From Streptomyces sp. DT2A-34 (GTDB lineage Bacteria; Actinomycetota; Actinomycetes; Streptomycetales; Streptomycetaceae), in the NCBI RefSeq assembly GCF_030499515.1, contig NZ_JASTWJ010000001.1, forward strand, positions 8,288,001 through 8,352,000: a DNA stretch of 64,000 nt, written 5' to 3'. The notes below the pieces were generated by a model. The model saw only the letters and a program-made list of their open reading frames with translations, did not search any database and was not told the DNA's origin. Position 1 is the stretch's first letter. Every line of letters starts with the position of its first letter. The position numbers and the translations under genes were made by a program. Of this stretch, positions 1-64,000 are shown one piece after another.

Positions 1-628
1 CGCCCGCCTCCGTGATCGTCATCTCCACGGCCGTCGGCTCGAAGCCGTTGCAGGGGTTGTTGATCTGGGGGCAGTTGGAGACGAGGACGAGGACGTCGCG
101 CTCGGCGCGCAGCGTCAGGGACAGCCCCGGCGCCGAGATGCCGTCGACGATGCCGAGGGTGCCGTCCTTCTCGACCGGCACGTTCATGTACCAGTTGATG
201 TTGGAGACGAGGTCGCGCTTGCCGAGGCCGTACTCGGCACCCTCGGCGAGGAAGTTGTCCACGCACGCGTGCTGCGCCCAGGTGTGGTGGCCGTACCGGA
301 GCGTGTTCGACTCCTTGGAGCAGGCGCCGCCGAGGGTGTCGTGCCGGCCGACGCCGTCGGCGACGACGGTCATCAGCGGGGTGTGCTCGTTGGACATCAG
401 CACGCTTGACGTGGTGAGGAAGATGCCGCCCTGCGCCTGGATCGTGTCGGGCGCGCTGTAGCGGACGGACGTGTCGTGGGCGTCGTACACGAGGAAGTCG
501 ACGGCCTGGTTGCCGTGCAGGTCGGTGATGGTGAGCGTCTCGCCGGCGCGGACGACGGACGACCAGGGGGCACGGGCCGGAACGACGGTCGTGCTCGTGG
601 TCGTGTTCGTGGTCGTGTTCGTGGTCAT
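1..628 (-). CDS. Urea-carboxylase-associated protein 2 (UAAP2, DUF1989), 3' end cut by window
   Basis: The reading frame starts at an ATG at 628 and is open to the left edge, so the C-terminus is missing. The start overlaps the stop of the upstream DUF1989 gene by 4 bp (ATGA), indicating translational coupling. After a threonine-rich start (repeated TNTT) the protein has DUF1989 features: AGETLTITDLHGNQAVDFLVYD, GRHDTLGGACSKE, NWYMNVPVEKDG and a near-terminal SNCPQINNPCNGFEPT. DUF1989 proteins lie beside urea/guanidine carboxylase and allophanate hydrolase genes. The paired proteins have been described as carboxyguanidine deiminase subunits (CgdAB), which convert carboxyguanidine to allophanate. 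The carboxylase gene would be expected just beyond the left edge. The family is certain; the substrate is inferred. Confidence 0.85.
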   Translation of the reverse strand, partial: MTTNTTTNTTTSTTVVPARAPWSSVVRAGETLTITDLHGNQAVDFLVYDAHDTSVRYSAPDTIQAQGGIFLTTSSVLMSNEHTPLMTVVADGVGRHDTLGGACSKESNTLRYGHHTWAQHACVDNFLAEGAEYGLGKRDLVSNINWYMNVPVEKDGTLGIVDGISAPGLSLTLRAERDVLVLVSNCPQINNPCNGFEPTAVEMTITEAG

Positions 629-1449
629 GCGAGCCCCCTCGCGGCAAGGAATTCGGCGGTGTTGAGGAAGGCGCGGCGGCCCTCGGGGGTGGCATTCCAC
701 AGGGGGTCGTCGGGGCCGGTCGGGGCCGCGCGCCAGGCGAGCACCTCCAGTGGGGTGCTGACGTACTCGGTGCGGGGGTCGGCCGGATGCGGCACGTTGG
801 CGATCAGCACGGTCACGTCCTGCTCGGCGCGCAGGGTCACGCTGCCGCCCGGCCCGGTCGAGCCGGTGAAGCCGAGCGTGCCGTCCTCGCGCACCTCCAC
901 GCCCTGGAAGAAGGACAGGGACGGCGGCAGGTCGCGGGGCTCGAGGCCGTTCTTCGCGGCCGCCAGCTTGAACAGTTCACGGCCGGCGGGGGAGGGGGAC
1001 TGCGCGCTGCCGTCGCCGTAGCGCTCGGTGTTGCGTACGAGGGTGGAGGTGCCGCACAGCGCGTCGTGCCGGCCGGAGGTGTCGGCGACGACGGAGGCGA
1101 GGACGCGGCCCTGGTCGGAGAGCAGGAGTCGGTTCTCGCCGAGGTAGGCGTTCCACTGGACCTTGACCGTGTCGGCGACGTTCAGCCGCTCCCAGGGGCG
1201 GTCGGCCACGTACAGCAGCAGATGCGCGCACGCCTCGCCGCGCAGATCGGTCAGCCGCAGCTGCGCGCCGCGGGCCAGCACCCGGTGCGTGTAGTTGCCG
1301 CCCGCCACCGTCTCGGCCCACACCAGTCGCCCCGCCTCACCGGGCGGCGCCGGCCAGTCCCGGGCCGGTACGACGGGCATGGCCTCGGCCCGGCTCCCCT
1401 CCTGGGCGCGGGCATGGTCACGGGCTCCGTACGTGGTCTCTGTCGCCAT
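625..1449 (-). CDS. Urea-carboxylase-associated protein 1 (UAAP1, DUF1989)
   Basis: First DUF1989 gene of the operon, about 274 residues. The frame could begin at 1488, but the ATG at 1449 has GGAGGT 7 nt upstream and leaves the palindromic operator (1487-1508) outside the gene, so 1449 is chosen. Visible family blocks are LRLTDLRGEACAHLLLY, DTVKVQWNAYLGEN, DTSGRHDALCGTST and SFFQGVEVREDGTLG. With the next gene it probably forms the two-subunit enzyme acting between guanidine (or urea) carboxylase and allophanate hydrolase, in the cytoplasm. Overlap of 4 bp with UAAP2 supports one transcript. Regulation is probably by the divergent TetR protein through the 22-bp palindrome 37 bp upstream. Family call is firm; guanidine versus urea is inference. 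Confidence 0.85.
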   Translation of the reverse strand: MATETTYGARDHARAQEGSRAEAMPVVPARDWPAPPGEAGRLVWAETVAGGNYTHRVLARGAQLRLTDLRGEACAHLLLYVADRPWERLNVADTVKVQWNAYLGENRLLLSDQGRVLASVVADTSGRHDALCGTSTLVRNTERYGDGSAQSPSPAGRELFKLAAAKNGLEPRDLPPSLSFFQGVEVREDGTLGFTGSTGPGGSVTLRAEQDVTVLIANVPHPADPRTEYVSTPLEVLAWRAAPTGPDDPLWNATPEGRRAFLNTAEFLAARGLA

Positions 1450-1486
1450 GCGCGGGACCTCCGCTTCGGTGTCGGCCTCCTGGATC

Positions 1487-1508
1487 ATTTCTGTCGCCCG
1501 ACAGAAAT
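1487..1508. promoter_or_regulatory. Palindromic operator of the DUF1989 operon (putative TetR site)
   Basis: Perfect inverted repeat: ATTTCTGTCG, two-base centre CC, then CGACAGAAAT. It lies between the divergent UAAP1 and TetR genes. Nearly the same 22 bp, with the same flank TTAGGG on one side, occurs at 12962-12983 before the APC permease. The conserved flank on the gene side reads CCCTAATTT and may include a -10 element. Confidence 0.7.
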
Positions 1509-1622
1509 TAGGGGCGGGGTGGGTCGGGAGGATTACCGCAGTGTTGCCGTGCGGTTACCGCGAGTTCGCGAATGGGTGCTCGCGGAGATCGTCGTGCGCC
1601 CCCGTGTGCGAGGATCGAATCC

Positions 1623-2258
1623 ATGGGTACGTCAGGTGAGCCGGGCAGTCGCCGGGTCGGCAGGCCGCGGGCCGCTCAGCGGCTGGACAGCGGTCTGGAG
1701 CCGCGCGCCGAACTCCTCGCGGCCGCCGCCGAGTTGTTCACCACCCGGGGCTATGCCGCCACCACCACCCGCGCCGTCGCCGAGCGTGCGGGCATGCGGC
1801 AGGCGTCCATGTACCACTACGTCTCCGGCAAGGAGGAACTCCTCGCCGAGCTCCTGGAGTCAACGGTCACGCCCTCGCTCGCGTACGCCCGTGAACTCCT
1901 CGCCGACGACTCGACCCCGGCCGGAGGCCGGCTGTGGGAGCTGTGCCGGGCGGATGTGGAGCTGCTCTGCGGCGGCCCGCACAACCTCGGCGGGCTGTAT
2001 CTGCTGCCCGAGGTGCGCGCCGAACGCTTCGCCGGCTTCCACGCCGTGCGCGCCGAACTCAAGGACGCCTACCGCCAGTTGCTCGCCGCCACGCCCGCGG
2101 GCGGCGCACTCGCCAAGAGCGAGCTGGAACTGCGTACGGATCTGCTCTTCGGTCTGATCGAGGGTGTCATCCTCGTCCACCGCTCCGACCCGGAGCGCCC
2201 GGTGTCGGTGTTCGCCGAGGCCACGGCCGACGCGGCGCTGCGTATCGCGGGGATCTGA
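1623..2258 (+). CDS. TetR-family transcriptional regulator
   Basis: About 211 residues, starting at the ATG at 1623; a longer frame from 1572 has no better support. The N-terminal helix-turn-helix is clear: ELLAAAAELFTTRGYAATTTRAVAERAGMRQASMYHYVSGKEELL (roughly residues 29-75). The C-terminal half is the variable ligand-binding domain. It is divergent from the DUF1989 operon, with the palindrome 1487-1508 between them, so it most likely represses that operon and itself. The second copy of the palindrome suggests it also controls the permease ending at 12928. The ligand is not readable; guanidine, urea or allophanate are candidates from context. Confidence 0.85.
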   Translation: MGTSGEPGSRRVGRPRAAQRLDSGLEPRAELLAAAAELFTTRGYAATTTRAVAERAGMRQASMYHYVSGKEELLAELLESTVTPSLAYARELLADDSTPAGGRLWELCRADVELLCGGPHNLGGLYLLPEVRAERFAGFHAVRAELKDAYRQLLAATPAGGALAKSELELRTDLLFGLIEGVILVHRSDPERPVSVFAEATADAALRIAGI

Positions 2259-2625
2259 GGGGGTCGGCCGCAGGTCTGAGGGGGCGGCCGAAGCGGCGCC
2301 AACCCCTGTCGGTGGTTCGTCGAAACCTGGTGTCTCACTCGTCACGGTGAGTGTTCTTCGCACGTCCGAACGCGATTACGGGCCGTGTTCGAATATGAGC
2401 TTAGCGTATAAAAGAGCCGAGCGTACTCCTGTCACACGCGTCATTTCAGGCGCTTGCTGAATATGACACGGCGGTGATCCTGTCGGACTAAGCTCGCCCG
2501 CAGCGCACCGAGTTGAGGTGTAATCGTGCGCTTGTTCCCAATCATGCAGAAGATTCCGACATACCCATGACATTCCCCCTTGCAAGCTCCCCCTACACCC
2601 ACCCGATTCATTTCAGAGGGCCCAC
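2259..2625. other. Intergenic region upstream of the rar conservon
   Basis: 367 bp without a convincing gene. It is much more AT-rich than its surroundings around 2380-2470. It contains TATAAA at about 2406 and an imperfect inverted repeat, GTCATTTCAG versus CTGAATATGAC, at about 2440-2465. It probably holds the rarA promoter and regulatory sites; no specific operator could be assigned. Confidence 0.4.
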
Positions 2626-4218
2626 ATGGTGAGCGTTCAATCCCCGCCCAGTCGGCGTGAACTCCCGTACGCGCGCGTGCTTTTGCTGCCGGTCATAGTG
2701 ATGGCCGCGGCGACCGGAGCCGCCGTCGCCGTGGTGGCGGAACCGGCCCGGACGGCCGTCGGCGTGTGCGGTGCCGTGGCCTTGTTGCTGGTGCTGGCGT
2801 CCGCGGCCGAAGCGGTGCGCCGCGGCCGCGCTCTGCGGGAGGCGCGGGCCGAGCACGCCCGTCACACCGCGTATCTGGAACGGCGCGTCGCCGCCCACGA
2901 CGCGGAGATGGTCCGCCTCGCCACGGAGATCACGCCCGCTGCGATCCACCGGCTGCGCTGTGGCGCTTCACCCTATGAGGTGATGCGCGACCTCGCCGAG
3001 ATCGACCCGTCCTATGCCCAACTCCCACCGGTGCAGCTCGAGTTCGTGAGGGCGATGGTCGACATCATCGACCACGAGGAAGCCATCCGCGACTCCGCCC
3101 AGCGCTCCTTCGTCAACATCGCCCGCCGCGTCCAGGCGATCGTCCACCAACAGGCCGTGGAACTCAGGGAGATGGAGGAGGACCACGGCCGCAACCCCGA
3201 GGTCTTCGACGACCTGCTGCGCATCGACCACGGCACCATGCTGATCGGCCGCCTCGCCGACTCCATCTCCGTGCTCGGCGGCGGCCGCCCCGGCCGCCAG
3301 TGGCCCGAACCCGTACCGCTGTACAGCGTGCTGCGCGGCGCCATGTCCCGCATCCTGGAGTACCGCCGCATCAGCCTGGACTCCATCGTCAAGGTCAACA
3401 TCGCCGGCATCTCCGTCGAGCCGATCATCCACGCCGCGGCCGAACTCCTCGACAACGCCACGCGCTACTCGCCGCCGCAGACCAAGGTCCACGTCACCGC
3501 CACCGAGGTGCAGACCGGTGTCGCGATCGAGATCGAGGACGCCGGCGTCAGCCTCAGCGAGGAGGCCCGCGCCCGGGTCGAGGGCATGCTCGAACGCGCC
3601 AAGCAGGGCACCGACCTCCAGGACCTCGGCGAATCCCCGCGCCTGGGCCTGGCTGTCGTAGGCCGCCTCTGCACGGCCTTCAACATGCAGGTCTCGCTGC
3701 GTTCCTCCGCCTACGGCGGCGTCCGCGCCGTGCTCGTGGTGCCGCGCGAGATGATGACCACCGACCCCGCGCCCGGACTCGCCCACGGCATCGGCGCCGG
3801 GTCGGCGCCCAAGGCCGAGGGCCCCGATGTGATCGAAGGCCCCAAGCGCGCCCCCAAGAAGCGGCGCCCCACCAGCCCGAAGCTCCCCGCCGCGGTCTCC
3901 CTGTCGGACGACGTCCCCGTCGTCACCGAGTGGACCGCGGGCGGGCTGCCCCAGCGTCGCAGCCGGGTCAAGACCCCGCTCAGCAAGCGGATCGCCGAGC
4001 AGGCGGCCATCGAGCAGGCCGAACGGGAGGGCCGGCCGACCATCTGGTCGACCCGCAAGCCCGAGCCCGACCCCGAGCCGGCGGCGGACGAGCCCGCCCC
4101 CGGTGCCTGGGTCGAGGCGTTCTGGAACGGACTCAAGGACGGTCCGGACCCGCTCACACTCAAACCGCGAACCCAACCGGCCCGCCCCGAGGCCGACGAG
4201 GAGGGGGACCTCAAGTGA
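2626..4218 (+). CDS. rarA: Conservon sensor-like ATPase CvnA/RarA
   Basis: First gene of the conservon, 530 residues. Two hydrophobic segments lie at about residues 17-60 (LLLPVIVMAAATGAAVAVV and GAVALLLVLASAAEAV). A cytoplasmic region carries a histidine-kinase-type ATPase: N box AAELLDNATRYS near residue 273, G1 box IEIEDAG, and LGLAVVGRL. A clear phospho-acceptor H box is not obvious, as in nitrate-sensor-like CvnA proteins. The C-terminal 150 residues are charged and proline-rich. CvnA proteins form a membrane complex with CvnB, CvnC and the GTPase CvnD, and Rar conservons restrain aerial development. The stop overlaps the GTG of the next gene. The assignment to rar (cvn9) rests on gene order and the adjoining P450. 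Confidence 0.85.
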   Translation: MVSVQSPPSRRELPYARVLLLPVIVMAAATGAAVAVVAEPARTAVGVCGAVALLLVLASAAEAVRRGRALREARAEHARHTAYLERRVAAHDAEMVRLATEITPAAIHRLRCGASPYEVMRDLAEIDPSYAQLPPVQLEFVRAMVDIIDHEEAIRDSAQRSFVNIARRVQAIVHQQAVELREMEEDHGRNPEVFDDLLRIDHGTMLIGRLADSISVLGGGRPGRQWPEPVPLYSVLRGAMSRILEYRRISLDSIVKVNIAGISVEPIIHAAAELLDNATRYSPPQTKVHVTATEVQTGVAIEIEDAGVSLSEEARARVEGMLERAKQGTDLQDLGESPRLGLAVVGRLCTAFNMQVSLRSSAYGGVRAVLVVPREMMTTDPAPGLAHGIGAGSAPKAEGPDVIEGPKRAPKKRRPTSPKLPAAVSLSDDVPVVTEWTAGGLPQRRSRVKTPLSKRIAEQAAIEQAEREGRPTIWSTRKPEPDPEPAADEPAPGAWVEAFWNGLKDGPDPLTLKPRTQPARPEADEEGDLK

Positions 4219-4622
4219 TTCAGCAGCGCGCGAACTTCGACTGGATGCTCAAGGAGCTCCACGACGGCGTACCGGGCATCCAGATGATCGTGGTGCTCTC
4301 CGCCGACGGACTGCGCATCGCCCGTTACGGCGGCGACCCGGACACCGCCGACCGCGTCGCCGCGGCCTGCGCCGGCCTGCAGAGCCTGGCCAGCGCCGTC
4401 GCCTCGGAGATCCCGAAGAGCGACGGCAAGATGAAGATGGTCCTGATCGAGATCAACGGCGGCTACTTCTACCTGATGGCCGCCGGCGCCAACGCCTATC
4501 TCGCGGTGCTCTCCGACACGTTCGCCGAACCGGGCCGGATGAGCAACCGCATGACCGACCTGGTCGCCCGCATCGGCGCCCATCTCACCAGTCCGCCCCG
4601 GCGCAACGGGCAGACCGTATGA
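4215..4622 (+). CDS. rarB: Roadblock/LC7 domain protein CvnB/RarB
   Basis: 135-residue roadblock/LC7 protein starting at GTG 4215, which overlaps the rarA stop (GTGA). It begins NFDWMLKELHDGVPGIQMIVVLSADGLRIAR and contains DRVAAACAGLQSLASAVASEIPKSDGKMKMVLIEINGGYFYLMAAG, typical of this family. By homology with MglB-type proteins it should modulate the GTPase encoded two genes downstream and bind CvnA at the membrane. It overlaps the next gene by 4 bp (ATGA). Length and sequence are standard for CvnB. Confidence 0.92.
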   Translation: MIQQRANFDWMLKELHDGVPGIQMIVVLSADGLRIARYGGDPDTADRVAAACAGLQSLASAVASEIPKSDGKMKMVLIEINGGYFYLMAAGANAYLAVLSDTFAEPGRMSNRMTDLVARIGAHLTSPPRRNGQTV

Positions 4623-5026
4623 CTCCTCCGCAACGCCAGCGGCGATCCCCCAAGGAACAACCGCCTCCACCACCGCCGCCCGCCAAGACCGGGAAGCAGA
4701 AGAACCCGGAACGGCTCTTCGTGGTGGCCGGCCCGGACGGCGGCGAGCGCGACGGGGACCTCGACCTGGTCACCTTAATCGTGGCGCGCGCCGACCCGCC
4801 GCCCTCCGCCCCGCCGGAACAATCGGCGCTGCTCCGGCTCTGTACCGCCCCTCTGTCCGTGGCCGAGCTCTCGGCCTATCTCAACCTGCCGTTCAGCATG
4901 ATGACGGTCGTGCTCACCGACATGCTGACGGCCGGACTGGTGACGGCGCGCGCCCCGATCGTGCGCCAGGCCGTCGCCGACCGTTCAATTCTCGAAGCGG
5001 TGATGCATGGACTTCAAAGGCTCTGA
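4619..5026 (+). CDS. rarC: DUF742 protein CvnC/RarC
   Basis: 135 residues. Start is ATG 4619 inside the rarB stop. The N-terminal 30 residues are basic with a proline run (PPPPPPP). The DUF742 domain follows: PERLFVVAGPDG, LDLVTLIVARADPPP, LLRLCTAPLSVAELSAYLNLPFSMMTVVLTDMLTAGLVTARAP. The second half resembles a winged-helix fold, which the family is thought to use for contacts within the Cvn complex. It overlaps rarD by 20 bp. It always travels with CvnA, B and D, so the assignment is secure although its mechanism is unknown. Confidence 0.92.
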   Translation: MTPPQRQRRSPKEQPPPPPPPAKTGKQKNPERLFVVAGPDGGERDGDLDLVTLIVARADPPPSAPPEQSALLRLCTAPLSVAELSAYLNLPFSMMTVVLTDMLTAGLVTARAPIVRQAVADRSILEAVMHGLQRL

Positions 5027-5627
5027 CATCATCCCCGGTCCACGGACCGAGGACCAGCTGCCGCACACGGCCGAAGCCGCGGTCAAGATCGTGATCGTGG
5101 GCGGCTTCGGCGTCGGCAAGACGACCATGGTCGGTGCGGTCAGCGAGATCAAGCCACTGACCACCGAAGAGACCATGACGCAGGCAGGCATCGGCGTCGA
5201 CGACAACTACGGCTCGGACACCAAGACGGCCACCACCGTCGCGATGGACTTCGGCCGCATCAGCATCACCGAACAACTGGTGCTGTACCTCTTCGGCACG
5301 CCCGGCCAGGAACGCTTCTGGTTCCTGTGGAACGGGTTGTTCGAGGGCGCGCTGGGCGCGATCGTGCTGGTCGACACCCGCCGTCTCGAGGTCAGCTTCG
5401 ACGTCATAGGGCGACTGGAGGAGTGCGGCGTGCCCTTCGTGGTGGCCGTCAACACCTTCCCGGACGCTCCCCGTTACCCCGTCTCCGAACTCCGTACGGC
5501 ACTCGACCTGCCCGAGGAGATCCCGATCGTCGAGTGTGACGTCCGCCGCCGGGCCTCCAGCCGCGACGTCCTGATGACCCTGATGCACTTCCTGCACGCG
5601 CTGGCCACGGCGAAGGCTCCGGCGTAA
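5007..5627 (+). CDS. rarD: Conservon GTPase CvnD/RarD
   Basis: 206-residue MglA/Ras-like small GTPase. The P-loop GGFGVGKT lies at residues 32-39, FGTPGQERF marks the switch II region, and VNTF stands where Ras proteins have NKxD. It begins within rarC (20-bp overlap). GTP/GDP switching is expected to be controlled by RarB and RarA. In Streptomyces such GTPases affect the timing of aerial growth and antibiotic production. The family call is firm from the motifs; the regulatory target is unknown. Confidence 0.93.
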   Translation: MDFKGSDIIPGPRTEDQLPHTAEAAVKIVIVGGFGVGKTTMVGAVSEIKPLTTEETMTQAGIGVDDNYGSDTKTATTVAMDFGRISITEQLVLYLFGTPGQERFWFLWNGLFEGALGAIVLVDTRRLEVSFDVIGRLEECGVPFVVAVNTFPDAPRYPVSELRTALDLPEEIPIVECDVRRRASSRDVLMTLMHFLHALATAKAPA

Positions 5628-5652
5628 GGCACGCACACCCCGCGCACACCTC

Positions 5653-5695
5653 CTCCCCCGGTCCCGGCTTCGCCGAACCGCCCGGACCGGGGGAG
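5653..5695 (+). terminator. Hairpin between rarD and the P450 gene
   Basis: Perfect 12-bp stem, CTCCCCCGGTCC with GGACCGGGGGAG, around a 19-nt loop in the 116-bp gap after rarD. There is no T run. It may be a partial terminator or an mRNA-stability element that lowers P450 expression relative to rarABCD. Confidence 0.5.
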
Positions 5696-5743
5696 CCCTT
5701 CACCTCTGCACACCGGAACCACTTCAGCTTCGGAGCGACCATC

Positions 5744-7219
5744 GTGACGCCTGAATCTCTCTTCCCGACCGGTACGGACGAGCCCATGGCCTCCCCGCCC
5801 CCCGGCTGCCCCGCGCACGGCATCGGCCCCGGCGGGCTGCGCCGGCTGTACGGCCCCGAGGCGGAGGACCTGGGAGCCGTGTACGAGAAGCTCCGTGCCG
5901 AGCACGGCCCGGTGGCTCCGGCGCTGCTGCACGACGATGTGCCGATCTGGGTGGTGCTCGGCCACAGCGAGAACCTGCACATGGTGCGCACTCCCTCGCA
6001 GTACTGCCGTGATACCCGGCAGTGGGCCGCCCTGCAGGACGGCACGGTCAAGCCCGACCATCCGCTCATGCCGCACTTCGCCTGGCAGCCCATCTGCAGT
6101 CATGCCGAGGGCGACGGGCATCTGCGGCTGCGCGGTGCGGTCAATGGCGCCATGTCGACCATCGACCACCGGGGTATCCGCCGCTACATCAACCGCGCGA
6201 CCCAGCACCTCGTCAACCAGTTCTGCGAGGAGGGCAGGGCCGAGCTGGTCAGCCAGTTCGCCGAGCACCTGCCGATGGTGGTGATGTGTGAGATCCTCGG
6301 CATGCCCGAGGAGTACAACGACCAGATCGTGCAGGCCGCTCGCGACATGCCCAAGGGCACCGAGACCGCGATCGCCAGCAACGCGTACCTCATGGACGTC
6401 CTGATGCGGCTCACCGCCCGCCGCCGGACCGAACCCAAGGACGACTTCACCAGCCATCTGATCAACCACCCGGCGCGGCTCACCGACGACGAGGTCGGCC
6501 AGCACCTGCGCATCATCCTGGTCGCCGCGTATGAGGCCACCGCCAACCTGATCGCCAACGTCCTGCGGGTGGTACTCACCGACCCGCGGTTCCGTGCCCA
6601 GCTCAGCGGCGGCCAGATGACGGTGCCCGAGGCGGTCGAGCAGTCCCTGTGGGACGAGCCGCCGTTCAGTACCGTCCTTCCCTACATCGCCAAGCAGGAC
6701 ACCGAGCTGGGCGGCCAGCGCATTCGCAAGAACGACGGCCTCGTCCTCGGCATCGCGCCGGGCAACGTCGACCCGCGCGTTCGGCCCGACCTCAATGCCA
6801 ACATGCAGGGCAACCGCTCCCACCTCGCCTTCGGCGGCGGCCCCCACGAGTGCCCGGGTCAGGACATCGGCCGCGCCATCGCCGAGGTCGGCGTCGACGC
6901 GCTGCTGACCCGCCTGCCTGACGTCCAACTCTCCTGCGAGGAGGACGAGCTGTGCTGGCGGGCGTCCATCTCGAACCGGCACCTGGTGGAACTGCCGGTG
7001 AAGTTCGCGCCCAAACCCCAGCAGGACGTCATGGCGCGGCCCGCGCATCCGATGGCCTCGCAGCGTCCCGGTAACTGGCCGGTCAGCCCGCCACAGCCGC
7101 AGTCGGCGACTCCGGAGCCTGCCACTCCGTCCACGGCTCCGACGCCGACGCCGACACCCGAACCGGCTGGTCGCCCGGGCGTGTTCCGGCGCCTCCTGCG
7201 CTGGTGGCGCGGCGACTGA
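5744..7219 (+). CDS. rarE: Conservon cytochrome P450 (CYP157-like, no ExxR motif)
   Basis: 491 residues, GTG start at 5744. Heme-binding loop FGGGPHECPGQD with cysteine ligand at about residue 370. The I-helix reads AAYEAT. At the K-helix, where P450s carry ExxR, the sequence is EQSLW (residues 299-303), so the usual Glu/Arg pair is missing. CYP157C1 of S. coelicolor is known for exactly this feature. The last 60 residues are a proline/threonine-rich tail ending in basic and aromatic residues (FRRLLRWWRGD), possibly for membrane or partner contact. P450s are the fifth member of several conservons. The redox substrate is unknown, and no ferredoxin gene lies nearby. Confidence 0.88.
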   Translation: MTPESLFPTGTDEPMASPPPGCPAHGIGPGGLRRLYGPEAEDLGAVYEKLRAEHGPVAPALLHDDVPIWVVLGHSENLHMVRTPSQYCRDTRQWAALQDGTVKPDHPLMPHFAWQPICSHAEGDGHLRLRGAVNGAMSTIDHRGIRRYINRATQHLVNQFCEEGRAELVSQFAEHLPMVVMCEILGMPEEYNDQIVQAARDMPKGTETAIASNAYLMDVLMRLTARRRTEPKDDFTSHLINHPARLTDDEVGQHLRIILVAAYEATANLIANVLRVVLTDPRFRAQLSGGQMTVPEAVEQSLWDEPPFSTVLPYIAKQDTELGGQRIRKNDGLVLGIAPGNVDPRVRPDLNANMQGNRSHLAFGGGPHECPGQDIGRAIAEVGVDALLTRLPDVQLSCEEDELCWRASISNRHLVELPVKFAPKPQQDVMARPAHPMASQRPGNWPVSPPQPQSATPEPATPSTAPTPTPTPEPAGRPGVFRRLLRWWRGD

Positions 7220-7238
7220 GCCGACCCGGCCCTCGGGG

Positions 7239-8180
7239 CTACCTCGCCCACTCCTCGTACGACGACCAGGCCCGCAGTACGCGCGGGCTGACGAACCGGT
7301 GCTCCCTCCCCGTGACCGGATCGGTGAACTCCAGGACGCGCGCCAGCAGTTGGAGCGGTTGCCGGAAGTCACCGGCCGGCACGGGGTCGGTCACCACCGG
7401 ATAGAGGGGATCGCCGAAGATCGGCACCCCCAAGGCGCTCATGTGCACCCTCAGCTGGTGCGTCTGCCCGGTACTCGGTGTCAGCCGGTACCGGGCACGC
7501 TCGTCCCGGTGTTCCAGCAACTCGATCCGGCTGACGGCGTTGGGCTCACCCTCGACCTCGTGGGCCGCGAGGATCCCGCGCTCCTTGACGATCCGGCTGC
7601 GCACGGTGCGTGGCAGGTCCAGTGCGGGGTCGTACCGGGCCACCGCCTCGTACTCCTTCGCCACCCGCTTGTCGCGGAACAGAGTCTGGTACGCGCCGCG
7701 CTCTTCCGGTCGCACGGTGAACAGCACCAGCCCGGCCGTCAGCCGGTCCAGCCGGTGCGCCGCGCTCAGCGTCGGGACGCCCAGCTCCCGCCGCAGCCGC
7801 GCCAGGGCCGTCTCGGCGACATGGCTGCCGCGTGGCGTGGTCGCCAGGAAGTGGGGCTTGTCGGCCACCACCACGTGCTCGTCCTGGTAGACGACGTCGA
7901 CCGCGAACGGCACCCGCTCCTCGTCGGGCAGCTCACGGTGGAACCACACGTACATCCCCGGCGCGTACGCCATGTCCCGCCGCACCGGACGCCCGGCGAC
8001 GTCCACGATCTGCCCCGCGTCGAGCATCGCGTCGATCACCCCGGCCCCGGCCGCGAGCCGCGCCACGAGATGATCCCGCACGGTCGCCCACGCGTCCCCG
8101 GCCGGCAATCGCACGCGCACCGGATCGACCCCGTCGCGCTGCGGCAGGGGAGAGGGCGGGGGTGGCGTACGGCGTCTCAT
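7239..8180 (-). CDS. RluA-family pseudouridine synthase
   Basis: 313 residues from the ATG at 8180; the frame is open further upstream, but that extension is arginine-rich and unlike the family. Core blocks: PFAVDVVYQDEHVVVADKPHFLATTPRG, the catalytic motif HRLDRLTAG (aspartate near residue 147), RVAKEYEAVAR, TGQTHQLRVHMSALGVPIFGDPLYP. It isomerises uridine to pseudouridine in rRNA or tRNA; the target site cannot be told from sequence. The N-terminal region is a poor S4 match. It is convergent with the P450 gene, 19 bp apart. Confidence 0.85.
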   Translation of the reverse strand: MRRRTPPPPSPLPQRDGVDPVRVRLPAGDAWATVRDHLVARLAAGAGVIDAMLDAGQIVDVAGRPVRRDMAYAPGMYVWFHRELPDEERVPFAVDVVYQDEHVVVADKPHFLATTPRGSHVAETALARLRRELGVPTLSAAHRLDRLTAGLVLFTVRPEERGAYQTLFRDKRVAKEYEAVARYDPALDLPRTVRSRIVKERGILAAHEVEGEPNAVSRIELLEHRDERARYRLTPSTGQTHQLRVHMSALGVPIFGDPLYPVVTDPVPAGDFRQPLQLLARVLEFTDPVTGREHRFVSPRVLRAWSSYEEWAR

Positions 8181-8389
8181 CGGGACCAAGCCTACGAGTG
8201 GTGACTGACAGCGAGGGGATGAGGCGGGGCACCCGGACGAGCGCAGTCGGGGCGGCTCGAGGACAGGGCGTAGCCGCACGCGCCACGGCGGCCCTCAGCG
8301 GCCCCCGCTGGGGAGCCGGGCGGGGCGCTGCAGGTGGTCATCGGGCAGGAGTGCGCTTCCAGCGCTTGAAGCGTCGGTCACCGCCCGGA

Positions 8390-8444
8390 CTGTCTTGTGG
8401 GACGGTGCACGGCGGTCAGTCGTCTGCACCGTCCCACGAAACAG
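8390..8444 (-). terminator. Hairpin downstream of the terpene synthase gene
   Basis: Inverted repeat with a perfect 13-bp core (GTGGGACGGTGCA / TGCACCGTCCCAC) that extends to 20 bp with two mismatches, loop 15 nt. It lies 20 bp after the terpene synthase stop codon and probably ends that transcript. Confidence 0.55.
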
Positions 8445-8463
8445 CGTTTCTCTGGGCGGGACA

Positions 8464-9489
8464 CTATGGAGACACCGGTGCGAGGTTCGCTGGGTGAAGC
8501 TGTCCGGTGACATCCGGGCTCAGGGCGCTGGCGGTGTGTGGGGAATAGCGGCCGTTGTTGCGGCTCCAGTCGTAGCTGCCGCGAATCCACGTGAACATGG
8601 CGGTCGCATAGCGTTGGACCTTGTCGGCCTCCGTGCTCGTGAGCCCGAGCCGGGAGCAGAACAGGGGGGTCCGCCTCACCTGTTCAAAGAGCTGGCTGAC
8701 CGCTGCCTGGACGAGAGTGACGGCCACTCTGATGGCTTCCTGTCGGGAGCAGTCGCGTTGCCGCATGAGGCAGTGCACCAAGTTGGGATCACCTCGTGCG
8801 TCGTCGTTCTCCAGGGACATCACCTCGTTGATGAGTTTGACGGCGTCGACAGCCGCTCGTCTCATCGATTCCAGATGGCTGCTGTGCCAAATGATCTGTG
8901 GGATCTCGAAGTGCCCCACCCTTTCGGCAAGGTCGAGCGAGGGGATCAGCCCCAGGGTGCGGTGCCCTATCCTCATCCGGGTGGCGAAGTCCTGGGGGGC
9001 CCATGTGCGACGGTCGATTTCCTCAGTGAGGTTTCCCGACAGGTAGTCCACCCAGTTGTGGGCGGCCCGTAGCTGCCATTCTTCGGACATGCCCGTCCTG
9101 GCTCGGCGCCAGATGTCGGCGAAGGCGCTCACCAGAGGTGCAGCGTGGTCGGCTCCGCGCGGCGAGGGGTGGGTGATGAGTGCGATGAGTTGCTGGCACA
9201 CGTCGACGGCTTCATCGGCTGTGCGCCCCTCAGGGACGTCAAACAGGTCGTCGAACAGGAAGAACCAGCCCATGGTGTCAAAGGCCAGGTCCAGGTCCTC
9301 GCCGGCGGCGTCCGGGTAGCTGTAGGCAGCCAGATCCGCCACTGCCGAGAATACGTAGCGACGGGCGGCACTGTGTCCCAACACCAGTTTCTGCCGGCGC
9401 ATCCATTCCAGATTGCGGTCCCTGGCGGCTGCCAAACCGGAGTTCAGTCGGGGTGGAATGGGTAAATTGATGGTGATGTTCTGGGGCAT
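8464..9489 (-). CDS. Class I terpene synthase (sesquiterpene-type)
   Basis: 341 residues, the usual length of bacterial sesquiterpene cyclases. Aspartate-rich metal motif DDLFD at residues 80-84 (after FFLF). The second metal motif fits N221-E-V-M-S225-L-E-N-D229, a variant NSE triad with Asp in the last place, followed by ARGDPN. A C-terminal RY pair lies at about residues 314-315. These residues bind three Mg2+ ions and the diphosphate of a prenyl substrate, probably farnesyl diphosphate. The start has GGGAGA 5 nt upstream. No P450 or methyltransferase directly adjoins it, so the product may be an unmodified hydrocarbon or alcohol. The exact product cannot be predicted. Confidence 0.85.
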   Translation of the reverse strand: MPQNITINLPIPPRLNSGLAAARDRNLEWMRRQKLVLGHSAARRYVFSAVADLAAYSYPDAAGEDLDLAFDTMGWFFLFDDLFDVPEGRTADEAVDVCQQLIALITHPSPRGADHAAPLVSAFADIWRRARTGMSEEWQLRAAHNWVDYLSGNLTEEIDRRTWAPQDFATRMRIGHRTLGLIPSLDLAERVGHFEIPQIIWHSSHLESMRRAAVDAVKLINEVMSLENDDARGDPNLVHCLMRQRDCSRQEAIRVAVTLVQAAVSQLFEQVRRTPLFCSRLGLTSTEADKVQRYATAMFTWIRGSYDWSRNNGRYSPHTASALSPDVTGQLHPANLAPVSP

Positions 9490-9519
9490 GACTCTCTCCC
9501 AGTTTCTGCCTCAGCATGC

Positions 9520-9756
9520 TTATTGGCCCAGGAGGTCGGGTGGTCGTCGCTGCCTGGTGTCTGCGGGTGTCACTGCCTCGGGATCTTTGTCCGGAGGACC
9601 ATCGAATTCGATCGGTGACGTAGGTGGCTCTCCAACCGAGATGAGCGGTGGCGTCCTCTGCTCGTGCGGCCCGGGTGCCGGCGAGCCGGTCGGAATCGGC
9701 CGACGGGCGCATGGGGGGACGGCCCGAGGTAACGGGGAGCGAGCAGAGCCTTTCAT
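9520..9756 (-). CDS. Possible small proline-rich protein upstream of terpene synthase
   Basis: 78-codon frame that ends 30 bp before the terpene synthase start on the same strand. The ATG at 9756 has GGAGGG 4 nt upstream. The peptide is rich in proline and arginine (PLPRAVPPCARRPIPTG, PPTSPIEFDGPPDKDPEA) with no membrane segment. I do not recognise it. It could be a leader protein cotranscribed with the terpene synthase, or chance coding capacity in high-GC DNA. Confidence 0.35.
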   Translation of the reverse strand: MKGSARSPLPRAVPPCARRPIPTGSPAPGPHEQRTPPLISVGEPPTSPIEFDGPPDKDPEAVTPADTRQRRPPDLLGQ

Positions 9757-9794
9757 GATGCCCTCCGGTTAGCGGAGTCGACCAAGTTCATGAA

Positions 9795-10217
9795 CTACGC
9801 GCTGTGCTCCATACGCTGCCACCGCGGCATGGCTGACTCGTGTACGTCTTGGGCCTGTTGACCGAACTGGTCGGCCCGGGCCTCGACCGCCGGACGGCGC
9901 GGATAATCGGTGGTCACCCCCGCCACGACCGCGGCGTCGGCGACGCGGTCGTGGATCACCTCCACCTTCCAGTGCCCCTATGGGTTTCGTCAACTGTTCA
10001 AGCGAGGCGGGGCTGGTGGAAGGCGTTCGCGGAGCCTCGCGAAGAGCGCGTCCAGCAGAAGCCGGCCTCATATTCTCGGCGACCGAACCGGCGCGTTTCC
10101 CGGAGCCGCATTCCCGAGTCGCCATGGGACGCCGTTCCCCGTGGCCAGGCGGTACCGCCCCAGCTCGGCCGGCTCGTTGTAGCGATCCCGAGGCGCACTG
10201 CCGAGCATCGCGGGCAT
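9795..10217 (-). pseudogene. Possible decayed coding sequence beside the IS element
   Basis: One minus-strand frame reads like protein but is broken by three stops. The first piece (ATG 10217 to stop 10068, 49 codons) includes RYNEPAELGRYRLATGNGVPW. The last piece (GTG 9965 to stop 9795, 56 codons) includes DRVADAAVVAGVTTDYPRRPAVEARADQF. The pieces stay in the same frame, which suggests one former gene worn down by point mutations. I do not recognise the family. Chance open frames in GC-rich DNA are an alternative. Confidence 0.25.
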
Positions 10218-10285
10218 CCGGACACCACCCCCATGGGCCCGGGTACGACACGTCTCATGCCGTCAACTCGCCCTGACAGCCCTAA

Positions 10286-10303
10286 GAAGTCATCTCATTT
10301 GGC
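10286..10303. repeat. IS terminal inverted repeat, left
   Basis: 18 bp, GAAGTCATCTCATTTGGC, preceded by TAA. Perfect complement of 11122-11139. Confidence 0.9.
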
Positions 10304-11100
10304 GAGTCTGCGGTAGCAGATGAGGGTGCAGGCGATGCTGGTGAAGGCCAGGAAGTGGTCGGCTTTGCGCTCGTAGCGTCGGTGGAGGCGGCGGCAGCCG
10401 GCGAGCCAGGCCATGGTGCGTTCGATGGTCCAGCGGTGGCGGCCCAGTCGCTGCGAACTCTCGATGCCCTTTCGGGCGATGCGGTGGGTGATGCCACGTT
10501 GGCGTAACCATCGACGCAGGTGGGAGTAGTCGTAGCCCTTGTCGGCGTGGAGCTTGCCCGGCCTGCGACGTCGGCGTCCACGGCGGGAACGGATTGGCGG
10601 TATGCCCTTCACCAGAGGGATCAGGGCCTGGCTGTCGTGCAGGTTCGCCCCCGAGATTCCGACAGACAAGGGCAGACCGGTCCGCTCGGTGATGAGGTGG
10701 ATCTTCGACCCGTACTTGCCCCGGTCGACAGGATTCGGACCCGTCAGGTCCCCCTTTTCAGGGCCCGCATGTTCACGGAGTCGATCGCGCAGCGGGTCCA
10801 GTCCAACTCGCCGCGAGCGCCGAGCTCGTCGAGGACCAGGCGGTGGAGCTTGGCCCACACCCTGGCCTTCGTCCACTCGGCAAAGCGCCGATGGGCCGTC
10901 GCTCCCGACGGCCCGAACGACGCGGACGGCAACTGCTGCCACGTGCAGCCTGACGTCGCCACGAACACGATCGCGGCCAGCACTTCCCGGTCACCATGGC
11001 GGCGTCGGCCACCTCCTTGAGGCCGCGAGGGAGCCTCTGGCACCACTCGCTGGAACAAATCCCACAACTCATCCGGCACCAGCCGCTCAACGATCCCCAC
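10295..11100 (-). CDS. IS5-family transposase, two frames joined by -1 frameshift
   Basis: Frame A (11100 to 10744, 118 codons) starts MGIVERLVPDELWDLFQRV and holds the first catalytic aspartate in CAIDSVNMRALKRG. Frame B continues KGDLTGPNPVDRGKYGSKIHLI, HADKGYDY (second aspartate) and RRWTIERTMAWL (glutamate), completing the DDE triad. The joining point is the run AAAAGGGGG near 10755. A slip of one base back on the G run fuses the frames. Programmed frameshifting is normal for this IS group, so the element may be active. The stop codon of frame B lies inside the left inverted repeat. Confidence 0.85.
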
Positions 11101-11121
11101 GAGCTACAGCCTACCGAGTCA

Positions 11122-11139
11122 GCCAAATGAGATGACTTC
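11122..11139. repeat. IS terminal inverted repeat, right
   Basis: 18 bp, GCCAAATGAGATGACTTC, followed by TAA. Perfect complement of 10286-10303. Confidence 0.9.
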
Positions 11140-11368
11140 TAACTACGCACCATGCGATGGTTTCCGGCCGCCGGAAAGGGCGTGCACCCGGGCGCGTGGG
11201 CGGACCCTGTGGCCGCCGCATGCGCGGTCTCATATCCCACGGCCGGTGCGCCGCTGGTCCGGGCCGTTCGCGGCAGCTGGGAAAGCGGTTCGTTGCCGAG
11301 GCAGGACATTCGACCCCCGAGCGTCCATGAGGTGCCGCACTCCGGGCTACGAAGACACGACGGCGGCG

Positions 11369-12928
11369 CTACGGAGTCGGTTCCCGGAGTGCCTCCACAG
11401 GTTCCGCAGCAGAGCGCACCCGTTGCGCGCGCGTCAGCCGGAACAGGACCCCGAGCCCCACCGTGACCAGCAGGAACAGCACCGTGAACCACTGGAAGTA
11501 CCAGTGCCCACCCGCCGGGTCATACACCGCCGCCCGCGGCCAGGCGAGGTTCACGGTCATGACCAGGCCGTACAGCAGCGCGAGGGCGTTGACCGGGACA
11601 CCCCAGCGGCCGAGGGAGAACAGGCGGGCGCCCGTCTCGTCGGTGCCGTCGGCAGCGAAGCGGCCGCGCAGGCGGGCGATCAGCAGCGGACCGGTCACCA
11701 TCGCGTACGCCAGGTACAGCATCACGATGCAGGTCGTGCCGATGGCCAGGAACGCCTCCGGCGAGGCGAAGTTGAGCAGCAGCAGGGCCGCCGCGAGGAC
11801 GCCGACCACCACGGCGGGTGCGGGGGGCATGCCGGTGCGCGGGTTGACCTTCGCGAGGCGGCGGGAGAACGGGAGTTGGCCGTCGCGGGCCATCGAGAAC
11901 AGCATCCGGCAGGCCGCCGTCTGGATGGCGAGGGTGGCCACCGTGATCGCCACCACCACGTCGGCCAGCAGCGCCCGGCCCACGCCGTCGCCCAGGCTGC
12001 TCGTCAGGACGTAGCTCAGGCCGTCGACCGCCAGCCGGCCGTCCGTGAGGCTCGGTGCGGCGAGCAGCCCGCCCAGGACGAGCAGGCCGCCGAGCAGGCC
12101 CGCGGCGCCCAGTGCGGTGAGGATCGTGCGGGGCGCGGTGCGGCGCGGATGGCGCGTCTCCTCGCTCATCTCGCCCGCGCTGTCGAAGCCGATCATCACG
12201 TACGCCGCCGTGAAGGAGCCGACCAGCAGCGCGCCCAACAGGCCGGACTCGGCGGCGCCTTCGGTGTGGAAGGTGATGCCGGGGGAGCGTTCGGAGTGGG
12301 TCAGCAGCAGCGCGATGATGAGGACCGCGCCGATGATCTCGGCGGTCACGCCGACGCGGTTGATCAGCGACAACACGCGGTTGTCCACGAGGTTCACGAG
12401 CGTGGTGAGGGCCAGCAGGGCGACGCCGAGCACGGCCGCGTTGGCCGCGCCGTCCGCCGAGGTCGGCGCGGGGTCGGTGCCGATCAGCTGGAAGCCGGAC
12501 CAGAGGGCCGGCAGCACCATCTGCAGGGCCAGCGCCGCCGCCGCGACCACCACGATCTGCCCGATCACCATGATCCAGCCGGCGAACCAGCCGAAGGTGA
12601 CGTTCGAGAGCCGCGACGACCACTGGTAGATCGCGCCCGAGATCGGATAGTGCGCCGCCAGTTCCGCGAAGCACGCCGCCACCAGCAACTGCCCGACGAG
12701 CACCGCCGGCCAGGCCCAGAAGAAGACGGGACCGCCGAACGCGTACCCGAAGGCGAAGAACTGGAAGACGGTCGTCAGGACGGAGATGAAGGAGAAGCCC
12801 GCCGCGAACGACGCGTACCGGCCGAGGCTGCGGTGCAGTTCCTGGCGGTATCCGAAGGCGGCGAGGGAGCGGGCGTCAGGGTCGTGCGGCGGATCGGGGC
12901 GAGGGGGGGCGGGGGCGGTGCTCGTCAT
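11369..12928 (-). CDS. APC-superfamily amino acid/amine permease (urea-carboxylase type)
   Basis: About 519 residues and 12 hydrophobic segments. The ATG at 12928 is preferred over the GTG at 12949. APC features include FAELAAHYPISGAIYQWSSRLS in the first third, IGFDSAGEMSEETRHPRRTAPRTI and RMLFSMARDGQLPFSRRLAKVN. Permeases of this type are found beside urea-carboxylase and DUF1989 genes. Here the gene is about 10 kb from them but carries the same palindrome (12962-12983) 34 bp upstream of its start, so it probably belongs to the same TetR regulon. Import of guanidine, urea or a related amine is inferred from this link. The IS element lies just downstream. Confidence 0.82.
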   Translation of the reverse strand: MTSTAPAPPRPDPPHDPDARSLAAFGYRQELHRSLGRYASFAAGFSFISVLTTVFQFFAFGYAFGGPVFFWAWPAVLVGQLLVAACFAELAAHYPISGAIYQWSSRLSNVTFGWFAGWIMVIGQIVVVAAAALALQMVLPALWSGFQLIGTDPAPTSADGAANAAVLGVALLALTTLVNLVDNRVLSLINRVGVTAEIIGAVLIIALLLTHSERSPGITFHTEGAAESGLLGALLVGSFTAAYVMIGFDSAGEMSEETRHPRRTAPRTILTALGAAGLLGGLLVLGGLLAAPSLTDGRLAVDGLSYVLTSSLGDGVGRALLADVVVAITVATLAIQTAACRMLFSMARDGQLPFSRRLAKVNPRTGMPPAPAVVVGVLAAALLLLNFASPEAFLAIGTTCIVMLYLAYAMVTGPLLIARLRGRFAADGTDETGARLFSLGRWGVPVNALALLYGLVMTVNLAWPRAAVYDPAGGHWYFQWFTVLFLLVTVGLGVLFRLTRAQRVRSAAEPVEALREPTP

Positions 12929-12961
12929 GGCGGCAACCTGCTTTCGCACAGCGGCGCGAGA

Positions 12962-12983
12962 GTTCCTGTCGGGCGACAGAAAT
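12962..12983. promoter_or_regulatory. Second copy of the DUF1989-operon operator, before the permease
   Basis: Reads GTTCCTGTCG, GG, then GCGACAGAAAT-type right half. It matches the site at 1487-1508 in 18 of 22 positions, including the whole right half CGACAGAAAT and the flank TTAGGG. It lies in the same orientation relative to the gene it precedes. Confidence 0.65.
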
Positions 12984-13127
12984 TAGGGAGGGGCTGTTTC
13001 GAATGCATGACGTGCTCATGTCCGAGCCGATCCTAAGTCCTCACGGATGGGCGTCGCAGGCCTCTTGTGGCAGCCGACGGGCTCCCGGGGCGCGGTGCGG
13101 CAGCCGACGGGCTCCCAGGGCACAGCG

Positions 13128-13159
13128 AAGGGGCGGCGCCCGTGAAGGTGCCGCCCCTT
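13128..13159 (-). terminator. Terminator after the siderophore-interacting protein gene
   Basis: Perfect 10-bp stem AAGGGGCGGC / GCCGCCCCTT with a 12-nt loop, starting 16 bp after the stop codon. A 30-bp-spaced direct repeat (CAGCCGACGGGCTCCC at 13071 and 13101) lies further downstream. Confidence 0.7.
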
Positions 13160-13174
13160 GGGGTCCACGCAGGG

Positions 13175-14020
13175 CTACGCCGCCGGCGCCGTCCCCTCCT
13201 GCTCCGCCTCGATCCGCGCGTTCCAGTCCCGCTTGGAGGCCTGCCAGCCGTCCTCGTCGTGGCCGAGCCGCCAGTAGCCGGAGATCGACAGGTCCTCGCG
13301 GGGCACACCGCGCTCGACCCGCAGCAGCTGGCGCAGCTGCTTCACGAAGTGCGCCTCACCGTGCACGAACGCGTGCACCCGGCCCTCGGGGAACTCCAGC
13401 GCGCGCACGGCCTCGACCAGCGCCTCGCCGACGGGGCGGGAGCCGCGGTGCAGCCAGACGACGTCCACATCGGAGTCGATCTTCTGCTCCTCCTCGGGGC
13501 CGGCGATCTCCACGAAGGCGTACGCCCGGGCGCCGTCGGGCAGCGACTCCAAGGAGCGGGCGATCGCGGGCAACGCGCTCTCGTCACCGACGAGCAGATG
13601 CCAGTCGGCGCCCGGGTCGGGTGCGTAGGCACCGCCGGGGCCCATGAACCGCACGGTCTCGCCGGGCTGGGCGCGCATCGCCCACGGACCCGCCAGGCCC
13701 TCGTCGCCGTGGAGCACGAAGTCCAGCGTGAGTTCACGGTGCTCGGGGTCCCAGGCTCGCACGGTGTACGTCCGGGTCACCGGCCAGTGCTCGCGCGGCA
13801 GCTCCTCGCGGATGCGCTCCAGGTCGAAGGGCTCGGGATAGCTCACGCCCTCGGGGGAGAACAGCATCTTCACGTAGTGGTCCGTGCAGGTGTCCGCCGC
13901 GAAGTCGGCGAGCCCCTCGCCGCCCAGCACCACACGCTGCATGTGCGGGGTCAGCCGTTCGGTACGGACGACCTGCGCGGAGTGGGGCTTCCGCGGCTTG
14001 CGGGCAGGGCGTAGCGCCAT
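13175..14020 (-). CDS. Siderophore-interacting protein (FAD/NAD(P)H ferric reductase)
   Basis: 281 residues, with start at ATG 14020 preceded by GGGAGG. Family blocks: RLTPHMQRVVLGGEGLADF, VTRTYTVRAWDPEHRELTLDFVLHGDEGLAGPWAMRAQPGETVRFMGPGG (FAD-binding, RxYT), WHLLVGDESALPAIARSLESLP (nucleotide-binding region), and a C-terminal HGEAHFVKQLRQLL with SGYWRLGHDEDGW. Such proteins reduce and release iron from ferric siderophores in the cytoplasm. The upstream iron box (14044-14062) indicates repression by the DmdR/IdeR regulator when iron is plentiful. It stands alone, without a siderophore transporter next to it. Confidence 0.92.
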   Translation of the reverse strand: MALRPARKPRKPHSAQVVRTERLTPHMQRVVLGGEGLADFAADTCTDHYVKMLFSPEGVSYPEPFDLERIREELPREHWPVTRTYTVRAWDPEHRELTLDFVLHGDEGLAGPWAMRAQPGETVRFMGPGGAYAPDPGADWHLLVGDESALPAIARSLESLPDGARAYAFVEIAGPEEEQKIDSDVDVVWLHRGSRPVGEALVEAVRALEFPEGRVHAFVHGEAHFVKQLRQLLRVERGVPREDLSISGYWRLGHDEDGWQASKRDWNARIEAEQEGTAPAA

Positions 14021-14043
14021 CACTGGCCTCCCTCGTTCCAAGC

Positions 14044-14062
14044 TTAGGTTTACCTAAGTTAG
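14044..14062 (-). promoter_or_regulatory. Iron box (DmdR/IdeR site)
   Basis: Contains TTAGGTTTACCTAAG, matching the actinobacterial iron box consensus at about 14 of 19 positions. It lies 24 bp upstream of the siderophore-interacting protein start. Confidence 0.8.
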
Positions 14063-14218
14063 CACCTTCGCTCGGTGAATGGCGCTGTGACTCGCTATGA
14101 CCCGTTCATGAAAGGGCGCACCTCGCACACACAAGGAACGAATTCCCCGCGCCAGGAACCCCATGCACCGCCTCCGGCCTCCCGCACGCCCGCAGCGTCG
14201 CGCGCCCCCCGGGCGTCC

Positions 14219-15148
14219 TCACGCCCCCAGCGTCACCAGCAGCCGCTGCAGCGACCCGCCCAGCCCCCACCGCACCGCCAACTCGTCCAGCCCCGCCGAA
14301 TCCCGCGGTGCACGCGGCAGCGCCGTGTCGACGTCGGGCAGCGGGACGTCGGCGGCGACCCGCACCACGGTCGGCGCGACGGCGACGTAGGGTCGCGCCT
14401 CGTCCAGCCGCTTGCGCTGCGAGGGCGTGAGCCTGGCCTTCGGGTCGTCGACCGCCGCCATGATCCCGGCCAGGTCACCGAACTCGGCGAGCAGCTTCGC
14501 GGCCGTCTTCTCACCGATGCCGGGCACGCCCGGCAGGCCGTCGCTCGGGTCGCCCCGCAGCAGCGCCAGATCCGCGTACCCAGGGCCGTCGACGCCGTAC
14601 TTCTGGCGCAGCCACGCCTCGTCGGTGAGCTGGAGGGTGCCCACGCCCTTGAGCGGATACAGCACCCGCACCCCGCGCGCGTCGTCCACCAGCTGGTACA
14701 GGTCGCGGTCGCCGGTGACGATGTCGACCGGGCCCTTCGCCCGCGCGGTGAAGGTGCCGATCACGTCGTCCGCCTCATACCCCTCCACCCCCACGCGCGC
14801 GATGCCGAGCGCGTCGAGGACGGCCTCGATGACCGGCACCTGCGGCGACAGGGTGTCGGGCACCTCCTCCGCGTCCGGCCCGACCTCGTGCTCCTCGGCG
14901 ACGCGGTGCGCCTTGTAGGAGGGGATCAGCTCGACCCGCCACTGCGGCCGCCAGTCGGCGTCCATGCAGGCCACCAGCGCGTCCGGGCGGTGGTCCTTGA
15001 CCAGGCGGTCGATGAAGTCGAGGAGCCCGCGCACGGCGTTCACCGGCGTGCCGTCCGGGGCCTTCACGGAGTCCGGGACGCCGAAGTAGGCGCGGAAGTA
15101 GAGCGAGGCGGTGTCGAGGAGCATCAGTCGTCCGGTCACGCCACGCAT
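14219..15148 (-). CDS. 5'-3' exonuclease (PolA N-terminal-domain-like, FEN family)
   Basis: 309 residues. The start is uncertain; ATG 15148 gives the expected N-terminus just before LMLLDTASLYFRAYFG. Acidic metal-binding motifs are present: ACMDADWRPQWR, VEGYEADDVIGTFT, DIVTGDRDLYQLV and LRGDPSDGLPGVPGIGEKTAAKLL (helix-hairpin-helix). It resembles the 5' nuclease domain of DNA polymerase I as a free-standing protein, which many actinobacteria have in addition to polA. Role: removal of flaps or RNA primers. Divergent from the ABC transporter operon. Confidence 0.88.
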   Translation of the reverse strand: MRGVTGRLMLLDTASLYFRAYFGVPDSVKAPDGTPVNAVRGLLDFIDRLVKDHRPDALVACMDADWRPQWRVELIPSYKAHRVAEEHEVGPDAEEVPDTLSPQVPVIEAVLDALGIARVGVEGYEADDVIGTFTARAKGPVDIVTGDRDLYQLVDDARGVRVLYPLKGVGTLQLTDEAWLRQKYGVDGPGYADLALLRGDPSDGLPGVPGIGEKTAAKLLAEFGDLAGIMAAVDDPKARLTPSQRKRLDEARPYVAVAPTVVRVAADVPLPDVDTALPRAPRDSAGLDELAVRWGLGGSLQRLLVTLGA

Positions 15149-15360
15149 CATGCCGTACGGCACTGACACCGGCCCGCTGGTGCGCAAGCCGCCGCCCTCC
15201 CTGCGCAACGTGTTGCGGTGTGCGCGTGCCCTGTGGGCTGGAGCACTTGTGCGTTTGTGCTCAGGGAACGAGGGCAGGCGCCCGCCCGGAGCGACGCGCT
15301 TGCGCATTCAACTGTTGCGCCCGTCGCTCCCTTTCATTTGCCGTCGAAACAGAGGTACCC

Positions 15361-16449
15361 GTGTCATCCAGACTTGAGGCCGAGCATCTCTACAAGGTGT
15401 TCGGCAGACGACCGGACGAGGCTGTCGAGCGGCTCCGCCAGGGAGCCGACCGGGAGGAGCTGCGCGCCGACGGCACCACCGCCGCCGTGATCGACGCCTC
15501 CTTCACCGTGGAACCGGGCCAGATCTTCGTCGTCATGGGCCTGTCCGGGTCCGGCAAGTCCACCTTGCTGCGCATGCTCAACGGGCTCCTGGAGCCGACC
15601 GCGGGTCACGTCCGCTTCGACGGCCAGGACCTGACCGCGCTCGGCGACCGCGAGCTGCGCGCGGTCCGCGCGCAGAAGATCAGCATGGTGTTCCAGCACT
15701 TCGCGCTGTTCCCGCACCGCAGCGTCCTGGAGAACGCCGCCTACGGCCTCGGTGTCCAGGGCGTGCCCCGCGCCGAGCGCGAGAGGCGCGCCGCCGAGGC
15801 CCTGGAACTGTGCGGTCTGGCCGGCTGGGAGAAGTCATGGCCCGACGAGCTGTCCGGCGGCATGCAGCAGCGCGTCGGCCTGGCCCGCGCGCTCGCCACC
15901 GACGCCGACCTGCTCCTCATGGACGAGTCGTTCAGCGCGCTCGACCCGCTGATCCGCCGTGACATGCAGGACCAGCTGCTCCAGCTCCAGCAGACCCTGA
16001 AGAAGACGATCGTCTTCATCACCCACGACCTCAACGAGGCCATGCGGCTCGGCGACCGCATCGCGGTCATGCGCGACGGCCGCATCGTCCAGACCGGCAG
16101 CGCCGAGGACATCCTGATCCGCCCGGCCAACGACTACGTCGCCTCCTTCATCCAGGACGTCGACCGCTCCCGGGTCCTGACCACGGCGGCCGTCATGGAC
16201 GAGGACGTCCGCGGCGGCGAGGTCAGCTGCGGCTGCGAGACCGCGACGCCGGACACGCCGTTCACCGAGCTCTGCGCGATCAGCGCCCGCCTGACGCACC
16301 CCGTGGCAGTCCTCGACGCCAAGGGGAAACTCGTCGGCCGCGTCCCCAGGCAACGCCTCATCGGCCTCCTCGGCGACCAGCAGGGCGAGCCCGAACCCTG
16401 CGACAACCCGCGCGGCGCCCGCGACGGGAAGGTGATCGCCAATGCCTAG
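15361..16449 (+). CDS. Glycine betaine/proline ABC transporter ATP-binding protein
   Basis: 362 residues. GTG 15361 with AGAGGT upstream is chosen although the frame is open from 15220. Walker A GLSGSGKST, signature LSGGMQQRVGLARA, Walker B LLLMDE and the switch histidine THD are all present. YKVFGRRPDEAVERLRQG is characteristic of the ProV/OpuAA group. The C-terminal 80 residues include a degenerate CBS-like portion (LTHPVAVLDAKGKLVGRVPRQRLIGLL). It energises uptake of compatible solutes during osmotic stress. The stop overlaps the permease-receptor gene by 8 bp. Confidence 0.92.
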   Translation: MSSRLEAEHLYKVFGRRPDEAVERLRQGADREELRADGTTAAVIDASFTVEPGQIFVVMGLSGSGKSTLLRMLNGLLEPTAGHVRFDGQDLTALGDRELRAVRAQKISMVFQHFALFPHRSVLENAAYGLGVQGVPRAERERRAAEALELCGLAGWEKSWPDELSGGMQQRVGLARALATDADLLLMDESFSALDPLIRRDMQDQLLQLQQTLKKTIVFITHDLNEAMRLGDRIAVMRDGRIVQTGSAEDILIRPANDYVASFIQDVDRSRVLTTAAVMDEDVRGGEVSCGCETATPDTPFTELCAISARLTHPVAVLDAKGKLVGRVPRQRLIGLLGDQQGEPEPCDNPRGARDGKVIANA

Positions 16450-19072
16450 GATCCACTTCGGAGACTGGATCGAAAACCTGGTGGACTGGCTGCAGTCCCA
16501 CCTGACCTGGGTTTTCGACATCGTCAAGGCGGTCCTCGGCGGCATGTACGACGCGGTCGACGCCGTCCTCGGCGGCGGCGAGCCGCTGCTGACGGCCGGC
16601 ATCCTCGCCGTGATCGCGTGCTGGCTGCGCGGTCTGCTGCCCGGTGCGCTGGCCTTCGTCGGCCTCGCCCTGATCGACTCGCTCGGCCTGTGGGACGACG
16701 CGATGCACACGCTCTCGCTCGTCCTCGTCGCCGCGGTCATCACCATCGTGTTCGCGGTGCCGCTGGGCATCTGGGCCGCCCGCAGCAACCGGGTCAGCGC
16801 CCAGCTGCGGCCGGTGCTGGACGTCATGCAGACGATGCCGGCCTTCATCTACCTCATCCCCGGCGTCATGTTCTTCGGCGTCGGCACCACCCCCGGCCTC
16901 CTCGCGACGATCATCTTCGCCATGCCGCCGGGCGTGCGGATGACCGAGCTGGGCATCCGGCAGGTGGACGGCGAACTGATCGAGGCGGCCGAGGCGTTCG
17001 GCACCAGCCCGCGCACCACCCTGGCCCGCGTCCAGCTGCCGCTCGCGCTGCCGACGATCATGGCCGGCGTCAACCAGGTCATCATGCTGGCCCTGTCGAT
17101 GGTGGTCATCGGCGGCATGGCCGGTGCCGGCGGCCTCGGTGAGCAGGTCTACTCCGCCATCACCCAGCTCAAGGTCGGCCTGGCCGCCGAGAGCGGTGTG
17201 GCCGTGGTCATCCTCGCGATGTACCTGGACCGGATGACCGGCGCGCTGGGCCGGCGGGTCTCCCCGCTCGGCCGCCGCGCCGCGGCCAAAGCGGCGGTCG
17301 CCGCCGCGGGCCGCTTCAAGCTCGCCCACTACAAGCCGGGCGGCGCGGTGGCGGTCGTCGGCGTCGTGGTCCTCGCCCTCGTCGCCGGCGGCATGAACCT
17401 GGCCGGCTCCGGCGGCAGCGAGCAGACCGCCGCCGGGAACAGCACGAACGTGGGCCAGGGCAAGAAGATCAACATCGGCTACATCCCCTGGGACGAGGGC
17501 ACCGCCACCACATACCTGTGGAAGGAGCTCCTGGAGCAGCGCGGCTACGAGACCGACGTCAAGCAGCTCGACCCCGGCCCGCTCTACTCGGGCGTGGCCC
17601 GCGGCGACATCGACTTCCAGACCGACGCCTGGCTGCCGACCACACACAAGGCGTACTGGGACAAGTACAGCTCCCAGCTCGACGATCTCGGCGCCTGGTA
17701 CGGGCCGACGTCCCTGGAGTTGACAGTCCCCTCCTATGTGAAGGGCGTCGATTCGCTGGCCGATCTGAAGGGTCAGGGGAAGAAGTTCGGCGGGAAGATC
17801 ATCGGTATCGAGGCGAGCGCCGGGATGATGGGCACGCTGAACAAGTCGGTGCTGAAGGCGTACGGCCTGGACGGTGAGTACAAGGTCGTCTCGTCGAGTA
17901 CGTCGTCGATGCTGGCGGAGCTGGACCGGTCGATCAAGAAGCGTGAGCCCGTCGTGGTGACGCTGTGGTCGCCGCACTGGGCCTACGGCAAGTACGACCT
18001 GAAGAAGCTCAAGGACCCGGAGGGCGCCTGGGGCAAGGGCGAGCAGATCCACACCGTCGCGCACAAGGGCTTCGACAAGAAGGACCCGACCGCCGCGAAG
18101 TGGCTGAAGGACTTCAAGCTCACCGAGACGCAACTGACCAGCCTGGAGAACGACATCCGCGCGGCGGGCGAGGGCCAGGAGCAGGACGGCGTGCGCACCT
18201 GGCTGAAGAAGAACCCCGGCCTGGTCGACAAGCTCGCCCCGGTTCCCGGCGGCGCGAAGGCGCAGGGCAAGGACGCGGGCAAGACCGTCGACATGGGCTA
18301 CTTCCCGTGGGACGAGGCCATCGCCGCCACCTACCTCTGGCAGAACATCCTGGAGGACCGCGGCTACAAGCCGAACGTCAAGCAGCTCGACCCCGGCCCG
18401 CTCTACACCTCGCTCGCGCAGGGGCAGATGGATGTCCAGCTGGACGGCTGGCTGCCGACCACGCACAAGGAATATGTGGACCGCTTCAAGGGGAAGTTGG
18501 ACGACCTCGGGCCGTGGTACGGGCCGACGTCATTGGAGTTGACAGTCCCCTCCTATGTGAAGGGCGTCGATTCGCTGGCCGATCTGAAGGGTCAGGGGAA
18601 GAAGTTCGGCGGGAAGATCATCGGTATCGAGGCGAGCGCCGGGATGATGGGCACGCTGAACAAGTCGGTGCTGAAGGCGTACGGCCTGGACGGTGAGTAC
18701 AAGGTCGTCTCGTCGAGTACGTCGTCGATGCTGGCGGAGCTGGACCGGTCGATCAAGAAGCGTGAGCCCGTGGTCGTGACGCTGTGGACGCCGCACTGGG
18801 CCTACGGCAAGTACGACCTGAAGAAACTCAAGGACCCGAAGGGCGCCTGGGGCAAGGGCGAGCAGATCCACACCGTGGCCAAGAAGGACTTCGGCCGGGA
18901 ATTCCCCGAACTGAACGGCTGGCTGAAGGACTTCAAGCTCACCGAGGAGCAACTCGCCTCACTGGAGGTGGAGATCCAGAAGGGCGGCGCCGGAAACGAG
19001 AAGGAATCCGCACGCCGTTGGATGGACGCCCATCCGGGTATCGAGGACGAGCTGGCGCCTGTGACGGGATAG
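16442..19072 (+). CDS. Glycine betaine-type ABC permease fused to two substrate-binding domains
   Basis: 876 residues. Residues 1-300 are the ProW/OpuAB-type permease with several membrane helices and the ATPase-coupling loop ELIEAAEAFGTSPRTTLARVQLPLALPTIMAG. A further membrane segment at about 302-322 is followed by two OpuAC-like receptor domains in tandem, from about residue 340 (INIGYIPWDEGTATTYLWKELLEQRGY) and about 613 (VDMGYFPWDEAIAATYLWQNILEDRGY). The conserved tryptophans expected for a quaternary-amine cage are visible (PWDE, DAWLPTTHK/DGWLPTTHK, HWAYG). Permease-receptor fusions are known in this family. The double receptor may raise local substrate capture. The two domains share a 238-bp identical DNA block. 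Confidence 0.9.
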   Translation: MPRIHFGDWIENLVDWLQSHLTWVFDIVKAVLGGMYDAVDAVLGGGEPLLTAGILAVIACWLRGLLPGALAFVGLALIDSLGLWDDAMHTLSLVLVAAVITIVFAVPLGIWAARSNRVSAQLRPVLDVMQTMPAFIYLIPGVMFFGVGTTPGLLATIIFAMPPGVRMTELGIRQVDGELIEAAEAFGTSPRTTLARVQLPLALPTIMAGVNQVIMLALSMVVIGGMAGAGGLGEQVYSAITQLKVGLAAESGVAVVILAMYLDRMTGALGRRVSPLGRRAAAKAAVAAAGRFKLAHYKPGGAVAVVGVVVLALVAGGMNLAGSGGSEQTAAGNSTNVGQGKKINIGYIPWDEGTATTYLWKELLEQRGYETDVKQLDPGPLYSGVARGDIDFQTDAWLPTTHKAYWDKYSSQLDDLGAWYGPTSLELTVPSYVKGVDSLADLKGQGKKFGGKIIGIEASAGMMGTLNKSVLKAYGLDGEYKVVSSSTSSMLAELDRSIKKREPVVVTLWSPHWAYGKYDLKKLKDPEGAWGKGEQIHTVAHKGFDKKDPTAAKWLKDFKLTETQLTSLENDIRAAGEGQEQDGVRTWLKKNPGLVDKLAPVPGGAKAQGKDAGKTVDMGYFPWDEAIAATYLWQNILEDRGYKPNVKQLDPGPLYTSLAQGQMDVQLDGWLPTTHKEYVDRFKGKLDDLGPWYGPTSLELTVPSYVKGVDSLADLKGQGKKFGGKIIGIEASAGMMGTLNKSVLKAYGLDGEYKVVSSSTSSMLAELDRSIKKREPVVVTLWTPHWAYGKYDLKKLKDPKGAWGKGEQIHTVAKKDFGREFPELNGWLKDFKLTEEQLASLEVEIQKGGAGNEKESARRWMDAHPGIEDELAPVTG
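17715..17952 (+). repeat. Direct repeat copy 1 within receptor domain 1
   Basis: 238 bp with no mismatch to 18534-18771 (offset 819 bp, 273 codons). Flanking parts of the two domains differ clearly at DNA level, so the identity is sharply bounded. Confidence 0.95.
18534..18771 (+). repeat. Direct repeat copy 2 within receptor domain 2
   Basis: Identical to 17715-17952. The block encodes LELTVPSYVKGVDSLADLKG to IKKREPV. Confidence 0.95.
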
Positions 19073-19102
19073 CTCCGCGGGCCCGACGTAGAGAAATGCG
19101 CC

Positions 19103-19138
19103 GGGTGCGGGATTCACGCGTATGTGAATCCCGCACCC
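19103..19138 (+). terminator. Strong terminator after the betaine transporter operon
   Basis: Perfect 15-bp stem GGGTGCGGGATTCAC / GTGAATCCCGCACCC, 6-nt loop, followed by GTTTCTGTTT. It begins 31 bp after the stop codon. Confidence 0.9.
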
Positions 19139-19551
19139 GTTTCTGTTTGCGTCACCACCGCCCTGGGCCGGACCGAGACCTGTCCATGCCTACGAGAAGG
19201 ATCCGGCCAACCACACAGCGCTACGCCACCACCCGAGTCCCGCAGCCTCGGCCAGGCACTCCACCGGCGACCAAGAGGGAACACGGGAGGCCGCCGCAGC
19301 ATTGAAATGAACACGGGGTACTCGTGCTGATCGGGAGTCAGCGGTGCCGCGCGGGCGGCCGTCACGTCCGGGGCGCCGATCCCGCTGGCGCGAACCGATG
19401 GGTCGTACTCCCCCTGAGGTGTCGTCGATGTGACGGGCGCATGAAACGGTTTGCCGAACATGCGTAGGGTGCAGAGAACTCAACAGAAGGTGTGCGCCGG
19501 GAGGCGGACGCGAGGACATCGGACCGACGAGCGAAGGAGGGAGCCGGAGCG
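19139..19551. other. Intergenic region without a recognisable gene
   Basis: 413 bp between the transporter terminator and the cupin regulator. Open frames here look like non-coding shadows. An rRNA or tRNA was not seen. The promoter of the next gene is presumably near 19450-19530. Confidence 0.4.
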
Positions 19552-20121
19552 ATGGGCGACCACAAAGAACAGTCCCTTCGAGTGGGCGCGGCCGTACGGC
19601 GGCGTCGTCGCGCCCTGGACCTCACCCTTGCCGTCGTCGCCGAGCGCAGCGGCCTGTCGGTGCCCTTCCTGAGCCAGGTCGAGAACGACCGGGCACGCCC
19701 CAGCCGAAGCTCCCTGGAAAAGGTCGCCGACGCCCTGCGTACGACCGCCGTGGAGCTCCTCGCCGCCGCCGACCCGGCATGCAGTGTCGACGTGGTGCGG
19801 GCCGAGTCCACCGAGCTGGAGCCGGAACCGCGGATGCGTTCCCTGGTGCGCGGTCACCATCAGATGCATGCCTCGGAGTTCACCGGCGACCATGACGCGG
19901 GCCGTGAATTCCAGTACCGCAACGACCAGTTGATGTACGTCGCCGACGGCGCCGTGGAGATCGAGGCCGAGGGCCGCGCCTACCGGCTCGGCCGGGGCGA
20001 CACCCTGTACCTCACCGGCGGGGTGCGCCACCGCTGGCGGGCGACCGTGCCGGACACACGCGTGGTCGTCGTCGCGGTGGCGGAGCACATCGAGGCGGTC
20101 CGGGACCGGCCGGGGCGCTGA
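19552..20121 (+). CDS. XRE-family regulator with C-terminal cupin domain
   Basis: 189 residues from ATG 19552 (AAGGAGGGAGCC upstream). HTH_3 domain at about residues 10-65: RVGAAVRRRRRALDLTLAVVAERSGLSVPFLSQVENDRARPSRSSLEKVADALR. The cupin domain covers about 105-180: QLMYVADGAVEIEAEGRAYRLGRGDTLYLTGGVRHRWRA. This architecture resembles PuuR-like regulators that sense small metabolites. The stop overlaps the start of the next gene by 1 bp, so they are cotranscribed. The ligand is unknown. Confidence 0.88.
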   Translation: MGDHKEQSLRVGAAVRRRRRALDLTLAVVAERSGLSVPFLSQVENDRARPSRSSLEKVADALRTTAVELLAAADPACSVDVVRAESTELEPEPRMRSLVRGHHQMHASEFTGDHDAGREFQYRNDQLMYVADGAVEIEAEGRAYRLGRGDTLYLTGGVRHRWRATVPDTRVVVVAVAEHIEAVRDRPGR

Positions 20122-20840
20122 TGCGCGTCGTCTGTCTGGTGCCGTCCCTGACGGAGGCGGTGGCCGTCTCGGCCCCCGGCGCTCTTGTCGGCGCCACGGA
20201 CTGGTGCACCCATCCGGCCGACCTGGACGTCACCCGTGTCGGCGGCACCAAGAACCCCAAGCTCGACCGGATCGTCGCCCTCGCCCCCGACCTGGTGATC
20301 GCCAACGAGGAGGAGAACCGCGAGCCCGACCTCGCCGCCCTCCGCGCGGCCGGCATCGAGGTCCTGGTGACCGAGGTGCGGGACGTCCCGGGGGCCTTCC
20401 GGGAACTGGCGCGCGTGCTGGACGCCTGCGGGGTGACGGCCCGCCCGCGCTGGCTGGACGAGGCGGAGCGGACCTGGTCGTCGCTTCCGCTCCCCGAACG
20501 CCGTACGACGGCCGTGGTCCCGATCTGGCGGCGCCCCTGGATGGTGCTGGGCCGCGACACCTTCGCGGGCGACGTACTGACCCGCCTCGGCGTGGACCAC
20601 CTCTACGCGACGCACGAGGACCGCTACCCCCGCATCCCGCTGGACGACCTGCGAGCGGCGGCCCCCGACGTCGTCGTCCTCCCCGACGAGCCGTACCGCT
20701 TCACGGCCGAAGACGGCCCGGAGGCCTTCCCCGGCCTGCCCTGTGCGCTCGTCAGCGGACGGCACCTGACGTGGTACGGCCCGTCACTGGCCGAGGCACC
20801 GCGGGTGCTGGCCGAGGCCCTGCGAGCAGCGCACCGCTGA
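20121..20840 (+). CDS. Helical-backbone metal receptor (BtuF-like), cytoplasmic form
   Basis: 239 residues: MRVVCLVPSLTEAVAVSAPGALVGATDWCTHP, LDRIVALAPDLVIANEEENR, RRTTAVVPIWRRPWMVLGRDTFAGDVLTRLGV. It matches the type III periplasmic-binding fold used for cobalamin and siderophores, but there is no signal peptide or lipobox, so it seems to act inside the cell or to have lost its transport role. It is coupled to the XRE-cupin regulator (1-bp overlap). Its last 89 bp overlap the convergent transporter gene. The ligand is unknown. Confidence 0.8.
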   Translation: MRVVCLVPSLTEAVAVSAPGALVGATDWCTHPADLDVTRVGGTKNPKLDRIVALAPDLVIANEEENREPDLAALRAAGIEVLVTEVRDVPGAFRELARVLDACGVTARPRWLDEAERTWSSLPLPERRTTAVVPIWRRPWMVLGRDTFAGDVLTRLGVDHLYATHEDRYPRIPLDDLRAAAPDVVVLPDEPYRFTAEDGPEAFPGLPCALVSGRHLTWYGPSLAEAPRVLAEALRAAHR

Positions 20841-21876
20841 GCAGCCCGCGGGCGGTGCATACGGCGGCGACGGCCCAGGCGCCGACGAGCACGACATACA
20901 GCCCGACGGAGATCCATCCGTACACCACGAGCCCGGTGTGCCGGGCCAGTGCCGCGGCGCCGGTGACACAGGTGCCGACGGGGAAGGTGAACGCCCACCA
21001 CGTCATCGCGAACCTCATGCCGTGCCGCCGTGCCCGCAGCACATGGGCGGTGGCGAGCCCGAACCACAGGAGCGCGAAGCCCAGGACGGGCACGCCGTAG
21101 AGCACGGCGAGAACACCGAAGCCCTGGCTGTAGGGGCTCGCGACCACGCCGGGGGCGATGTCGGCGAACATGCCGACGGCGGTGGTGGACTGCCCGAGCG
21201 GGCCCAGCACCAGGAACAGGGTCGGGGTGAGGGCGAGGGGCAGGGGCCCGCCGGCGACCAGCCGGGCGAAGACCAGCGGCAGCATCAGCAGGGTGGCGAG
21301 GAGACTCAGCCCGAACATCGCGAAGCAGGCGAGCAGCAGGGTCTCCTGGGCCTGGCCGGGCGGCAGATGCGGCACCAGGAGCGGCCCGAGCGCGGCGGAC
21401 ACCATGGGCGCGACGAGCGGCAACAGCCACACGGGCGTGGCTTGCGACGGCTCGATGCGATGGCGTACGGCCATGAGGTACGGGACGGCGATCGCCGCCG
21501 CCAGCCCGAGGACCGTACCGGCGGTGAAGAGGACGGCGTCGAGGGCGACCGCCGCTCCCACCCCGATCCAGTCCCGGCCCACGGTGACGGCACCGCCGCC
21601 GACGGCCGACAGGGCCATGGCCAGGCAGCCGTAGAAGGGCGCCGTGGCCGGGTCGAGGAGGTGGGCGCGGGCCTGGTCGCGGTGGTGGGTCCAGTGCAGG
21701 GCACGGGCGCCGAGCAGGGTGACGAGCAGGGCCAGGGAGAAGGCCCAGACGGCCGTGCAGGCGGTACGCAGGCCGGGGAGGTGCAGCGGCAGTCCGGCTC
21801 CGGCGGTGGCGACGGCGGCGGTGCCCATGACGGACGCGTACCAGTTGGGTCCGAGATGACGGACGGCGGTGACCAT
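20752..21876 (-). CDS. TDT/SLAC1-family transporter (TehA-like)
   Basis: About 374 residues with roughly ten membrane helices. Starts at ATG 21876 or GTG 21909 are possible. Blocks: LGPNWYASVMGTAAVATAGAGLPLH, LLLPLVAPMVSAALGPLLVPHL, LGPLGQSTTAVGMFAD, HGMRFAMTWWAFTFPVGTCVTGAAAL. The family includes tellurite-resistance, C4-dicarboxylate and sulfite exporters and the plant anion channel SLAC1. The divergent LysR gene 70 bp away probably controls it. Its 3' end runs 89 bp into the convergent receptor gene. The substrate is not readable; an organic acid or sulfite is most likely. Confidence 0.85.
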   Translation of the reverse strand: MVTAVRHLGPNWYASVMGTAAVATAGAGLPLHLPGLRTACTAVWAFSLALLVTLLGARALHWTHHRDQARAHLLDPATAPFYGCLAMALSAVGGGAVTVGRDWIGVGAAVALDAVLFTAGTVLGLAAAIAVPYLMAVRHRIEPSQATPVWLLPLVAPMVSAALGPLLVPHLPPGQAQETLLLACFAMFGLSLLATLLMLPLVFARLVAGGPLPLALTPTLFLVLGPLGQSTTAVGMFADIAPGVVASPYSQGFGVLAVLYGVPVLGFALLWFGLATAHVLRARRHGMRFAMTWWAFTFPVGTCVTGAAALARHTGLVVYGWISVGLYVVLVGAWAVAAVCTARGLLSGALLAGPRPAPAVPRPVTGRTTSGAVR

Positions 21877-21924
21877 GCGCTCAGCGTCGCCGCGTGGGTT
21901 GCCTGCCACCAGGGAGTCTGCCTC

Positions 21925-21936
21925 TATGGCGACATA
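21925..21936. promoter_or_regulatory. Small palindrome between TDT transporter and LysR genes
   Basis: TATG-GCGA-CATA, 11 bp before the LysR start codon. Dyad symmetry in the divergent region fits a LysR-type autoregulatory site, but the core is short. Confidence 0.4.
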
Positions 21937-21946
21937 AACTGGGCTT

Positions 21947-22870
21947 ATGACTCAAGCGGCGGAGGGGCAGTTTCGCGCGGGAACCCTGGCACATCGTGTC
22001 CCGGATCTCGGCGCGCTGGAGCTGTTGCTGGCGGTGGCGCGGCTCGGCAGTCTCGGCGGGGCGGCGCGAGAACTCGGCATCACCCAGCCGGCGGCGAGCA
22101 GCCGGATCCGGTCGATGGAACGGCAGCTGGGCGTGGCCCTGGTGGACCGGTCACCGAGGGGGTCGCGGCTCACGGACGCCGGGGCGCTGGTGACGGACTG
22201 GGCGCGGCGCGTCGTGGAGGCCGCCGAGGCCTTCGACGCGGGTGCGCAGGCGCTGCGGGACCGGCGTGACTCGCGGCTGCGGGTGGCGGCGAGCATGACG
22301 ATCGCGGAGTACCTGCTGCCGGGCTGGCTCCTCGCGCTGCGCGCCCAGCGCCCGGACACGGCGGTGTCGCTGCTCGCCGGGAACTCGGCGGCCGTCGCGG
22401 AGCGGCTGCTGGCGGACGAGGCGGACCTGGGGTTCGTGGAGGGGCTGACCGCCCCGACCGGGCTGGACTCCGTGGTCATCGCCCACGACAACCTGATCGT
22501 GGTGACCGCGCCGGGGCACGCCTGGTCCCGCCGCCGACGCCCCCTGGAGGCTTCGGAGCTCGCGGTGACTCCGCTGATCCTGCGGGAGAAGGGTTCGGGT
22601 ACGCGGCAGGTCCTGGACGCGGCGCTGGGCGGGCTGGCCCGGCCCCTGATCGAGCTGTCCTCGACCACCGCGGTCAAGGCGGCGGCGGTGAGTGGGGCGG
22701 GGCCTGCGGTGCTGAGCGAGCTCGCGGTGGGGGAGGAGCTGGCGATGCGGCGGCTGGTGAGTGTGCCGGTGGCGGATGTGTCCCTGGCGCGGGACCTGCG
22801 GGCGGTGTGGCCGACGGGGCACCGTCCGGTGGGGCCGGCCCGGGACCTGCTGTCGCTGACGCGGGGGTAG
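21947..22870 (+). CDS. LysR-family transcriptional regulator
   Basis: 307 residues. N-terminal winged helix: LGALELLLAVARLGSLGGAARELGITQPAASSRIRSMERQLGVALVDRSPRGSRLTDAGALV. The C-terminal LysR_substrate domain has VAASMTIAEYLLPGWL and LREKGSGTRQVLDAAL, the latter as in CysB/YeiE-type members. Divergent from the TDT transporter, which is its probable target. CysL/YeiE-like proteins often respond to sulfite or related anions, which would fit the transporter family, but this is inference. Confidence 0.88.
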   Translation: MTQAAEGQFRAGTLAHRVPDLGALELLLAVARLGSLGGAARELGITQPAASSRIRSMERQLGVALVDRSPRGSRLTDAGALVTDWARRVVEAAEAFDAGAQALRDRRDSRLRVAASMTIAEYLLPGWLLALRAQRPDTAVSLLAGNSAAVAERLLADEADLGFVEGLTAPTGLDSVVIAHDNLIVVTAPGHAWSRRRRPLEASELAVTPLILREKGSGTRQVLDAALGGLARPLIELSSTTAVKAAAVSGAGPAVLSELAVGEELAMRRLVSVPVADVSLARDLRAVWPTGHRPVGPARDLLSLTRG

Positions 22871-22874
22871 TTTG

Positions 22875-23032
22875 TCGCCCCCGCCGCCCCTACCCGTCCC
22901 ATCCTGAAGGGGCGGAGGGGCTGGATCTTTCAGCCCGTCCGGCGTTTGAGGACGAGGCCCGTTCAGGGCCGCAGCGGGGGCCTGGGGGCCGCAGGCCCCC
23001 AGGGATGGGACGGGTAGGGGCGGCGGGGGCGA
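22875..23032. repeat. Streptomyces-type intergenic repeat bounded by 29-bp inverted repeats
   Basis: The outer arms (22875-22903 and 23004-23032) are perfect complements of 29 bp. Inside are CAGCCCGTCCGGCGTTTGAG (start about 22931), a GGCCC..GGGCC hairpin and a second hairpin GGGGGCC..GGCCCCC. It lies between two convergent genes and may act as a bidirectional terminator. I recall the internal motif as a common dispersed element in Streptomyces genomes. Confidence 0.75.
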
Positions 23033-23043
23033 AAACCTCTGCG

Positions 23044-23730
23044 TCAGCCACCAGCCGCCCGCACCAACCCCCGCATCACCCGCAGATCATCACCCATCTC
23101 CGGATGCCACTGCACGCCCAGCACCCAAGACGCAGAGGGAAGTTCGATCGCCTCCACCGTCCCGTCCTCCGCGTACGCCGACGCCACCAGGCCCGCACCC
23201 AGACGATCCACCGCCTGATGGTGATACGTCGGCACGGACGCCGCCTCCGGCACCACCCCGGCGTACAGACTCCCCGGCACCGGCTTCACGGTGTGGCTGC
23301 CGAAGACGCCCACGACCTCCGCATGCCCGTCGAGGTGCTGCACGAGCGTGCCGCCGAGGGCGACGTTCAGCAGCTGCATCCCCCGGCAGATCCCCAGCAC
23401 AGGGACCCCCGCGGCCAACGCCGCGTCGATCAGCGCCAGCTCCCAGGCGTCCCGCGCCCGCGCCGGCGGCCCGGTGCGCGGATGCGGCTCGGCGCCGTAC
23501 CGTACGGGCTCCACGTCGGGGCCGCCCGCGATGACCAGCCCGTCCAGCCGGGCCACGGCCGCGGCCGCGTGCGCCGGGTCGTCCGGCGGCAGCATCGCGG
23601 CCAGGCCGCCGGCCCGCTGCACCAGCCGGGGATAGCCGACCGGCAGCAGCGCCGCGTCCAGCTCCCACACACCCCAGCGCGCACCGGACTCCAGATAGGT
23701 GCTGACACCGATCAACGGCCTGGCCACCAC
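23044..23730 (-). CDS. Class I glutamine amidotransferase-like hydrolase (peptidase C26, PuuD-like)
   Basis: 228 residues. Nucleophile elbow GICRGMQLLNVALGGTL (cysteine near residue 114), oxyanion block VIAGGPDVEP, catalytic HPE in GVQWHPE, and YHHQAV typical of PuuD. PuuD hydrolyses gamma-glutamyl-GABA to glutamate and GABA. Here the gene lies beside an ethanolamine-type permease and near glnA4, an aldehyde dehydrogenase and an SDR, so hydrolysis of gamma-glutamylglycine or a similar gamma-glutamyl amide is the likely step. Start GTG 23730 with GGGAG upstream. 21 bp after the permease gene, same strand. Confidence 0.85.
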   Translation of the reverse strand: MVARPLIGVSTYLESGARWGVWELDAALLPVGYPRLVQRAGGLAAMLPPDDPAHAAAAVARLDGLVIAGGPDVEPVRYGAEPHPRTGPPARARDAWELALIDAALAAGVPVLGICRGMQLLNVALGGTLVQHLDGHAEVVGVFGSHTVKPVPGSLYAGVVPEAASVPTYHHQAVDRLGAGLVASAYAEDGTVEAIELPSASWVLGVQWHPEMGDDLRVMRGLVRAAGG

Positions 23731-23751
23731 AACTCCCTCACAGTCGACGTC

Positions 23752-25194
23752 TCAGTCCCGTGCCAACTCTGCCTCGGCCGCCGCCAGCGCCGCGAACTCC
23801 TCCTCCGGCGCCTGCGCCACCAGCCGCTTACGGCTGTACAGACCGAAGTACCCGACGGCCACGACGTACACCGCCAGCGCGATCAACGCCGCCGTCACGT
23901 CCACCAGGAACGTGGCCACCAGCGCCGCGCAGGCCAGCACCAGGGCGACCGACGACGTCAGCACCCCGCCCGGTGTGCGATACGGTCGCGCGAGCTCGGG
24001 CTCCCTGCGGCGCAGCACGATGTGCGACAGGGACATCAGCGCGTAGGAGATGGTCGCGCCGAAGACCGCGATGTTCAGCATCCGGGCGCCGTCACCCGAC
24101 ACCGCCGCCAGCAGGAAGCCGATCGTGCCGGGCACCAGCAGGCCCAGGTACGGCGCCTTGCGGCGGCTGGTGAGGGACAGGAAGCGGGGCAGGTAGCCCG
24201 CGCGGGAGAGAGCGAACAGCTGCCTCGAGCCGGCGTAGATCAGGGAGAAGAACGACGCCACCAGGCCCGCCAGGCCCGCGTAGTTCACGATCCGGCTCAG
24301 GGTCGTCGCCTCGCCGTCCGGCTGGAGCGCCTCCACCAGCGGGTTGCCCGCCTCCTGGATCGCCGCGGAACCGCGCGCCCCGGCCGCCGCGAAGAAGGTG
24401 ACCACCGCCAGCACCACCAGGATGGCCATCGACCAGCGGATCGCCTTCGGCAGCGTACGGGCCGGCTCCTTGGTCTCCTCGGCCGCCAGCGGCACGCCCT
24501 CGACGCCCAGGAAGAACCACATGCCGAACGGGAACGCCGCCCAGATGCCGAGCAGGCCGAACGGCAGCCAGGAACTCGACCCCGCCGCCGACGTGTCGAC
24601 CGGGATGTCGTCCAGCCCGGCCAAGGAGAAGTCCGGCAGCGCCGCCAGCGCGAACACGACCAGGGCGACCACCGCGATGCCGGTGACCACGAAGCTGAAG
24701 CGCAGCGCCTCGCCCACGCCCCACAGGTGGATACCGAGGAAGATCGCGAAGCAGACCAGGTACATCGGCCAGCCGGACTCCAGGCCGAACAGGCCCAGCG
24801 ACTCGACGTAGTCGCCGATGAAGATGACGATGGCGGCGGGTGCGAGGACGTACTCGATGAGGATCGCCGTACCGGTCAGGAAGCCGCCCCAGGGGCCGAG
24901 CGCCCGCCGGGCGAAGCCGTAGCCGCCGCCCGCCGTGGGCAGGATCGAGGACAGCTCGGCGAGGGCGAAGACCATGCAGGCGTACATCGCCCCCATGAGC
25001 ACCATGGCGATCGCCAGGCCCCCGAAGCCGCCCTCGGCCAGGCCGAAGTTCCAGCCCGAGTAGTCGCCGGAGACGACATAGGCGACGCCGAGACCGGTCA
25101 GCAGCACCCAGCCGGCGCTGCCGCGGCGCAGCGTTCTGCGCTCCAGATAGTCGTCCGCCTCGGGGGCGGGTGTGCTGGTGGATTCCAGGGACAT
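23752..25194 (-). CDS. Ethanolamine-type APC permease
   Basis: 480 residues and about 12 membrane segments, start at ATG 25194. It begins LERRTLRRGSAGWVLLTGLGVAYVVSGDYSGWNFGLAEGGFGG, which is characteristic of the ethanolamine permease group, and contains EGVPLAAEETKEPARTLPKAI and SRQLFALSRAGYLPRFLS. It probably brings ethanolamine into the cell for the glnA4 pathway. Upstream, at 25263-25285, lies a motif also found before glnA4, which suggests shared control by the GntR protein encoded next to it. Cotranscribed with the amidohydrolase downstream. Confidence 0.85.
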   Translation of the reverse strand: MSLESTSTPAPEADDYLERRTLRRGSAGWVLLTGLGVAYVVSGDYSGWNFGLAEGGFGGLAIAMVLMGAMYACMVFALAELSSILPTAGGGYGFARRALGPWGGFLTGTAILIEYVLAPAAIVIFIGDYVESLGLFGLESGWPMYLVCFAIFLGIHLWGVGEALRFSFVVTGIAVVALVVFALAALPDFSLAGLDDIPVDTSAAGSSSWLPFGLLGIWAAFPFGMWFFLGVEGVPLAAEETKEPARTLPKAIRWSMAILVVLAVVTFFAAAGARGSAAIQEAGNPLVEALQPDGEATTLSRIVNYAGLAGLVASFFSLIYAGSRQLFALSRAGYLPRFLSLTSRRKAPYLGLLVPGTIGFLLAAVSGDGARMLNIAVFGATISYALMSLSHIVLRRREPELARPYRTPGGVLTSSVALVLACAALVATFLVDVTAALIALAVYVVAVGYFGLYSRKRLVAQAPEEEFAALAAAEAELARD

Positions 25195-25262
25195 GGGTGG
25201 ACTCCCCACGGGTGGCGGACACCGGGCATTTCCGGGCACGGTGGGGTCGACCGAGCTCCGGC

Positions 25263-25285
25263 TCAATGGAATGGATCCATACCTT
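25263..25285. promoter_or_regulatory. Putative GntR operator before the permease
   Basis: TCAATGG, nine bases, ATACCTT. The same half-sites and spacing occur at 26195-26217 in the GntR-glnA4 divergent region. Located 69 bp upstream of the permease start. Confidence 0.6.
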
Positions 25286-25363
25286 TGCGGGGTTGGGCGG
25301 GGGATGGCAATACCCGTGCGTTAATCGCCCGTAAATCCTCGGCCCGCCGGGCGTCGGTGCGGT

Positions 25364-26173
25364 TCAGCCCAGGAAGCCCCGCAGCAACGCCGCCGTACCC
25401 CCGCAGTGCTCGCGCATGATCTCCCGCGCGCACTCCGCGTTGCCCTCGACCACGGCCTCCACCAGGGCGGTGTGCTGCCGCTGGGAGTGCTCCAGGTTGC
25501 GTACCAGGAGCGGGATGCAGTCGAGCAGGTCGTTGACCGTGGCACGGACGGCCGCGTACTGGGCGGTGAGCGTGGGGGAGCCGGACAGCTCGGCGAGGGT
25601 CAGGTGCAGCAGCGTGTCCAGGCGGCGGTACTCGGCGAGCGGGGCGTCGTGCGTGCGCGCCAGGGCCTCGCGCAGCCGGTCGGCCTGCTCCTCGTCCAGC
25701 CCGTGCGCCGCGCACAGCCCGGCCGCGCCCACCTCCAGGACCTCGCGGAAGCGCAGCGTGTCCTCGACGTCCACGTCCTTCAGGCGGCGGCGCAGCTCCT
25801 CCTCGCCGGGGGTCTCGGGGCGCGGCAGCACGAACGTGCCGCCGTAGCGCCCGCGCCGCGACTCGACCAGGCCCTGGTCCTGGAGCACCTTCAGCACCTC
25901 GCGCAGCGTCACCCGGCTGATCCCGAGCCGGTCGGCCAGCTCGCGCTCCGCGGGCAGCCGTTCGCCGCCGGGCACCAGGCCGAGCCGGACGACCTGGAGG
26001 ATCTGCTCCAGGGCCTCCTCGAAGCCGTTGCCGGCTCGCACCGGCCGCAGCACCGACGTCAGCCGGTCGTCGGCCTCGGGCGCTCCGGACGCCCCGTGCT
26101 CCGTGCCCGCCTGCGGCATGTGGTCGGACTGCGGTGTGTGATCGGACTGCGACGCGTGATCGGACTGCGGCAT
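25364..26173 (-). CDS. GntR-family (FCD) regulator of the ethanolamine module
   Basis: 269 residues from ATG 26173 (GGGAAGGGGG upstream). The N-terminal 20 residues consist of repeated QSDH units. The winged helix is LEQILQVVRLGLVPGGERLPAERELADRLGISRVTLREVLKVLQDQGLVESRRGRYGG, followed by an FCD ligand domain with FREVLEVGAAGLCAAHG and the helix-bundle histidine motif (HLTLAELSGSPTL, HTALVEAVVEGN). Divergent from glnA4. The TCAATGG-N9-ATACCTT motif occurs in this gap and before the permease, so it probably represses both. The ligand is likely ethanolamine or its gamma-glutamyl derivative, by context. Confidence 0.85.
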   Translation of the reverse strand: MPQSDHASQSDHTPQSDHMPQAGTEHGASGAPEADDRLTSVLRPVRAGNGFEEALEQILQVVRLGLVPGGERLPAERELADRLGISRVTLREVLKVLQDQGLVESRRGRYGGTFVLPRPETPGEEELRRRLKDVDVEDTLRFREVLEVGAAGLCAAHGLDEEQADRLREALARTHDAPLAEYRRLDTLLHLTLAELSGSPTLTAQYAAVRATVNDLLDCIPLLVRNLEHSQRQHTALVEAVVEGNAECAREIMREHCGGTAALLRGFLG

Positions 26174-26174
26174 G
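26121..26174 (-). repeat. Three 18-bp tandem repeats at the GntR N-terminus
   Basis: Units of TGATCGGACTGCG plus five variable bases encode successive QSDH-containing hexapeptides. The last unit includes the start codon. Confidence 0.8.
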
Positions 26175-26194
26175 TGGCCGGACCCCCTTCCCAA

Positions 26195-26217
26195 TCAATG
26201 GTCCCCGGCAATACCTT
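26195..26217. promoter_or_regulatory. Putative GntR operator before glnA4
   Basis: TCAATGG, nine bases, ATACCTT, between the divergent GntR and glnA4 genes, 43 bp upstream of glnA4. Second copy of the motif at 25263-25285. Confidence 0.6.
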
Positions 26218-26259
26218 ATGGCTCCCGGCTGACCGAAGTAGCCGAATGGAGGCTCTCCC

Positions 26260-27624
26260 GTGGCAGACCGCACACCCCCGCTGAGCGTCGAGGCGCTGCA
26301 CGCCCTCGTCGCGAGCGGTGAGATCGACACTGTCGTCCTGGCCTTCCCCGATATGCAAGGGCGGCTCCAGGGCAAGCGGTTCGCCGCCCGCTTCTTCCTC
26401 GACGAGGTCCTGCACCACGGCACCGAGGGCTGCAACTACCTCCTCGCCGTCGACACCGAGATGAACACCGTCGACGGCTACGCGATGTCCTCCTGGGACC
26501 GGGGCTACGGCGACTTCGCCATGCACCCCGACCTGGCCACGCTCCGCCGCCTGCCCTGGAACGCCGGTACGGCCATGCTCGTCGCCGACCTCGCCTGGAG
26601 CGACGGCTCGCCCGTGGTCGCCGCACCCCGCCAGATCCTGCGCCGCCAGCTGGAGCGCCTCGCCGAACACGGCTACACGGCCAAGGTCGGCACCGAGCTG
26701 GAGTTCATCGTCTTCAAGGACACCTACGAGCAGGCCTGGGACGCGAACTACCGCGGCCTCACGCCGGCCAACCAGTACAACATCGACTACTCGGTCCTCG
26801 GCACCGGCCGTATCGAGCCCCTGCTCCGTCGCATCCGCAATGACATGACCGGCGCCGGCCTCACCGTCGAGTCCGCCAAGGGCGAGTGCAACCCGGGCCA
26901 GCACGAGATCGTGTTCAAGTACGACGACGCCCTGGTCACCTGCGACCAGCACGCCATCTACAAGACCGGTACCAAGGAGATCGCCGCCCAGGAGGGCGTC
27001 TCGATCACCTTCATGGCCAAGTACAACGAGCGCGAGGGCAACTCCTGCCACATCCACCTCTCGCTCGCGGACGCCGCCGGCAACAACGTCATGGCCGGGG
27101 ACAGCGAGGGCGGCATGTCCGACGTCATGCGCCACTTCCTCGCCGGACAGCTGGCGGCCCTGCGGGACTTCTCGCTCCTCTACGCCCCCAACATCAACTC
27201 CTACAAGCGGTTCCAGCCGGGCTCCTTCGCCCCGACCGCCGTCGCCTGGGGTTACGACAACCGCACCTGCGCCCTGCGCGTCGTCGGCCACGGCCGCTCG
27301 ATGCGCTTCGAGAACCGGCTCCCCGGCGGCGACGTCAACCCGCACCTCGCCGTCGCCGGACTGGTCGCGGCCGGCCTCTACGGCATCGAGCAGAAACTGG
27401 AGCTGCCCGAGCCCTGCCCCGGCAACGCCTACGCCGCCGACTTCGAGCACGTCCCGACGACCCTGCGCGAGGCCGCCGAGCTCTGGGAGAACAGCCCGAT
27501 CGCCAAGGCCGCCTTCGGCGACGAGGTCGTCGCGCACTACCGCAACATGGCGCGCGTCGAGCTGGACGCCTTCGACGCCGCGGTCACCGACTGGGAGCTG
27601 CGCCGCTCCTTCGAACGCATGTGA
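26260..27624 (+). CDS. glnA4: Glutamine-synthetase-like gamma-glutamylethanolamide synthetase GlnA4
   Basis: 454 residues, GTG 26260 with GGAGG upstream. Glutamine synthetase fold: TAKVGTELEFIVFKD (metal-binding glutamates), SAKGECNPGQHEIVF, GNSCHIHLSLAD, the substrate/ATP block NINSYKRFQPGSFAPTAVAWGYDNRTCALRVVG and MRFENRLPGGDVNPHLAVAG. GlnA4 of S. coelicolor (SCO1613) has been shown to make gamma-glutamylethanolamide rather than glutamine, starting ethanolamine utilisation. The neighbourhood here is the same: permease, GntR regulator, aldehyde dehydrogenase and SDR. The stop overlaps or nearly touches the aldehyde dehydrogenase start. A role in polyamine glutamylation is less likely. Confidence 0.9.
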   Translation: MADRTPPLSVEALHALVASGEIDTVVLAFPDMQGRLQGKRFAARFFLDEVLHHGTEGCNYLLAVDTEMNTVDGYAMSSWDRGYGDFAMHPDLATLRRLPWNAGTAMLVADLAWSDGSPVVAAPRQILRRQLERLAEHGYTAKVGTELEFIVFKDTYEQAWDANYRGLTPANQYNIDYSVLGTGRIEPLLRRIRNDMTGAGLTVESAKGECNPGQHEIVFKYDDALVTCDQHAIYKTGTKEIAAQEGVSITFMAKYNEREGNSCHIHLSLADAAGNNVMAGDSEGGMSDVMRHFLAGQLAALRDFSLLYAPNINSYKRFQPGSFAPTAVAWGYDNRTCALRVVGHGRSMRFENRLPGGDVNPHLAVAGLVAAGLYGIEQKLELPEPCPGNAYAADFEHVPTTLREAAELWENSPIAKAAFGDEVVAHYRNMARVELDAFDAAVTDWELRRSFERM

Positions 27625-27632
27625 GGCCCTTC

Positions 27633-29006
27633 TTGTCCGACCAGCTCCAGGTACTCAATCCGGCCACCGAAGAGGTCGTCGCCACCGTCCCGGCCGCCAC
27701 CGCGGCCGACGTCGACGCCGCCGTCGTACGGGCCACGAAGGCGCAGTCCGGATGGGCCGCCCTCGCACCCGGTGAACGCGCCCGGCTGCTGCGCCGGTTC
27801 GCCGTCGCCGTCGACGAACACCTCGAAGAACTCGCCCAGTTGGAGGTCCGCGAGGCCGGGCACACCGTCGGCAACGCCCGCTGGGAGGCGGGCAACGTCC
27901 GCGATCTGCTCGACTACGCGGCCGGGGGAGTGGAGCGGCTGACGGGGCACCAGATCCCGGTCCCCGGCGGCCTGAACGTCACGATCCTCGAACCACTCGG
28001 CGTCGTCGGCGTCATCGCACCCTGGAACTTCCCGATGCCGATCGCGGCCTGGGGCACGGCCCCGGCGCTCGCGGCCGGCAACGCGGTCGTCCTCAAGCCC
28101 GCCGAGACGACCCCGCTGACGGCCCTGCGGCTGGCGGAGCTGGCCCTGGAGGCCGGGCTTCCGGAGGGCCTGTTCCAGGTGCTCCCCGGCCACGGTCCCG
28201 TCGCGGGCAACGCCCTCGTCGAGCATCCGGGCGTCGCGAAGATCGTCTTCACGGGGTCAACGGCCGTGGGCAAACAGGTGTTGGCGAAGGGCTCGGCGCT
28301 CCTCAAACGCGTCACCCTCGAACTCGGCGGCAAGAGCCCCAACATCGTCTTCGCCGACGCCGACCTCGAAGCCGCCGCGGCCGCCACCCCCATGTCCTTC
28401 CTCGACAACTCCGGCCAGGACTGCTGCGCCCGCACCCGCATCCTCGTCCAGCGCTCCGCCTACGACCGCTTCCTGGAGCTGCTGAGCCCCGCGATCGAGG
28501 CGGTGACGGTCGGCGACCCGGCCGACGAGAAGACCGACATGGGCCCGCTGATCTCCAAGTCCCAGCTGGACCAGGTCCGTTCGTACGTCACCGACGACCT
28601 GAACGGCATCCGCGGCAAGGCCCCCGAAGGCCCCGGCTTCTGGTTCCCGCCCACCGTCCTCACCGGCGTCGACCCGCACGCGCGCGTGGCCGTCGAGGAG
28701 GTCTTCGGACCCGTCGCCGTGGTGCTCCCCTTCGAGGACGAGGCAGAGGCCGTGGCCCTCGCCAACGCCACCGACTACGGCCTCTCCGGCTCCATCTGGA
28801 CCCGCGACGTCGGCCGCGCCCTGCGCGTCTCCCAGGCGGTCCGGGCCGGCAACCTGTCCGTCAACTCCCACTCCAGCGTTCGCTACTGGACCCCCTTCGG
28901 CGGCTTCAAGCAGTCCGGCATCGGCCGCGAGCTGGGCCCGGACGCCCTGACCGCCTTCACCGAAACCAAGAACGTCTTCATCAGCACGGAAGGCCCCGCA
29001 CAGTGA
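27633..29006 (+). CDS. Aldehyde dehydrogenase (gamma-glutamyl aldehyde oxidation)
   Basis: About 457 residues. TTG 27633 has GAGG at a good distance; GTG 27621, which overlaps the glnA4 stop, is an alternative. NAD-dependent ALDH motifs are present: PWNFPMPIAAWGTAPALAAGNAVVLKPAE, FTGSTAVGKQV, the catalytic glutamate in LELGGKSP, the catalytic cysteine region NSGQDCCARTR, and EEVFGPV. In the ethanolamine route it would oxidise gamma-glutamylacetaldehyde to gamma-glutamylglycine. It overlaps the SDR gene by 4 bp (GTGA). Confidence 0.88.
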   Translation: MSDQLQVLNPATEEVVATVPAATAADVDAAVVRATKAQSGWAALAPGERARLLRRFAVAVDEHLEELAQLEVREAGHTVGNARWEAGNVRDLLDYAAGGVERLTGHQIPVPGGLNVTILEPLGVVGVIAPWNFPMPIAAWGTAPALAAGNAVVLKPAETTPLTALRLAELALEAGLPEGLFQVLPGHGPVAGNALVEHPGVAKIVFTGSTAVGKQVLAKGSALLKRVTLELGGKSPNIVFADADLEAAAAATPMSFLDNSGQDCCARTRILVQRSAYDRFLELLSPAIEAVTVGDPADEKTDMGPLISKSQLDQVRSYVTDDLNGIRGKAPEGPGFWFPPTVLTGVDPHARVAVEEVFGPVAVVLPFEDEAEAVALANATDYGLSGSIWTRDVGRALRVSQAVRAGNLSVNSHSSVRYWTPFGGFKQSGIGRELGPDALTAFTETKNVFISTEGPAQ

Positions 29007-29785
29007 CCGAAGCAATCGTGTGCCGTCGCCTCGTCGGCCGTACGGCCGTCATCACCGGAGCCGGCAGCGGCATCGGCCTCGCCACCGCCCGCCGACTCGC
29101 CTCCGAGGGCGCCCACGTCGTCTGCGGCGACGTCGACGAACAGCGCGGCAAGGCCGCCGCCGAGGAGCTGGGCGGGATCTTCGTCAAGGTCGACGTCACC
29201 GACCCCGAGCAGGTCGAGGCGCTGTTCAAGACGGCGTACGACACCTACGGCAGCGTCGACATCGCCTTCAACAACGCCGGTATCTCGCCGCCCGACGACG
29301 ACTCCATCCTGGAGACCGGCCTGGAGGCCTGGAAGCGCGTCCAGGAGGTCAACCTGACCTCCGTCTACCTGTGCTGCAAGGCGGCCATCCCCTACATGCG
29401 GCAGCAGGGCAAGGGCTCCATCATCAACACGGCTTCCTTCGTGGCGAGGATGGGCGCCGCCACGTCCCAGATCTCGTACACGGCCTCCAAGGGCGGCGTC
29501 CTGGCCATGTCCCGCGAACTGGGCGTGCAGTTCGCCCGCGACGGCATCCGGGTCAACGCCCTGTGCCCCGGCCCGGTCAACACCCCGCTGCTCCAGGAGC
29601 TGTTCGCCAAGGACCCGGAGCGCGCCGCGCGCCGCCTCGTCCACATCCCGGTCGGCCGTTTCGCCGAGGCCGAGGAGATCGCCGCCGCGGTCGCCTTCCT
29701 GGCCAGCGACGACTCCTCGTTCGTGAACGCCACCGACTTCCTGGTCGACGGCGGAATCTCCGGGGCGTACGTCACGCCGCTGTAG
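29003..29785 (+). CDS. Short-chain dehydrogenase/reductase (SDR)
   Basis: 260 residues. Cofactor motif TGAGSGIG, NNAG near residue 89, active-site SYTASKGG (tyrosine and lysine), and PGPVNTPL. The motif CGDVDEQR at the end of beta-2 suggests NAD(H). Third gene of the glnA4 operon with 4-bp overlap. It probably oxidises the hydroxyl of gamma-glutamylethanolamide to the aldehyde consumed by the preceding enzyme; this step is inferred from context. A short hairpin (CTGTAGG / CCTACAG) overlaps its stop codon. Confidence 0.87.
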   Translation: MTEAIVCRRLVGRTAVITGAGSGIGLATARRLASEGAHVVCGDVDEQRGKAAAEELGGIFVKVDVTDPEQVEALFKTAYDTYGSVDIAFNNAGISPPDDDSILETGLEAWKRVQEVNLTSVYLCCKAAIPYMRQQGKGSIINTASFVARMGAATSQISYTASKGGVLAMSRELGVQFARDGIRVNALCPGPVNTPLLQELFAKDPERAARRLVHIPVGRFAEAEEIAAAVAFLASDDSSFVNATDFLVDGGISGAYVTPL

Positions 29786-29805
29786 GCCGCCCTACAGTGG
29801 CCGGG

Positions 29806-30777
29806 ATGAGCATGACACCCTCGCCCGGCTGGTACCGCGACCCCAAGGCCCCGCATCTGGAGCGCTGGTGGGACGGAACGGCCTGGACCGAGCACCGGCG
29901 CACTCCCGACGTTCCGGGACCGCCGGTGCCGGCGCCGCCCGTGCCCGGCCCGCCGCAGGCGTACGGGCCGCCGGACCCCGGCCCGCAGGCGCCGACGCCG
30001 CCCGGTCCGCCGTCCGCCGGTGACGCCTCCGCGCTGCGGTCCAAGGTCATCGCCCTCACCGCCGCCGGAGCCGTACTGGTCACCGCGATCGTCACGGGCG
30101 CGATCGTGCTCGGTGAGGAGGACGGGGGCACGGAGGTGAACACCGCGCCGACACTCGCGACCTCGCAGCCCGCGCCCCGTGAGCCGGCCACCGACACCCC
30201 CACCCCCACCCCGTCGGAGTCCACCTCCGAGCCCTCCGCCGACGACCCGGCCGTCGTGGTGGACCAACTCAACGGCATCACCCTGCCGTTGCTCGACGGC
30301 TGGGTCAGGCCACAGACCTACACCGAGGCCGACGTCCTCATGTCCACGGACGGCACCTACGAATGCCCCGCCGAGGACTTCGGCTCCTGCCGGCACGGCA
30401 AGGTCATCTCGCGCACGGCGACGCCCCAGAACGGCGAGACGGCCCCCGAGGCCCTCGCCGAGGCGGACATCAAGGAGGCGGCCGACGAGGCCTACGACCG
30501 TGACCGCGTCGGCCGGCGACCCTTCGGCGGCATCGAGTCCCACCAGGTCGTCAAGTCCGGCCCGGTCAAGGTGGCGGGCCGCACCGGCTACTTCGTGCGC
30601 TGGCGGGTCAGGACCGCCGAGGGACCGGGCGGATACGTCCAGTCCCTCGCCTTCGCGTCCCCCGTCGGCACCGAGGCACCGGTCATCGTCCGCTACGTCT
30701 TCGACGCGGGCGAGGACGGGCCGCCTCTGGCCGACATGGACCGCTTCACGCGGGGCATCCGGCCCACGACGGACTGA
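29806..30777 (+). CDS. DUF2510 membrane protein of unknown function
   Basis: 323 residues. N-terminal DUF2510 motif SPGWYRDPKAPHLERWWDGTAWTEH, a proline-rich stretch (about residues 38-70), one membrane segment (VIALTAAGAVLVTAIVTGAIVL), a Thr/Pro/Ser linker and a soluble C-terminal domain (LNGITLPLLDGWVRP to DRFTRGIRP). The C-terminal domain should lie outside the cell. It follows the SDR gene at 20 bp but has no clear link to ethanolamine use. Function unknown. Confidence 0.8.
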   Translation: MSMTPSPGWYRDPKAPHLERWWDGTAWTEHRRTPDVPGPPVPAPPVPGPPQAYGPPDPGPQAPTPPGPPSAGDASALRSKVIALTAAGAVLVTAIVTGAIVLGEEDGGTEVNTAPTLATSQPAPREPATDTPTPTPSESTSEPSADDPAVVVDQLNGITLPLLDGWVRPQTYTEADVLMSTDGTYECPAEDFGSCRHGKVISRTATPQNGETAPEALAEADIKEAADEAYDRDRVGRRPFGGIESHQVVKSGPVKVAGRTGYFVRWRVRTAEGPGGYVQSLAFASPVGTEAPVIVRYVFDAGEDGPPLADMDRFTRGIRPTTD

Positions 30778-30793
30778 GCCGTCGAAAGCCGAG

Positions 30794-31999
30794 CTACAGG
30801 AAGGTGTGCCCCTCACCCCGGTACGTCGGCACGGTGGCCGTCACCGCCTCCCCCTCGATGAGGTGGAGCTTCTCGAACCGCTCGCACAGCTCACCCGCCT
30901 TGGCGTGCCGGAACCACACCTTGTCGCCGATCAGCAGATCGTCGGCGGGGGAGCCGAGCAGCGGCGTCTGCACCTCGCCGGGCCCCTCCTGAGGGTCGTA
31001 CCGCAGACCCTCGGGCAGATACGGCACCGGCAGCCGGTCCAGCCCGGCCGCACCCGAGGCCGGATACCCACCACCGAGGACGGTCACCACCCCGACCCCC
31101 GGCCGGCGCACGACCGGCTGGGCGAACAGCGCGGCCGGACGCCCGCTGAAGGACGTGTAGTTGTCGAACAGCCGCGGCACATACAGCCCCGACCCGGCCC
31201 CGATCTCGGTGACGCAGTCCTCGGCGGCCGTGTGCTGCACACTGCCGGTCCCGCCGCCGTTGACGAACTCAAGCCCCGGCACCACGGCCCGCACCGCCCG
31301 CACCACCTCGGCCCGCCGCTCGGCGAGCTCCCGGCGCGCGGCGGCCTGCATCAGCCGCACGGCACGCGACCGCAACGGCCGCCCCGCCACGGCGTCCCCG
31401 ACCCCGGCGATGTGCCCCTCGTACGCCATGATCCCGACCACCTCGAACCCCGGCCGCCGCCGGGCGACGAGCCGAGCCATGTCGGCGACCTGGGCGGGGG
31501 AGTGCAGCGGCGAACGCCGGGCGCCGACGCGCACGCGCCCGCCGAGCAGCTTCAGCGCGGTGTCCAACTCCAGGCAGATCCGCACGACTTCACGCCCCCT
31601 GTCCCGGGACTCGTCGATGAGCCGGAGCTGTGCCGGATCGTCGATCATCACGGTGACGGTGGAGGCGAGCTTGGGATCACTGGTCAGCTCGGCGAATCCG
31701 GCACGGTCGGCGGACGGATAGGCGAGGAGAACGTCGTCGAACCCGGACCGTGCCAGCCACAGGGACTCGGCGAGCGTGAAGGACATGATCCCCGCGAACC
31801 CGTCCTTCGCGAGCACCCGCTCCAGCAGGGCACGGCAGCGTACGGACTTGCTGGCGACGCGGATCGGCTTTCCGCCGGCGCGGCGGACGAGGTCGTCCGC
31901 GTTGGCGTCGAAGGCGTCCAGGTCCACGATCGCGAGAGGGGCGTCGAGATGGGCGGTGGCCCGGTCGTAACGGGCCCGGTCGGCGGCGCGCGCAGTCAT
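30794..31999 (-). CDS. Alanine racemase-type PLP enzyme (amino acid deaminase/aldolase-like)
   Basis: 401 residues. N-terminal PLP barrel: APLAIVDLDAFDANADDLVRRAGGKPIRVASKSVRCRALLE, where the lysine of ASKS should hold PLP. Further blocks: FTLAESLWLARSGFDDVLLAYPS, GIMAYEGHIAGVGD, FVNGGGTGSVQHTAAED, ITEIGAGSGLY and a C-terminal VWFRHAKAGELCERF with metal-binding type residues as in D-threonine aldolase-like proteins. Probably acts on a D-amino or beta-hydroxy amino acid. Convergent with the DUF2510 gene (16-bp gap). Substrate unknown. Confidence 0.82.
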   Translation of the reverse strand: MTARAADRARYDRATAHLDAPLAIVDLDAFDANADDLVRRAGGKPIRVASKSVRCRALLERVLAKDGFAGIMSFTLAESLWLARSGFDDVLLAYPSADRAGFAELTSDPKLASTVTVMIDDPAQLRLIDESRDRGREVVRICLELDTALKLLGGRVRVGARRSPLHSPAQVADMARLVARRRPGFEVVGIMAYEGHIAGVGDAVAGRPLRSRAVRLMQAAARRELAERRAEVVRAVRAVVPGLEFVNGGGTGSVQHTAAEDCVTEIGAGSGLYVPRLFDNYTSFSGRPAALFAQPVVRRPGVGVVTVLGGGYPASGAAGLDRLPVPYLPEGLRYDPQEGPGEVQTPLLGSPADDLLIGDKVWFRHAKAGELCERFEKLHLIEGEAVTATVPTYRGEGHTFL

Positions 32000-32274
32000 G
32001 AACGAAGCCTGCCATGCAGGATTACCGCAGGGTAGGGGGATGTTCCGGGCAGATGCACACGGGGTCCCGGACTGGTTCCCGTTCGCCCAGGATCAACCCG
32101 TAGAGTGACGCGCACGCATGTGGGGGAACGCCCCGGCCGCACGACCGCGCCGGGATGACACCCCGCCCGTGCGGGTATGCGTGCCTGGTCGGACGAGTCC
32201 GCACCGGGCAGACGGACAACGCGACGACGGCCCGCGTACGAGGACGAGCCCGGGCACGAGGAAACGGGGGGTGC

Positions 32275-34620
32275 ATGAGCACGGAAGCGCGCCGCGCCCC
32301 CGTCCCCCCACGCCCCACGGTGCCCCCGCCGCCCGCCGCCCCGCCCCGTCCGACCACACCGCCGAGCCCCACGCGGCCATCGACGCCCGGCGACCCGCAG
32401 GGCGAGCAGCCGGTCCCGGGAGCGCAGGCCACACGGGCGACCGGCGAGGGGTCGCGAACGGAGGGATCGGTGCCTGGCGGTGTCGGCGGTGGGCCGGTCT
32501 CGGGGTCGGAAGGGCCGGTACGTGGCGAAGCCGCCGCGCCTCGGCGAGCCGACGGTGGCGCCGGATCCCCGGATCCGCGTGCCTGGGCCGGATCGCGGGG
32601 CTCGGACGGCTCAGGTGCCGTGCCGTCTCCTCGGAGCAGTGGCGTAGGCGCCCGGTCGGTGGCCGGGGACGGCTCCGGCGTCCCTTCGTCGTCCCCGCGC
32701 GGCGACCGGACCGACCCGACCGCCCCCACGTCCCCGCCCCCGCCCCGCGCCTCGGCGCGCTTCCCGGACGCGCCGCCGACGGCGGGGCGTGCCGACGCCG
32801 GTGAAGGGCGTCGGGACAGTGGCGGATCGTTGCGCCACGAGGGCGCCGGACAGGCCACGCCCGATGCCGCACCGCCCCGCCCGGCCGACCGTCCCTCGAC
32901 GCCACGCCGTACGGGCGCCCCCGCCGAGACCGCCGCGGAAACCACCTTCCGCCTCCGTCCGATCCCCGCGGAGCCGTCCCCCGAGGCCGACAACCGCCCG
33001 TCCCCCGCACGTCCCCAACCTGGCCCCAGGCCCACGCAGGGCTCCGCCGGGGTGCCGCCGAAGCCGGGCGCCGGCTCCGCGCAGGGTCCTGCCGGTGGGT
33101 CTTCCCGGCCGGGCGCCATGCCCGCGCATGGTTCTGCCGGCGTGTCTCCCCGGCCGGGCTCCGCGCCCGCGCAGGGCTCCGTGGGGGTGCCGCCGAAGCC
33201 GGGCGTCGGTCCCGGGCATGGTCCTGCCGGTGGTTCTTCCCGGCCGGGCGCCATGCCCGCGCATGGTTCTGCCGGTGGGTCTCCCCGGCCGGGCTCCGCG
33301 CCCGCGCAGGGCTCCGTGGGGGTGCCGCCGAAGCCGGGCGTCGGTCCCGGGCAGGGTCCTGCCGGTGGTTCTTCCCGGCCGGGCGCCATGCCCGCGCATG
33401 GTTCTGCCGGTGGGTCTCCCCGGCCGGGCTCCGCGCCCGCGCAGGGCTCCGTGGGGGTGCCGCCGAAGCCGGGCGCCGGCTCCGGGCAGGGTCCTGCCGG
33501 TGGGTCTTCCCGGCCGGGCTCCGCGCCCGCGCAGGGCTCCGTCGGCATGCCGACGGAGCCGGCCGTCCGCCCCGGCTCCGCACCCGGCCAGTCCGCTCGC
33601 CCCGCTGCCTCCGTCCCCCTGCCTCCCCTGCGTCCCACACCGGAGCCCCCGGCCGGAGACGGGTCGGCGGGCCGGGGATACGCGGCCTCGACCTCCGCCG
33701 GGCCCACCTACGCCGGGCAGCCCCCCTTCTCCCCGGACCCGTCCCTCTCCTGGAGCGCCGGCGCCCCCATGGCGCCGGGCGGCGCACTGGGCGCCCAGCG
33801 TCCGGTCGTGTCGTTCGGGGAGCCCGAGGGGTACGACGCGCAGGCGCGACCACGGCCCCTGGGCATGCGGATCCGGCCACGGGTCGCCGGGGCGGCCGCC
33901 TGTGTCGTACTCGGACTAGGGCTCATCGGCGGGGCCCTGACCGGGAGTTGGCTGATCGGCGACTCGGGCGAGGCCGGCGCTCAGGACACCTTCGCCGCGG
34001 CCGGGAGCCTGTGGCACAGCGTCCCGGTCGACAAGCTGTTCCCGCCCACGGTCATCGGGCAGGGCGCCGGACCCGGCGGCGCCGACCGGACCTGGACGCG
34101 GGTCGCCGTCGCGCCGGACACCGGCTGTGCGAACGCCTTCGACCCGCTGCTGCGCAAGGCCCTCGCCCCCGCCGGCTGCCAGCGCCTCCTGCGCGCCACC
34201 TACATCGACGCCACCCAGAGCTACGTCACCACCGTCGGCCTGCTCTTCACCAAGGCCGACGCCGCTGCCATGCGCGCGCTCGACACCCAGTTCGCCAAAG
34301 AGGGCCTCGACCGCCGCAGCGACCTCATGCCCCGCCCCTACGCCGCCAAGGGCACCCTGGCCGCCGGATTCGGCGACGAACAACGCGCTTCCTGGACCGT
34401 CTCCGTCCTCACCGACGCCCCGGTCGTCGTCTACGCCGTCTCCGGCTGGGCCGACGACCGCACGGTCGACGAGCCCGCGCCCGCCGAGGAGGCCATGCAG
34501 TCCGGCGCCACCACGGACGTCGCCCAGGCCGGCCTCGGCCACGAGGCGCAGGGCCTGGCCGACCGCGTCGAACGCGCCCTGCGCAAAAACGTCAGCCCGT
34601 CCACGGAGCAGTCGTCATGA
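32275..34620 (+). CDS. Proline/glycine-rich repeat protein with one membrane anchor, partner of mycosin
   Basis: 781 residues from ATG 32275 (GGGGGG upstream); the frame is open further 5'. Residues 1-530 are low-complexity Pro/Gly/Ala/Ser sequence, including tandem 15-residue units (PGSAPAQGSVGVPPK, PGVGPGHGPAGGSSR, PGAMPAHGSAGGSPR). A membrane helix follows (AAACVVLGLGLIGGALTGSWLIG, about residue 545), then an extracytoplasmic domain of about 210 residues with two cysteines (DTGCANAFDPLL, LAPAGCQRLL). The stop overlaps the mycosin-like protease start by 4 bp, so the two are made together. No secretion-system ATPase is nearby. I recognise no family for the outer domain. The repeat region may span the cell wall or bind a partner. 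Confidence 0.75.
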   Translation: MSTEARRAPVPPRPTVPPPPAAPPRPTTPPSPTRPSTPGDPQGEQPVPGAQATRATGEGSRTEGSVPGGVGGGPVSGSEGPVRGEAAAPRRADGGAGSPDPRAWAGSRGSDGSGAVPSPRSSGVGARSVAGDGSGVPSSSPRGDRTDPTAPTSPPPPRASARFPDAPPTAGRADAGEGRRDSGGSLRHEGAGQATPDAAPPRPADRPSTPRRTGAPAETAAETTFRLRPIPAEPSPEADNRPSPARPQPGPRPTQGSAGVPPKPGAGSAQGPAGGSSRPGAMPAHGSAGVSPRPGSAPAQGSVGVPPKPGVGPGHGPAGGSSRPGAMPAHGSAGGSPRPGSAPAQGSVGVPPKPGVGPGQGPAGGSSRPGAMPAHGSAGGSPRPGSAPAQGSVGVPPKPGAGSGQGPAGGSSRPGSAPAQGSVGMPTEPAVRPGSAPGQSARPAASVPLPPLRPTPEPPAGDGSAGRGYAASTSAGPTYAGQPPFSPDPSLSWSAGAPMAPGGALGAQRPVVSFGEPEGYDAQARPRPLGMRIRPRVAGAAACVVLGLGLIGGALTGSWLIGDSGEAGAQDTFAAAGSLWHSVPVDKLFPPTVIGQGAGPGGADRTWTRVAVAPDTGCANAFDPLLRKALAPAGCQRLLRATYIDATQSYVTTVGLLFTKADAAAMRALDTQFAKEGLDRRSDLMPRPYAAKGTLAAGFGDEQRASWTVSVLTDAPVVVYAVSGWADDRTVDEPAPAEEAMQSGATTDVAQAGLGHEAQGLADRVERALRKNVSPSTEQSS
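33022..33561 (+). repeat. Coding tandem repeat, 45-bp units in 135-bp higher-order repeats
   Basis: The codons for VPPKP recur at 33052, 33187, 33322 and 33457, exactly 135 bp apart. The next equivalent is 90 bp further, so one 45-bp unit is missing at the end. Copies differ by few bases, which points to recent expansion. Confidence 0.9.
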
Positions 34621-35852
34621 ACACCGGCCCGAACAGCGCGGCGCCCCCCGCGGTGAGCCCCGCCGCGACCAGTGCCGTGAAGACCGCCCTGACCCGGCGT
34701 ACCGGCCCCCTCGCCGTCCTGCTCGGCGCCTGTCTCGCCCTCCTGCCCCCCACCGCCGCGCACGCCGACTCCATACGGGCCCGGCAGTGGGCCCTGGACG
34801 CCATGCACACCGAGGAGGCCTGGCAGACCACCAAGGGCAAGGGCGTCACCGTCGCCGTCCTCGACACCGGCGTCGAGGCCGACCACCCCGACCTGTCGGG
34901 CAACGTCCTCGACGGCAAGGACATGGTCGGCTTCGGCGCCGAGCGCGGCGACCGCGCCTGGGCCCGGCACGGCACCGCGATGGCCGGCATCATCGCCGGC
35001 CACGGACACGGCGCCGGAGGCGGCGACGGCGTCATGGGCATCGCCCCCGAGGCCAAGATCCTCCCCGTCCGCGTCATCCTCGAGGACGGCGACCCCGCCC
35101 GCGCCAAGGCCCGCAGCACCCGCGGCAACGCCCTCGCCGACGGCATCCGCTGGGCCGCCGACCACGGCGCCGACGTCATCAACCTCTCCCTCGGCGACGA
35201 CTCCAAGTCCGCCCACCCCGAGGCCGGCGAGGACGAGGCCGTCCAGTACGCCCTGAAGAAGGGCGCCGTCGTCGTCGCCTCGGCCGGCAACGGCGGCGAG
35301 AAGGGCGACCACATCTCCTACCCGGCCGCCTACCCGGGCGTCATCGCCGCGGCCGCCGTCGACCGCTACGGCACCCGCGCCTCGTTCTCCACCCGCCGCT
35401 GGTACGCCACGGTCAGCGCCCCCGGCGTCGACGTGATCATCGCCGACCCCGACCACAAGTACTACGAGGGCTGGGGCACCAGCGCCGCGGCCGCCTTCGT
35501 CTCCGGAGCGGTGGCCCTGGTGAAGGCCGCCCACCCCGGGCTCACCCCGGCCCAGATCAAGAAGCTCCTGGAGGACACGGCCCGCAACGCCCCCGACGAC
35601 GGCCGCGACGACTCCCGCGGCTACGGCTTCATCGACCCGGCGGCCGCCATCAAGAAGGCCTCCCGCATCAAGCCGGAGCGCCTGACGGCCGTGGCGTACG
35701 GCGAGGAGTACTTCGGCTCGGGCCCCGACGCCGCCAAGTCGGAGGACGAGGCGACGACTTGGACCGCCTGGCTCGCGGGCGGCGCCGGCGGTGTCCTGCT
35801 GGTCTCGGCGGTCGCACTGTGGCGCGGCCGCCGCGCACGCCACGACTTCTAG
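34617..35852 (+). CDS. Mycosin-like S8 subtilase, membrane-anchored
   Basis: 411 residues. Signal peptide: TGPLAVLLGACLALLPPTAAHADS. Catalytic triad: aspartate in VLDTGVEADHPDL (residue 83), histidine in RHGTAMAGIIAG (residue 118), serine in GTSAAAAFVSG (residue 289). A C-terminal membrane helix (WLAGGAGGVLLVSAVALWRGRRARH) anchors it, as in type VII secretion-associated mycosins. No EccC, EccD or WXG100 gene is present in this window, so it may act outside a type VII system. It is translationally coupled to the repeat protein, a likely substrate or partner. Confidence 0.88.
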   Translation: MNTGPNSAAPPAVSPAATSAVKTALTRRTGPLAVLLGACLALLPPTAAHADSIRARQWALDAMHTEEAWQTTKGKGVTVAVLDTGVEADHPDLSGNVLDGKDMVGFGAERGDRAWARHGTAMAGIIAGHGHGAGGGDGVMGIAPEAKILPVRVILEDGDPARAKARSTRGNALADGIRWAADHGADVINLSLGDDSKSAHPEAGEDEAVQYALKKGAVVVASAGNGGEKGDHISYPAAYPGVIAAAAVDRYGTRASFSTRRWYATVSAPGVDVIIADPDHKYYEGWGTSAAAAFVSGAVALVKAAHPGLTPAQIKKLLEDTARNAPDDGRDDSRGYGFIDPAAAIKKASRIKPERLTAVAYGEEYFGSGPDAAKSEDEATTWTAWLAGGAGGVLLVSAVALWRGRRARHDF

Positions 35853-35863
35853 CGGCCGGGCCG

Positions 35864-36844
35864 CTACGAGGCGGACGCGGACGTTGCCGTAGCCGGGGAA
35901 GCGGACGAGGTCTCGCCGGCGAACACCGACACCGCCGCCTCAGCCGCCGCCTCGACCAGCGAAACCCCCTTCCCCTTCGTCGAGTTGCCGTCGGAGAGCA
36001 CGGCCACCAGACAGTCGTGGCCGTCCACTGTCACCCGCCCGATGCTGTTGATGTCCCACAGCCCGGTGGCGGTGCGCGGCAGCCAGCCGTTCTTCAACGC
36101 CCAAGCCGAGCCGTCGGCCGCGGCCGACACCCCCCACCGCTGGTCGACCGCTATCTGGCCCATCAACTCCCGCAGATACGCCCGCGACCGCGCACTCAGC
36201 TCCGACTCCTCCCCGAACACCTGCCGCAGGAGCGTGAGTTGATCGGCCGCGGTGGTCTGCGTCAGTCCCCAGTACATGCCGTCACCGCCCGCGGTGTCCG
36301 TGAGCCCGAGGCGCTCGTTCGCCGTATCGAGCCCCTCGGCCTTCCCGATCGCCCGCCACAGGGCCGACGCGGCGGTGTTGTCGCTGTTCTCGATCATGTT
36401 GACGGCGTACGACTTCTCCGTCGCGGTGAGCTCACGCCCCGCGTCCTGCGCCTGGAGCAGCAGCGCGGCCAGGATGTCGACCTTGACGATGCTCGCCGTG
36501 TCGAAGCCGCCGTCCCCGTACGTGGCGCTCGCACCGGACTCCAGGTCCAGCACCGCCACCGACACCTCGGCACCGTCCTCGACGGGCACCGACTCCATGG
36601 CCTCGGCCAGCAGCATGTCGTGATCCACCGTCGGCTGTGCCACGGGTTCCACAGAAGCCTCCCCGCCCGCCCGGGCCGATACCGACGCCGACGGCGCCAC
36701 CGCCGACGATACGGCGCCCCCGCCCGAGTGCGCCTGAGTCTGCATGTACACCGTTCCCGCGGCCGCACCGCCGACGATGACGACGAGGGCGAGCGCGGTG
36801 TACGGCAGGGGCCGGCGATGTCGGCGGACTCTGGAAGACTCCAT
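35864..36844 (-). CDS. Beta-lactamase-fold serine hydrolase, membrane-anchored
   Basis: 326 residues. An N-terminal membrane segment (YTALALVVIVGGAAAGTVYM) is followed by an Ala/Ser-rich linker and a class A beta-lactamase-like domain: SxxK in FDTASIVKVDILAALL, SDN in MIENSDNTAASALW, and at the KTG position LKNGWLPR. LppW-type proteins with this pattern often lack beta-lactamase activity and relate to cell-wall metabolism. Convergent with the mycosin gene (11 bp). Start ATG 36844. Confidence 0.82.
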   Translation of the reverse strand: MESSRVRRHRRPLPYTALALVVIVGGAAAGTVYMQTQAHSGGGAVSSAVAPSASVSARAGGEASVEPVAQPTVDHDMLLAEAMESVPVEDGAEVSVAVLDLESGASATYGDGGFDTASIVKVDILAALLLQAQDAGRELTATEKSYAVNMIENSDNTAASALWRAIGKAEGLDTANERLGLTDTAGGDGMYWGLTQTTAADQLTLLRQVFGEESELSARSRAYLRELMGQIAVDQRWGVSAAADGSAWALKNGWLPRTATGLWDINSIGRVTVDGHDCLVAVLSDGNSTKGKGVSLVEAAAEAAVSVFAGETSSASPATATSASAS

Positions 36845-36994
36845 GTCCGCGATCGTCGGGGCGGCGACTGTGCGGCCCGTTAGACGGACGTTAGATGTGT
36901 GTCAGGGAAATCTGAGATTCCGGTGAAAGGTGTCACAGCGGGGTTTCCGGGCCCGCACAAGCGCAGCAGCATCCCCCCGATAGGGTCGGTGACC

Positions 36995-37726
36995 GTGGCG
37001 AACAAGAACATTCCCGACTCCCTCTTCTCCGACGACGACGGCACCGCCGACCCCCGGTTGAGCGCGGCGCTCGCCGCCTGGGCCGAGGACCGCACCGCCG
37101 AGGGACCCGTGCTCGAGGCGCTCAAGGGCGCCCGGCTGCTCGTCCCCGTCGTGGCCGTGCTCGGCGAGGTCGAGGAGGACGAGAACGGCCTGCGCCACGA
37201 GAAGACCAGCGAGATGGCCGTACCGACCCTCAAGGCCGGCGCTCGCACCGCCCTGCCTGCCTTCACGTCCACCGACTCGCTCGCCCGCTGGGACCCGGCG
37301 GCCCGCCCCGTGGCCGTACCCCTGCACCAGGCCCTGCAGGCCGCGGCGCACGAGAAGGCGGACACGATCGTGCTGGACATGGCCGGCCCGGTGCCGTACG
37401 AGCTGACGGGGCGCGCCCTGCTCGCGCTCGCCGAGGGCCGTACGACGACCGACCCGCTCGCCGACCCGGCGGTCGTGGCGGCCGTACGCGCCGCCGTCGC
37501 CGCCGAGCCCTCGGTCCTGCGCGCCCACCTCGGGCCCGGTCAGGCCGACGGCACCCTCGCCCTCGTGCTGAACCCGGCCGCACCCCCGGCCCGGGCCGCC
37601 CGGGCGGTGGCGGAGCGCCTCGCCGCCGACGAAACACTGAGGGCCCGCCTGGTGCGCGGCCTCGACCTGGCACTGCTGCCGGCTGAGGCGACGCCACCGG
37701 GCGAGCCCCTGTACGTACGGGGATGA
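36995..37726 (+). CDS. SseB-family protein
   Basis: 243 residues from GTG 36995. SseB N-terminal-like domain: LEALKGARLLVPVVAVLGEVEEDENG, TSEMAVPTLKAGARTALPAFTSTDSLARWDPAARPVAVPLHQALQAAAHEKADTIVLDMAGPVPYELTGRAL. A C-terminal part of about 80 residues follows. The family is widespread in actinobacteria next to DUF1844 and infC; its cellular role is poorly known. Convergent with DUF1844 with 1 bp between stops. Confidence 0.85.
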   Translation: MANKNIPDSLFSDDDGTADPRLSAALAAWAEDRTAEGPVLEALKGARLLVPVVAVLGEVEEDENGLRHEKTSEMAVPTLKAGARTALPAFTSTDSLARWDPAARPVAVPLHQALQAAAHEKADTIVLDMAGPVPYELTGRALLALAEGRTTTDPLADPAVVAAVRAAVAAEPSVLRAHLGPGQADGTLALVLNPAAPPARAARAVAERLAADETLRARLVRGLDLALLPAEATPPGEPLYVRG

Positions 37727-37727
37727 G

Positions 37728-38093
37728 CTAGCCGTAGACCGGGCCGGTGTACTTCTCGCCCGGCCCCTGGCCCGGCTCGTCCGGGACGATCGACGCCTCG
37801 CGGAACGCCAGCTGGAGCGACTTCAGGCCGTCACGCAGCGGAGCCGCGTGGAAGGAGCTGATCTCGGTGGCGCTCGCGTCGAGCAGACCGGCGAGGGCGT
37901 GCACCAGCTTGCGGGCCTCGTCCAGGTCCTTGTGCTTCTCGCCCTCCTCGGTCAGGCCGAGCTTCACCGCGGCGGCGCTCATCAGGTTGACGGCGACCGT
38001 CACGATCACCTCGACGGCCGGGACCTCGGCGATGTCGCGGGTCATGTCGTCGAAGTCGGGAGCCTCGGAGGGCTCAGCAGGGGTGTCACTCAT
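37728..38093 (-). CDS. DUF1844 protein
   Basis: 121 residues. Typical DUF1844: VPAVEVIVTVAVNLMSAAAVKLGLTEEG, DLDEARKLVHALAGLLDASATEISSFHAAPLRDGLKSLQLAFREAS. ATG 38093 is preferred over GTG 38102. It is conserved beside infC in Streptomyces, divergent from it here. Function unknown. Confidence 0.88.
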   Translation of the reverse strand: MSDTPAEPSEAPDFDDMTRDIAEVPAVEVIVTVAVNLMSAAAVKLGLTEEGEKHKDLDEARKLVHALAGLLDASATEISSFHAAPLRDGLKSLQLAFREASIVPDEPGQGPGEKYTGPVYG

Positions 38094-38124
38094 GTCCCAC
38101 ACGATAGGCCCCGGTGTACGCGGA

Positions 38125-38154
38125 TTAGCACCACCCCCGGGTAGCTGCTAACCT
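38125..38154 (+). promoter_or_regulatory. Predicted promoter of the infC operon
   Basis: -35 TTAGCA (38125-38130), 18-bp spacer, -10 TAACCT (38149-38154). This gives a leader of about 290 nt before infC. Confidence 0.5.
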
Positions 38155-38337
38155 TGTGTAATGACCGGCTGGACAGCTACTGCCCAGCCCAACAAGTGGA
38201 GGCTCCGACTTCCCACCTGACCGTCCCCCGGGACGGCGGGTCACCCGGTCAGGCGGCCACCATCGTTCCGTACGGACGATGGAGTCGCCCGAATCGCGCC
38301 CCGCGATCATCGCGCGGTGCTCCGGTAGTGTTCTGGA

Positions 38338-38368
38338 GCCCCGCCTGTGATCGTCCGGGGCATTTTTT
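38338..38368 (+). terminator. Terminator-like attenuator in the infC leader
   Basis: Stem GCCCCG / CGGGGC with a 12-nt loop, followed by ATTTTTT. It lies 85 bp before the infC start and well inside the leader. Upstream the leader has CCATCGT / ACGATGG (38260-38282) and further dyads that could form alternative structures. The arrangement fits transcription attenuation of a ribosomal operon. Confidence 0.65.
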
Positions 38369-38452
38369 GTGCCTCGGCGCGGTTGGTCTTACGAAAGAAG
38401 ACATACGCGGCTGTCCGCCAGACCGCCGTGTGGTGCTAACCGAGGAGGATCC

Positions 38453-39127
38453 ATCAGCGCCGAGCCCCGCATCAACGACCGGATTCGCGTTCCCGAGGTG
38501 CGACTTGTCGGTCCCAGTGGCGAGCAGGTGGGCATCGTCCCCCTGGCCAAGGCACTGGAGCTTGCGCAGGAGTACGACCTGGACCTGGTCGAGGTCGCGG
38601 CGAACGCCCGTCCGCCCGTGTGCAAGCTCATGGACTACGGGAAGTTCAAGTACGAGTCGGCCATGAAGGCCCGTGAGGCGCGCAAGAACCAGGCGCACAC
38701 GGTCATCAAGGAGATGAAGCTCCGGCCGAAGATCGACCCGCACGACTATGACACCAAGAAGGGTCACGTCGTCCGGTTCCTCAAGCAGGGCGACAAGGTC
38801 AAGATCACGATCATGTTCCGTGGTCGCGAGCAGTCCCGGCCCGAGCTGGGCTACCGACTGCTGCAGCGTCTCGCGACGGACGTCGAGGACCTCGGGTTCG
38901 TAGAGTCGAACCCGAAGCAGGACGGCCGAAACATGATCATGGTTCTCGGTCCGCACAAGAAGAAGACCGAGGCGATGGCCGAGGCCCGCCAGGCGCAGGA
39001 AGCCCGCAAGGCCGATGCGAAGGCCAACCCCGGCAAGTCGCAGAACGCCGCGGAGTCCGAGGACGCCGTGGAGTCCGAGGACGTCGTGGAGACCGAGGCT
39101 TCTGCCGAGGCTTCCGCCGAGGCGTGA
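38453..39127 (+). CDS. infC: Translation initiation factor IF-3, apparent AUC start
   Basis: 224 residues, beginning [35 protein letters not shown] strong ribosome site GAGGAG lies 7 nt before ATC 38453, and no in-frame ATG, GTG or TTG occurs at a useful distance; the nearest upstream GTG (38369) would add an unrelated arginine-rich stretch and overlaps the attenuator. Rare starts (AUU, AUC) let IF-3 repress its own translation. Both IF-3 domains are present, with [11 protein letters not shown] and the C-terminal RNA-binding half ([19 protein letters not shown]). A 45-residue acidic Ala/Glu tail is typical of actinomycetes. IF-3 keeps 30S subunits free and proofreads initiation. Confidence 0.93.
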
Positions 39128-39132
39128 TCCCG

Positions 39133-39212
39133 GGGGACGAAAGTCCCCAGGACGTAACCGATACAAGAGCGACGCTCCATAGTGCCCGGTTTCACGACCG
39201 GGCATCGGAGCG
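39133..39212 (+). promoter_or_regulatory. Paired hairpins between infC and rpmI
   Basis: Hairpin 1 is GGGGAC-GAAA-GTCCCC (39133-39148), a GNRA tetraloop. Hairpin 2 (39173-39212) has an outer stem CGCTCC/GGAGCG and an inner stem TGCCCGG/CCGGGCA. They sit just before the rpmI ribosome site and could be an L20-type translational operator. Confidence 0.5.
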
Positions 39213-39237
39213 CCATCTACGAGGAGAGAACGGCGCT

Positions 39238-39432
39238 ATGCCGAAGAACAAGTCGCACAGCGGTGCCAGCAAGCGCTTCAAGATCACCGGCTCCGGCAAG
39301 GTGCTCCGCGAGCGCGCCGGCAAGCGCCACCTGCTCGAGCACAAGTCGTCCCGCGTGACGCGTCGCCTGACCGGCAACGCCGAAATGGCCCCGGGCGACG
39401 CCGCGAAGATCAAGAAGCTTCTCGGCAAGTGA
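39238..39432 (+). CDS. rpmI: 50S ribosomal protein L35
   Basis: 64 residues, the normal length. [20 protein letters not shown] and [13 protein letters not shown] are diagnostic. The start is ATG 39238 with GAGGAGA upstream. Second gene of the IF-3 operon. The preceding hairpins may allow L20 to control its translation. Confidence 0.97.
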
Positions 39433-39543
39433 CGTCGGGCGCGGATCGAATCGCCTCGACCTTCGCGCCTGATCTCTGACCGGGACCCAATCGATACCGG
39501 GTCGTGTGAGTCCAACCACGGCCCCGCTACAAGGAGTTAACAA

Positions 39544-39927
39544 GTGGCACGCGTCAAGCGGGCAGTCAACGCCCACAAGAAGCGCCGGGCGATCCTCGAG
39601 CAGGCTTCCGGCTACCGCGGTCAGCGTTCGCGTCTGTACCGCAAGGCCAAGGAGCAGGTCACCCACTCGCTGGTCTACAACTACAACGACCGCAAGAAGC
39701 GCAAGGGTGACTTCCGCCAGCTGTGGATCCAGCGCATCAACGCCGCTGCCCGCGCCAACGGCATCACGTACAACCGCTTCATCCAGGGTCTGAAGGCCGC
39801 GAACATCGAGGTCGACCGCAAGATCCTGGCCGAGCTGGCCGTCAACGACGCCAACGCGTTCGCCGCACTCGTCGAGGTCGCCCAGAAGGCGCTGCCGAGC
39901 GACGTCAACGCGCCGAAGGCTGCGTGA
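39544..39927 (+). CDS. rplT: 50S ribosomal protein L20
   Basis: 127 residues from GTG 39544 (AAGGAG upstream). [38 protein letters not shown] and [24 protein letters not shown] are standard L20. It binds 23S rRNA early in 50S assembly and can repress its own operon in other bacteria. Last gene before a terminator. Confidence 0.97.
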
Positions 39928-39958
39928 CCGCTGCGCTCGGCTTGACCGACGTGACTGA

Positions 39959-39989
39959 ACGGACCCGTGGGATCTACCTGCGGGTCCGT
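39959..39989 (+). terminator. Terminator of the infC-rpmI-rplT operon
   Basis: 9-bp perfect stem ACGGACCCG / CGGGTCCGT with a 13-nt loop and TGTGTT after it, 32 bp after rplT. Confidence 0.8.
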
Positions 39990-40024
39990 TGTGTTGGCGG
40001 AAAGATCCTTTGAAAGTGAGCCCC

Positions 40025-40873
40025 ATGCCTTCCGGCGCCCCCGAGCTGATCTCCCCCCGCTCTTCCCGCGTCTCCGCCGCCCGGCGGCTCGCCAAGCGGA
40101 ACTTCCGGGGCAAGGAGCGGCTGTTCCTGGCCGAGGGACCGCAGGCTGTACGGGAGGCGGCCGGGCACCAGGACACTCTGGTGGAGCTGTTCGCCACGCT
40201 CGACGCCGCCGAGCGGTACGCCGACATCATCGGCGAGGCCCGCGCCGCGGGCGCCCGAGTGCACCTGGCCGGAGAGCAGGTGATCGCCGACATCTCCACC
40301 ACCGTCACACCGCAGGGGCTCGTCGGTGTCTGCCGGTTCATCGACACCCCCTTCGAGGAGATCCTCGCCGCCCGGCCCAAGCTGGTCGCCGTACTCGCCC
40401 ATGTGCGGGACCCGGGGAACGCCGGCACCGTGCTGCGGTGCGCCGATGCCGCCGGGGCCGAGGCCGTCGTACTCACCGATGCCTCCGTCGATCTCTACAA
40501 CCCCAAGGCCGTACGCGCCTCCGTGGGGTCGCTGTTCCACCTCCCCGTCGCCGTCGGGGTGCCCGTGGAACGGGCCGTGGCCGGGCTCCAGGACGCCGGG
40601 GTACGGATTCTCGCCGCCGACGGGGCGGGGACGGACGACCTCGACGACGAGCTGGACAAGGGGAGCATGGGCGGGCCGACCGCCTGGGTGTTCGGCAACG
40701 AGGCCTGGGGGCTCCCGGAGGAGACCCGCGCGCTGGCCGACGCCGTCGTGCGCGTCCCGATCCACGGGAAGGCCGAGAGCCTGAACCTCGCCACCGCCGC
40801 CGCCGTATGTCTCTACGCGTCGGCCCGTGCACAGCGCGCCTCCGGAGGGTGCCGCACCGTCACCGAGAGCTAG
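40025..40873 (+). CDS. TrmH/SpoU-family RNA 2'-O-methyltransferase
   Basis: 282 residues from ATG 40025. N-terminal substrate-binding region (RRLAKRNFRGKERLFLAEGPQAVREA), then the SPOUT knot motifs: AHVRDPGNAGTVLRCADAAGAEAVVL, NPKAVRASVGSLFHLPV, TAWVFGNEAWGLPEE and ESLNLATAAAVCLY. It uses S-adenosylmethionine to methylate a ribose in rRNA or tRNA. Its place directly after rplT suggests rRNA. Target nucleotide unknown. Confidence 0.9.
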   Translation: MPSGAPELISPRSSRVSAARRLAKRNFRGKERLFLAEGPQAVREAAGHQDTLVELFATLDAAERYADIIGEARAAGARVHLAGEQVIADISTTVTPQGLVGVCRFIDTPFEEILAARPKLVAVLAHVRDPGNAGTVLRCADAAGAEAVVLTDASVDLYNPKAVRASVGSLFHLPVAVGVPVERAVAGLQDAGVRILAADGAGTDDLDDELDKGSMGGPTAWVFGNEAWGLPEETRALADAVVRVPIHGKAESLNLATAAAVCLYASARAQRASGGCRTVTES

Positions 40874-40925
40874 TAGGGTGACCAGCTCGGGGCCCCAAAG
40901 CCGTCGTGAGAGGTGGGGTACGGGG

Positions 40926-43332
<2,407 letters not shown>

Positions 43333-43333
<1 letters not shown>

Positions 43334-45846
43334 TGCGGGTCCCGCTTTCTTGGCTGCGGGAGTACGTCGACCTGCCGGCGACCGAAACCGGCCGTGACGT
43401 CCAGGCCAAGCTCATTTCGGCCGGTCTCGAGGTCGAGAGCGTCGAGCACCTCGGCGCCGACCTCAAGGGCCCGCTCGTCGTCGGCCAGGTGCTGACCATC
43501 GAGGAGCTGACCGAGTTCAAGAAGCCGATCCGCTTCTGCACCGTCGACGTCGGCCAGGCCAACGGCACCGGCGAGCCCCAGGAACTCATCTGCGGCGCCC
43601 GCAACTTCCAGGTCGGCGACAAGGTCGTGGTCGTCCTCCCCGGCGCCGTGCTGCCCGGCGGCTTCGCGATCGCCGCGCGCAAGACCTACGGCCGCGTCTC
43701 GCACGGCATGATCTGCTCCACCAGCGAGCTGGGCATGGGCGACGACGGCACCCACGGCATCATCGTGCTGCCGCCCGAGACCGAGGTCGGCAAGGACGCC
43801 ATCGAGCTCCTGGAGCTGGTCGACGAGGTCCTGGACATCGCCGTCACCGCCAACCGCGGCGACTGCCTGTCCATCCGCGGCGTCGCCCGCGAGACCGCCA
43901 TCGCCTACGGCCTCCCCCTGCGCGACCCGGCCCTGCTCGACGTCCCCGGCCCGAACGCCTTCGGCTACCCGGTCCAGGTCTCCGACCCGCTCGGCTGCGA
44001 CCGCTTCACCGCCCGCACGGTGACCGGCCTCAGCTCCGAGGCGCGCTCCCCGATCTGGCTGCAGCGCCGTCTGCAGAAGGTCGGCATGCGCCCGATCTCG
44101 CTCGCCGTCGACGTCACGAACTACGTGATGATGGAGCTCGGCCAGCCGCTGCACGCCTACGACCGCAACCTGGTCCAGGGCACGATCGGCGTACGCCGTG
44201 CGGCCGAGGGCGAGAAGCTCGTCACCCTCGACGGCGTCGAGCGCAAGCTGCACGCCGAGGACCTGGTCATCACCGACGAGCGCGGCCCCATCGGCCTCGC
44301 GGGCGTCATGGGCGGCGCCAACACGGAGATCGCCGACCACGACGACGTGGAGAACGCGACCACCGACGTCGTCATCGAGGCCGCCCACTTCGACCAGGTC
44401 GCCATCGCCCGTACGGCCCGCCGCCACAAGCTCTCGTCGGAGGCGTCCCGCCGCTTCGAGCGCGGCGTCGACCCGGCGGCCGCCGCCGCGGCGGCGCAGC
44501 GGACGGTGGATCTGCTGGTGCTGCTGGCGGGCGGCACGGCGGAGGCGGGCGTCACCGAGGTCGTCACGCCGTCCGGGCCGCACACCATCACCACCCCGGC
44601 CGACCACCCGGACAAGGTGGCGGGCGTCGTGTACGGCCGCGAGACCGTCGTACGGCGACTCCAGGAGATCGGCTGCGACGTGTACGGGCAGGACGAGCTG
44701 ATCGTCACCGTGCCGTCCTGGCGGCCCGACCTCCTTGAGCCGAACGACCTGGCCGAAGAGGTCATCCGCCTGGAGGGCTACGAGAACCTGCCCTCCACGC
44801 TGCCCAAGCCGCCGTCCGGCCGTGGCCTGACCCACCGCCAGCGGCTGCACCGCCGGGTCGGCCGCGCGCTGGCCGGTGCGGGCTATGTCGAGGCGCCGAA
44901 CTACCCCTTCGTCAGCGAGCAGGTCTTCGACCAGCTCGGCCTGGCGGCCGACGACCCGGCCCGCCGCGTCGTCAAGCTGGTCAACCCGCTCAACGACGAG
45001 GAGCCCGCGCTGCGTACGTCGCTGCTGCCGGGGCTGCTCGGTGCGCTGCGGCGCAACGACGGGCGCGGCTCGCACGACCTGGCGCTGTTCGAGACGGGCC
45101 TGGTCTTCCAGCCGCGTGAGGAGCAGCGCGTCGCCGGGCATCTGCCGGTCGACCGTCGCCCGACCGACGAGGAGATCGCCGCGCTGAACGCCGTGCTGCC
45201 CGAGCAGCCGCGGCACGTGGCCGCCGTTCTCGCCGGTGCCCGTGAGCAGGCCGGCTGGTGGGGCGGTGGCCGTCCGGCCGGGTGGGCGGACGCGGTCGAG
45301 GCGGCGCGTGTCGTGGCGCGGGAAGCCGGGGCCGAGCTGATCGTGCGGGCCGGACAGTACGGGCCGTGGCACCCGGGGCGGTGCGCTGCGCTGGCGATCA
45401 CCGTGGAGGGCGCCGAGCGGGTCATCGGGCACGCCGGTGAGCTGCACCCGAGGGTGCTCAAGGCGCTCGGTCTGCCTGCGCGCACCTGTGCGATGGAGCT
45501 GGACCTGGACGCGCTGGAGCAGGTCGGCGACGGTACGCCTCAGGCGCCGAGCATCTCCACGTTCCCCGTCGCCACGCAGGATGTCGCCCTCGTGGTGGAC
45601 AAGCCGGTGCCGGCCGCGGAGGTCGAGGCCGCGCTTCGTGACGGGGCGGGTGAACTCCTTGAGGCGATCCGGCTGTTCGACGTGTACGTGAATGATGAGC
45701 AGCTCGGTGACGGGAAGAAGTCGCTCGCGTATGCGTTGCGCTTCCGTGCGGGTGACCGGACGCTGACCGTTGATGAGGCTTCGGCGGCTCGGGATGCTGC
45801 GGTTGCCCTCGCGGGCGAGCGTACGGGAGCTGTTCTGAGGGGCTAG
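43333..45846 (+). CDS. pheT: Phenylalanyl-tRNA synthetase beta subunit
   Basis: 837 residues. B1 domain [15 protein letters not shown], tRNA-binding (EMAP-like) domain around residues 40-150 ([27 protein letters not shown]), B3/B4 editing region ([55 protein letters not shown]), B5, core domain and a C-terminal ferredoxin-like anticodon-binding domain ([33 protein letters not shown]). It is followed at 9 bp by a repeat element that can act as its terminator. Confidence 0.97.
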
Positions 45847-45855
45847 TTCGCCCAA

Positions 45856-45950
45856 GGGGCGGGGGACTGCGGTTGTTTGGCGGCTGCGGGTTGTTCGTGG
45901 TTGCTCGCGCCCACGCGGCGGAGCCGCATATCGACACAGTCCCGCGCCCC
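45856..45950. repeat. Dispersed Streptomyces intergenic repeat after pheT
   Basis: Arms GGGGCGGGGGACTG and CAGTCCCGCGCCCC (one mismatch) enclose GGCGGCTGCGGGTTGTTCGTGG and the core GCGGCGGAGCCGCATATCGA. I recall the core as very common in Streptomyces intergenic regions. Probably forms a cruciform or mRNA hairpin that ends the pheST transcript. Confidence 0.75.
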
Positions 45951-46096
45951 TGGAGGGGCGCGTTGTAGTCACCTCACTCAATAGGGTGACTTCTCTGGGT
46001 GATCTGGTACTTCCGGGGCATCTCTCGACAGAATCGGACCGGCCTTTCGGGGTCGGTCCGTTCTGCGTTGTCAGGGCCTATTGGGGGGCCATCGGC

Positions 46097-47158
46097 ATGT
46101 TCCGCATCAAGGGTCGGGTTCCCCGGAAGGTGCTCGCGTGGGGGCTGCCCACCGCCTGGGGTGCCATGGCGATCACGTACAAGCTGACCTGTCCGCTCGC
46201 CCAGGAGGCCGGCCTCGGCGCCCGGCTCGTCACCAGCGCCGTCTTCTTCGCCGTGGGGACTGGTCTGATCCTGCACGTCAGACAAGCCCTGCTGCGTGAG
46301 CTGCGGCAGGTCCGCGAGGTCGCCGGTGCCGCGCAGAGCGCGCTGCTGCGGCCGCTGCCCGCGCGCATCGACGGGCTGAACGTCGCCGCCGCCCAGCTCT
46401 CCGCGGATCGCAGTGCCTGTGTCGGCGGTGACCTGTACGAGGTCATCGCCACCGAGCACGGCGTACGGGCGGTGATGGGCGACGTACGCGGCCACGGCAT
46501 CGCCGCCATGGGCACCGTCGCCGCAGTCCTCGGCAGCTTCCGCGAGGCCGTCCACGACGAACCCGACCTGGGCCGGGTGCTGCGCAGGCTGGAGCGGGCC
46601 CTGGGCCGGCACCTGCGGGAGCGGGCCCGTGACGAGCACCCCGCGTCCGGCTTGGAGCCCGACACCCCGGTCGCCGAGGAGTTCGTCACCGTCCTGCTGC
46701 TGGAGATCGGGCGGGACGGCGAGATCACCGCCCTCAACTGCGGTCACCCCTGGCCGTATCTGCTGAGTGGCACCAGCGTCGCGCCCGTCGCCCGAGCCGA
46801 CCCCCTCCCACCCCTGGGCCCGTTCCCCCTCCCGGCCGATCTGGCCCCGCTGCCCTGCGGCTCCCTGCTCCCCGGCGACGCCCTGGTCCTGTACACGGAC
46901 GGTGTCGAGGATGCGAGGGACGCACGAGGCCGGTTCTTTTCCCTGCAGGCGGCCCTCATCGGCGCCGTACGCGACGCCCCGATCACTCCACAGACAATCC
47001 TGCGCACCCTCTTCACGGCGCTGATCCGCCACACGAGAGGAAAGCAGGCAGACGACCTAGCGCTACTGGTCCTACGGAACGATCGAACGAGGCTTGCCTG
47101 CAACCCCCTGGGGGCGCGACCAACCACGACGAACCCGCAGCCGACCAACCACCGTTAG
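46097..47158 (+). CDS. SpoIIE-type PP2C serine/threonine phosphatase, membrane-associated
   Basis: 353 residues from ATG 46097. One or two membrane helices lie near the N-terminus (VLAWGLPTAWGAMAITY, LVTSAVFFAVGTGLILHV), then a PP2C_SIG domain: GLNVAAAQLSADRSACVGGDLYEV, AVMGDVRGHGIAAMGTVAAVLGSFREAV (metal aspartate), EFVTVLLLEIGRDGEITALNCGHPWPYLL, GDALVLYTDGVEDARD, KQADDLALLVLR. Such phosphatases usually act on anti-anti-sigma factors; none is encoded here. The final 20 residues (from CNPLGARPTTTNPQ) come from a dispersed repeat and are probably not functional. Confidence 0.88.
   Translation: MFRIKGRVPRKVLAWGLPTAWGAMAITYKLTCPLAQEAGLGARLVTSAVFFAVGTGLILHVRQALLRELRQVREVAGAAQSALLRPLPARIDGLNVAAAQLSADRSACVGGDLYEVIATEHGVRAVMGDVRGHGIAAMGTVAAVLGSFREAVHDEPDLGRVLRRLERALGRHLRERARDEHPASGLEPDTPVAEEFVTVLLLEIGRDGEITALNCGHPWPYLLSGTSVAPVARADPLPPLGPFPLPADLAPLPCGSLLPGDALVLYTDGVEDARDARGRFFSLQAALIGAVRDAPITPQTILRTLFTALIRHTRGKQADDLALLVLRNDRTRLACNPLGARPTTTNPQPTNHR
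47100..47158. repeat. Partial dispersed repeat overlapping a gene end
   Basis: GGGCGCGACCAACCACGACG then AACCCGCAGCCGACCAACCACCG resembles, in inverted orientation, the inner part of 45856-45950. It supplies the stop codon and last codons of the phosphatase gene. Confidence 0.65.
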
Positions 47159-47380
47159 TGCAACGGCCTTTGGTCGCCCGCCGTAGCCAGCGCGGCGCCG
47201 CCGTCGCCATCCGCCCAGCCACGGAGTGTCGGGCAGGCAGCTGGGCGGACGGCGCGGATGCGGGCCGCCGCATTGTGCGAGGGGGAGCCGCGGCCCGGCC
47301 GGCCTCTTGCGAGGCATTTCAGTCAACCCGCTGGGAACTCTCCGCAACAGCGCGCGCACGCTGCGGATTCGCGCACTCCG

Positions 47381-47397
47381 TTCACACCCCGTGTGAA
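47381..47397. promoter_or_regulatory. Palindrome TTCACAC-CCC-GTGTGAA before the NsdA-like gene
   Basis: Perfect 7-bp arms, 46 bp upstream of the start codon. A -10-like TACTCT lies at 47409-47414, so a bound protein would cover the promoter. A related site, TTCACAC-ACC-GTGTGCG on the minus strand, is at 49807-49823. Confidence 0.55.
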
Positions 47398-47442
47398 GCG
47401 GTTCGCACTACTCTGTCGGCACCGAGCCACCGGGGGGCCTCT

Positions 47443-48783
47443 ATGCAGCCCAATACTCTGCTCGACGCGATCCTGGACGAGGCCGGGGTCTCGCACGCGG
47501 GGCTGGCCGCACACGTGAACCAGGCGGGGAGGGCGCGCGGGCTCGCGCTCAGATACGAACACACCGCCGTGGCGCGGTGGTTGAAGGGGCAGCGGCCGCG
47601 CGGTCAGGTGCCCGACCTGATCTGCGAGGTGCTCGCCGCTCGGCTGCACCGTACGGTCACGCTCGACGACATCGGACTCGGCGTGCCCGGCGACCCGTCG
47701 GTCACGCACACCACCTCGCTGTCCGGCTTCGTGGAGCGGGCGACCGCGCTGTGGCGCTGCGACGAGCAGCAGCGGCCCCACATCCTGGGCGCGCCCGCGG
47801 TCACGGGCACCCCTGCCGTCATGCCGGTGTGGGAGTGGGAGAACCCGCCCGAGGACGTGGACGTGTCGCGCGGCGGCCGGCACCGGGTCACCCCTGCCGA
47901 CATCGAGATGCTGCGTGCCGCGCGCGCCCACTACGAGCAGATGTACCGGAAGGCCGGCGGGATAGCGACCCGTACCCGGATCGTCGGTTTCCTCAACGCC
48001 GAGGCGGCGCCGCTGCTGCGCGGCAGCTACACCGATGCCACGGGACGTCAACTGCACCGGGCCACGGGCGGGTTGGTGGCCGTCGCCGGGATCTGCGCGT
48101 ACGACTCCGACGCGCACGGACTCGCCCAGCGGTACTTCCATCAGGCGCTGCGGCTCGCGAAGGCGAGCGGGGACCGGGGGCTGGGCGCATATGTGATCGC
48201 GCTGCTGGTCAACCAGGCGCTGTTCATGCGGGAGTTCCGGCAGGCCGTCGCCTTCGCGGAGGCCGCACTGCGGGCCGCCGGCAAGCACATCACCCCGGCG
48301 CTCGCCTCCGACCTGTACGCGATGCAGGCGAAGGCGTACGCCCACCTCGGCGACGGCACGAGCGCCCTGTCCTGCATCCGGCGTGCCGAGCAGGCCGCCG
48401 AACGCATCCGTCGCGGATACGAACCCGACGAGACGGGCTATGTCCAGCCCGGACTCGTCAACGTCCAGGTGGCGGAGGCGCTGCTCAGCCTCGGGGAGCT
48501 GGCGGCCGCCGGGGAGCACGCCGCGGCAGCCGTCGACAATCCCGCCCACGACCGCGGCCGGGTGCACCGGTTGGCCATGCTCAGCACGATCGAGCTGCGC
48601 AAGGGCAACGCCGACAAGGCGGTGGCCACGGCGGTGCAGATGGCCGAGCAGGCCCGCGGAATGGAGTCCCAGCGCCTGCGCGACAGACTCCGGGTGGTAC
48701 GCGAACACCTGGTGCGCAGCGGCTGTGCGGGCACGGCCGAGGCCGCCGAACTCATCGACGGGGCGCTGCGCGTACCGCTTTAG
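47443..48783 (+). CDS. HTH/TPR regulator, NsdA-like
   Basis: 446 residues from ATG 47443 (GGGGGG upstream). The N-terminal part LLDAILDEAGVSHAGLAAHVNQAGRARGLALRYEHTAVARWLKGQRPRGQVPDLICEVLAARLHR resembles the putative DNA-binding region of NsdA-type Streptomyces regulators. The rest is alpha-helical repeat with TPR-like blocks (GLAQRYFHQALRLAKASGDRGLGAYVIALLVNQALFMREFRQAVAFAEAALRAAG, DLYAMQAKAYAHLGDGTSALSCIRRAEQAA). Relatives negatively affect sporulation and antibiotic synthesis. The upstream palindrome suggests autoregulation. The DNA target is unknown. Confidence 0.75.
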   Translation: MQPNTLLDAILDEAGVSHAGLAAHVNQAGRARGLALRYEHTAVARWLKGQRPRGQVPDLICEVLAARLHRTVTLDDIGLGVPGDPSVTHTTSLSGFVERATALWRCDEQQRPHILGAPAVTGTPAVMPVWEWENPPEDVDVSRGGRHRVTPADIEMLRAARAHYEQMYRKAGGIATRTRIVGFLNAEAAPLLRGSYTDATGRQLHRATGGLVAVAGICAYDSDAHGLAQRYFHQALRLAKASGDRGLGAYVIALLVNQALFMREFRQAVAFAEAALRAAGKHITPALASDLYAMQAKAYAHLGDGTSALSCIRRAEQAAERIRRGYEPDETGYVQPGLVNVQVAEALLSLGELAAAGEHAAAAVDNPAHDRGRVHRLAMLSTIELRKGNADKAVATAVQMAEQARGMESQRLRDRLRVVREHLVRSGCAGTAEAAELIDGALRVPL

Positions 48784-48869
48784 GCCGGTGCAGGCTGGTA
48801 CTCGTACACAGACACCTTCATAGTCCCTGCTGCGATATTGCCACTTACTCGACGGAAGGTGGCAGAACC

Positions 48870-49415
48870 GTGCAGTGGACGAAACAGAACGAACAAACTG
48901 TGTATGAAAACCGCTGGTTCACCGTCAACCTGGCAGACGTGGAGCTGCCGGACGGGCGGCACCTGGACCACTTCCTCATACGGCTGCGGCCGGTCGCCGT
49001 GGCCACGGTGGTCAACGAGGCCAACGAGGTCCTCCTCCTGTGGCGCCACCGTTTCATCACCGACAGCTGGGGGTGGGAACTCGCGGCGGGCGTCGTCGAG
49101 GACGGCGAGGACATCGTCCGCGCGGCCGCCAGGGAACTCGAGGAGGAGACCGGCTGGCGGCCGGGACCCCTGCACCACCTCATGAGCGTGGAGCCCTCCA
49201 ACGGGCTCACCGACGCCCGGCACCACATCTACTGGGCCGACGAGGGCGAGTACGTCGGGCACCCCGTGGACGACTTCGAGTCGGACCGCCGGGAATGGGT
49301 CCCGCTCAAGCTCGTCCCCGACATGGTCGCCCGTGGGGAGGTCCCGGCCGCCAACATGGCGGCCGCGTTACTGCTGCTGCACCATCTCCGGCTCGGACAG
49401 GACGTCCTGCCCTGA
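48870..49415 (+). CDS. Nudix hydrolase (ADP-ribose pyrophosphatase-like)
   Basis: 181 residues from GTG 48870 (GGAAGGTGG upstream). The Nudix box GVVEDGEDIVRAAARELEEETGW (residues about 70-92) has all the key glutamates. The lead-in VENRWFTVNLADVELPDGRHLDHFLIRLRP resembles ADP-sugar pyrophosphatases. It splits nucleoside diphosphates linked to another moiety; the preferred substrate is not known. Follows the NsdA-like gene by 86 bp. Confidence 0.9.
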   Translation: MQWTKQNEQTVYENRWFTVNLADVELPDGRHLDHFLIRLRPVAVATVVNEANEVLLLWRHRFITDSWGWELAAGVVEDGEDIVRAAARELEEETGWRPGPLHHLMSVEPSNGLTDARHHIYWADEGEYVGHPVDDFESDRREWVPLKLVPDMVARGEVPAANMAAALLLLHHLRLGQDVLP

Positions 49416-49438
49416 CGTGACGGCCCGGCTCTGCGGAT

Positions 49439-49696
49439 CTAACGCCCGACGACCTGCCAGATCGCCACGACGAGAGCACCCACGGCGGTGAGGGCGGCGA
49501 CCGCGGGCAGCGGCCAGCGCGTGTGTTCCAGTGTGTGGATCCGGGTGTTCAACTCGTCGATCTCCTTGGCGGTCTCCTCGGTGCGGTGCGTGAGCAGAGC
49601 CAGCCCGCCCTCCACGCGGGCGTAGGCGACGTCGAGGCGACGTCGTAACTCTGCGAGTTCTCCTTGGACGACGGGATGCTCGGGATCGGCGGTCAC
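49439..49696 (-). CDS. Small membrane-anchored coiled-coil protein
   Basis: 85 residues from GTG 49696, which has AAAGGAG 7 nt upstream; the ATG at 49720 is weaker. Helical, charged region VVQGELAELRRRLDVAYARVEGGLALLTHRTEETAKEIDELNTRIHTLEHTRWP, then one C-terminal membrane helix AVAALTAVGALVVAIWQVVG. Tail-anchored topology. Function unknown. A TTCACAC-type palindrome lies about 110 bp upstream. Confidence 0.75.
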   Translation of the reverse strand: MTADPEHPVVQGELAELRRRLDVAYARVEGGLALLTHRTEETAKEIDELNTRIHTLEHTRWPLPAVAALTAVGALVVAIWQVVGR

Positions 49697-49806
49697 GTGT
49701 CCGCTCCTTTCCGTAGTCATCTTCAATCCCTGGCATGCGCAGGGAAAGTGAACTCGCCTGGTGGGCCCGTGGGGAGAGTGTGCGAGGGGCATATGCGAGC
49801 CCGGAG

Positions 49807-49823
49807 CGCACACGGTGTGTGAA
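49807..49823 (-). promoter_or_regulatory. TTCACAC-ACC-GTGTGCG palindrome upstream of the small membrane protein
   Basis: On the minus strand it matches the 47381-47397 palindrome at 14 of 17 positions. It may be a second site for the NsdA-like regulator. Confidence 0.4.
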
Positions 49824-49829
49824 TGGCGC

Positions 49830-49858
49830 GGGCCCGGCACCTTCTCGGTGCCGGGCCC
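49830..49858 (-). terminator. Terminator after 3-hydroxybutyryl-CoA dehydrogenase
   Basis: Perfect 12-bp stem GGGCCCGGCACC / GGTGCCGGGCCC with a 5-nt loop, 31 bp after the stop codon. Confidence 0.75.
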
Positions 49859-49889
49859 GTGTACTTGGCCGGAATCTGACGGTCTGTAA

Positions 49890-50762
49890 TCAGCCGTAGG
49901 TGTAGAAGCCCGAGCCGGTCTTACGGCCGAGCCGGCCCGCGTCGACCATGCGCTGCAGCAGCGGGGGAGCGGCGTACAGCGGCTCCTTGAACTCGTCGTA
50001 CATGCTCTGCGCCACGGAGGCGACCGTGTCCAGGCCGATCAGGTCGGACAGCTTCAGCGGGCCCATCGGGTGGGCGCAGCCGAGTTCCATGCCGTTGTCG
50101 ATGTCCTCGCGGCTGGCGATGCCCGTCTCGAACATCCGGATCGCGGAGAGGAGGTAGGGGATCAGCAGCGCGTTCACCACGAAGCCGGAGCGGTCCTGGG
50201 CGCGGATGGCGTGCTTGCCGAGCAGCTTCTCGGCGAACTGCTGGGCACGGGCCAGCGTGCCCTCGGAGGTGGTGAGCGCCGGGATCAGCTCGACGAGCTT
50301 CTGCACCGGGGCCGGGTTGAAGAAGTGGATGCCGACGACCTGGTCGGGGCGCGAGGTGGCGACCGCCAGCCTCACCAGCGGGATCGAGGAGGTGTTGGAG
50401 GCCAGGATCGCGTCCGGCCGGGTCACGACCTGGTCGAGCACCTGGAAGATCTCGGTCTTCACCTGCTCGTTCTCGACGACGGCCTCGATCACCAGGTCAC
50501 GGTCGGCGAACTCGCCGAGGTCCGTGGTGAAGGACAGCCGTGCCTGCGTGGCGTCCCGCTCCTCCTCGCTGATCTTGCCGCGCTCGGCCGCCTTGGACAG
50601 GGAAGTGAACAGCCGGGTACGGCCGATCTCCAGGGCTTCGCCGGTGGTCTCGGCGACCTTCACGTCCAGACCGGAGCGGGCGCACACCTCGGCGATGCCG
50701 GCTCCCATCTGGCCGCAGCCCACCACACCGACGCGTGCAATATCTCCGGAGATGCCGGTCAC
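49890..50762 (-). CDS. 3-hydroxybutyryl-CoA dehydrogenase
   Basis: 290 residues. GTG 50762 with AAGGGG upstream is chosen over a long arginine-rich extension. NAD-binding motif VGVVGCGQMGAGIAEVCARSG, catalytic region LASNTSSIPLVRLAVATSRPDQVVGIHFFNPAPVQKLVELIP, DRSGFVVNALLIPYLLSAIRM and a C-terminal domain with GCAHPMGPLKLSDLIGLDTV. It interconverts acetoacetyl-CoA and 3-hydroxybutyryl-CoA, for fatty-acid or polyhydroxybutyrate metabolism and butyryl-CoA supply. Monocistronic here. Confidence 0.92.
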   Translation of the reverse strand: MTGISGDIARVGVVGCGQMGAGIAEVCARSGLDVKVAETTGEALEIGRTRLFTSLSKAAERGKISEEERDATQARLSFTTDLGEFADRDLVIEAVVENEQVKTEIFQVLDQVVTRPDAILASNTSSIPLVRLAVATSRPDQVVGIHFFNPAPVQKLVELIPALTTSEGTLARAQQFAEKLLGKHAIRAQDRSGFVVNALLIPYLLSAIRMFETGIASREDIDNGMELGCAHPMGPLKLSDLIGLDTVASVAQSMYDEFKEPLYAAPPLLQRMVDAGRLGRKTGSGFYTYG

Positions 50763-50959
50763 ATCGACCCCTTCGCTGGTCCACGACTGCGGCAGGTCCG
50801 CCGTTGTTCGACGCCTGCTCCAAACCTGCACGTTACCTTCGGCGAAACATGATCGATCGTTCGGGTGCCTCATGAAAGGCTGACGCAGGGCGCGATCCGG
50901 AAAGCACGGATCTATCACGGGGTGGGCCCCTGACCACGGCACACGGAGGTACGAAGAAG

Positions 50960-52225
50960 ATGCTGCACCGGAAGCCGCGGATCTCGCGGCGGGCGTTCTC
51001 GGTGACCGCCCTGTCGGCGCTCGTGGCGGGAGGAGGCGCGGTGGCGGCCGGTTCCGCCATGGCGGGCGGAACGACGAAGCCGGCCCGGCCACGGGCGACC
51101 CGCGAGATGCGCGGCATGTGGGTGGCGACCGTGGCGAACCGGGACTGGCCCTCCAAGCAGGGGCTGACCGCCGACGAACAGTGCGCCGAGCTGATCGCTC
51201 ACCTGGACACGGCGGTCGAAAGCCGCCTGAACACGGTCATCCTTCAGGTACGGCCCACGGCCGACGCCCTGTGGCCCTCGCCGTACGAGCCGTGGTCGCA
51301 GGTCCTCACCGGCACTCAGGGCGAGAACCCCGGCTGGGACCCGCTCGGCACGGCCGTGAAGGAGGCCCACGCCCGCGGCCTGCAGTTGCACGCCTGGTTC
51401 AACCCGTACCGCATCGCCAACCACACCGACCCGACCAGGCTGGCCGACTCCCACCCCGCTCGCCGGCACCCCGACTGGGTGGTGACGTACGGCGGCAAGC
51501 TCTACTACAACCCCGGGCTGCCCGAGGTCCGTGAGTTCGTGCAGAAGGCGATGCTCGACGCGGTGGAGAAGTACCGGGTCGACGCGGTCCACTTCGACGA
51601 CTACTTCTACCCGTACCCGGTGGCGGGCCAGACCTTCGACGACAACGACGCCTACGACCGCTACGGCGGCGGCTTCGCGACCCGGGCCGAATGGCGGCGG
51701 GACAACATCGACCAGCTGGTCCAGGAGATGGCGGCCGGCATCAGGAAGATCCGGCCCGCCACGGAGTTCGGCATCAGCCCGTTCGGCGTGTGGCGCAACG
51801 CGGCCACCGACCCCCTCGGCTCCGACTCGCGGGCGGGCGTCCAGACGTACGACGACCTGTACGCGGACACCCGCAAGTGGGTCCGTGAGGGCTGGATCGA
51901 CTACATCTGCCCGCAGCTGTACTGGAACATCGACTTCGCCGCCGCCGACTACGCCAAGCTCGTGCCCTGGTGGGCCGAGGTGGCTCGGGGCAGCCGGACG
52001 AAGCTGTACCTCGGCGAGGCGCTCTACAAGGCCGGTGATCCCGCGCAGCCCGCGGCCTGGCAGGAGCCGGCCGAGCTGTCCCGGCACCTCACCCTGGCCA
52101 AGGAACACGCGGAGGCACGCGGGCACGTCTACTTCGCCGCCAAGGACGTGGCGACGGACCGGATCGGGGCGATGGCACGGGTGGTCGCCGACCACTACGG
52201 GCGGCCGGCGATTCCGCCGCGCTGA
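50960..52225 (+). CDS. Tat-exported glycosyl-hydrolase-like protein (DUF187/GHL10, YddW-like)
   Basis: 421 residues. The Tat signal has the twin-arginine motif SRRAFSV followed by LSALVAGGGAVAAGSAMA. The mature protein matches GHL10: REMRGMWVATVANRDWPSKQGLTADEQ, NTVILQVRPTADALWPSPYEPWS, LHAWFNPYRIANHTDP, HFDDYFYPYP, PFGVWRN, YICPQLYWNID. YngK/YddW proteins are thought to act on cell-wall glycans. GGAGGT lies 9 nt before ATG 50960. Divergent from the dehydrogenase gene. Confidence 0.88.
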   Translation: MLHRKPRISRRAFSVTALSALVAGGGAVAAGSAMAGGTTKPARPRATREMRGMWVATVANRDWPSKQGLTADEQCAELIAHLDTAVESRLNTVILQVRPTADALWPSPYEPWSQVLTGTQGENPGWDPLGTAVKEAHARGLQLHAWFNPYRIANHTDPTRLADSHPARRHPDWVVTYGGKLYYNPGLPEVREFVQKAMLDAVEKYRVDAVHFDDYFYPYPVAGQTFDDNDAYDRYGGGFATRAEWRRDNIDQLVQEMAAGIRKIRPATEFGISPFGVWRNAATDPLGSDSRAGVQTYDDLYADTRKWVREGWIDYICPQLYWNIDFAAADYAKLVPWWAEVARGSRTKLYLGEALYKAGDPAQPAAWQEPAELSRHLTLAKEHAEARGHVYFAAKDVATDRIGAMARVVADHYGRPAIPPR

Positions 52226-52238
52226 TCTGCTCGCCGAG

Positions 52239-52433
52239 TTACTTCATCGTGTCCCTGTGACGGATCTCGGTGTCGGGGCCGGGGGAGCACAGGCCCTCGT
52301 GCCCGTCCTCGAAACGGACGCGGTACGGAGGGTTGCCCTCCTGGCCCAGGACTTCGACGATCTCGCCGACCTTGTCGTGTTGCCCGACCACCCTGCCGTG
52401 CTGGACAAGCTGGTCGCCCACGGTTGCACGCAT
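52239..52433 (-). CDS. DUF1918 protein
   Basis: 64 residues from ATG 52433. MRATVGDQLVQHGRVVGQHDKVGEIVEVLGQEGNPPYRVRFEDGHEGLCSPGPDTEI is a complete DUF1918 (SH3-like barrel) protein, usual length. Common in actinobacteria; function unknown. Convergent with the glycosidase-like gene (13 bp). Confidence 0.9.
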   Translation of the reverse strand: MRATVGDQLVQHGRVVGQHDKVGEIVEVLGQEGNPPYRVRFEDGHEGLCSPGPDTEIRHRDTMK

Positions 52434-52530
52434 CTGTCGGTCCTCCTCACCAGGAGCGGGAGCAGCGGTCCGTGGCCTTGAGTCTACGGCGTGGAGCGGT
52501 GGTTGGAGGTGGGTCGTCCGGGCAGCCCGC

Positions 52531-53514
52531 TCAGCCACGCGCGCGCTGGGTCACGGCGATGCACACGAGCACCGCCGCGGCCGTCAGCGGGGCGGCCACT
52601 GTCAGGTGCTCGCCCAGCAGCAGCACCGACCACACCAGTGTGAGCAGGGGCTGGGCCAACTGCAACTGGCTGGCCTTCGGGATGCCGATCGCCGCCATGC
52701 CCCGGTACCAGACGACCAGGCCGAGGAACTGCGAGCCGGCCGCGACCCACAGCAGTCCGGTCACGCCGTGCCAGGTCAGGTGCACGGGTTCGTACGACAG
52801 CGCCACCACGGCGGCCGGCACGCTCAGCGGCAGGCACAGCACCAGCGCCCAGCCGATCACCTGCCAGCCCGGCATGACGCGGGCCAGCCGGCCGCCCTCG
52901 GTGTAGCCGGCCGCGCACACCAGCAGCGCCGCGAAGAGGTACAGGTCGGCCGTGGTCAGGGCGCCGCCGCTCTGCTGCACGGTGAAGGCGACCACCGCGG
53001 CCGCGCCCGCGAGCGCCGCCGTCCAGAACGTGCGGGAGGGGCGGGTACCGACGCGCAGGGCGGAGAACAGGGCGGTGGTCAGCGGGAGCAGGCCCACCAC
53101 GACGGCGGCGTGGGCGGTGGTGGACGTCTGGAGGGCGAGTGTGGTGAACAGGGGGAAGCCGAAGACCACTCCGCCGGCTACCACGGCGAGGCCCGCCCAG
53201 TGCCGGCGGGCGGGGAGCGGCACGCCCACGGCGAGCAGACAGCTGCCCGCGATCAGCGCGGCCAGCACGCTGCGCACGGCGACCAGCGACCAGGGGCCGA
53301 AGCCCTCAAGGCCCCAGGCGGTGGCGGGGAAGGTGAGGGAAAAGGCCGCGACACCGAGGGCGGCCTGGAGCGTGCCGCGGAGCGGCGTCCCGGCCGGGGT
53401 GACCGGGGCGGTCGGAGCGGCTGGGGTGGCCGACGGAGCGGTCGCGGCGCCTGGCGTGGGCGGGGTGGTGACTGCTATCGAGCTCGGAGCGGTAGCGCTA
53501 TTCTCTGTTCCCAT
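52531..53514 (-). CDS. EamA-family (DMT) transporter
   Basis: 327 residues. The first 45 residues are a Thr/Pro/Ala-rich tail; ten membrane helices follow in two EamA repeats (AALGVAAFSLTFPATAWGLEGFGPWSLVAVRSVLAALIAGSCLL, YLFAALLVCAAGYTEGGRLAR, LWVAAGSQFLGLVVWYRGMAAIGIPKASQLQLAQPLLTLVWSVLLLGEHLT). Probably exports a metabolite or amino acid. Its ATG (53514) interlocks with the start of the divergent MocR gene, which is its likely regulator. Translation may instead begin at an internal GTG. Confidence 0.87.
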   Translation of the reverse strand: MGTENSATAPSSIAVTTPPTPGAATAPSATPAAPTAPVTPAGTPLRGTLQAALGVAAFSLTFPATAWGLEGFGPWSLVAVRSVLAALIAGSCLLAVGVPLPARRHWAGLAVVAGGVVFGFPLFTTLALQTSTTAHAAVVVGLLPLTTALFSALRVGTRPSRTFWTAALAGAAAVVAFTVQQSGGALTTADLYLFAALLVCAAGYTEGGRLARVMPGWQVIGWALVLCLPLSVPAAVVALSYEPVHLTWHGVTGLLWVAAGSQFLGLVVWYRGMAAIGIPKASQLQLAQPLLTLVWSVLLLGEHLTVAAPLTAAAVLVCIAVTQRARG

Positions 53515-54955
53515 GCAGGAGCGTAGCAGTGTCGACGAACTGGCGAATCAGCTGCGACGAGAGCTGAACCGCTACTCTCCCGGTGGAAAGCTCCCGTCGA
53601 GCCGAGCCCTCGTCGAGCGGTTCCGGGTGAGCCCGGTGACCGTCTCCCGTGCCCTGGCGCAGCTGGCCGCCGAGGGGCTGGTGGTGACCCGGCCCGGCGC
53701 CGGAGCCTTCCGCGCCGAGCCGCACGCGCCGTCCGCCTCCGTCGCGGACACCTCCTGGCAGGAGGTGGCGCTCAGTGCGGACGCCGCCGCGGAACTCGTA
53801 CCCCGCTCGGTGGACGCCTCCGGCGTACTGGCCTCGCTCACGGCTCCGCCGCCCGGCGTGATCGAGTTCAACGGCGGTTATCTGCACCAGTCGTTGCAGC
53901 CGGAGCGCGCGATGGCCGCCGCGCTGTCACGGGCCGGCCGTCGGCCCGGGGCGTGGGGGCGACCGCCGATGGAGGGGCTGCCGGAGCTGCGGGAGTGGTT
54001 CGCGCGCGGCATCGGCGGGCCGGGCGGTGCCGTCACGGCCGCCGAGGTGCTGATCACCGCGGGCGGCCAGTCGGCCCTGACGACCGCGCTGCGGGCACTC
54101 GCCCCGCCGGGGGCGCCGGTCCTGGTCGAGTCGCCCACCTATCCGGGCATGCTGGCGATCGCCCGCGCGTCCGGTCTGCGGCCGGTCCCCGTCCCGGTCG
54201 ACGCCGACGGTGTACGGCCGCCCCTGCTCGCCGACGCCTTCCGGGCGACGGGCGCCCGCGTCTTCGTCTGCCAGCCGCTGTTCCAGAACCCGACCGGCGC
54301 GCTGCTCGCTCCCGACCGGCGCGGCGAGGTGCTGCGCATCGCGTGCGAGGCCGGTGCCTTCGTCGTCGAGGACGACTTCGTACGGCGGCTGGTGCACGAG
54401 GACGCGGGGCCCCTGCCGCGTCCGCTGGCCGCCGACGACCCCGACGGCGTCGTCGTCCACGTCTCGTCCCTGACCAAGGCGACCTCACCGAGCTTCCGGC
54501 TGAGCGCCCTCGCCGCCCGTGGCCCCGTGCTGGAGCGGCTGCGCGCCATCCAGGTCGTCGACACCTTCTTCGTGCCCCGGCCCCTGCAGGAGGCCGCGCT
54601 CGAACTCGTGGGCTCACCCGCCTGGCCGCGCCATCTGCGGGCGATCTCGGCCGAGTTGAAGACCCGCCGCGACGCGATGACGGCCGCCCTGCGCCTCGGC
54701 CTCCCCGAACTCGCCCTCCCGCACATCCCGTCCGGCGGCTACCACCTGTGGCTCCGCCTGCCCGACGGAACCGACGAGTCCGCACTGACCTCCGCCGCCC
54801 TGCGCGCGGGGGTCGCGATCGCCCCAGGCCGCCCGTACTTCAGCGCGGAACCGCCGGCCGGGCATGTGCGGTTGAGCTTCGCGGCGGTGGCGGGGGCGGG
54901 CGAGATCACGGAAGGGGTACGGCGGCTGCGGGCGGCTTGCGACGAGGTGCTCTAG
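53513..54955 (+). CDS. MocR/PdxR-type regulator (GntR winged helix fused to aminotransferase)
   Basis: 480 residues. GntR domain: SVDELANQLRRELNRYSPGGKLPSSRALVERFRVSPVTVSRALAQLAAEGLVVTRPGAG. Class I aminotransferase-like domain: GLPELREWFARGIGG, ITAGGQSALTTALRALAPPGAPVLVESPTYPG, CQPLFQNPTGALLAPDRR, VEDDFVRRLVHEDAG, and the PLP-lysine position VSSLTKATSPSFRLSALAARG. PLP-bound MocR proteins regulate nearby transporters or PLP-related genes. Its start codon (53513) overlaps that of the divergent EamA gene. TATTCT about 9 nt before the ATG suggests a leaderless mRNA. Confidence 0.9.
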   Translation: MQERSSVDELANQLRRELNRYSPGGKLPSSRALVERFRVSPVTVSRALAQLAAEGLVVTRPGAGAFRAEPHAPSASVADTSWQEVALSADAAAELVPRSVDASGVLASLTAPPPGVIEFNGGYLHQSLQPERAMAAALSRAGRRPGAWGRPPMEGLPELREWFARGIGGPGGAVTAAEVLITAGGQSALTTALRALAPPGAPVLVESPTYPGMLAIARASGLRPVPVPVDADGVRPPLLADAFRATGARVFVCQPLFQNPTGALLAPDRRGEVLRIACEAGAFVVEDDFVRRLVHEDAGPLPRPLAADDPDGVVVHVSSLTKATSPSFRLSALAARGPVLERLRAIQVVDTFFVPRPLQEAALELVGSPAWPRHLRAISAELKTRRDAMTAALRLGLPELALPHIPSGGYHLWLRLPDGTDESALTSAALRAGVAIAPGRPYFSAEPPAGHVRLSFAAVAGAGEITEGVRRLRAACDEVL

Positions 54956-55062
54956 GTGTGCTGTCCGGAGAGGTTGGTGACGCGGAGCGTCGGCGAGTGA
55001 CGACAACGCGGCAGATGCGCGTGCCAGACCCCGCGATGCCGGGATGATCCAAACGGCAGGAC

Positions 55063-55683
55063 CTAGCCGCGGGGTACCGGGGCGATGCCGCAGGTGAAGC
55101 GGGCGGACGCGAAGAGTTCCGGGGTCAGGCGTATGCCTGTGAGGCGGTCGGCCAGGGCGAAGGCGGCCTCCGTGTGCATGCGGTAGTCACGCTCGCGGCT
55201 CTCCCGGAGGTCGAAGCCCGACTCCCGCATCTCCGTGAGGAGTTCGTCGGCATGGCTGCCGTCGCGGGCGAACGGGAACAGCGGCTCGAAGTGCAGGCGC
55301 GTGTCGCCGTCCTCGAACCAGTAGAAGTGGTCCACCGCGTTGACGTTGCGGAAGTGGGAGACCACCCTGCGTCCGCGCGAGAGCGGGAGCGCGACCTCCG
55401 TCGTGATCCCCAGAAAGCCGTTGAACTCGACCATCAGCGACCAGTCGCCGACGGCCGTGACGCCGACGAACAAGCTGTCGCCCTCCCAGTGGTCCCATGC
55501 GTCGAAACAGGGCTCGTTCAAAGCGTCCACGCCCGTGAGGCCGGGCTCCGGCTCGGCCTTCAACTCCCTCAGGAGAGCCTCGGGGCTGAGTCCGCCCACC
55601 AGCGTGACGCAGTAGGCCTCCATCAGATGCCCGTACTGCTCGTCGAGCCACGCGTAGTCCGCGGCAGTCGTCTTCCCAGTCAT
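55063..55683 (-). CDS. DUF6461 family protein
   Basis: 206 residues from ATG 55683. Starts TTAADYAWLDEQYGHLMEAYCVTLVGGLSPEALLRELKAEP, with GVTAVGDWSLMVEFNGFLGITTEVALPLSRGRRVVSHFRNVNAVDHFYWFEDGDTRLHFEPLFPFARDG. Such actinomycete proteins often occur in multiple copies. No catalytic motif is seen; function unknown. Confidence 0.78.
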   Translation of the reverse strand: MTGKTTAADYAWLDEQYGHLMEAYCVTLVGGLSPEALLRELKAEPEPGLTGVDALNEPCFDAWDHWEGDSLFVGVTAVGDWSLMVEFNGFLGITTEVALPLSRGRRVVSHFRNVNAVDHFYWFEDGDTRLHFEPLFPFARDGSHADELLTEMRESGFDLRESRERDYRMHTEAAFALADRLTGIRLTPELFASARFTCGIAPVPRG

Positions 55684-55773
55684 GTCCGCAGCATCGCACC
55701 CGCCACCGACAATGCCCCGCCCACCAGGGAAAACCGCTCGACGCCGCCGCCGTCGGCCTGCGAATCTCGTCGC

Positions 55774-56208
55774 ATGACCGATACCCCGCCCCTCGCCGAC
55801 GGCTACGAGATCTCGACCGACCCCCACCGCATCGACGCCGGGCGCGTGCACCAGTGGCTGTCCACCGACGCGTACTGGGCGATCGGGCGGGCGCGGGAGA
55901 AGCAGGGCCGGGCGATCGAGGGTTCGCTGAACTTCGGGGTGTACGAGACGGTTTCGGGGGAGCAGGTGGCGTATGCCCGGGTCGTCACCGACCGGGCGAC
56001 CTTCGCGTGGCTGTGTGACGTGTACGTCGACCCGTCGGTGCGCGGCAAGGGGATCGGGACGGCGCTCGTCGGGGCCGTACGCGAGGAGCTGCTGCCGTAC
56101 GGGCTGAAGCGGATGCTGCTCGCCACGCATGACGCGCACGGGGTCTACGAGAAGCTCGGGTTCGCGCCGCTGGAGAAGCCGGACCAATGGATGGCGCTTT
56201 CCTTCTAG
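55774..56208 (+). CDS. GNAT-family N-acetyltransferase
   Basis: 144 residues. Acetyl-CoA loop VYVDPSVRGKGIGTALVGAVREEL (Q/RxxGxG/A motif) preceded by FAWLCDVY and followed by LLATHDAHGVYEKLGFAPLEKPDQWM. Acceptor unknown. No good ribosome site precedes ATG 55774, so the mRNA may be leaderless. Divergent from the DUF6461 gene (90-bp gap). Confidence 0.88.
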   Translation: MTDTPPLADGYEISTDPHRIDAGRVHQWLSTDAYWAIGRAREKQGRAIEGSLNFGVYETVSGEQVAYARVVTDRATFAWLCDVYVDPSVRGKGIGTALVGAVREELLPYGLKRMLLATHDAHGVYEKLGFAPLEKPDQWMALSF

Positions 56209-56384
56209 TTGCCGCTTCCCTTGCCCCGTCTTCTTGCCTCCGGCGGCTGTACTTGAATGTCCAACAGCCGTTTTCCAGCGACTTGTCCGCCTGGTCCTGA
56301 CCCCGCAGTAAGGTTTCGTCCACCCTCGGTCACGTCTGCACAACGCCTCTTGACCTGCGCACTTTCGCGACACACCATCGCCGC

Positions 56385-56978
56385 ATGTCGCTTCGGGTCA
56401 CGTTCGTCGCCGCCGCGCGCAGCTCCCCGCTGCTCGCCGACCGCTTCGAGGACGACCGGCCGCTGGATCAGGCCGGCTGGGACGAGGTGCAGCGCGTCGC
56501 GCACGACCTGCTGCCGCTCGCGGCGGCCGAGCTGCGCTACTGCTCGCCGACTCCGCGCAGCCGCGCCACCGGCGACGCCCTCGGATACTCCCCGCTGGTG
56601 CAACTCGCCCTGCGCGACTGTGACATGGGCCGCTGGCGCGGGCTCACGCTCGGCGAGGCGATGGCCCGGGAACCCGAGGCGGTGGACGCCTGGCTGGCCG
56701 ACCCGCGCGGCACGCCGCACGGCGGCGAGTCGCTGATCGCGTTCATCGGCCGGGTCGGCGGCTGGCTCGACACCCGGCCCGTGGAGGACGGCGGCCGTAT
56801 CGTCGCCGTGGCCGAACCGTCCGTGATCCGTGCCGCCCTGGTGTACGCGCTGAAGGCGCCGCCCGCCACGTACTGGAACATCGACGTACGCCCGCTGTCG
56901 ACGACCACCGTGACCGGCCGCGCGGGCCGCTGGTACCTCCGCTTCGACGGGGCGCCGGCTCAGTCCTCGCGCGTGTAG
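56385..56978 (+). CDS. Histidine phosphatase-fold protein lacking catalytic histidines
   Basis: 197 residues, ATG 56385. Overall pattern of the phosphoglycerate mutase superfamily: CSPTPRSRATGDALGY (the SPxxRxxxTA block), CDMGRWRGLTLGEA and HGGES. However, where the family has RHG the sequence is FVAAARSSPL, and where it has the second histidine (SHG) it reads VAEPSVIRAAL. Both catalytic histidines therefore appear lost, so phosphatase activity is unlikely. It may bind a phosphorylated ligand. Its 3' end overlaps the convergent DUF6314 gene by 19 bp. Confidence 0.8.
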   Translation: MSLRVTFVAAARSSPLLADRFEDDRPLDQAGWDEVQRVAHDLLPLAAAELRYCSPTPRSRATGDALGYSPLVQLALRDCDMGRWRGLTLGEAMAREPEAVDAWLADPRGTPHGGESLIAFIGRVGGWLDTRPVEDGGRIVAVAEPSVIRAALVYALKAPPATYWNIDVRPLSTTTVTGRAGRWYLRFDGAPAQSSRV

Positions 56979-57403
56979 TCGGTGGTGAGGACGAGGTCCT
57001 TGGCCGGGCCGCGCACCCGCCACACCGTCCGCCAGTGGTCCTCGTCGAGGACGGTGAACTCGCCCCGGTAGAGGTCCGCCGAGCACGGGTGATCGGCGGT
57101 GTACCGCCCGGACGTCAGGTCCAGGTCGTGGAAGGGCCGCCCGTCGGCGAACCGTACGTCCGCCGTGCCGCGCCCGGCGCCGGGCAGGAAACGCAGCGTC
57201 CGCTCGGCGGGCCGGGGCACGCCCTGCCAGGCGAACGTGCCCGACTCGTGGTGCAGCAGTCCGCCGCCCTCCAGCGGACCGAAGGCCGTCGTGCCGGAGA
57301 ACTCCCCGGCCGCCCCGTCGGCGAGGTCCCGTACGGACCGCTCGACCCGCCAACTCCCGGCCAGATATGTCAGTGCATCCGGTACTGGCCAGAACTCGCC
57401 CAT
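56960..57403 (-). CDS. DUF6314 protein
   Basis: 147 residues, ATG 57403. PDALTYLAGSWRVERSVRDLADGAAGEFSGTTAFGPLEGGGLLHHESGTFAWQG, HDLDLTSGRYTADHPCSADLYRGEFTVLDEDHWRTVWRVRGPAKDLVLTTDYTR fits DUF6314, a lipocalin-like beta-barrel family. Function unknown. The convergent partner overlaps its last 19 bp. Confidence 0.82.
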   Translation of the reverse strand: MGEFWPVPDALTYLAGSWRVERSVRDLADGAAGEFSGTTAFGPLEGGGLLHHESGTFAWQGVPRPAERTLRFLPGAGRGTADVRFADGRPFHDLDLTSGRYTADHPCSADLYRGEFTVLDEDHWRTVWRVRGPAKDLVLTTDYTRED

Positions 57404-57470
57404 CCGTCCCTCTCCTCCGGTCCTTTTGGCCCTTCCGGCTCTTCCGACACTTTCGATGCCGCGCGACCTG

Positions 57471-57537
57471 TTGACGCAGTTGGATCCCCTCCCTATCTTG
57501 CCGTTCGAAGTACTGATCAGCGTCTGATATTTCGAAC
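57471..57537 (+). promoter_or_regulatory. Promoter and operator of the arabinofuranosidase gene
   Basis: -35 TTGACG (57471-57476), 17-bp spacer, -10 TATCTT (57494-57499). The inverted repeat GTTCGAA (57503-57509) and TTCGAAC (57531-57537) begins at the expected transcription start, a position suited to a repressor that responds to arabinose- or xylose-type inducers. Confidence 0.6.
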
Positions 57538-57556
57538 ATCGAGCCGCGGAGTATCC

Positions 57557-60040
57557 ATGTCACGCACGCGCACCCGTTGGAGACTGGGTCTGACGGCGAC
57601 CGCCTTCCTGGTGGCCGCCGGTCTCGTCCCGGCTCCCGCCCACGCCGAGGACGTCACCGACTACGCCATCACCGTCGACCCCGCCACCAAGGGCGCGAAG
57701 ATCGACGACACGATGTACGGCGTCTTCTTCGAGGACATCAACCGGGCCGCGGACGGCGGTCTGTACGCCGAGCTCGTGCAGAACCGGTCCTTCGAGTACT
57801 CCACGGACGACAACCGGTCGTACACGCCGCTCACCTCCTGGACGGTCGACGGCACCGCACAGGTCGTGAACGATGCCGGCCGGCTCAACGAGCGCAACCG
57901 CAACTACCTTTCCCTGGGCGCCGCTTCGTCCGTCACGAACGCCGGCTACAACACCGGCATCCGAGTCGAGGCGGGCAAGAAGTACGACTTCTCGGTGTGG
58001 GCCCGCGCCGAGAGCGGTACGACCCTGACCGTCTCGTTGCAGGACGCCGACGGCACTCTCGCCACCGCTCGCCAGGTGGCCGTGACCAAGAGCGGCTGGG
58101 CCAAGTACACCGCCACCTTCACCGCGACCCGCACCAGCAGCGACGGCCGCCTCACCGTGGGCTCCTCCGCCGCGGCCGCCCTCGACATGGTGTCCCTCTT
58201 CCCGCGCGACACGTACAAGAACCAGCCCAACGGCCTGCGCAAGGACCTCGCCGAGAAGGTCGCGGCCCTCCACCCCGGCTTCCTGCGCTTCCCCGGCGGC
58301 TGTCTGGTCAACACGGACTCCATGGAGGACTACAGCGAGTCCTCCAACTGGCAGCGCAAGCGCTCCTACCAGTGGAAGGACACCATCGGCCCGGTCGAGG
58401 AGCGCGCCACCAACGCCAACTTCTGGGGCTACAACCAGTCCTACGGACTCGGCTACTACGAGTACTTCCGCTTCGCCGAGGACATCGGCGCCATGCCGCT
58501 GCCCGTCGTCCCGGCCCTGGTGACCGGCTGCGGCCAGAACAAGGCCGTCGACGACGAGGCCCTGCTCAAGCGGCACATCCAGGACGCCCTCGACCTCATC
58601 GAGTTCGCCAACGGTCCGGTGACCTCGACCTGGGGCAAGAAGCGGGCCCAGATGGGCCACCCGAAGCCCTTCCACCTCACGCACATCGGGGTCGGCAACG
58701 AGGAGAACCTGCCGGTCGAGTTCATGGCCCGGTTCAAGCAGTTCCGCGCCGCCATCGTGGCGAAGTACCCCGAGATCACCGTCGTCTCCAACTCCGGTCC
58801 GGACGACGCGGGTCAGACCTTCGACACGGCCTGGCAGCTCAACCGTGAGAACAAGGTCGACATGGTCGACGAGCACTACTACAACAGCCCGCAGTGGTTC
58901 CTGCAGAACAACGACCGCTACGACTCCTACGACCGCAGCGGCCCGAAGGTCTTCCTCGGCGAGTACGCCTCCTGGGGCAACGCCTTCAAGAACGGCCTCG
59001 CCGAAGCCGCCTTCATGACCGGCCTGGAGCGCAACGCCGACGTCGTCAAACTCGCCTCCTACGCACCGCTGTTCGCCAACGAGGACTATGTGCAGTGGAG
59101 CCCCGACATGGTGTGGTTCAACAACCACGCCTCCTGGAACTCCGCCAACTACGAGGTCCAGAAGCTGTTCATGAACAACGTCGGCGACCGGGTGGTCCCC
59201 TCCAAGGCCACCGGAACGCCGTCACTGATGGGCCCGATCACCGGTGCGGTCGGCCTGTCGACGTGGGCGACCAGTGCGGCGTACGACGATGTGTCGGTCA
59301 CGGACGCCGACGGCAAGACGCTGCTCAGCGACGACTTCTCCGGTGACGCCTCCAAGTGGACACACACCGGCGGCGGCAGCTGGAGCATCCAGGACGGGCA
59401 GTACGTCCAGACGGACGCGGCCGCCGAGGACACGATGGTCTCGGCCGGCGACCCGACCTGGCACGACTACGACCTGCACGCGAAGGCCACCAAGAAGTCC
59501 GGCAAGGAGGGCTTCCTCGTCGCCTTCGGCGTCAAGGACACCGGCAACTACTACTGGTGGAACCTGGGCGGCTGGAACAACACCCAGTCCGCCGTCGAGC
59601 AGGCCGTGGACGGCGGCAAGTCGACGCTGATCTCCAAGGCCGGGACGATCGAGACGGGCCGCACCTACGACATCGACATCAAGGTGCGCGGCCGCCAGGT
59701 CACCCTGTACCTCGACGGCCAGGAGTGGGGCAGCTTCACCGACGACAAGCCGGCCGAGCCGTTCCGCCAGGTCGTCACCAAGGACGCGAAGACGGGTGAC
59801 CTGATCGTCAAGGTCGTCAACGCCCAGTCGTCGGCGGCCCGTACCGCGATCGACCTGGGCGGCGCGAAGGTCGCGTCCAAGGCCCGGGTGACGACCCTGT
59901 CCGCCGACCCGAACGCCGTGAACAGCGAGACGGAGACGCCGGTCGCGCCGGTGACGTCCACTTTCTCGGGGGTCGCGGACGAGTTCACGTACACCTTCCC
60001 GGCGAACTCGATCACCTTCCTGCGGATCAAGCAGAGGTAG
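57557..60040 (+). CDS. Secreted GH51 alpha-L-arabinofuranosidase with carbohydrate-binding and LamG-like domains
   Basis: 827 residues. Signal peptide RWRLGLTATAFLVAAGLVPAPAHA. GH51 start: GAKIDDTMYGVFFEDINRAADGGLYAELVQNRSFEYS. A CBM4/9-like insert lies at about residues 90-215 (VEAGKKYDFSVWARAESGTTLTVSLQDADGTL). Catalytic region: FLRFPGGCLVNTD, acid/base glutamate in GVGNEENLP, nucleophile glutamate in FLGEYASWG. At about 575-740 lies a jelly-roll domain (DDFSGDASKWTHTGGGSWSIQDGQY). It removes arabinose side chains from arabinoxylan or arabinan outside the cell. An operator-like repeat overlaps its promoter. Confidence 0.92.
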   Translation: MSRTRTRWRLGLTATAFLVAAGLVPAPAHAEDVTDYAITVDPATKGAKIDDTMYGVFFEDINRAADGGLYAELVQNRSFEYSTDDNRSYTPLTSWTVDGTAQVVNDAGRLNERNRNYLSLGAASSVTNAGYNTGIRVEAGKKYDFSVWARAESGTTLTVSLQDADGTLATARQVAVTKSGWAKYTATFTATRTSSDGRLTVGSSAAAALDMVSLFPRDTYKNQPNGLRKDLAEKVAALHPGFLRFPGGCLVNTDSMEDYSESSNWQRKRSYQWKDTIGPVEERATNANFWGYNQSYGLGYYEYFRFAEDIGAMPLPVVPALVTGCGQNKAVDDEALLKRHIQDALDLIEFANGPVTSTWGKKRAQMGHPKPFHLTHIGVGNEENLPVEFMARFKQFRAAIVAKYPEITVVSNSGPDDAGQTFDTAWQLNRENKVDMVDEHYYNSPQWFLQNNDRYDSYDRSGPKVFLGEYASWGNAFKNGLAEAAFMTGLERNADVVKLASYAPLFANEDYVQWSPDMVWFNNHASWNSANYEVQKLFMNNVGDRVVPSKATGTPSLMGPITGAVGLSTWATSAAYDDVSVTDADGKTLLSDDFSGDASKWTHTGGGSWSIQDGQYVQTDAAAEDTMVSAGDPTWHDYDLHAKATKKSGKEGFLVAFGVKDTGNYYWWNLGGWNNTQSAVEQAVDGGKSTLISKAGTIETGRTYDIDIKVRGRQVTLYLDGQEWGSFTDDKPAEPFRQVVTKDAKTGDLIVKVVNAQSSAARTAIDLGGAKVASKARVTTLSADPNAVNSETETPVAPVTSTFSGVADEFTYTFPANSITFLRIKQR

Positions 60041-60049
60041 CCGGATCGG

Positions 60050-60082
60050 CGCGGGCCGCTGTCCGAGCGGCAGCGGCCCGCG
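60050..60082 (+). terminator. Terminator after the arabinofuranosidase gene
   Basis: Perfect 12-bp stem CGCGGGCCGCTG / CAGCGGCCCGCG with a 9-nt loop, then TCTTTA, 10 bp after the stop codon. Confidence 0.85.
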
Positions 60083-60176
60083 TCTTTACCGCCCAGGTGA
60101 CACGGTCCCGGGCAGGTCGCGCGGGCGCGTCGGAATCGTGCGTGCCGTGTCGTCGGTGGAGGGGCAGACTCGCTCC

Positions 60177-60797
60177 ATGGCGGACATGCGAGCGTTCCGG
60201 GACGAGGTCCGTGGCTGGGCGGCCGGTGGTCCCGGCGGGGCGGCGAGTGACCTGGCTGTGCGGCTGAGGGTGCGGACGGCGGTGCTGCTGGAAGGCCCGA
60301 GTGACCTCGCGGCCGTCGAGGCGCTGGCCGCACGGCGTGGCCGGGACCTGGCCGCCGAGGGGGTGTGCGTCGTGCCGATGGGCGGGGCGATGAGCGTCGG
60401 CCGTTACGCCGGCCTTCTCGGGCCGTCCGGCCTCGGTCTGCGCCTGGCAGGACTGTGCGACGAGGGCGAGCAGCGCTTCTACGACCGCGCCCTGAAGCGG
60501 GTCCGGGCGGCGTCGCACTCGGCGTTCTTCGTGTGCGTGCGGGACCTCGAGGACGAGCTGATTCGCGCGCTGGGCACGGCAAGGGTCGAGGAGATCGTCC
60601 GGACCGAGGGCGACCTGCGCGCCTGGCAGACCTTCCTGCGCCAGCCCGCACAGCACGGCCGGCCCCGGCAGCAGCAGTTGCGGCGCTTCCTCGGCACGAA
60701 GAAGGGCCGCAAGATCCGCTACGGCCACCTCCTCGTCGAGGCCCTGGAGCCCGAACAGGTACCGGCGCCCCTCGACGACCTCCTTGCGAGCCTGTGA
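60177..60797 (+). CDS. Stand-alone TOPRIM (OLD-type) protein
   Basis: 206 residues from ATG 60177. TOPRIM signature: AVLLEGPSDLAAVEALAARRGRDL (acidic glutamate), VVPMGGAMSVGRYAGLL and LAGLCDEGEQRFYDRAL (the DxE-type pair in CDEGE). This resembles the nuclease half of OLD-family ATPases, here without the ATPase. The C-terminus is basic (LRRFLGTKKGRKIRYGHLLVEAL), fitting nucleic-acid contact. Possible metal-dependent nuclease or nucleotidyl transferase; biological role unknown. Confidence 0.75.
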   Translation: MADMRAFRDEVRGWAAGGPGGAASDLAVRLRVRTAVLLEGPSDLAAVEALAARRGRDLAAEGVCVVPMGGAMSVGRYAGLLGPSGLGLRLAGLCDEGEQRFYDRALKRVRAASHSAFFVCVRDLEDELIRALGTARVEEIVRTEGDLRAWQTFLRQPAQHGRPRQQQLRRFLGTKKGRKIRYGHLLVEALEPEQVPAPLDDLLASL

Positions 60798-60880
60798 CCC
60801 GGTGTCCGGCTGCTCCGGTCGGGAGGCCAGGACGTTGTGCAGGGCGGAAACCCCGGGCACTGACCGAATCGACCTCCGCT

Positions 60881-61621
60881 TCAGGACGGCGCGAGGACGC
60901 AGAACTCGTGGCCCTCCGGGTCGGTCAGGCATGTCCACGGGACGTCGCCCTGGCCGAGGTCGAGGTCGGTGGCGCCGAGGGCTCGCAGCCGGGCCACCTC
61001 CGCCGCCTTGTCGTCACCGGGGTACGGCAGCAGGTCGAGATGGACGCGGTCCGGCACGGTCTTCACGTCGGGCGTGCGGAGGAACTCGAGAAACGGGCCG
61101 ACACCCTTGGCGGAGCGCAGCACCGCATGATCGTCGGTCACCTCGTGCAACGCCCAGTCCATCGCCTCACCCCAGAACCGGGCCATGGCCCGCGGATCCG
61201 CGCAGTCGACCACCACCGCGGCGATCGGCCCGGTGTCCCGGTAGACCTCCCGAGGCTCCAGCACGCAGAACTCGTTGCCCTCCGGGTCGGCGAGGACCGT
61301 CCACGGCACGTCGCCCTGGCCCATGTGGGCGGGCGCCGCACCGAGAGCCTTCAGGCGCGCGACCAGCTCCGCCTGATGCGCCGCAGAGGTGGTGGCGAGA
61401 TCGAGGTGCACACGGTTCTTTGTCGTCGTCTTGGGTTCCGGGACGGGAACGACGTCGATGCCGACGACGACCGGGTCCGGCCAAACGAGGCCGCCGCCGG
61501 GTCCCACGTAGGTGGTCACGCCGGGGCTGTAGGCACTCCAGCCGAGCGCCTCCGCCCAGAACCGGCCGACCGCCGAGGCATCAAGAGCCTTGATGATCAC
61601 ATGAACAGGTCGCAGTGCCAT
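60881..61621 (-). CDS. Two-domain VOC (glyoxalase/bleomycin-resistance) family protein
   Basis: 246 residues from ATG 61621. Two VOC modules: residues 1-125 (VHVIIKALDASAVGRFWAEALGWSA to GQGDVPWTVLADPEGNEFCVLEPRE) and 130-246 (AAVVVDCADPRAMARFWGEAMDWALH to GQGDVPWTCLTDPEGHEFCVLAPS). The repeats arose by internal duplication. VOC proteins bind metal or hydrophobic ligands; this two-module glyoxalase_6 type often has no known enzyme activity. Divergent from argC. Confidence 0.88.
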   Translation of the reverse strand: MALRPVHVIIKALDASAVGRFWAEALGWSAYSPGVTTYVGPGGGLVWPDPVVVGIDVVPVPEPKTTTKNRVHLDLATTSAAHQAELVARLKALGAAPAHMGQGDVPWTVLADPEGNEFCVLEPREVYRDTGPIAAVVVDCADPRAMARFWGEAMDWALHEVTDDHAVLRSAKGVGPFLEFLRTPDVKTVPDRVHLDLLPYPGDDKAAEVARLRALGATDLDLGQGDVPWTCLTDPEGHEFCVLAPS

Positions 61622-61768
61622 GCCGGCGATCCTATGCACCCGCCCTGCAACGACATCCGCACCATCGCCGAAGACAGGTGGCCGCCGGCCCGCGACCGCC
61701 CGGGGTGGCGGCATGCGGCCGGCGATCGGCACGCACCTGCCGATCGAGCTGCATACCCACCCGACGAG

Positions 61769-61802
61769 ATTGCATAAACGTGCATCGAAACGTATAGTCA
61801 TG
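61769..61802 (+). promoter_or_regulatory. argC promoter with ARG box
   Basis: -35 TTGCAT (61770-61775), 17-bp spacer, -10 TATAGT (61793-61798). The stretch from TGCATAAACG through TGCATCGAAACG resembles Streptomyces ARG boxes bound by ArgR and covers the promoter, so arginine should repress it. Confidence 0.65.
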
Positions 61803-61810
61803 CCGTCTAG

Positions 61811-63999
<2,189 letters not shown>

Positions 64000-64000
64000 G

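Follow-up and report, generated by a model that had tools for sequence, protein, structure and literature searches.

How a guanidine-degrading gene set can be controlled together with its probable importer gene, which lies about 11 kb away, is the question raised by this locus. The answer proposed here, and held to be very probable, is a Streptomyces AmtR regulon for the use of guanidine as a nitrogen source, with two operators and probable co-control by GlnR. The first-pass annotation of the window (the whole stretch of 64 kb analysed) had suggested a protein-controlled guanidine or urea regulon with a distant importer, and this fits the sequence evidence, with an AmtR-like TetR protein and a diagnostic pair of Asp residues favouring guanidine over urea.

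Organisation of the locus

The operon has the order UAAP1, UAAP2, guanidine carboxylase and allophanate hydrolase (Table 1). UAAP2 runs on beyond the window (whole protein at L031:15939-16700), and its likely start, as read from the sequence, is the ATG at 628, which shares bases with the stop codon of UAAP1 (ATGA). The listed start of the UAAP1 open reading frame at 1488 would fall within the operator, and the ATG at 1449 is the likelier one. The TetR gene that had been described as adjoining the first palindrome is present, and its product is AmtR-like by similarity to PDB sequences. It contains the TetR DNA-binding domain PF00440 (58.7 bits, cut-off 24) and best matches 5e57, 'Transcription regulator AmtR' (2.3e-35). 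The first six PDB sequences span 2.3e-35 to 7.3e-28, and the seventh drops to 9.7e-12; among these six, 5e57, 5mqq and 6gy3 are labelled AmtR, while 5dy1, 5dxz and 5dy0 are labelled merely TetR family and are presumably AmtR structures as well. The permease matches PF13520 and scores 647 bits against TIGR03428, 'permease, urea carboxylase system', under the cut-off of 740.45, and given this score its substrate could be other than guanidine. Between the two operators, domain search revealed a weak P450, a pseudouridine synthase, a terpene synthase and a transposase.

Table 1. Features of the locus; positions are those of the window unless preceded by L031
Feature	Position	Strand	Remarks
UAAP2 / CgdB, DUF1989, presumed carboxyguanidine deaminase subunit	1..628	-	TIGR03424 328.9 bits, cut-off 284.7
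UAAP1 / CgdA, DUF1989, first gene of the operon	625..1449	-	TIGR03425 315.6 bits, cut-off 205.95
Guanidine carboxylase	L031:12430-15942		outside window
Allophanate hydrolase	L031:10748-12409		outside window
Predicted AmtR operator 1	1487..1508	none	perfect 22-bp palindrome, between UAAP1 and amtR
Predicted -10 TAATTT, UAAP1 promoter	1505..1510	-	overlaps operator edge; TAATTT in 69/69 aligned UAAP1 promoters
GlnR-type box, UAAP1 promoter	1521..1558	-	four half-sites, 11-bp spacing: GTAAC-n6-GCAAC-n6-GTAAT-n6-GACCC
amtR, predicted TetR-family repressor	1623..2258	+	PDB similarity to AmtR, TetR_N
APC-superfamily permease, presumed guanidine importer	11369..12928	-	TIGR03428 and PF13520
Predicted AmtR operator 2	12962..12983	none	upstream of permease
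Predicted -10 TAATTT, permease promoter	12980..12985	-	TAATTT in 53/54 aligned permease promoters
GlnR-type box, permease promoter	12996..13022	-	GACAT-n6-GTCAT-n6-GAAAC

Operator sites and promoters

Between operator 1, ATTTCTGTCGCCCGACAGAAAT, and its second copy, GTTCCTGTCGGGCGACAGAAAT, there are 4 differences in 22 positions, and each site runs on into TTAGGG, which agrees with the 18 of 22 shared positions and the common flank reported in the first-pass annotation. The 20-bp core of the first site ends 38 bp ahead of the likely UAAP1 ATG and that of the second 34 bp ahead of the permease ATG at 12928. When up to 3 mismatches were allowed, the 20-bp pattern occurred at two places only in the 64-kb window, each readable on both strands, with 0.01 expected by chance. 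In the 10.3-Mb genome the same pattern, TTYCTGTCGNNCGACAGRAA, gave 12 places against 14 for the reversed-pattern control; the two window sites have 0 mismatches and the remaining ten have 3. No third operator below 3 mismatches was found in the genome with this pattern, on which ground a large AmtR regulon was rejected for this genome, and the palindrome does not recur at many unrelated genes. TTYCTGTCGNNCGACAGRAA was derived from the two window sites themselves, and the genus-wide count given below serves as the independent test. The pattern TTYCTGTCGNNCGACAGRAA superseded a shorter one, CTGTCGNNCGACAG, for which 998 matches per strand were counted at 2 mismatches and 1235 with the control.

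The predicted -10 element overlaps the operator at both promoters, which explains the conserved TTAGGG flank. One GlnR-type box of the form gTnAc-n6-GaAAc, or a close variant, stands upstream of each promoter, the first UAAP1 box having the M. smegmatis GlnR form and the permease box being one base off the S. coelicolor form. These boxes probably represent a second control at these promoters, beyond what the first-pass annotation contained. The two matches to GTNAY-n6-GMAAC in the window, one per promoter, are by number alone not rare, as 0.72 are expected and two were reached in 17 of 100 shuffles. Among the aligned promoters, 63 of 69 for UAAP1 have GTNAY-n6-GNAAY in a single fixed register and 42 of 54 for the permease have GTNAY-n6-GMAAC, with 0 in downstream stretches of equal size for either, the compared promoters coming from related strains so that their common columns are not independent. 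A genome scan with a four-half-site GlnR pattern had the UAAP1 site as its sole exact match (5 and 5 matches as compared to 4 and 0 in the control); this pattern was fitted to the UAAP1 site and, with a control so similar, does not count as independent evidence.

Proposed mechanism of control

AmtR made from the gene beside the first site would bind both 22-bp operators and, since these overlap the predicted -10 and the presumed transcription start, bound AmtR would shut the promoter. The UAAP1 promoter would drive CgdAB (UAAP1/2), the guanidine carboxylase and the allophanate hydrolase, and the second promoter the APC permease, probably a guanidine importer. GlnR, the global nitrogen activator, probably occupies the GlnR-type box that immediately precedes each promoter, hence full expression would need both nitrogen limitation and AmtR release. 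Taken together, a GlnR-type box and an operator-overlapped -10 at each promoter suggest that GlnR activates these genes when nitrogen is limiting and that AmtR blocks them. Release may be brought about by a pathway compound such as guanidine, our guess for the effector, or by GlnK: for C. glutamicum AmtR, the part of PMC8864220 consulted gives no small-molecule effector as known and cites release by adenylylated GlnK as a proposal.

A different division of labour, in which AmtR sets the level of expression without any guanidine-linked release and nitrogen control is exerted by GlnR alone, is a serious possibility that we nevertheless regard as somewhat unlikely. In M. smegmatis, transcripts of the permease, carboxylase and amidase genes go up when AmtR is lost, the nitrogen response of these genes is GlnR-dependent and survives the loss of AmtR but not that of GlnR, and the effectors tried, urea and amino acids, failed to release AmtR (PMC4222082). 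Guanidine, however, is not among the effectors named in the part of PMC4222082 consulted, and the operator here is restricted to pathway genes, as that of a substrate-specific repressor would be.

Guanidine or urea as substrate

Asp residues occupy the positions of the carboxylase equivalent to K. lactis 1330 and 1584, with Asp rather than Asn at 1330, and Asp at both marks guanidine carboxylases (PMC11410670, as far as consulted). This pair is found in 46 of 48 loci, the remaining two being devoid of a carboxylase, and in 67 of 68 carboxylases of the named loci, with one unread at 1584. The carboxylase also shares its operon with CgdA/CgdB and allophanate hydrolase, which is the context of a guanidine carboxylase. 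With both diagnostic residues present, guanidine rather than urea is the likely substrate. That the operon degrades urea via a urea carboxylase, with the permease importing urea, is accordingly improbable, even though the family names (TIGR02712, TIGR03424/5, TIGR03428) and the AmtR literature (PMC10704036, in the part consulted) are framed around urea: besides the two Asp residues, the operon encodes DUF1989 carboxyguanidine deaminase subunits, urea did not release AmtR in M. smegmatis, and the genome studied here encodes a urease alpha subunit scoring over its cut-off, so that urea use needs no carboxylase.

Control by a guanidine riboswitch was rejected, as no Rfam guanidine model matched at the locus with E up to 1, where two snoRNA-model matches under their gathering scores were the only ones; the earlier remark had likewise been that none was seen in the leader. 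Of 299 first-look candidates in the genome, 150 were scored, and no guanidine-I riboswitch was found among them. For 14 of the 16 class-level loci, the matches at gathering score were limited to group II introns and RNase P, with no guanidine riboswitch, and the other two, together with four Streptomyces loci, gave no Rfam match.

Distribution of the operator and its probable assignment to AmtR

The palindrome scan proposed earlier, extended to other Streptomyces, covered 101 genomes. The operator occurs in 24, each of which has an AmtR orthologue and the operon, and in 0 of the 77 others. It stands before UAAP1 in 24/24 of these genomes, with a second site before the APC permease in 22/24. 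AmtR orthologues with at least 62% identity occur in 34 of the 101 genomes and UAAP1 in 28; at the named loci the operator is present in 69/69 with UAAP1 and 0/11 without it. In one genome (G050), a third operator-like site with 1 mismatch lies inside a 399-aa open frame. Inspection by eye of 13 loci without the operon showed no operator-like palindrome upstream of amtR.

Both sites carry CTGTC-N4-GACAG, the core of the AmtR consensus TAtCTGTCa-n2-cGACAGATAT, and agree in geometry with the box known from Corynebacterium, CTAT-N6-ATAG (PMC8864220, in part); their outer arms (TTT/AAA) are unlike the published consensus. Their CTGT-N6-ACAG fits CTRT-N6-AYAG, our merger of these two published box forms. 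On this basis, we infer that the palindromes are operators bound by AmtR. It is highly improbable that another regulator binds them with AmtR as a mere neighbour: AmtR binding is here deduced from sequence, ten of the 34 AmtR genomes have neither operator nor operon, and 4 of 101 genomes pair an AmtR of 39-43% identity with a related operon without the present operator, but the sites carry the core of published AmtR boxes, the operator is restricted to AmtR genomes, and CT[AG]T-N6-A[TC]AG stands at the corresponding promoters in 12 of 16 loci from other actinomycete genera, a count without chance control for the pattern. The ten AmtR genomes without operator or operon indicate that AmtR may have further targets.

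Implications

Elsewhere, AmtR-type sites stand before a sodium-solute symporter, or before an oxygenase module joined to the permease. The 282-aa protein of this module matched no Pfam or NCBIfam family, and its single-sequence structure prediction had a mean pLDDT of 32.5. Tentatively, and as a possibility rather than an expectation, actinomycete AmtR of the present type may be a guanidine-use repressor that replaces the guanidine riboswitch, is released by a signal of the guanidine pathway and marks a wider regulon in which an APC permease and a sodium-solute symporter can replace each other as importer and some Streptomyces would use a 2-oxoglutarate oxygenase and the 282-aa protein to free guanidine from arginine-like compounds before its degradation. 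If true, riboswitch-free sensing of guanidine may extend across a large group of soil bacteria. The guanidine reading of AmtR targets offers a direct and inexpensive test for the AmtR effector, and the operator a tool to find more guanidine genes, such as those of the oxygenase module.

Comparison with known systems

In S. avermitilis, AmtRsav sites were reportedly defined by Chen et al. in 2013 in the corresponding two intergenic regions, and two additional sites are said to have been reported, unlike here, where the two sites are the only ones with fewer than 3 mismatches. AmtR, the carboxylase operon and the separate permease of S. avermitilis are already in print, and the arrangement is alike, with amtR (sav6701) opposite in direction to an operon that encodes the carboxylase (sav6698) and the amidase (sav6697), and the permease (sav6709) placed apart (PMC4222082, in part). 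The 22-bp consensus for S. avermitilis is likewise published and shares the CTGTC-N4-GACAG core (doi 10.1099/mic.0.071449-0, as cited in PMC8864220, in part). In contrast, the substrate of the AmtRsav regulon is, in the text consulted, taken as urea or left unnamed; what looks new here as compared to the published link is that AmtR target genes are read as guanidine genes, to which a predicted GlnR-type box per promoter and a predicted TAATTT -10 overlapping the operator are added.

AmtR of M. smegmatis, whose structure 5e57 is the closest solved, has an identical target gene set and binds upstream of the permease gene; it represses within the GlnR modulon, for which a counterpart is proposed here, but its gene is not adjacent to its targets (PMC4222082, in part). 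With the riboswitch-run guanidine pathway the locus shares the guanidine carboxylase, carboxyguanidine deaminase, allophanate hydrolase and importer, whereas the control proposed here in place of guanidine-I/II riboswitches is a DNA-binding repressor (PMC12186494, PMC11410670, both in part).

Two predicted AmtR-type operators at probable guanidine genes

Two related 22-bp palindromes had been proposed in the first-pass annotation, and both are present, site 1 at 1487-1508 on the UAAP1 side and site 2 at 12962-12983 on the permease side, with 18 of 22 positions identical and, as also proposed, the flank TTAGGG at each. With up to three mismatches, the operator pattern occurs at two places in the 64-kb window versus 0.01 expected. 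The proposed genome scan (10.3 Mb) bore this out, since only sites 1 and 2 matched without mismatch and the ten other places all had three; the reversed pattern as control matched at 14 places. For UAAP1 the listed ORF start is 1488, but the ATG at 1449, preceded by GGAGG, is the likelier one. The 20-bp core of site 1 ends 38 bp upstream of this ATG, and for site 2 the distance from the end of the core to the permease ATG at 12928 is 34 bp.

The best PDB match of the TetR-family protein is M. smegmatis AmtR (5e57, 2.3e-35), followed by 5dy1, 5dxz, 5dy0, 5mqq and 6gy3 down to 7.3e-28 and then a gap to 9.7e-12. The label is AmtR for 5mqq and 6gy3 and TetR family only for 5dy1, 5dxz and 5dy0, which are AmtR structures as well. 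By sequence, the protein is thus closest to AmtR. The left edge of the window falls within UAAP2, the adjoining DNA carries urea/guanidine carboxylase and allophanate hydrolase genes, and the coordinates give ATGA overlaps at the UAAP1-UAAP2 and UAAP2-carboxylase junctions. The permease is assigned to TIGR03428 at 647 bits, below the cut-off of 740.45, and is separated from amtR by a terpene synthase and a transposase besides rar-type/P450 genes. A permease paralogue with 47% identity is encoded in the same genome (G000:C1:8557511-8558968), and such paralogues are common in genomes without the operon.

Guanidine versus urea as substrate

Guanidine carboxylases are called from positions 1330 and 1584 in PMC11410670, and the Asp/Asn rule is given in PMC12186494. 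The equivalent of position 1330 in K. lactis urea amidolyase (3va7, 5i8i), located via the offset between the 3va7 and 5i8i chains, is Asn in K. lactis and Asp in the carboxylase here, the 1584 equivalent being Asp in both. Of 48 loci from Streptomyces and the class-level set, 46 have Asp at both positions and two have no carboxylase within the stretch; among the best 80 named AmtR loci, 67 of the 68 carboxylases have Asp at both, one being unread at 1584; the two sets partly represent the same genomes. A urease above its cut-off is also encoded in this genome.

Distribution of the operator

Among 101 evenly drawn Streptomyces genomes, including the present one, the operator (at most one mismatch) occurs in 24. 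Of these, 22 have exactly two places, G043 has a single one and G050 has three; the reversed control matches in 2 of 101. An AmtR relative (E <= 1e-25, up to 30 candidates scored per genome) is found in 38 genomes, in 34 at 62% identity or more, and UAAP1 (up to 25 candidates scored) in 28. All 24 operator genomes fall within both the 34 and the 28, with hypergeometric values of 1e-15 and 2e-19 that ignore the kinship of genomes. A site precedes UAAP1 in 24/24, and a second site precedes the APC permease in 22/24; the second site of G094 instead lies ahead of a sodium:solute symporter gene (PF00474), and G043 lacks a second site, with no permease in the 11 kb examined. A permease of at least 72% identity (up to 14 candidates scored) was found in 23 of the 101 genomes, namely the 22 just mentioned plus G094, where it is on another contig. 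Matches to ORFs 2626-4218, 5007-5627 and 5744-7219, labelled rar-type (a first-pass name) and P450, lie within the amtR-permease interval in 16 of 22 genomes, which is the arrangement of the window, and not in the other 6. A separate G094 contig, C369, holds an AmtR fragment at 93% and part of a permease at 89% (24423-24710 and 9833-10909). Since G094 also carries a more complete, though more divergent, set, the C369 pieces are either a second copy or contamination.

Two groups do not fit: ten genomes have AmtR with neither operator nor UAAP1, and G002, G006, G019 and G061 carry a UAAP1 operon, its UAAP1 at 58-61% identity, followed directly downstream by an AmtR gene at 39-43%, and have no such operator. 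Streptomyces loci with amtR and without operator, operon or nearby permease are L109-L118, L237, L239, L240, L242, L244, L247, L248, L250 and L251.

In the best 80 named AmtR loci (77 labelled Streptomyces, one Actinacidiphila, two 'Actinobacteria bacterium'), UAAP1 is present in 69, all with the operator there (at most two mismatches), and the operator is absent from all 11 loci lacking UAAP1, two of which (L180, L209) are short contigs starting by amtR. The permease was located in 63 loci, 55 with the operator; in five of the other eight it reaches, or ends within 15 bases of, the stretch edge, so the upstream region lies outside the data, and for the remaining three the operator is found at a greater distance upstream, ahead of other genes. 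A weaker tandem second copy (two mismatches) adjoins the permease operator at L096:16461-16500, with a like one at L188:19043-19082, probably from the same genome.

At class level, UAAP1 occurs in 25 of 246 genomes (250 requested), 16 outside Streptomyces, with AmtR within the stretch in 13 of these 16 loci. The pattern CT[AG]T-N6-A[TC]AG occurs at 21 places over the 16 stretches (a raw count), and 15 of the 21, in 12 of 16 loci, lie at most 350 bp upstream of an estimated UAAP1, permease or symporter start, again as a raw count. No such upstream site was found in L158 and L161, both without carboxylase and AmtR, nor in L162 and L163, which have both; L156 has the site, with AmtR not within the stretch.

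Promoter architecture and proposed control

When promoters are aligned on the operator, CCCTAAT is common to the upstream sides. The actinomycete -10 element is TANNNT, and TAATTT, present in 69/69 UAAP1 and 53/54 permease promoters, fits it as a predicted -10. Farther upstream lie half-sites at 11-bp spacing, GTNAY-n6-GNAAY at a single register in 63/69 UAAP1 promoters and GTNAY-n6-GMAAC, likewise at a single register, in 42/54 permease promoters, all from related strains whose shared columns are not independent; neither motif occurs in the 80 bp downstream. For GlnR boxes, PMC10704036 gives the form gTnAc-n6-GaAAc in S. coelicolor and t/gTAAC-n6-Gc/aAAC in M. smegmatis. In the window, GTNAY-n6-GMAAC occurs at 1543-1558 and 12996-13011, one per promoter; with 0.72 expected and two or more in 17 of 100 shuffles, their position counts as evidence and their number does not. 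Since the predicted -10 and the operator overlap, AmtR bound there would be expected to keep RNA polymerase off the promoter, and GlnR, farther upstream, would be expected to recruit it.

Oxygenase module and alternative importers

Three loci, L222, L223 and L230, have the permease operator ahead of a module that encodes P282, a 282-aa protein without a family match, together with a 2-oxoglutarate Fe(II) oxygenase; this module is intact in L223 and broken by deletions in L222 and L230. Among solved structures, the oxygenase is most similar to 9ovh (1.4e-59), named ethylene/succinate-forming enzyme, a name that may be automatic. Guanidine is released by ethylene-forming enzyme and plant homoarginine hydroxylases, according to PMC11018352. 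P282 occurs in 2 of 295 Streptomyces (E <= 1e-20, up to eight candidates scored per genome), G463 and G501; each copy is accompanied by the oxygenase and lies within a guanidine carboxylase cluster. G463 has an AmtR-type site at L264:10369; in the G501 cluster, running in one direction as UAAP1-UAAP2-carboxylase-P282-oxygenase-symporter-AmtR, none was found. The importer place is filled by a sodium:solute symporter in four loci, the PF00474 basis being L093 only.

Oxygenase modules and symporters associated with AmtR-type loci
Feature	Coordinates	Remark
Oxygenase + P282	L223:13883-15785	AmtR-type site ahead
Oxygenase + P282	L264:8409-10369	AmtR-type site ahead
Oxygenase + P282	L265:2531-4331	AmtR-type site: none seen
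Sodium:solute symporter	L093:7923-9498	PF00474 match; AmtR-type site ahead
Symporter relative	L165:10588-12111	AmtR-type site ahead
Symporter relative	L153:10133-11991	AmtR-type site ahead
Symporter	L265:914-2413	Occupies importer place

Comparison with known AmtR systems

A literature search by title, with subscription papers mostly outside its coverage and hence weak, found, among the matches listed, neither AmtR linked to guanidine nor guanidine use joined to GlnR or AmtR. The sites share the CTGTC-N4-GACAG core with the 22-bp AmtR consensus as printed in PMC8864220, which cites Chen et al. 2013 for it, but not their outer TTT/AAA. As described in PMC4222082, M. smegmatis AmtR is not released by urea or amino acids, guanidine not being among the compounds named there as tested; it shifts the permease promoter, expression of the target genes rises when it is lost, and GlnR is required for nitrogen control of these targets. 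The same paper places amtR (sav6701), carboxylase (sav6698) and amidase (sav6697) of S. avermitilis apart from the permease gene sav6709.
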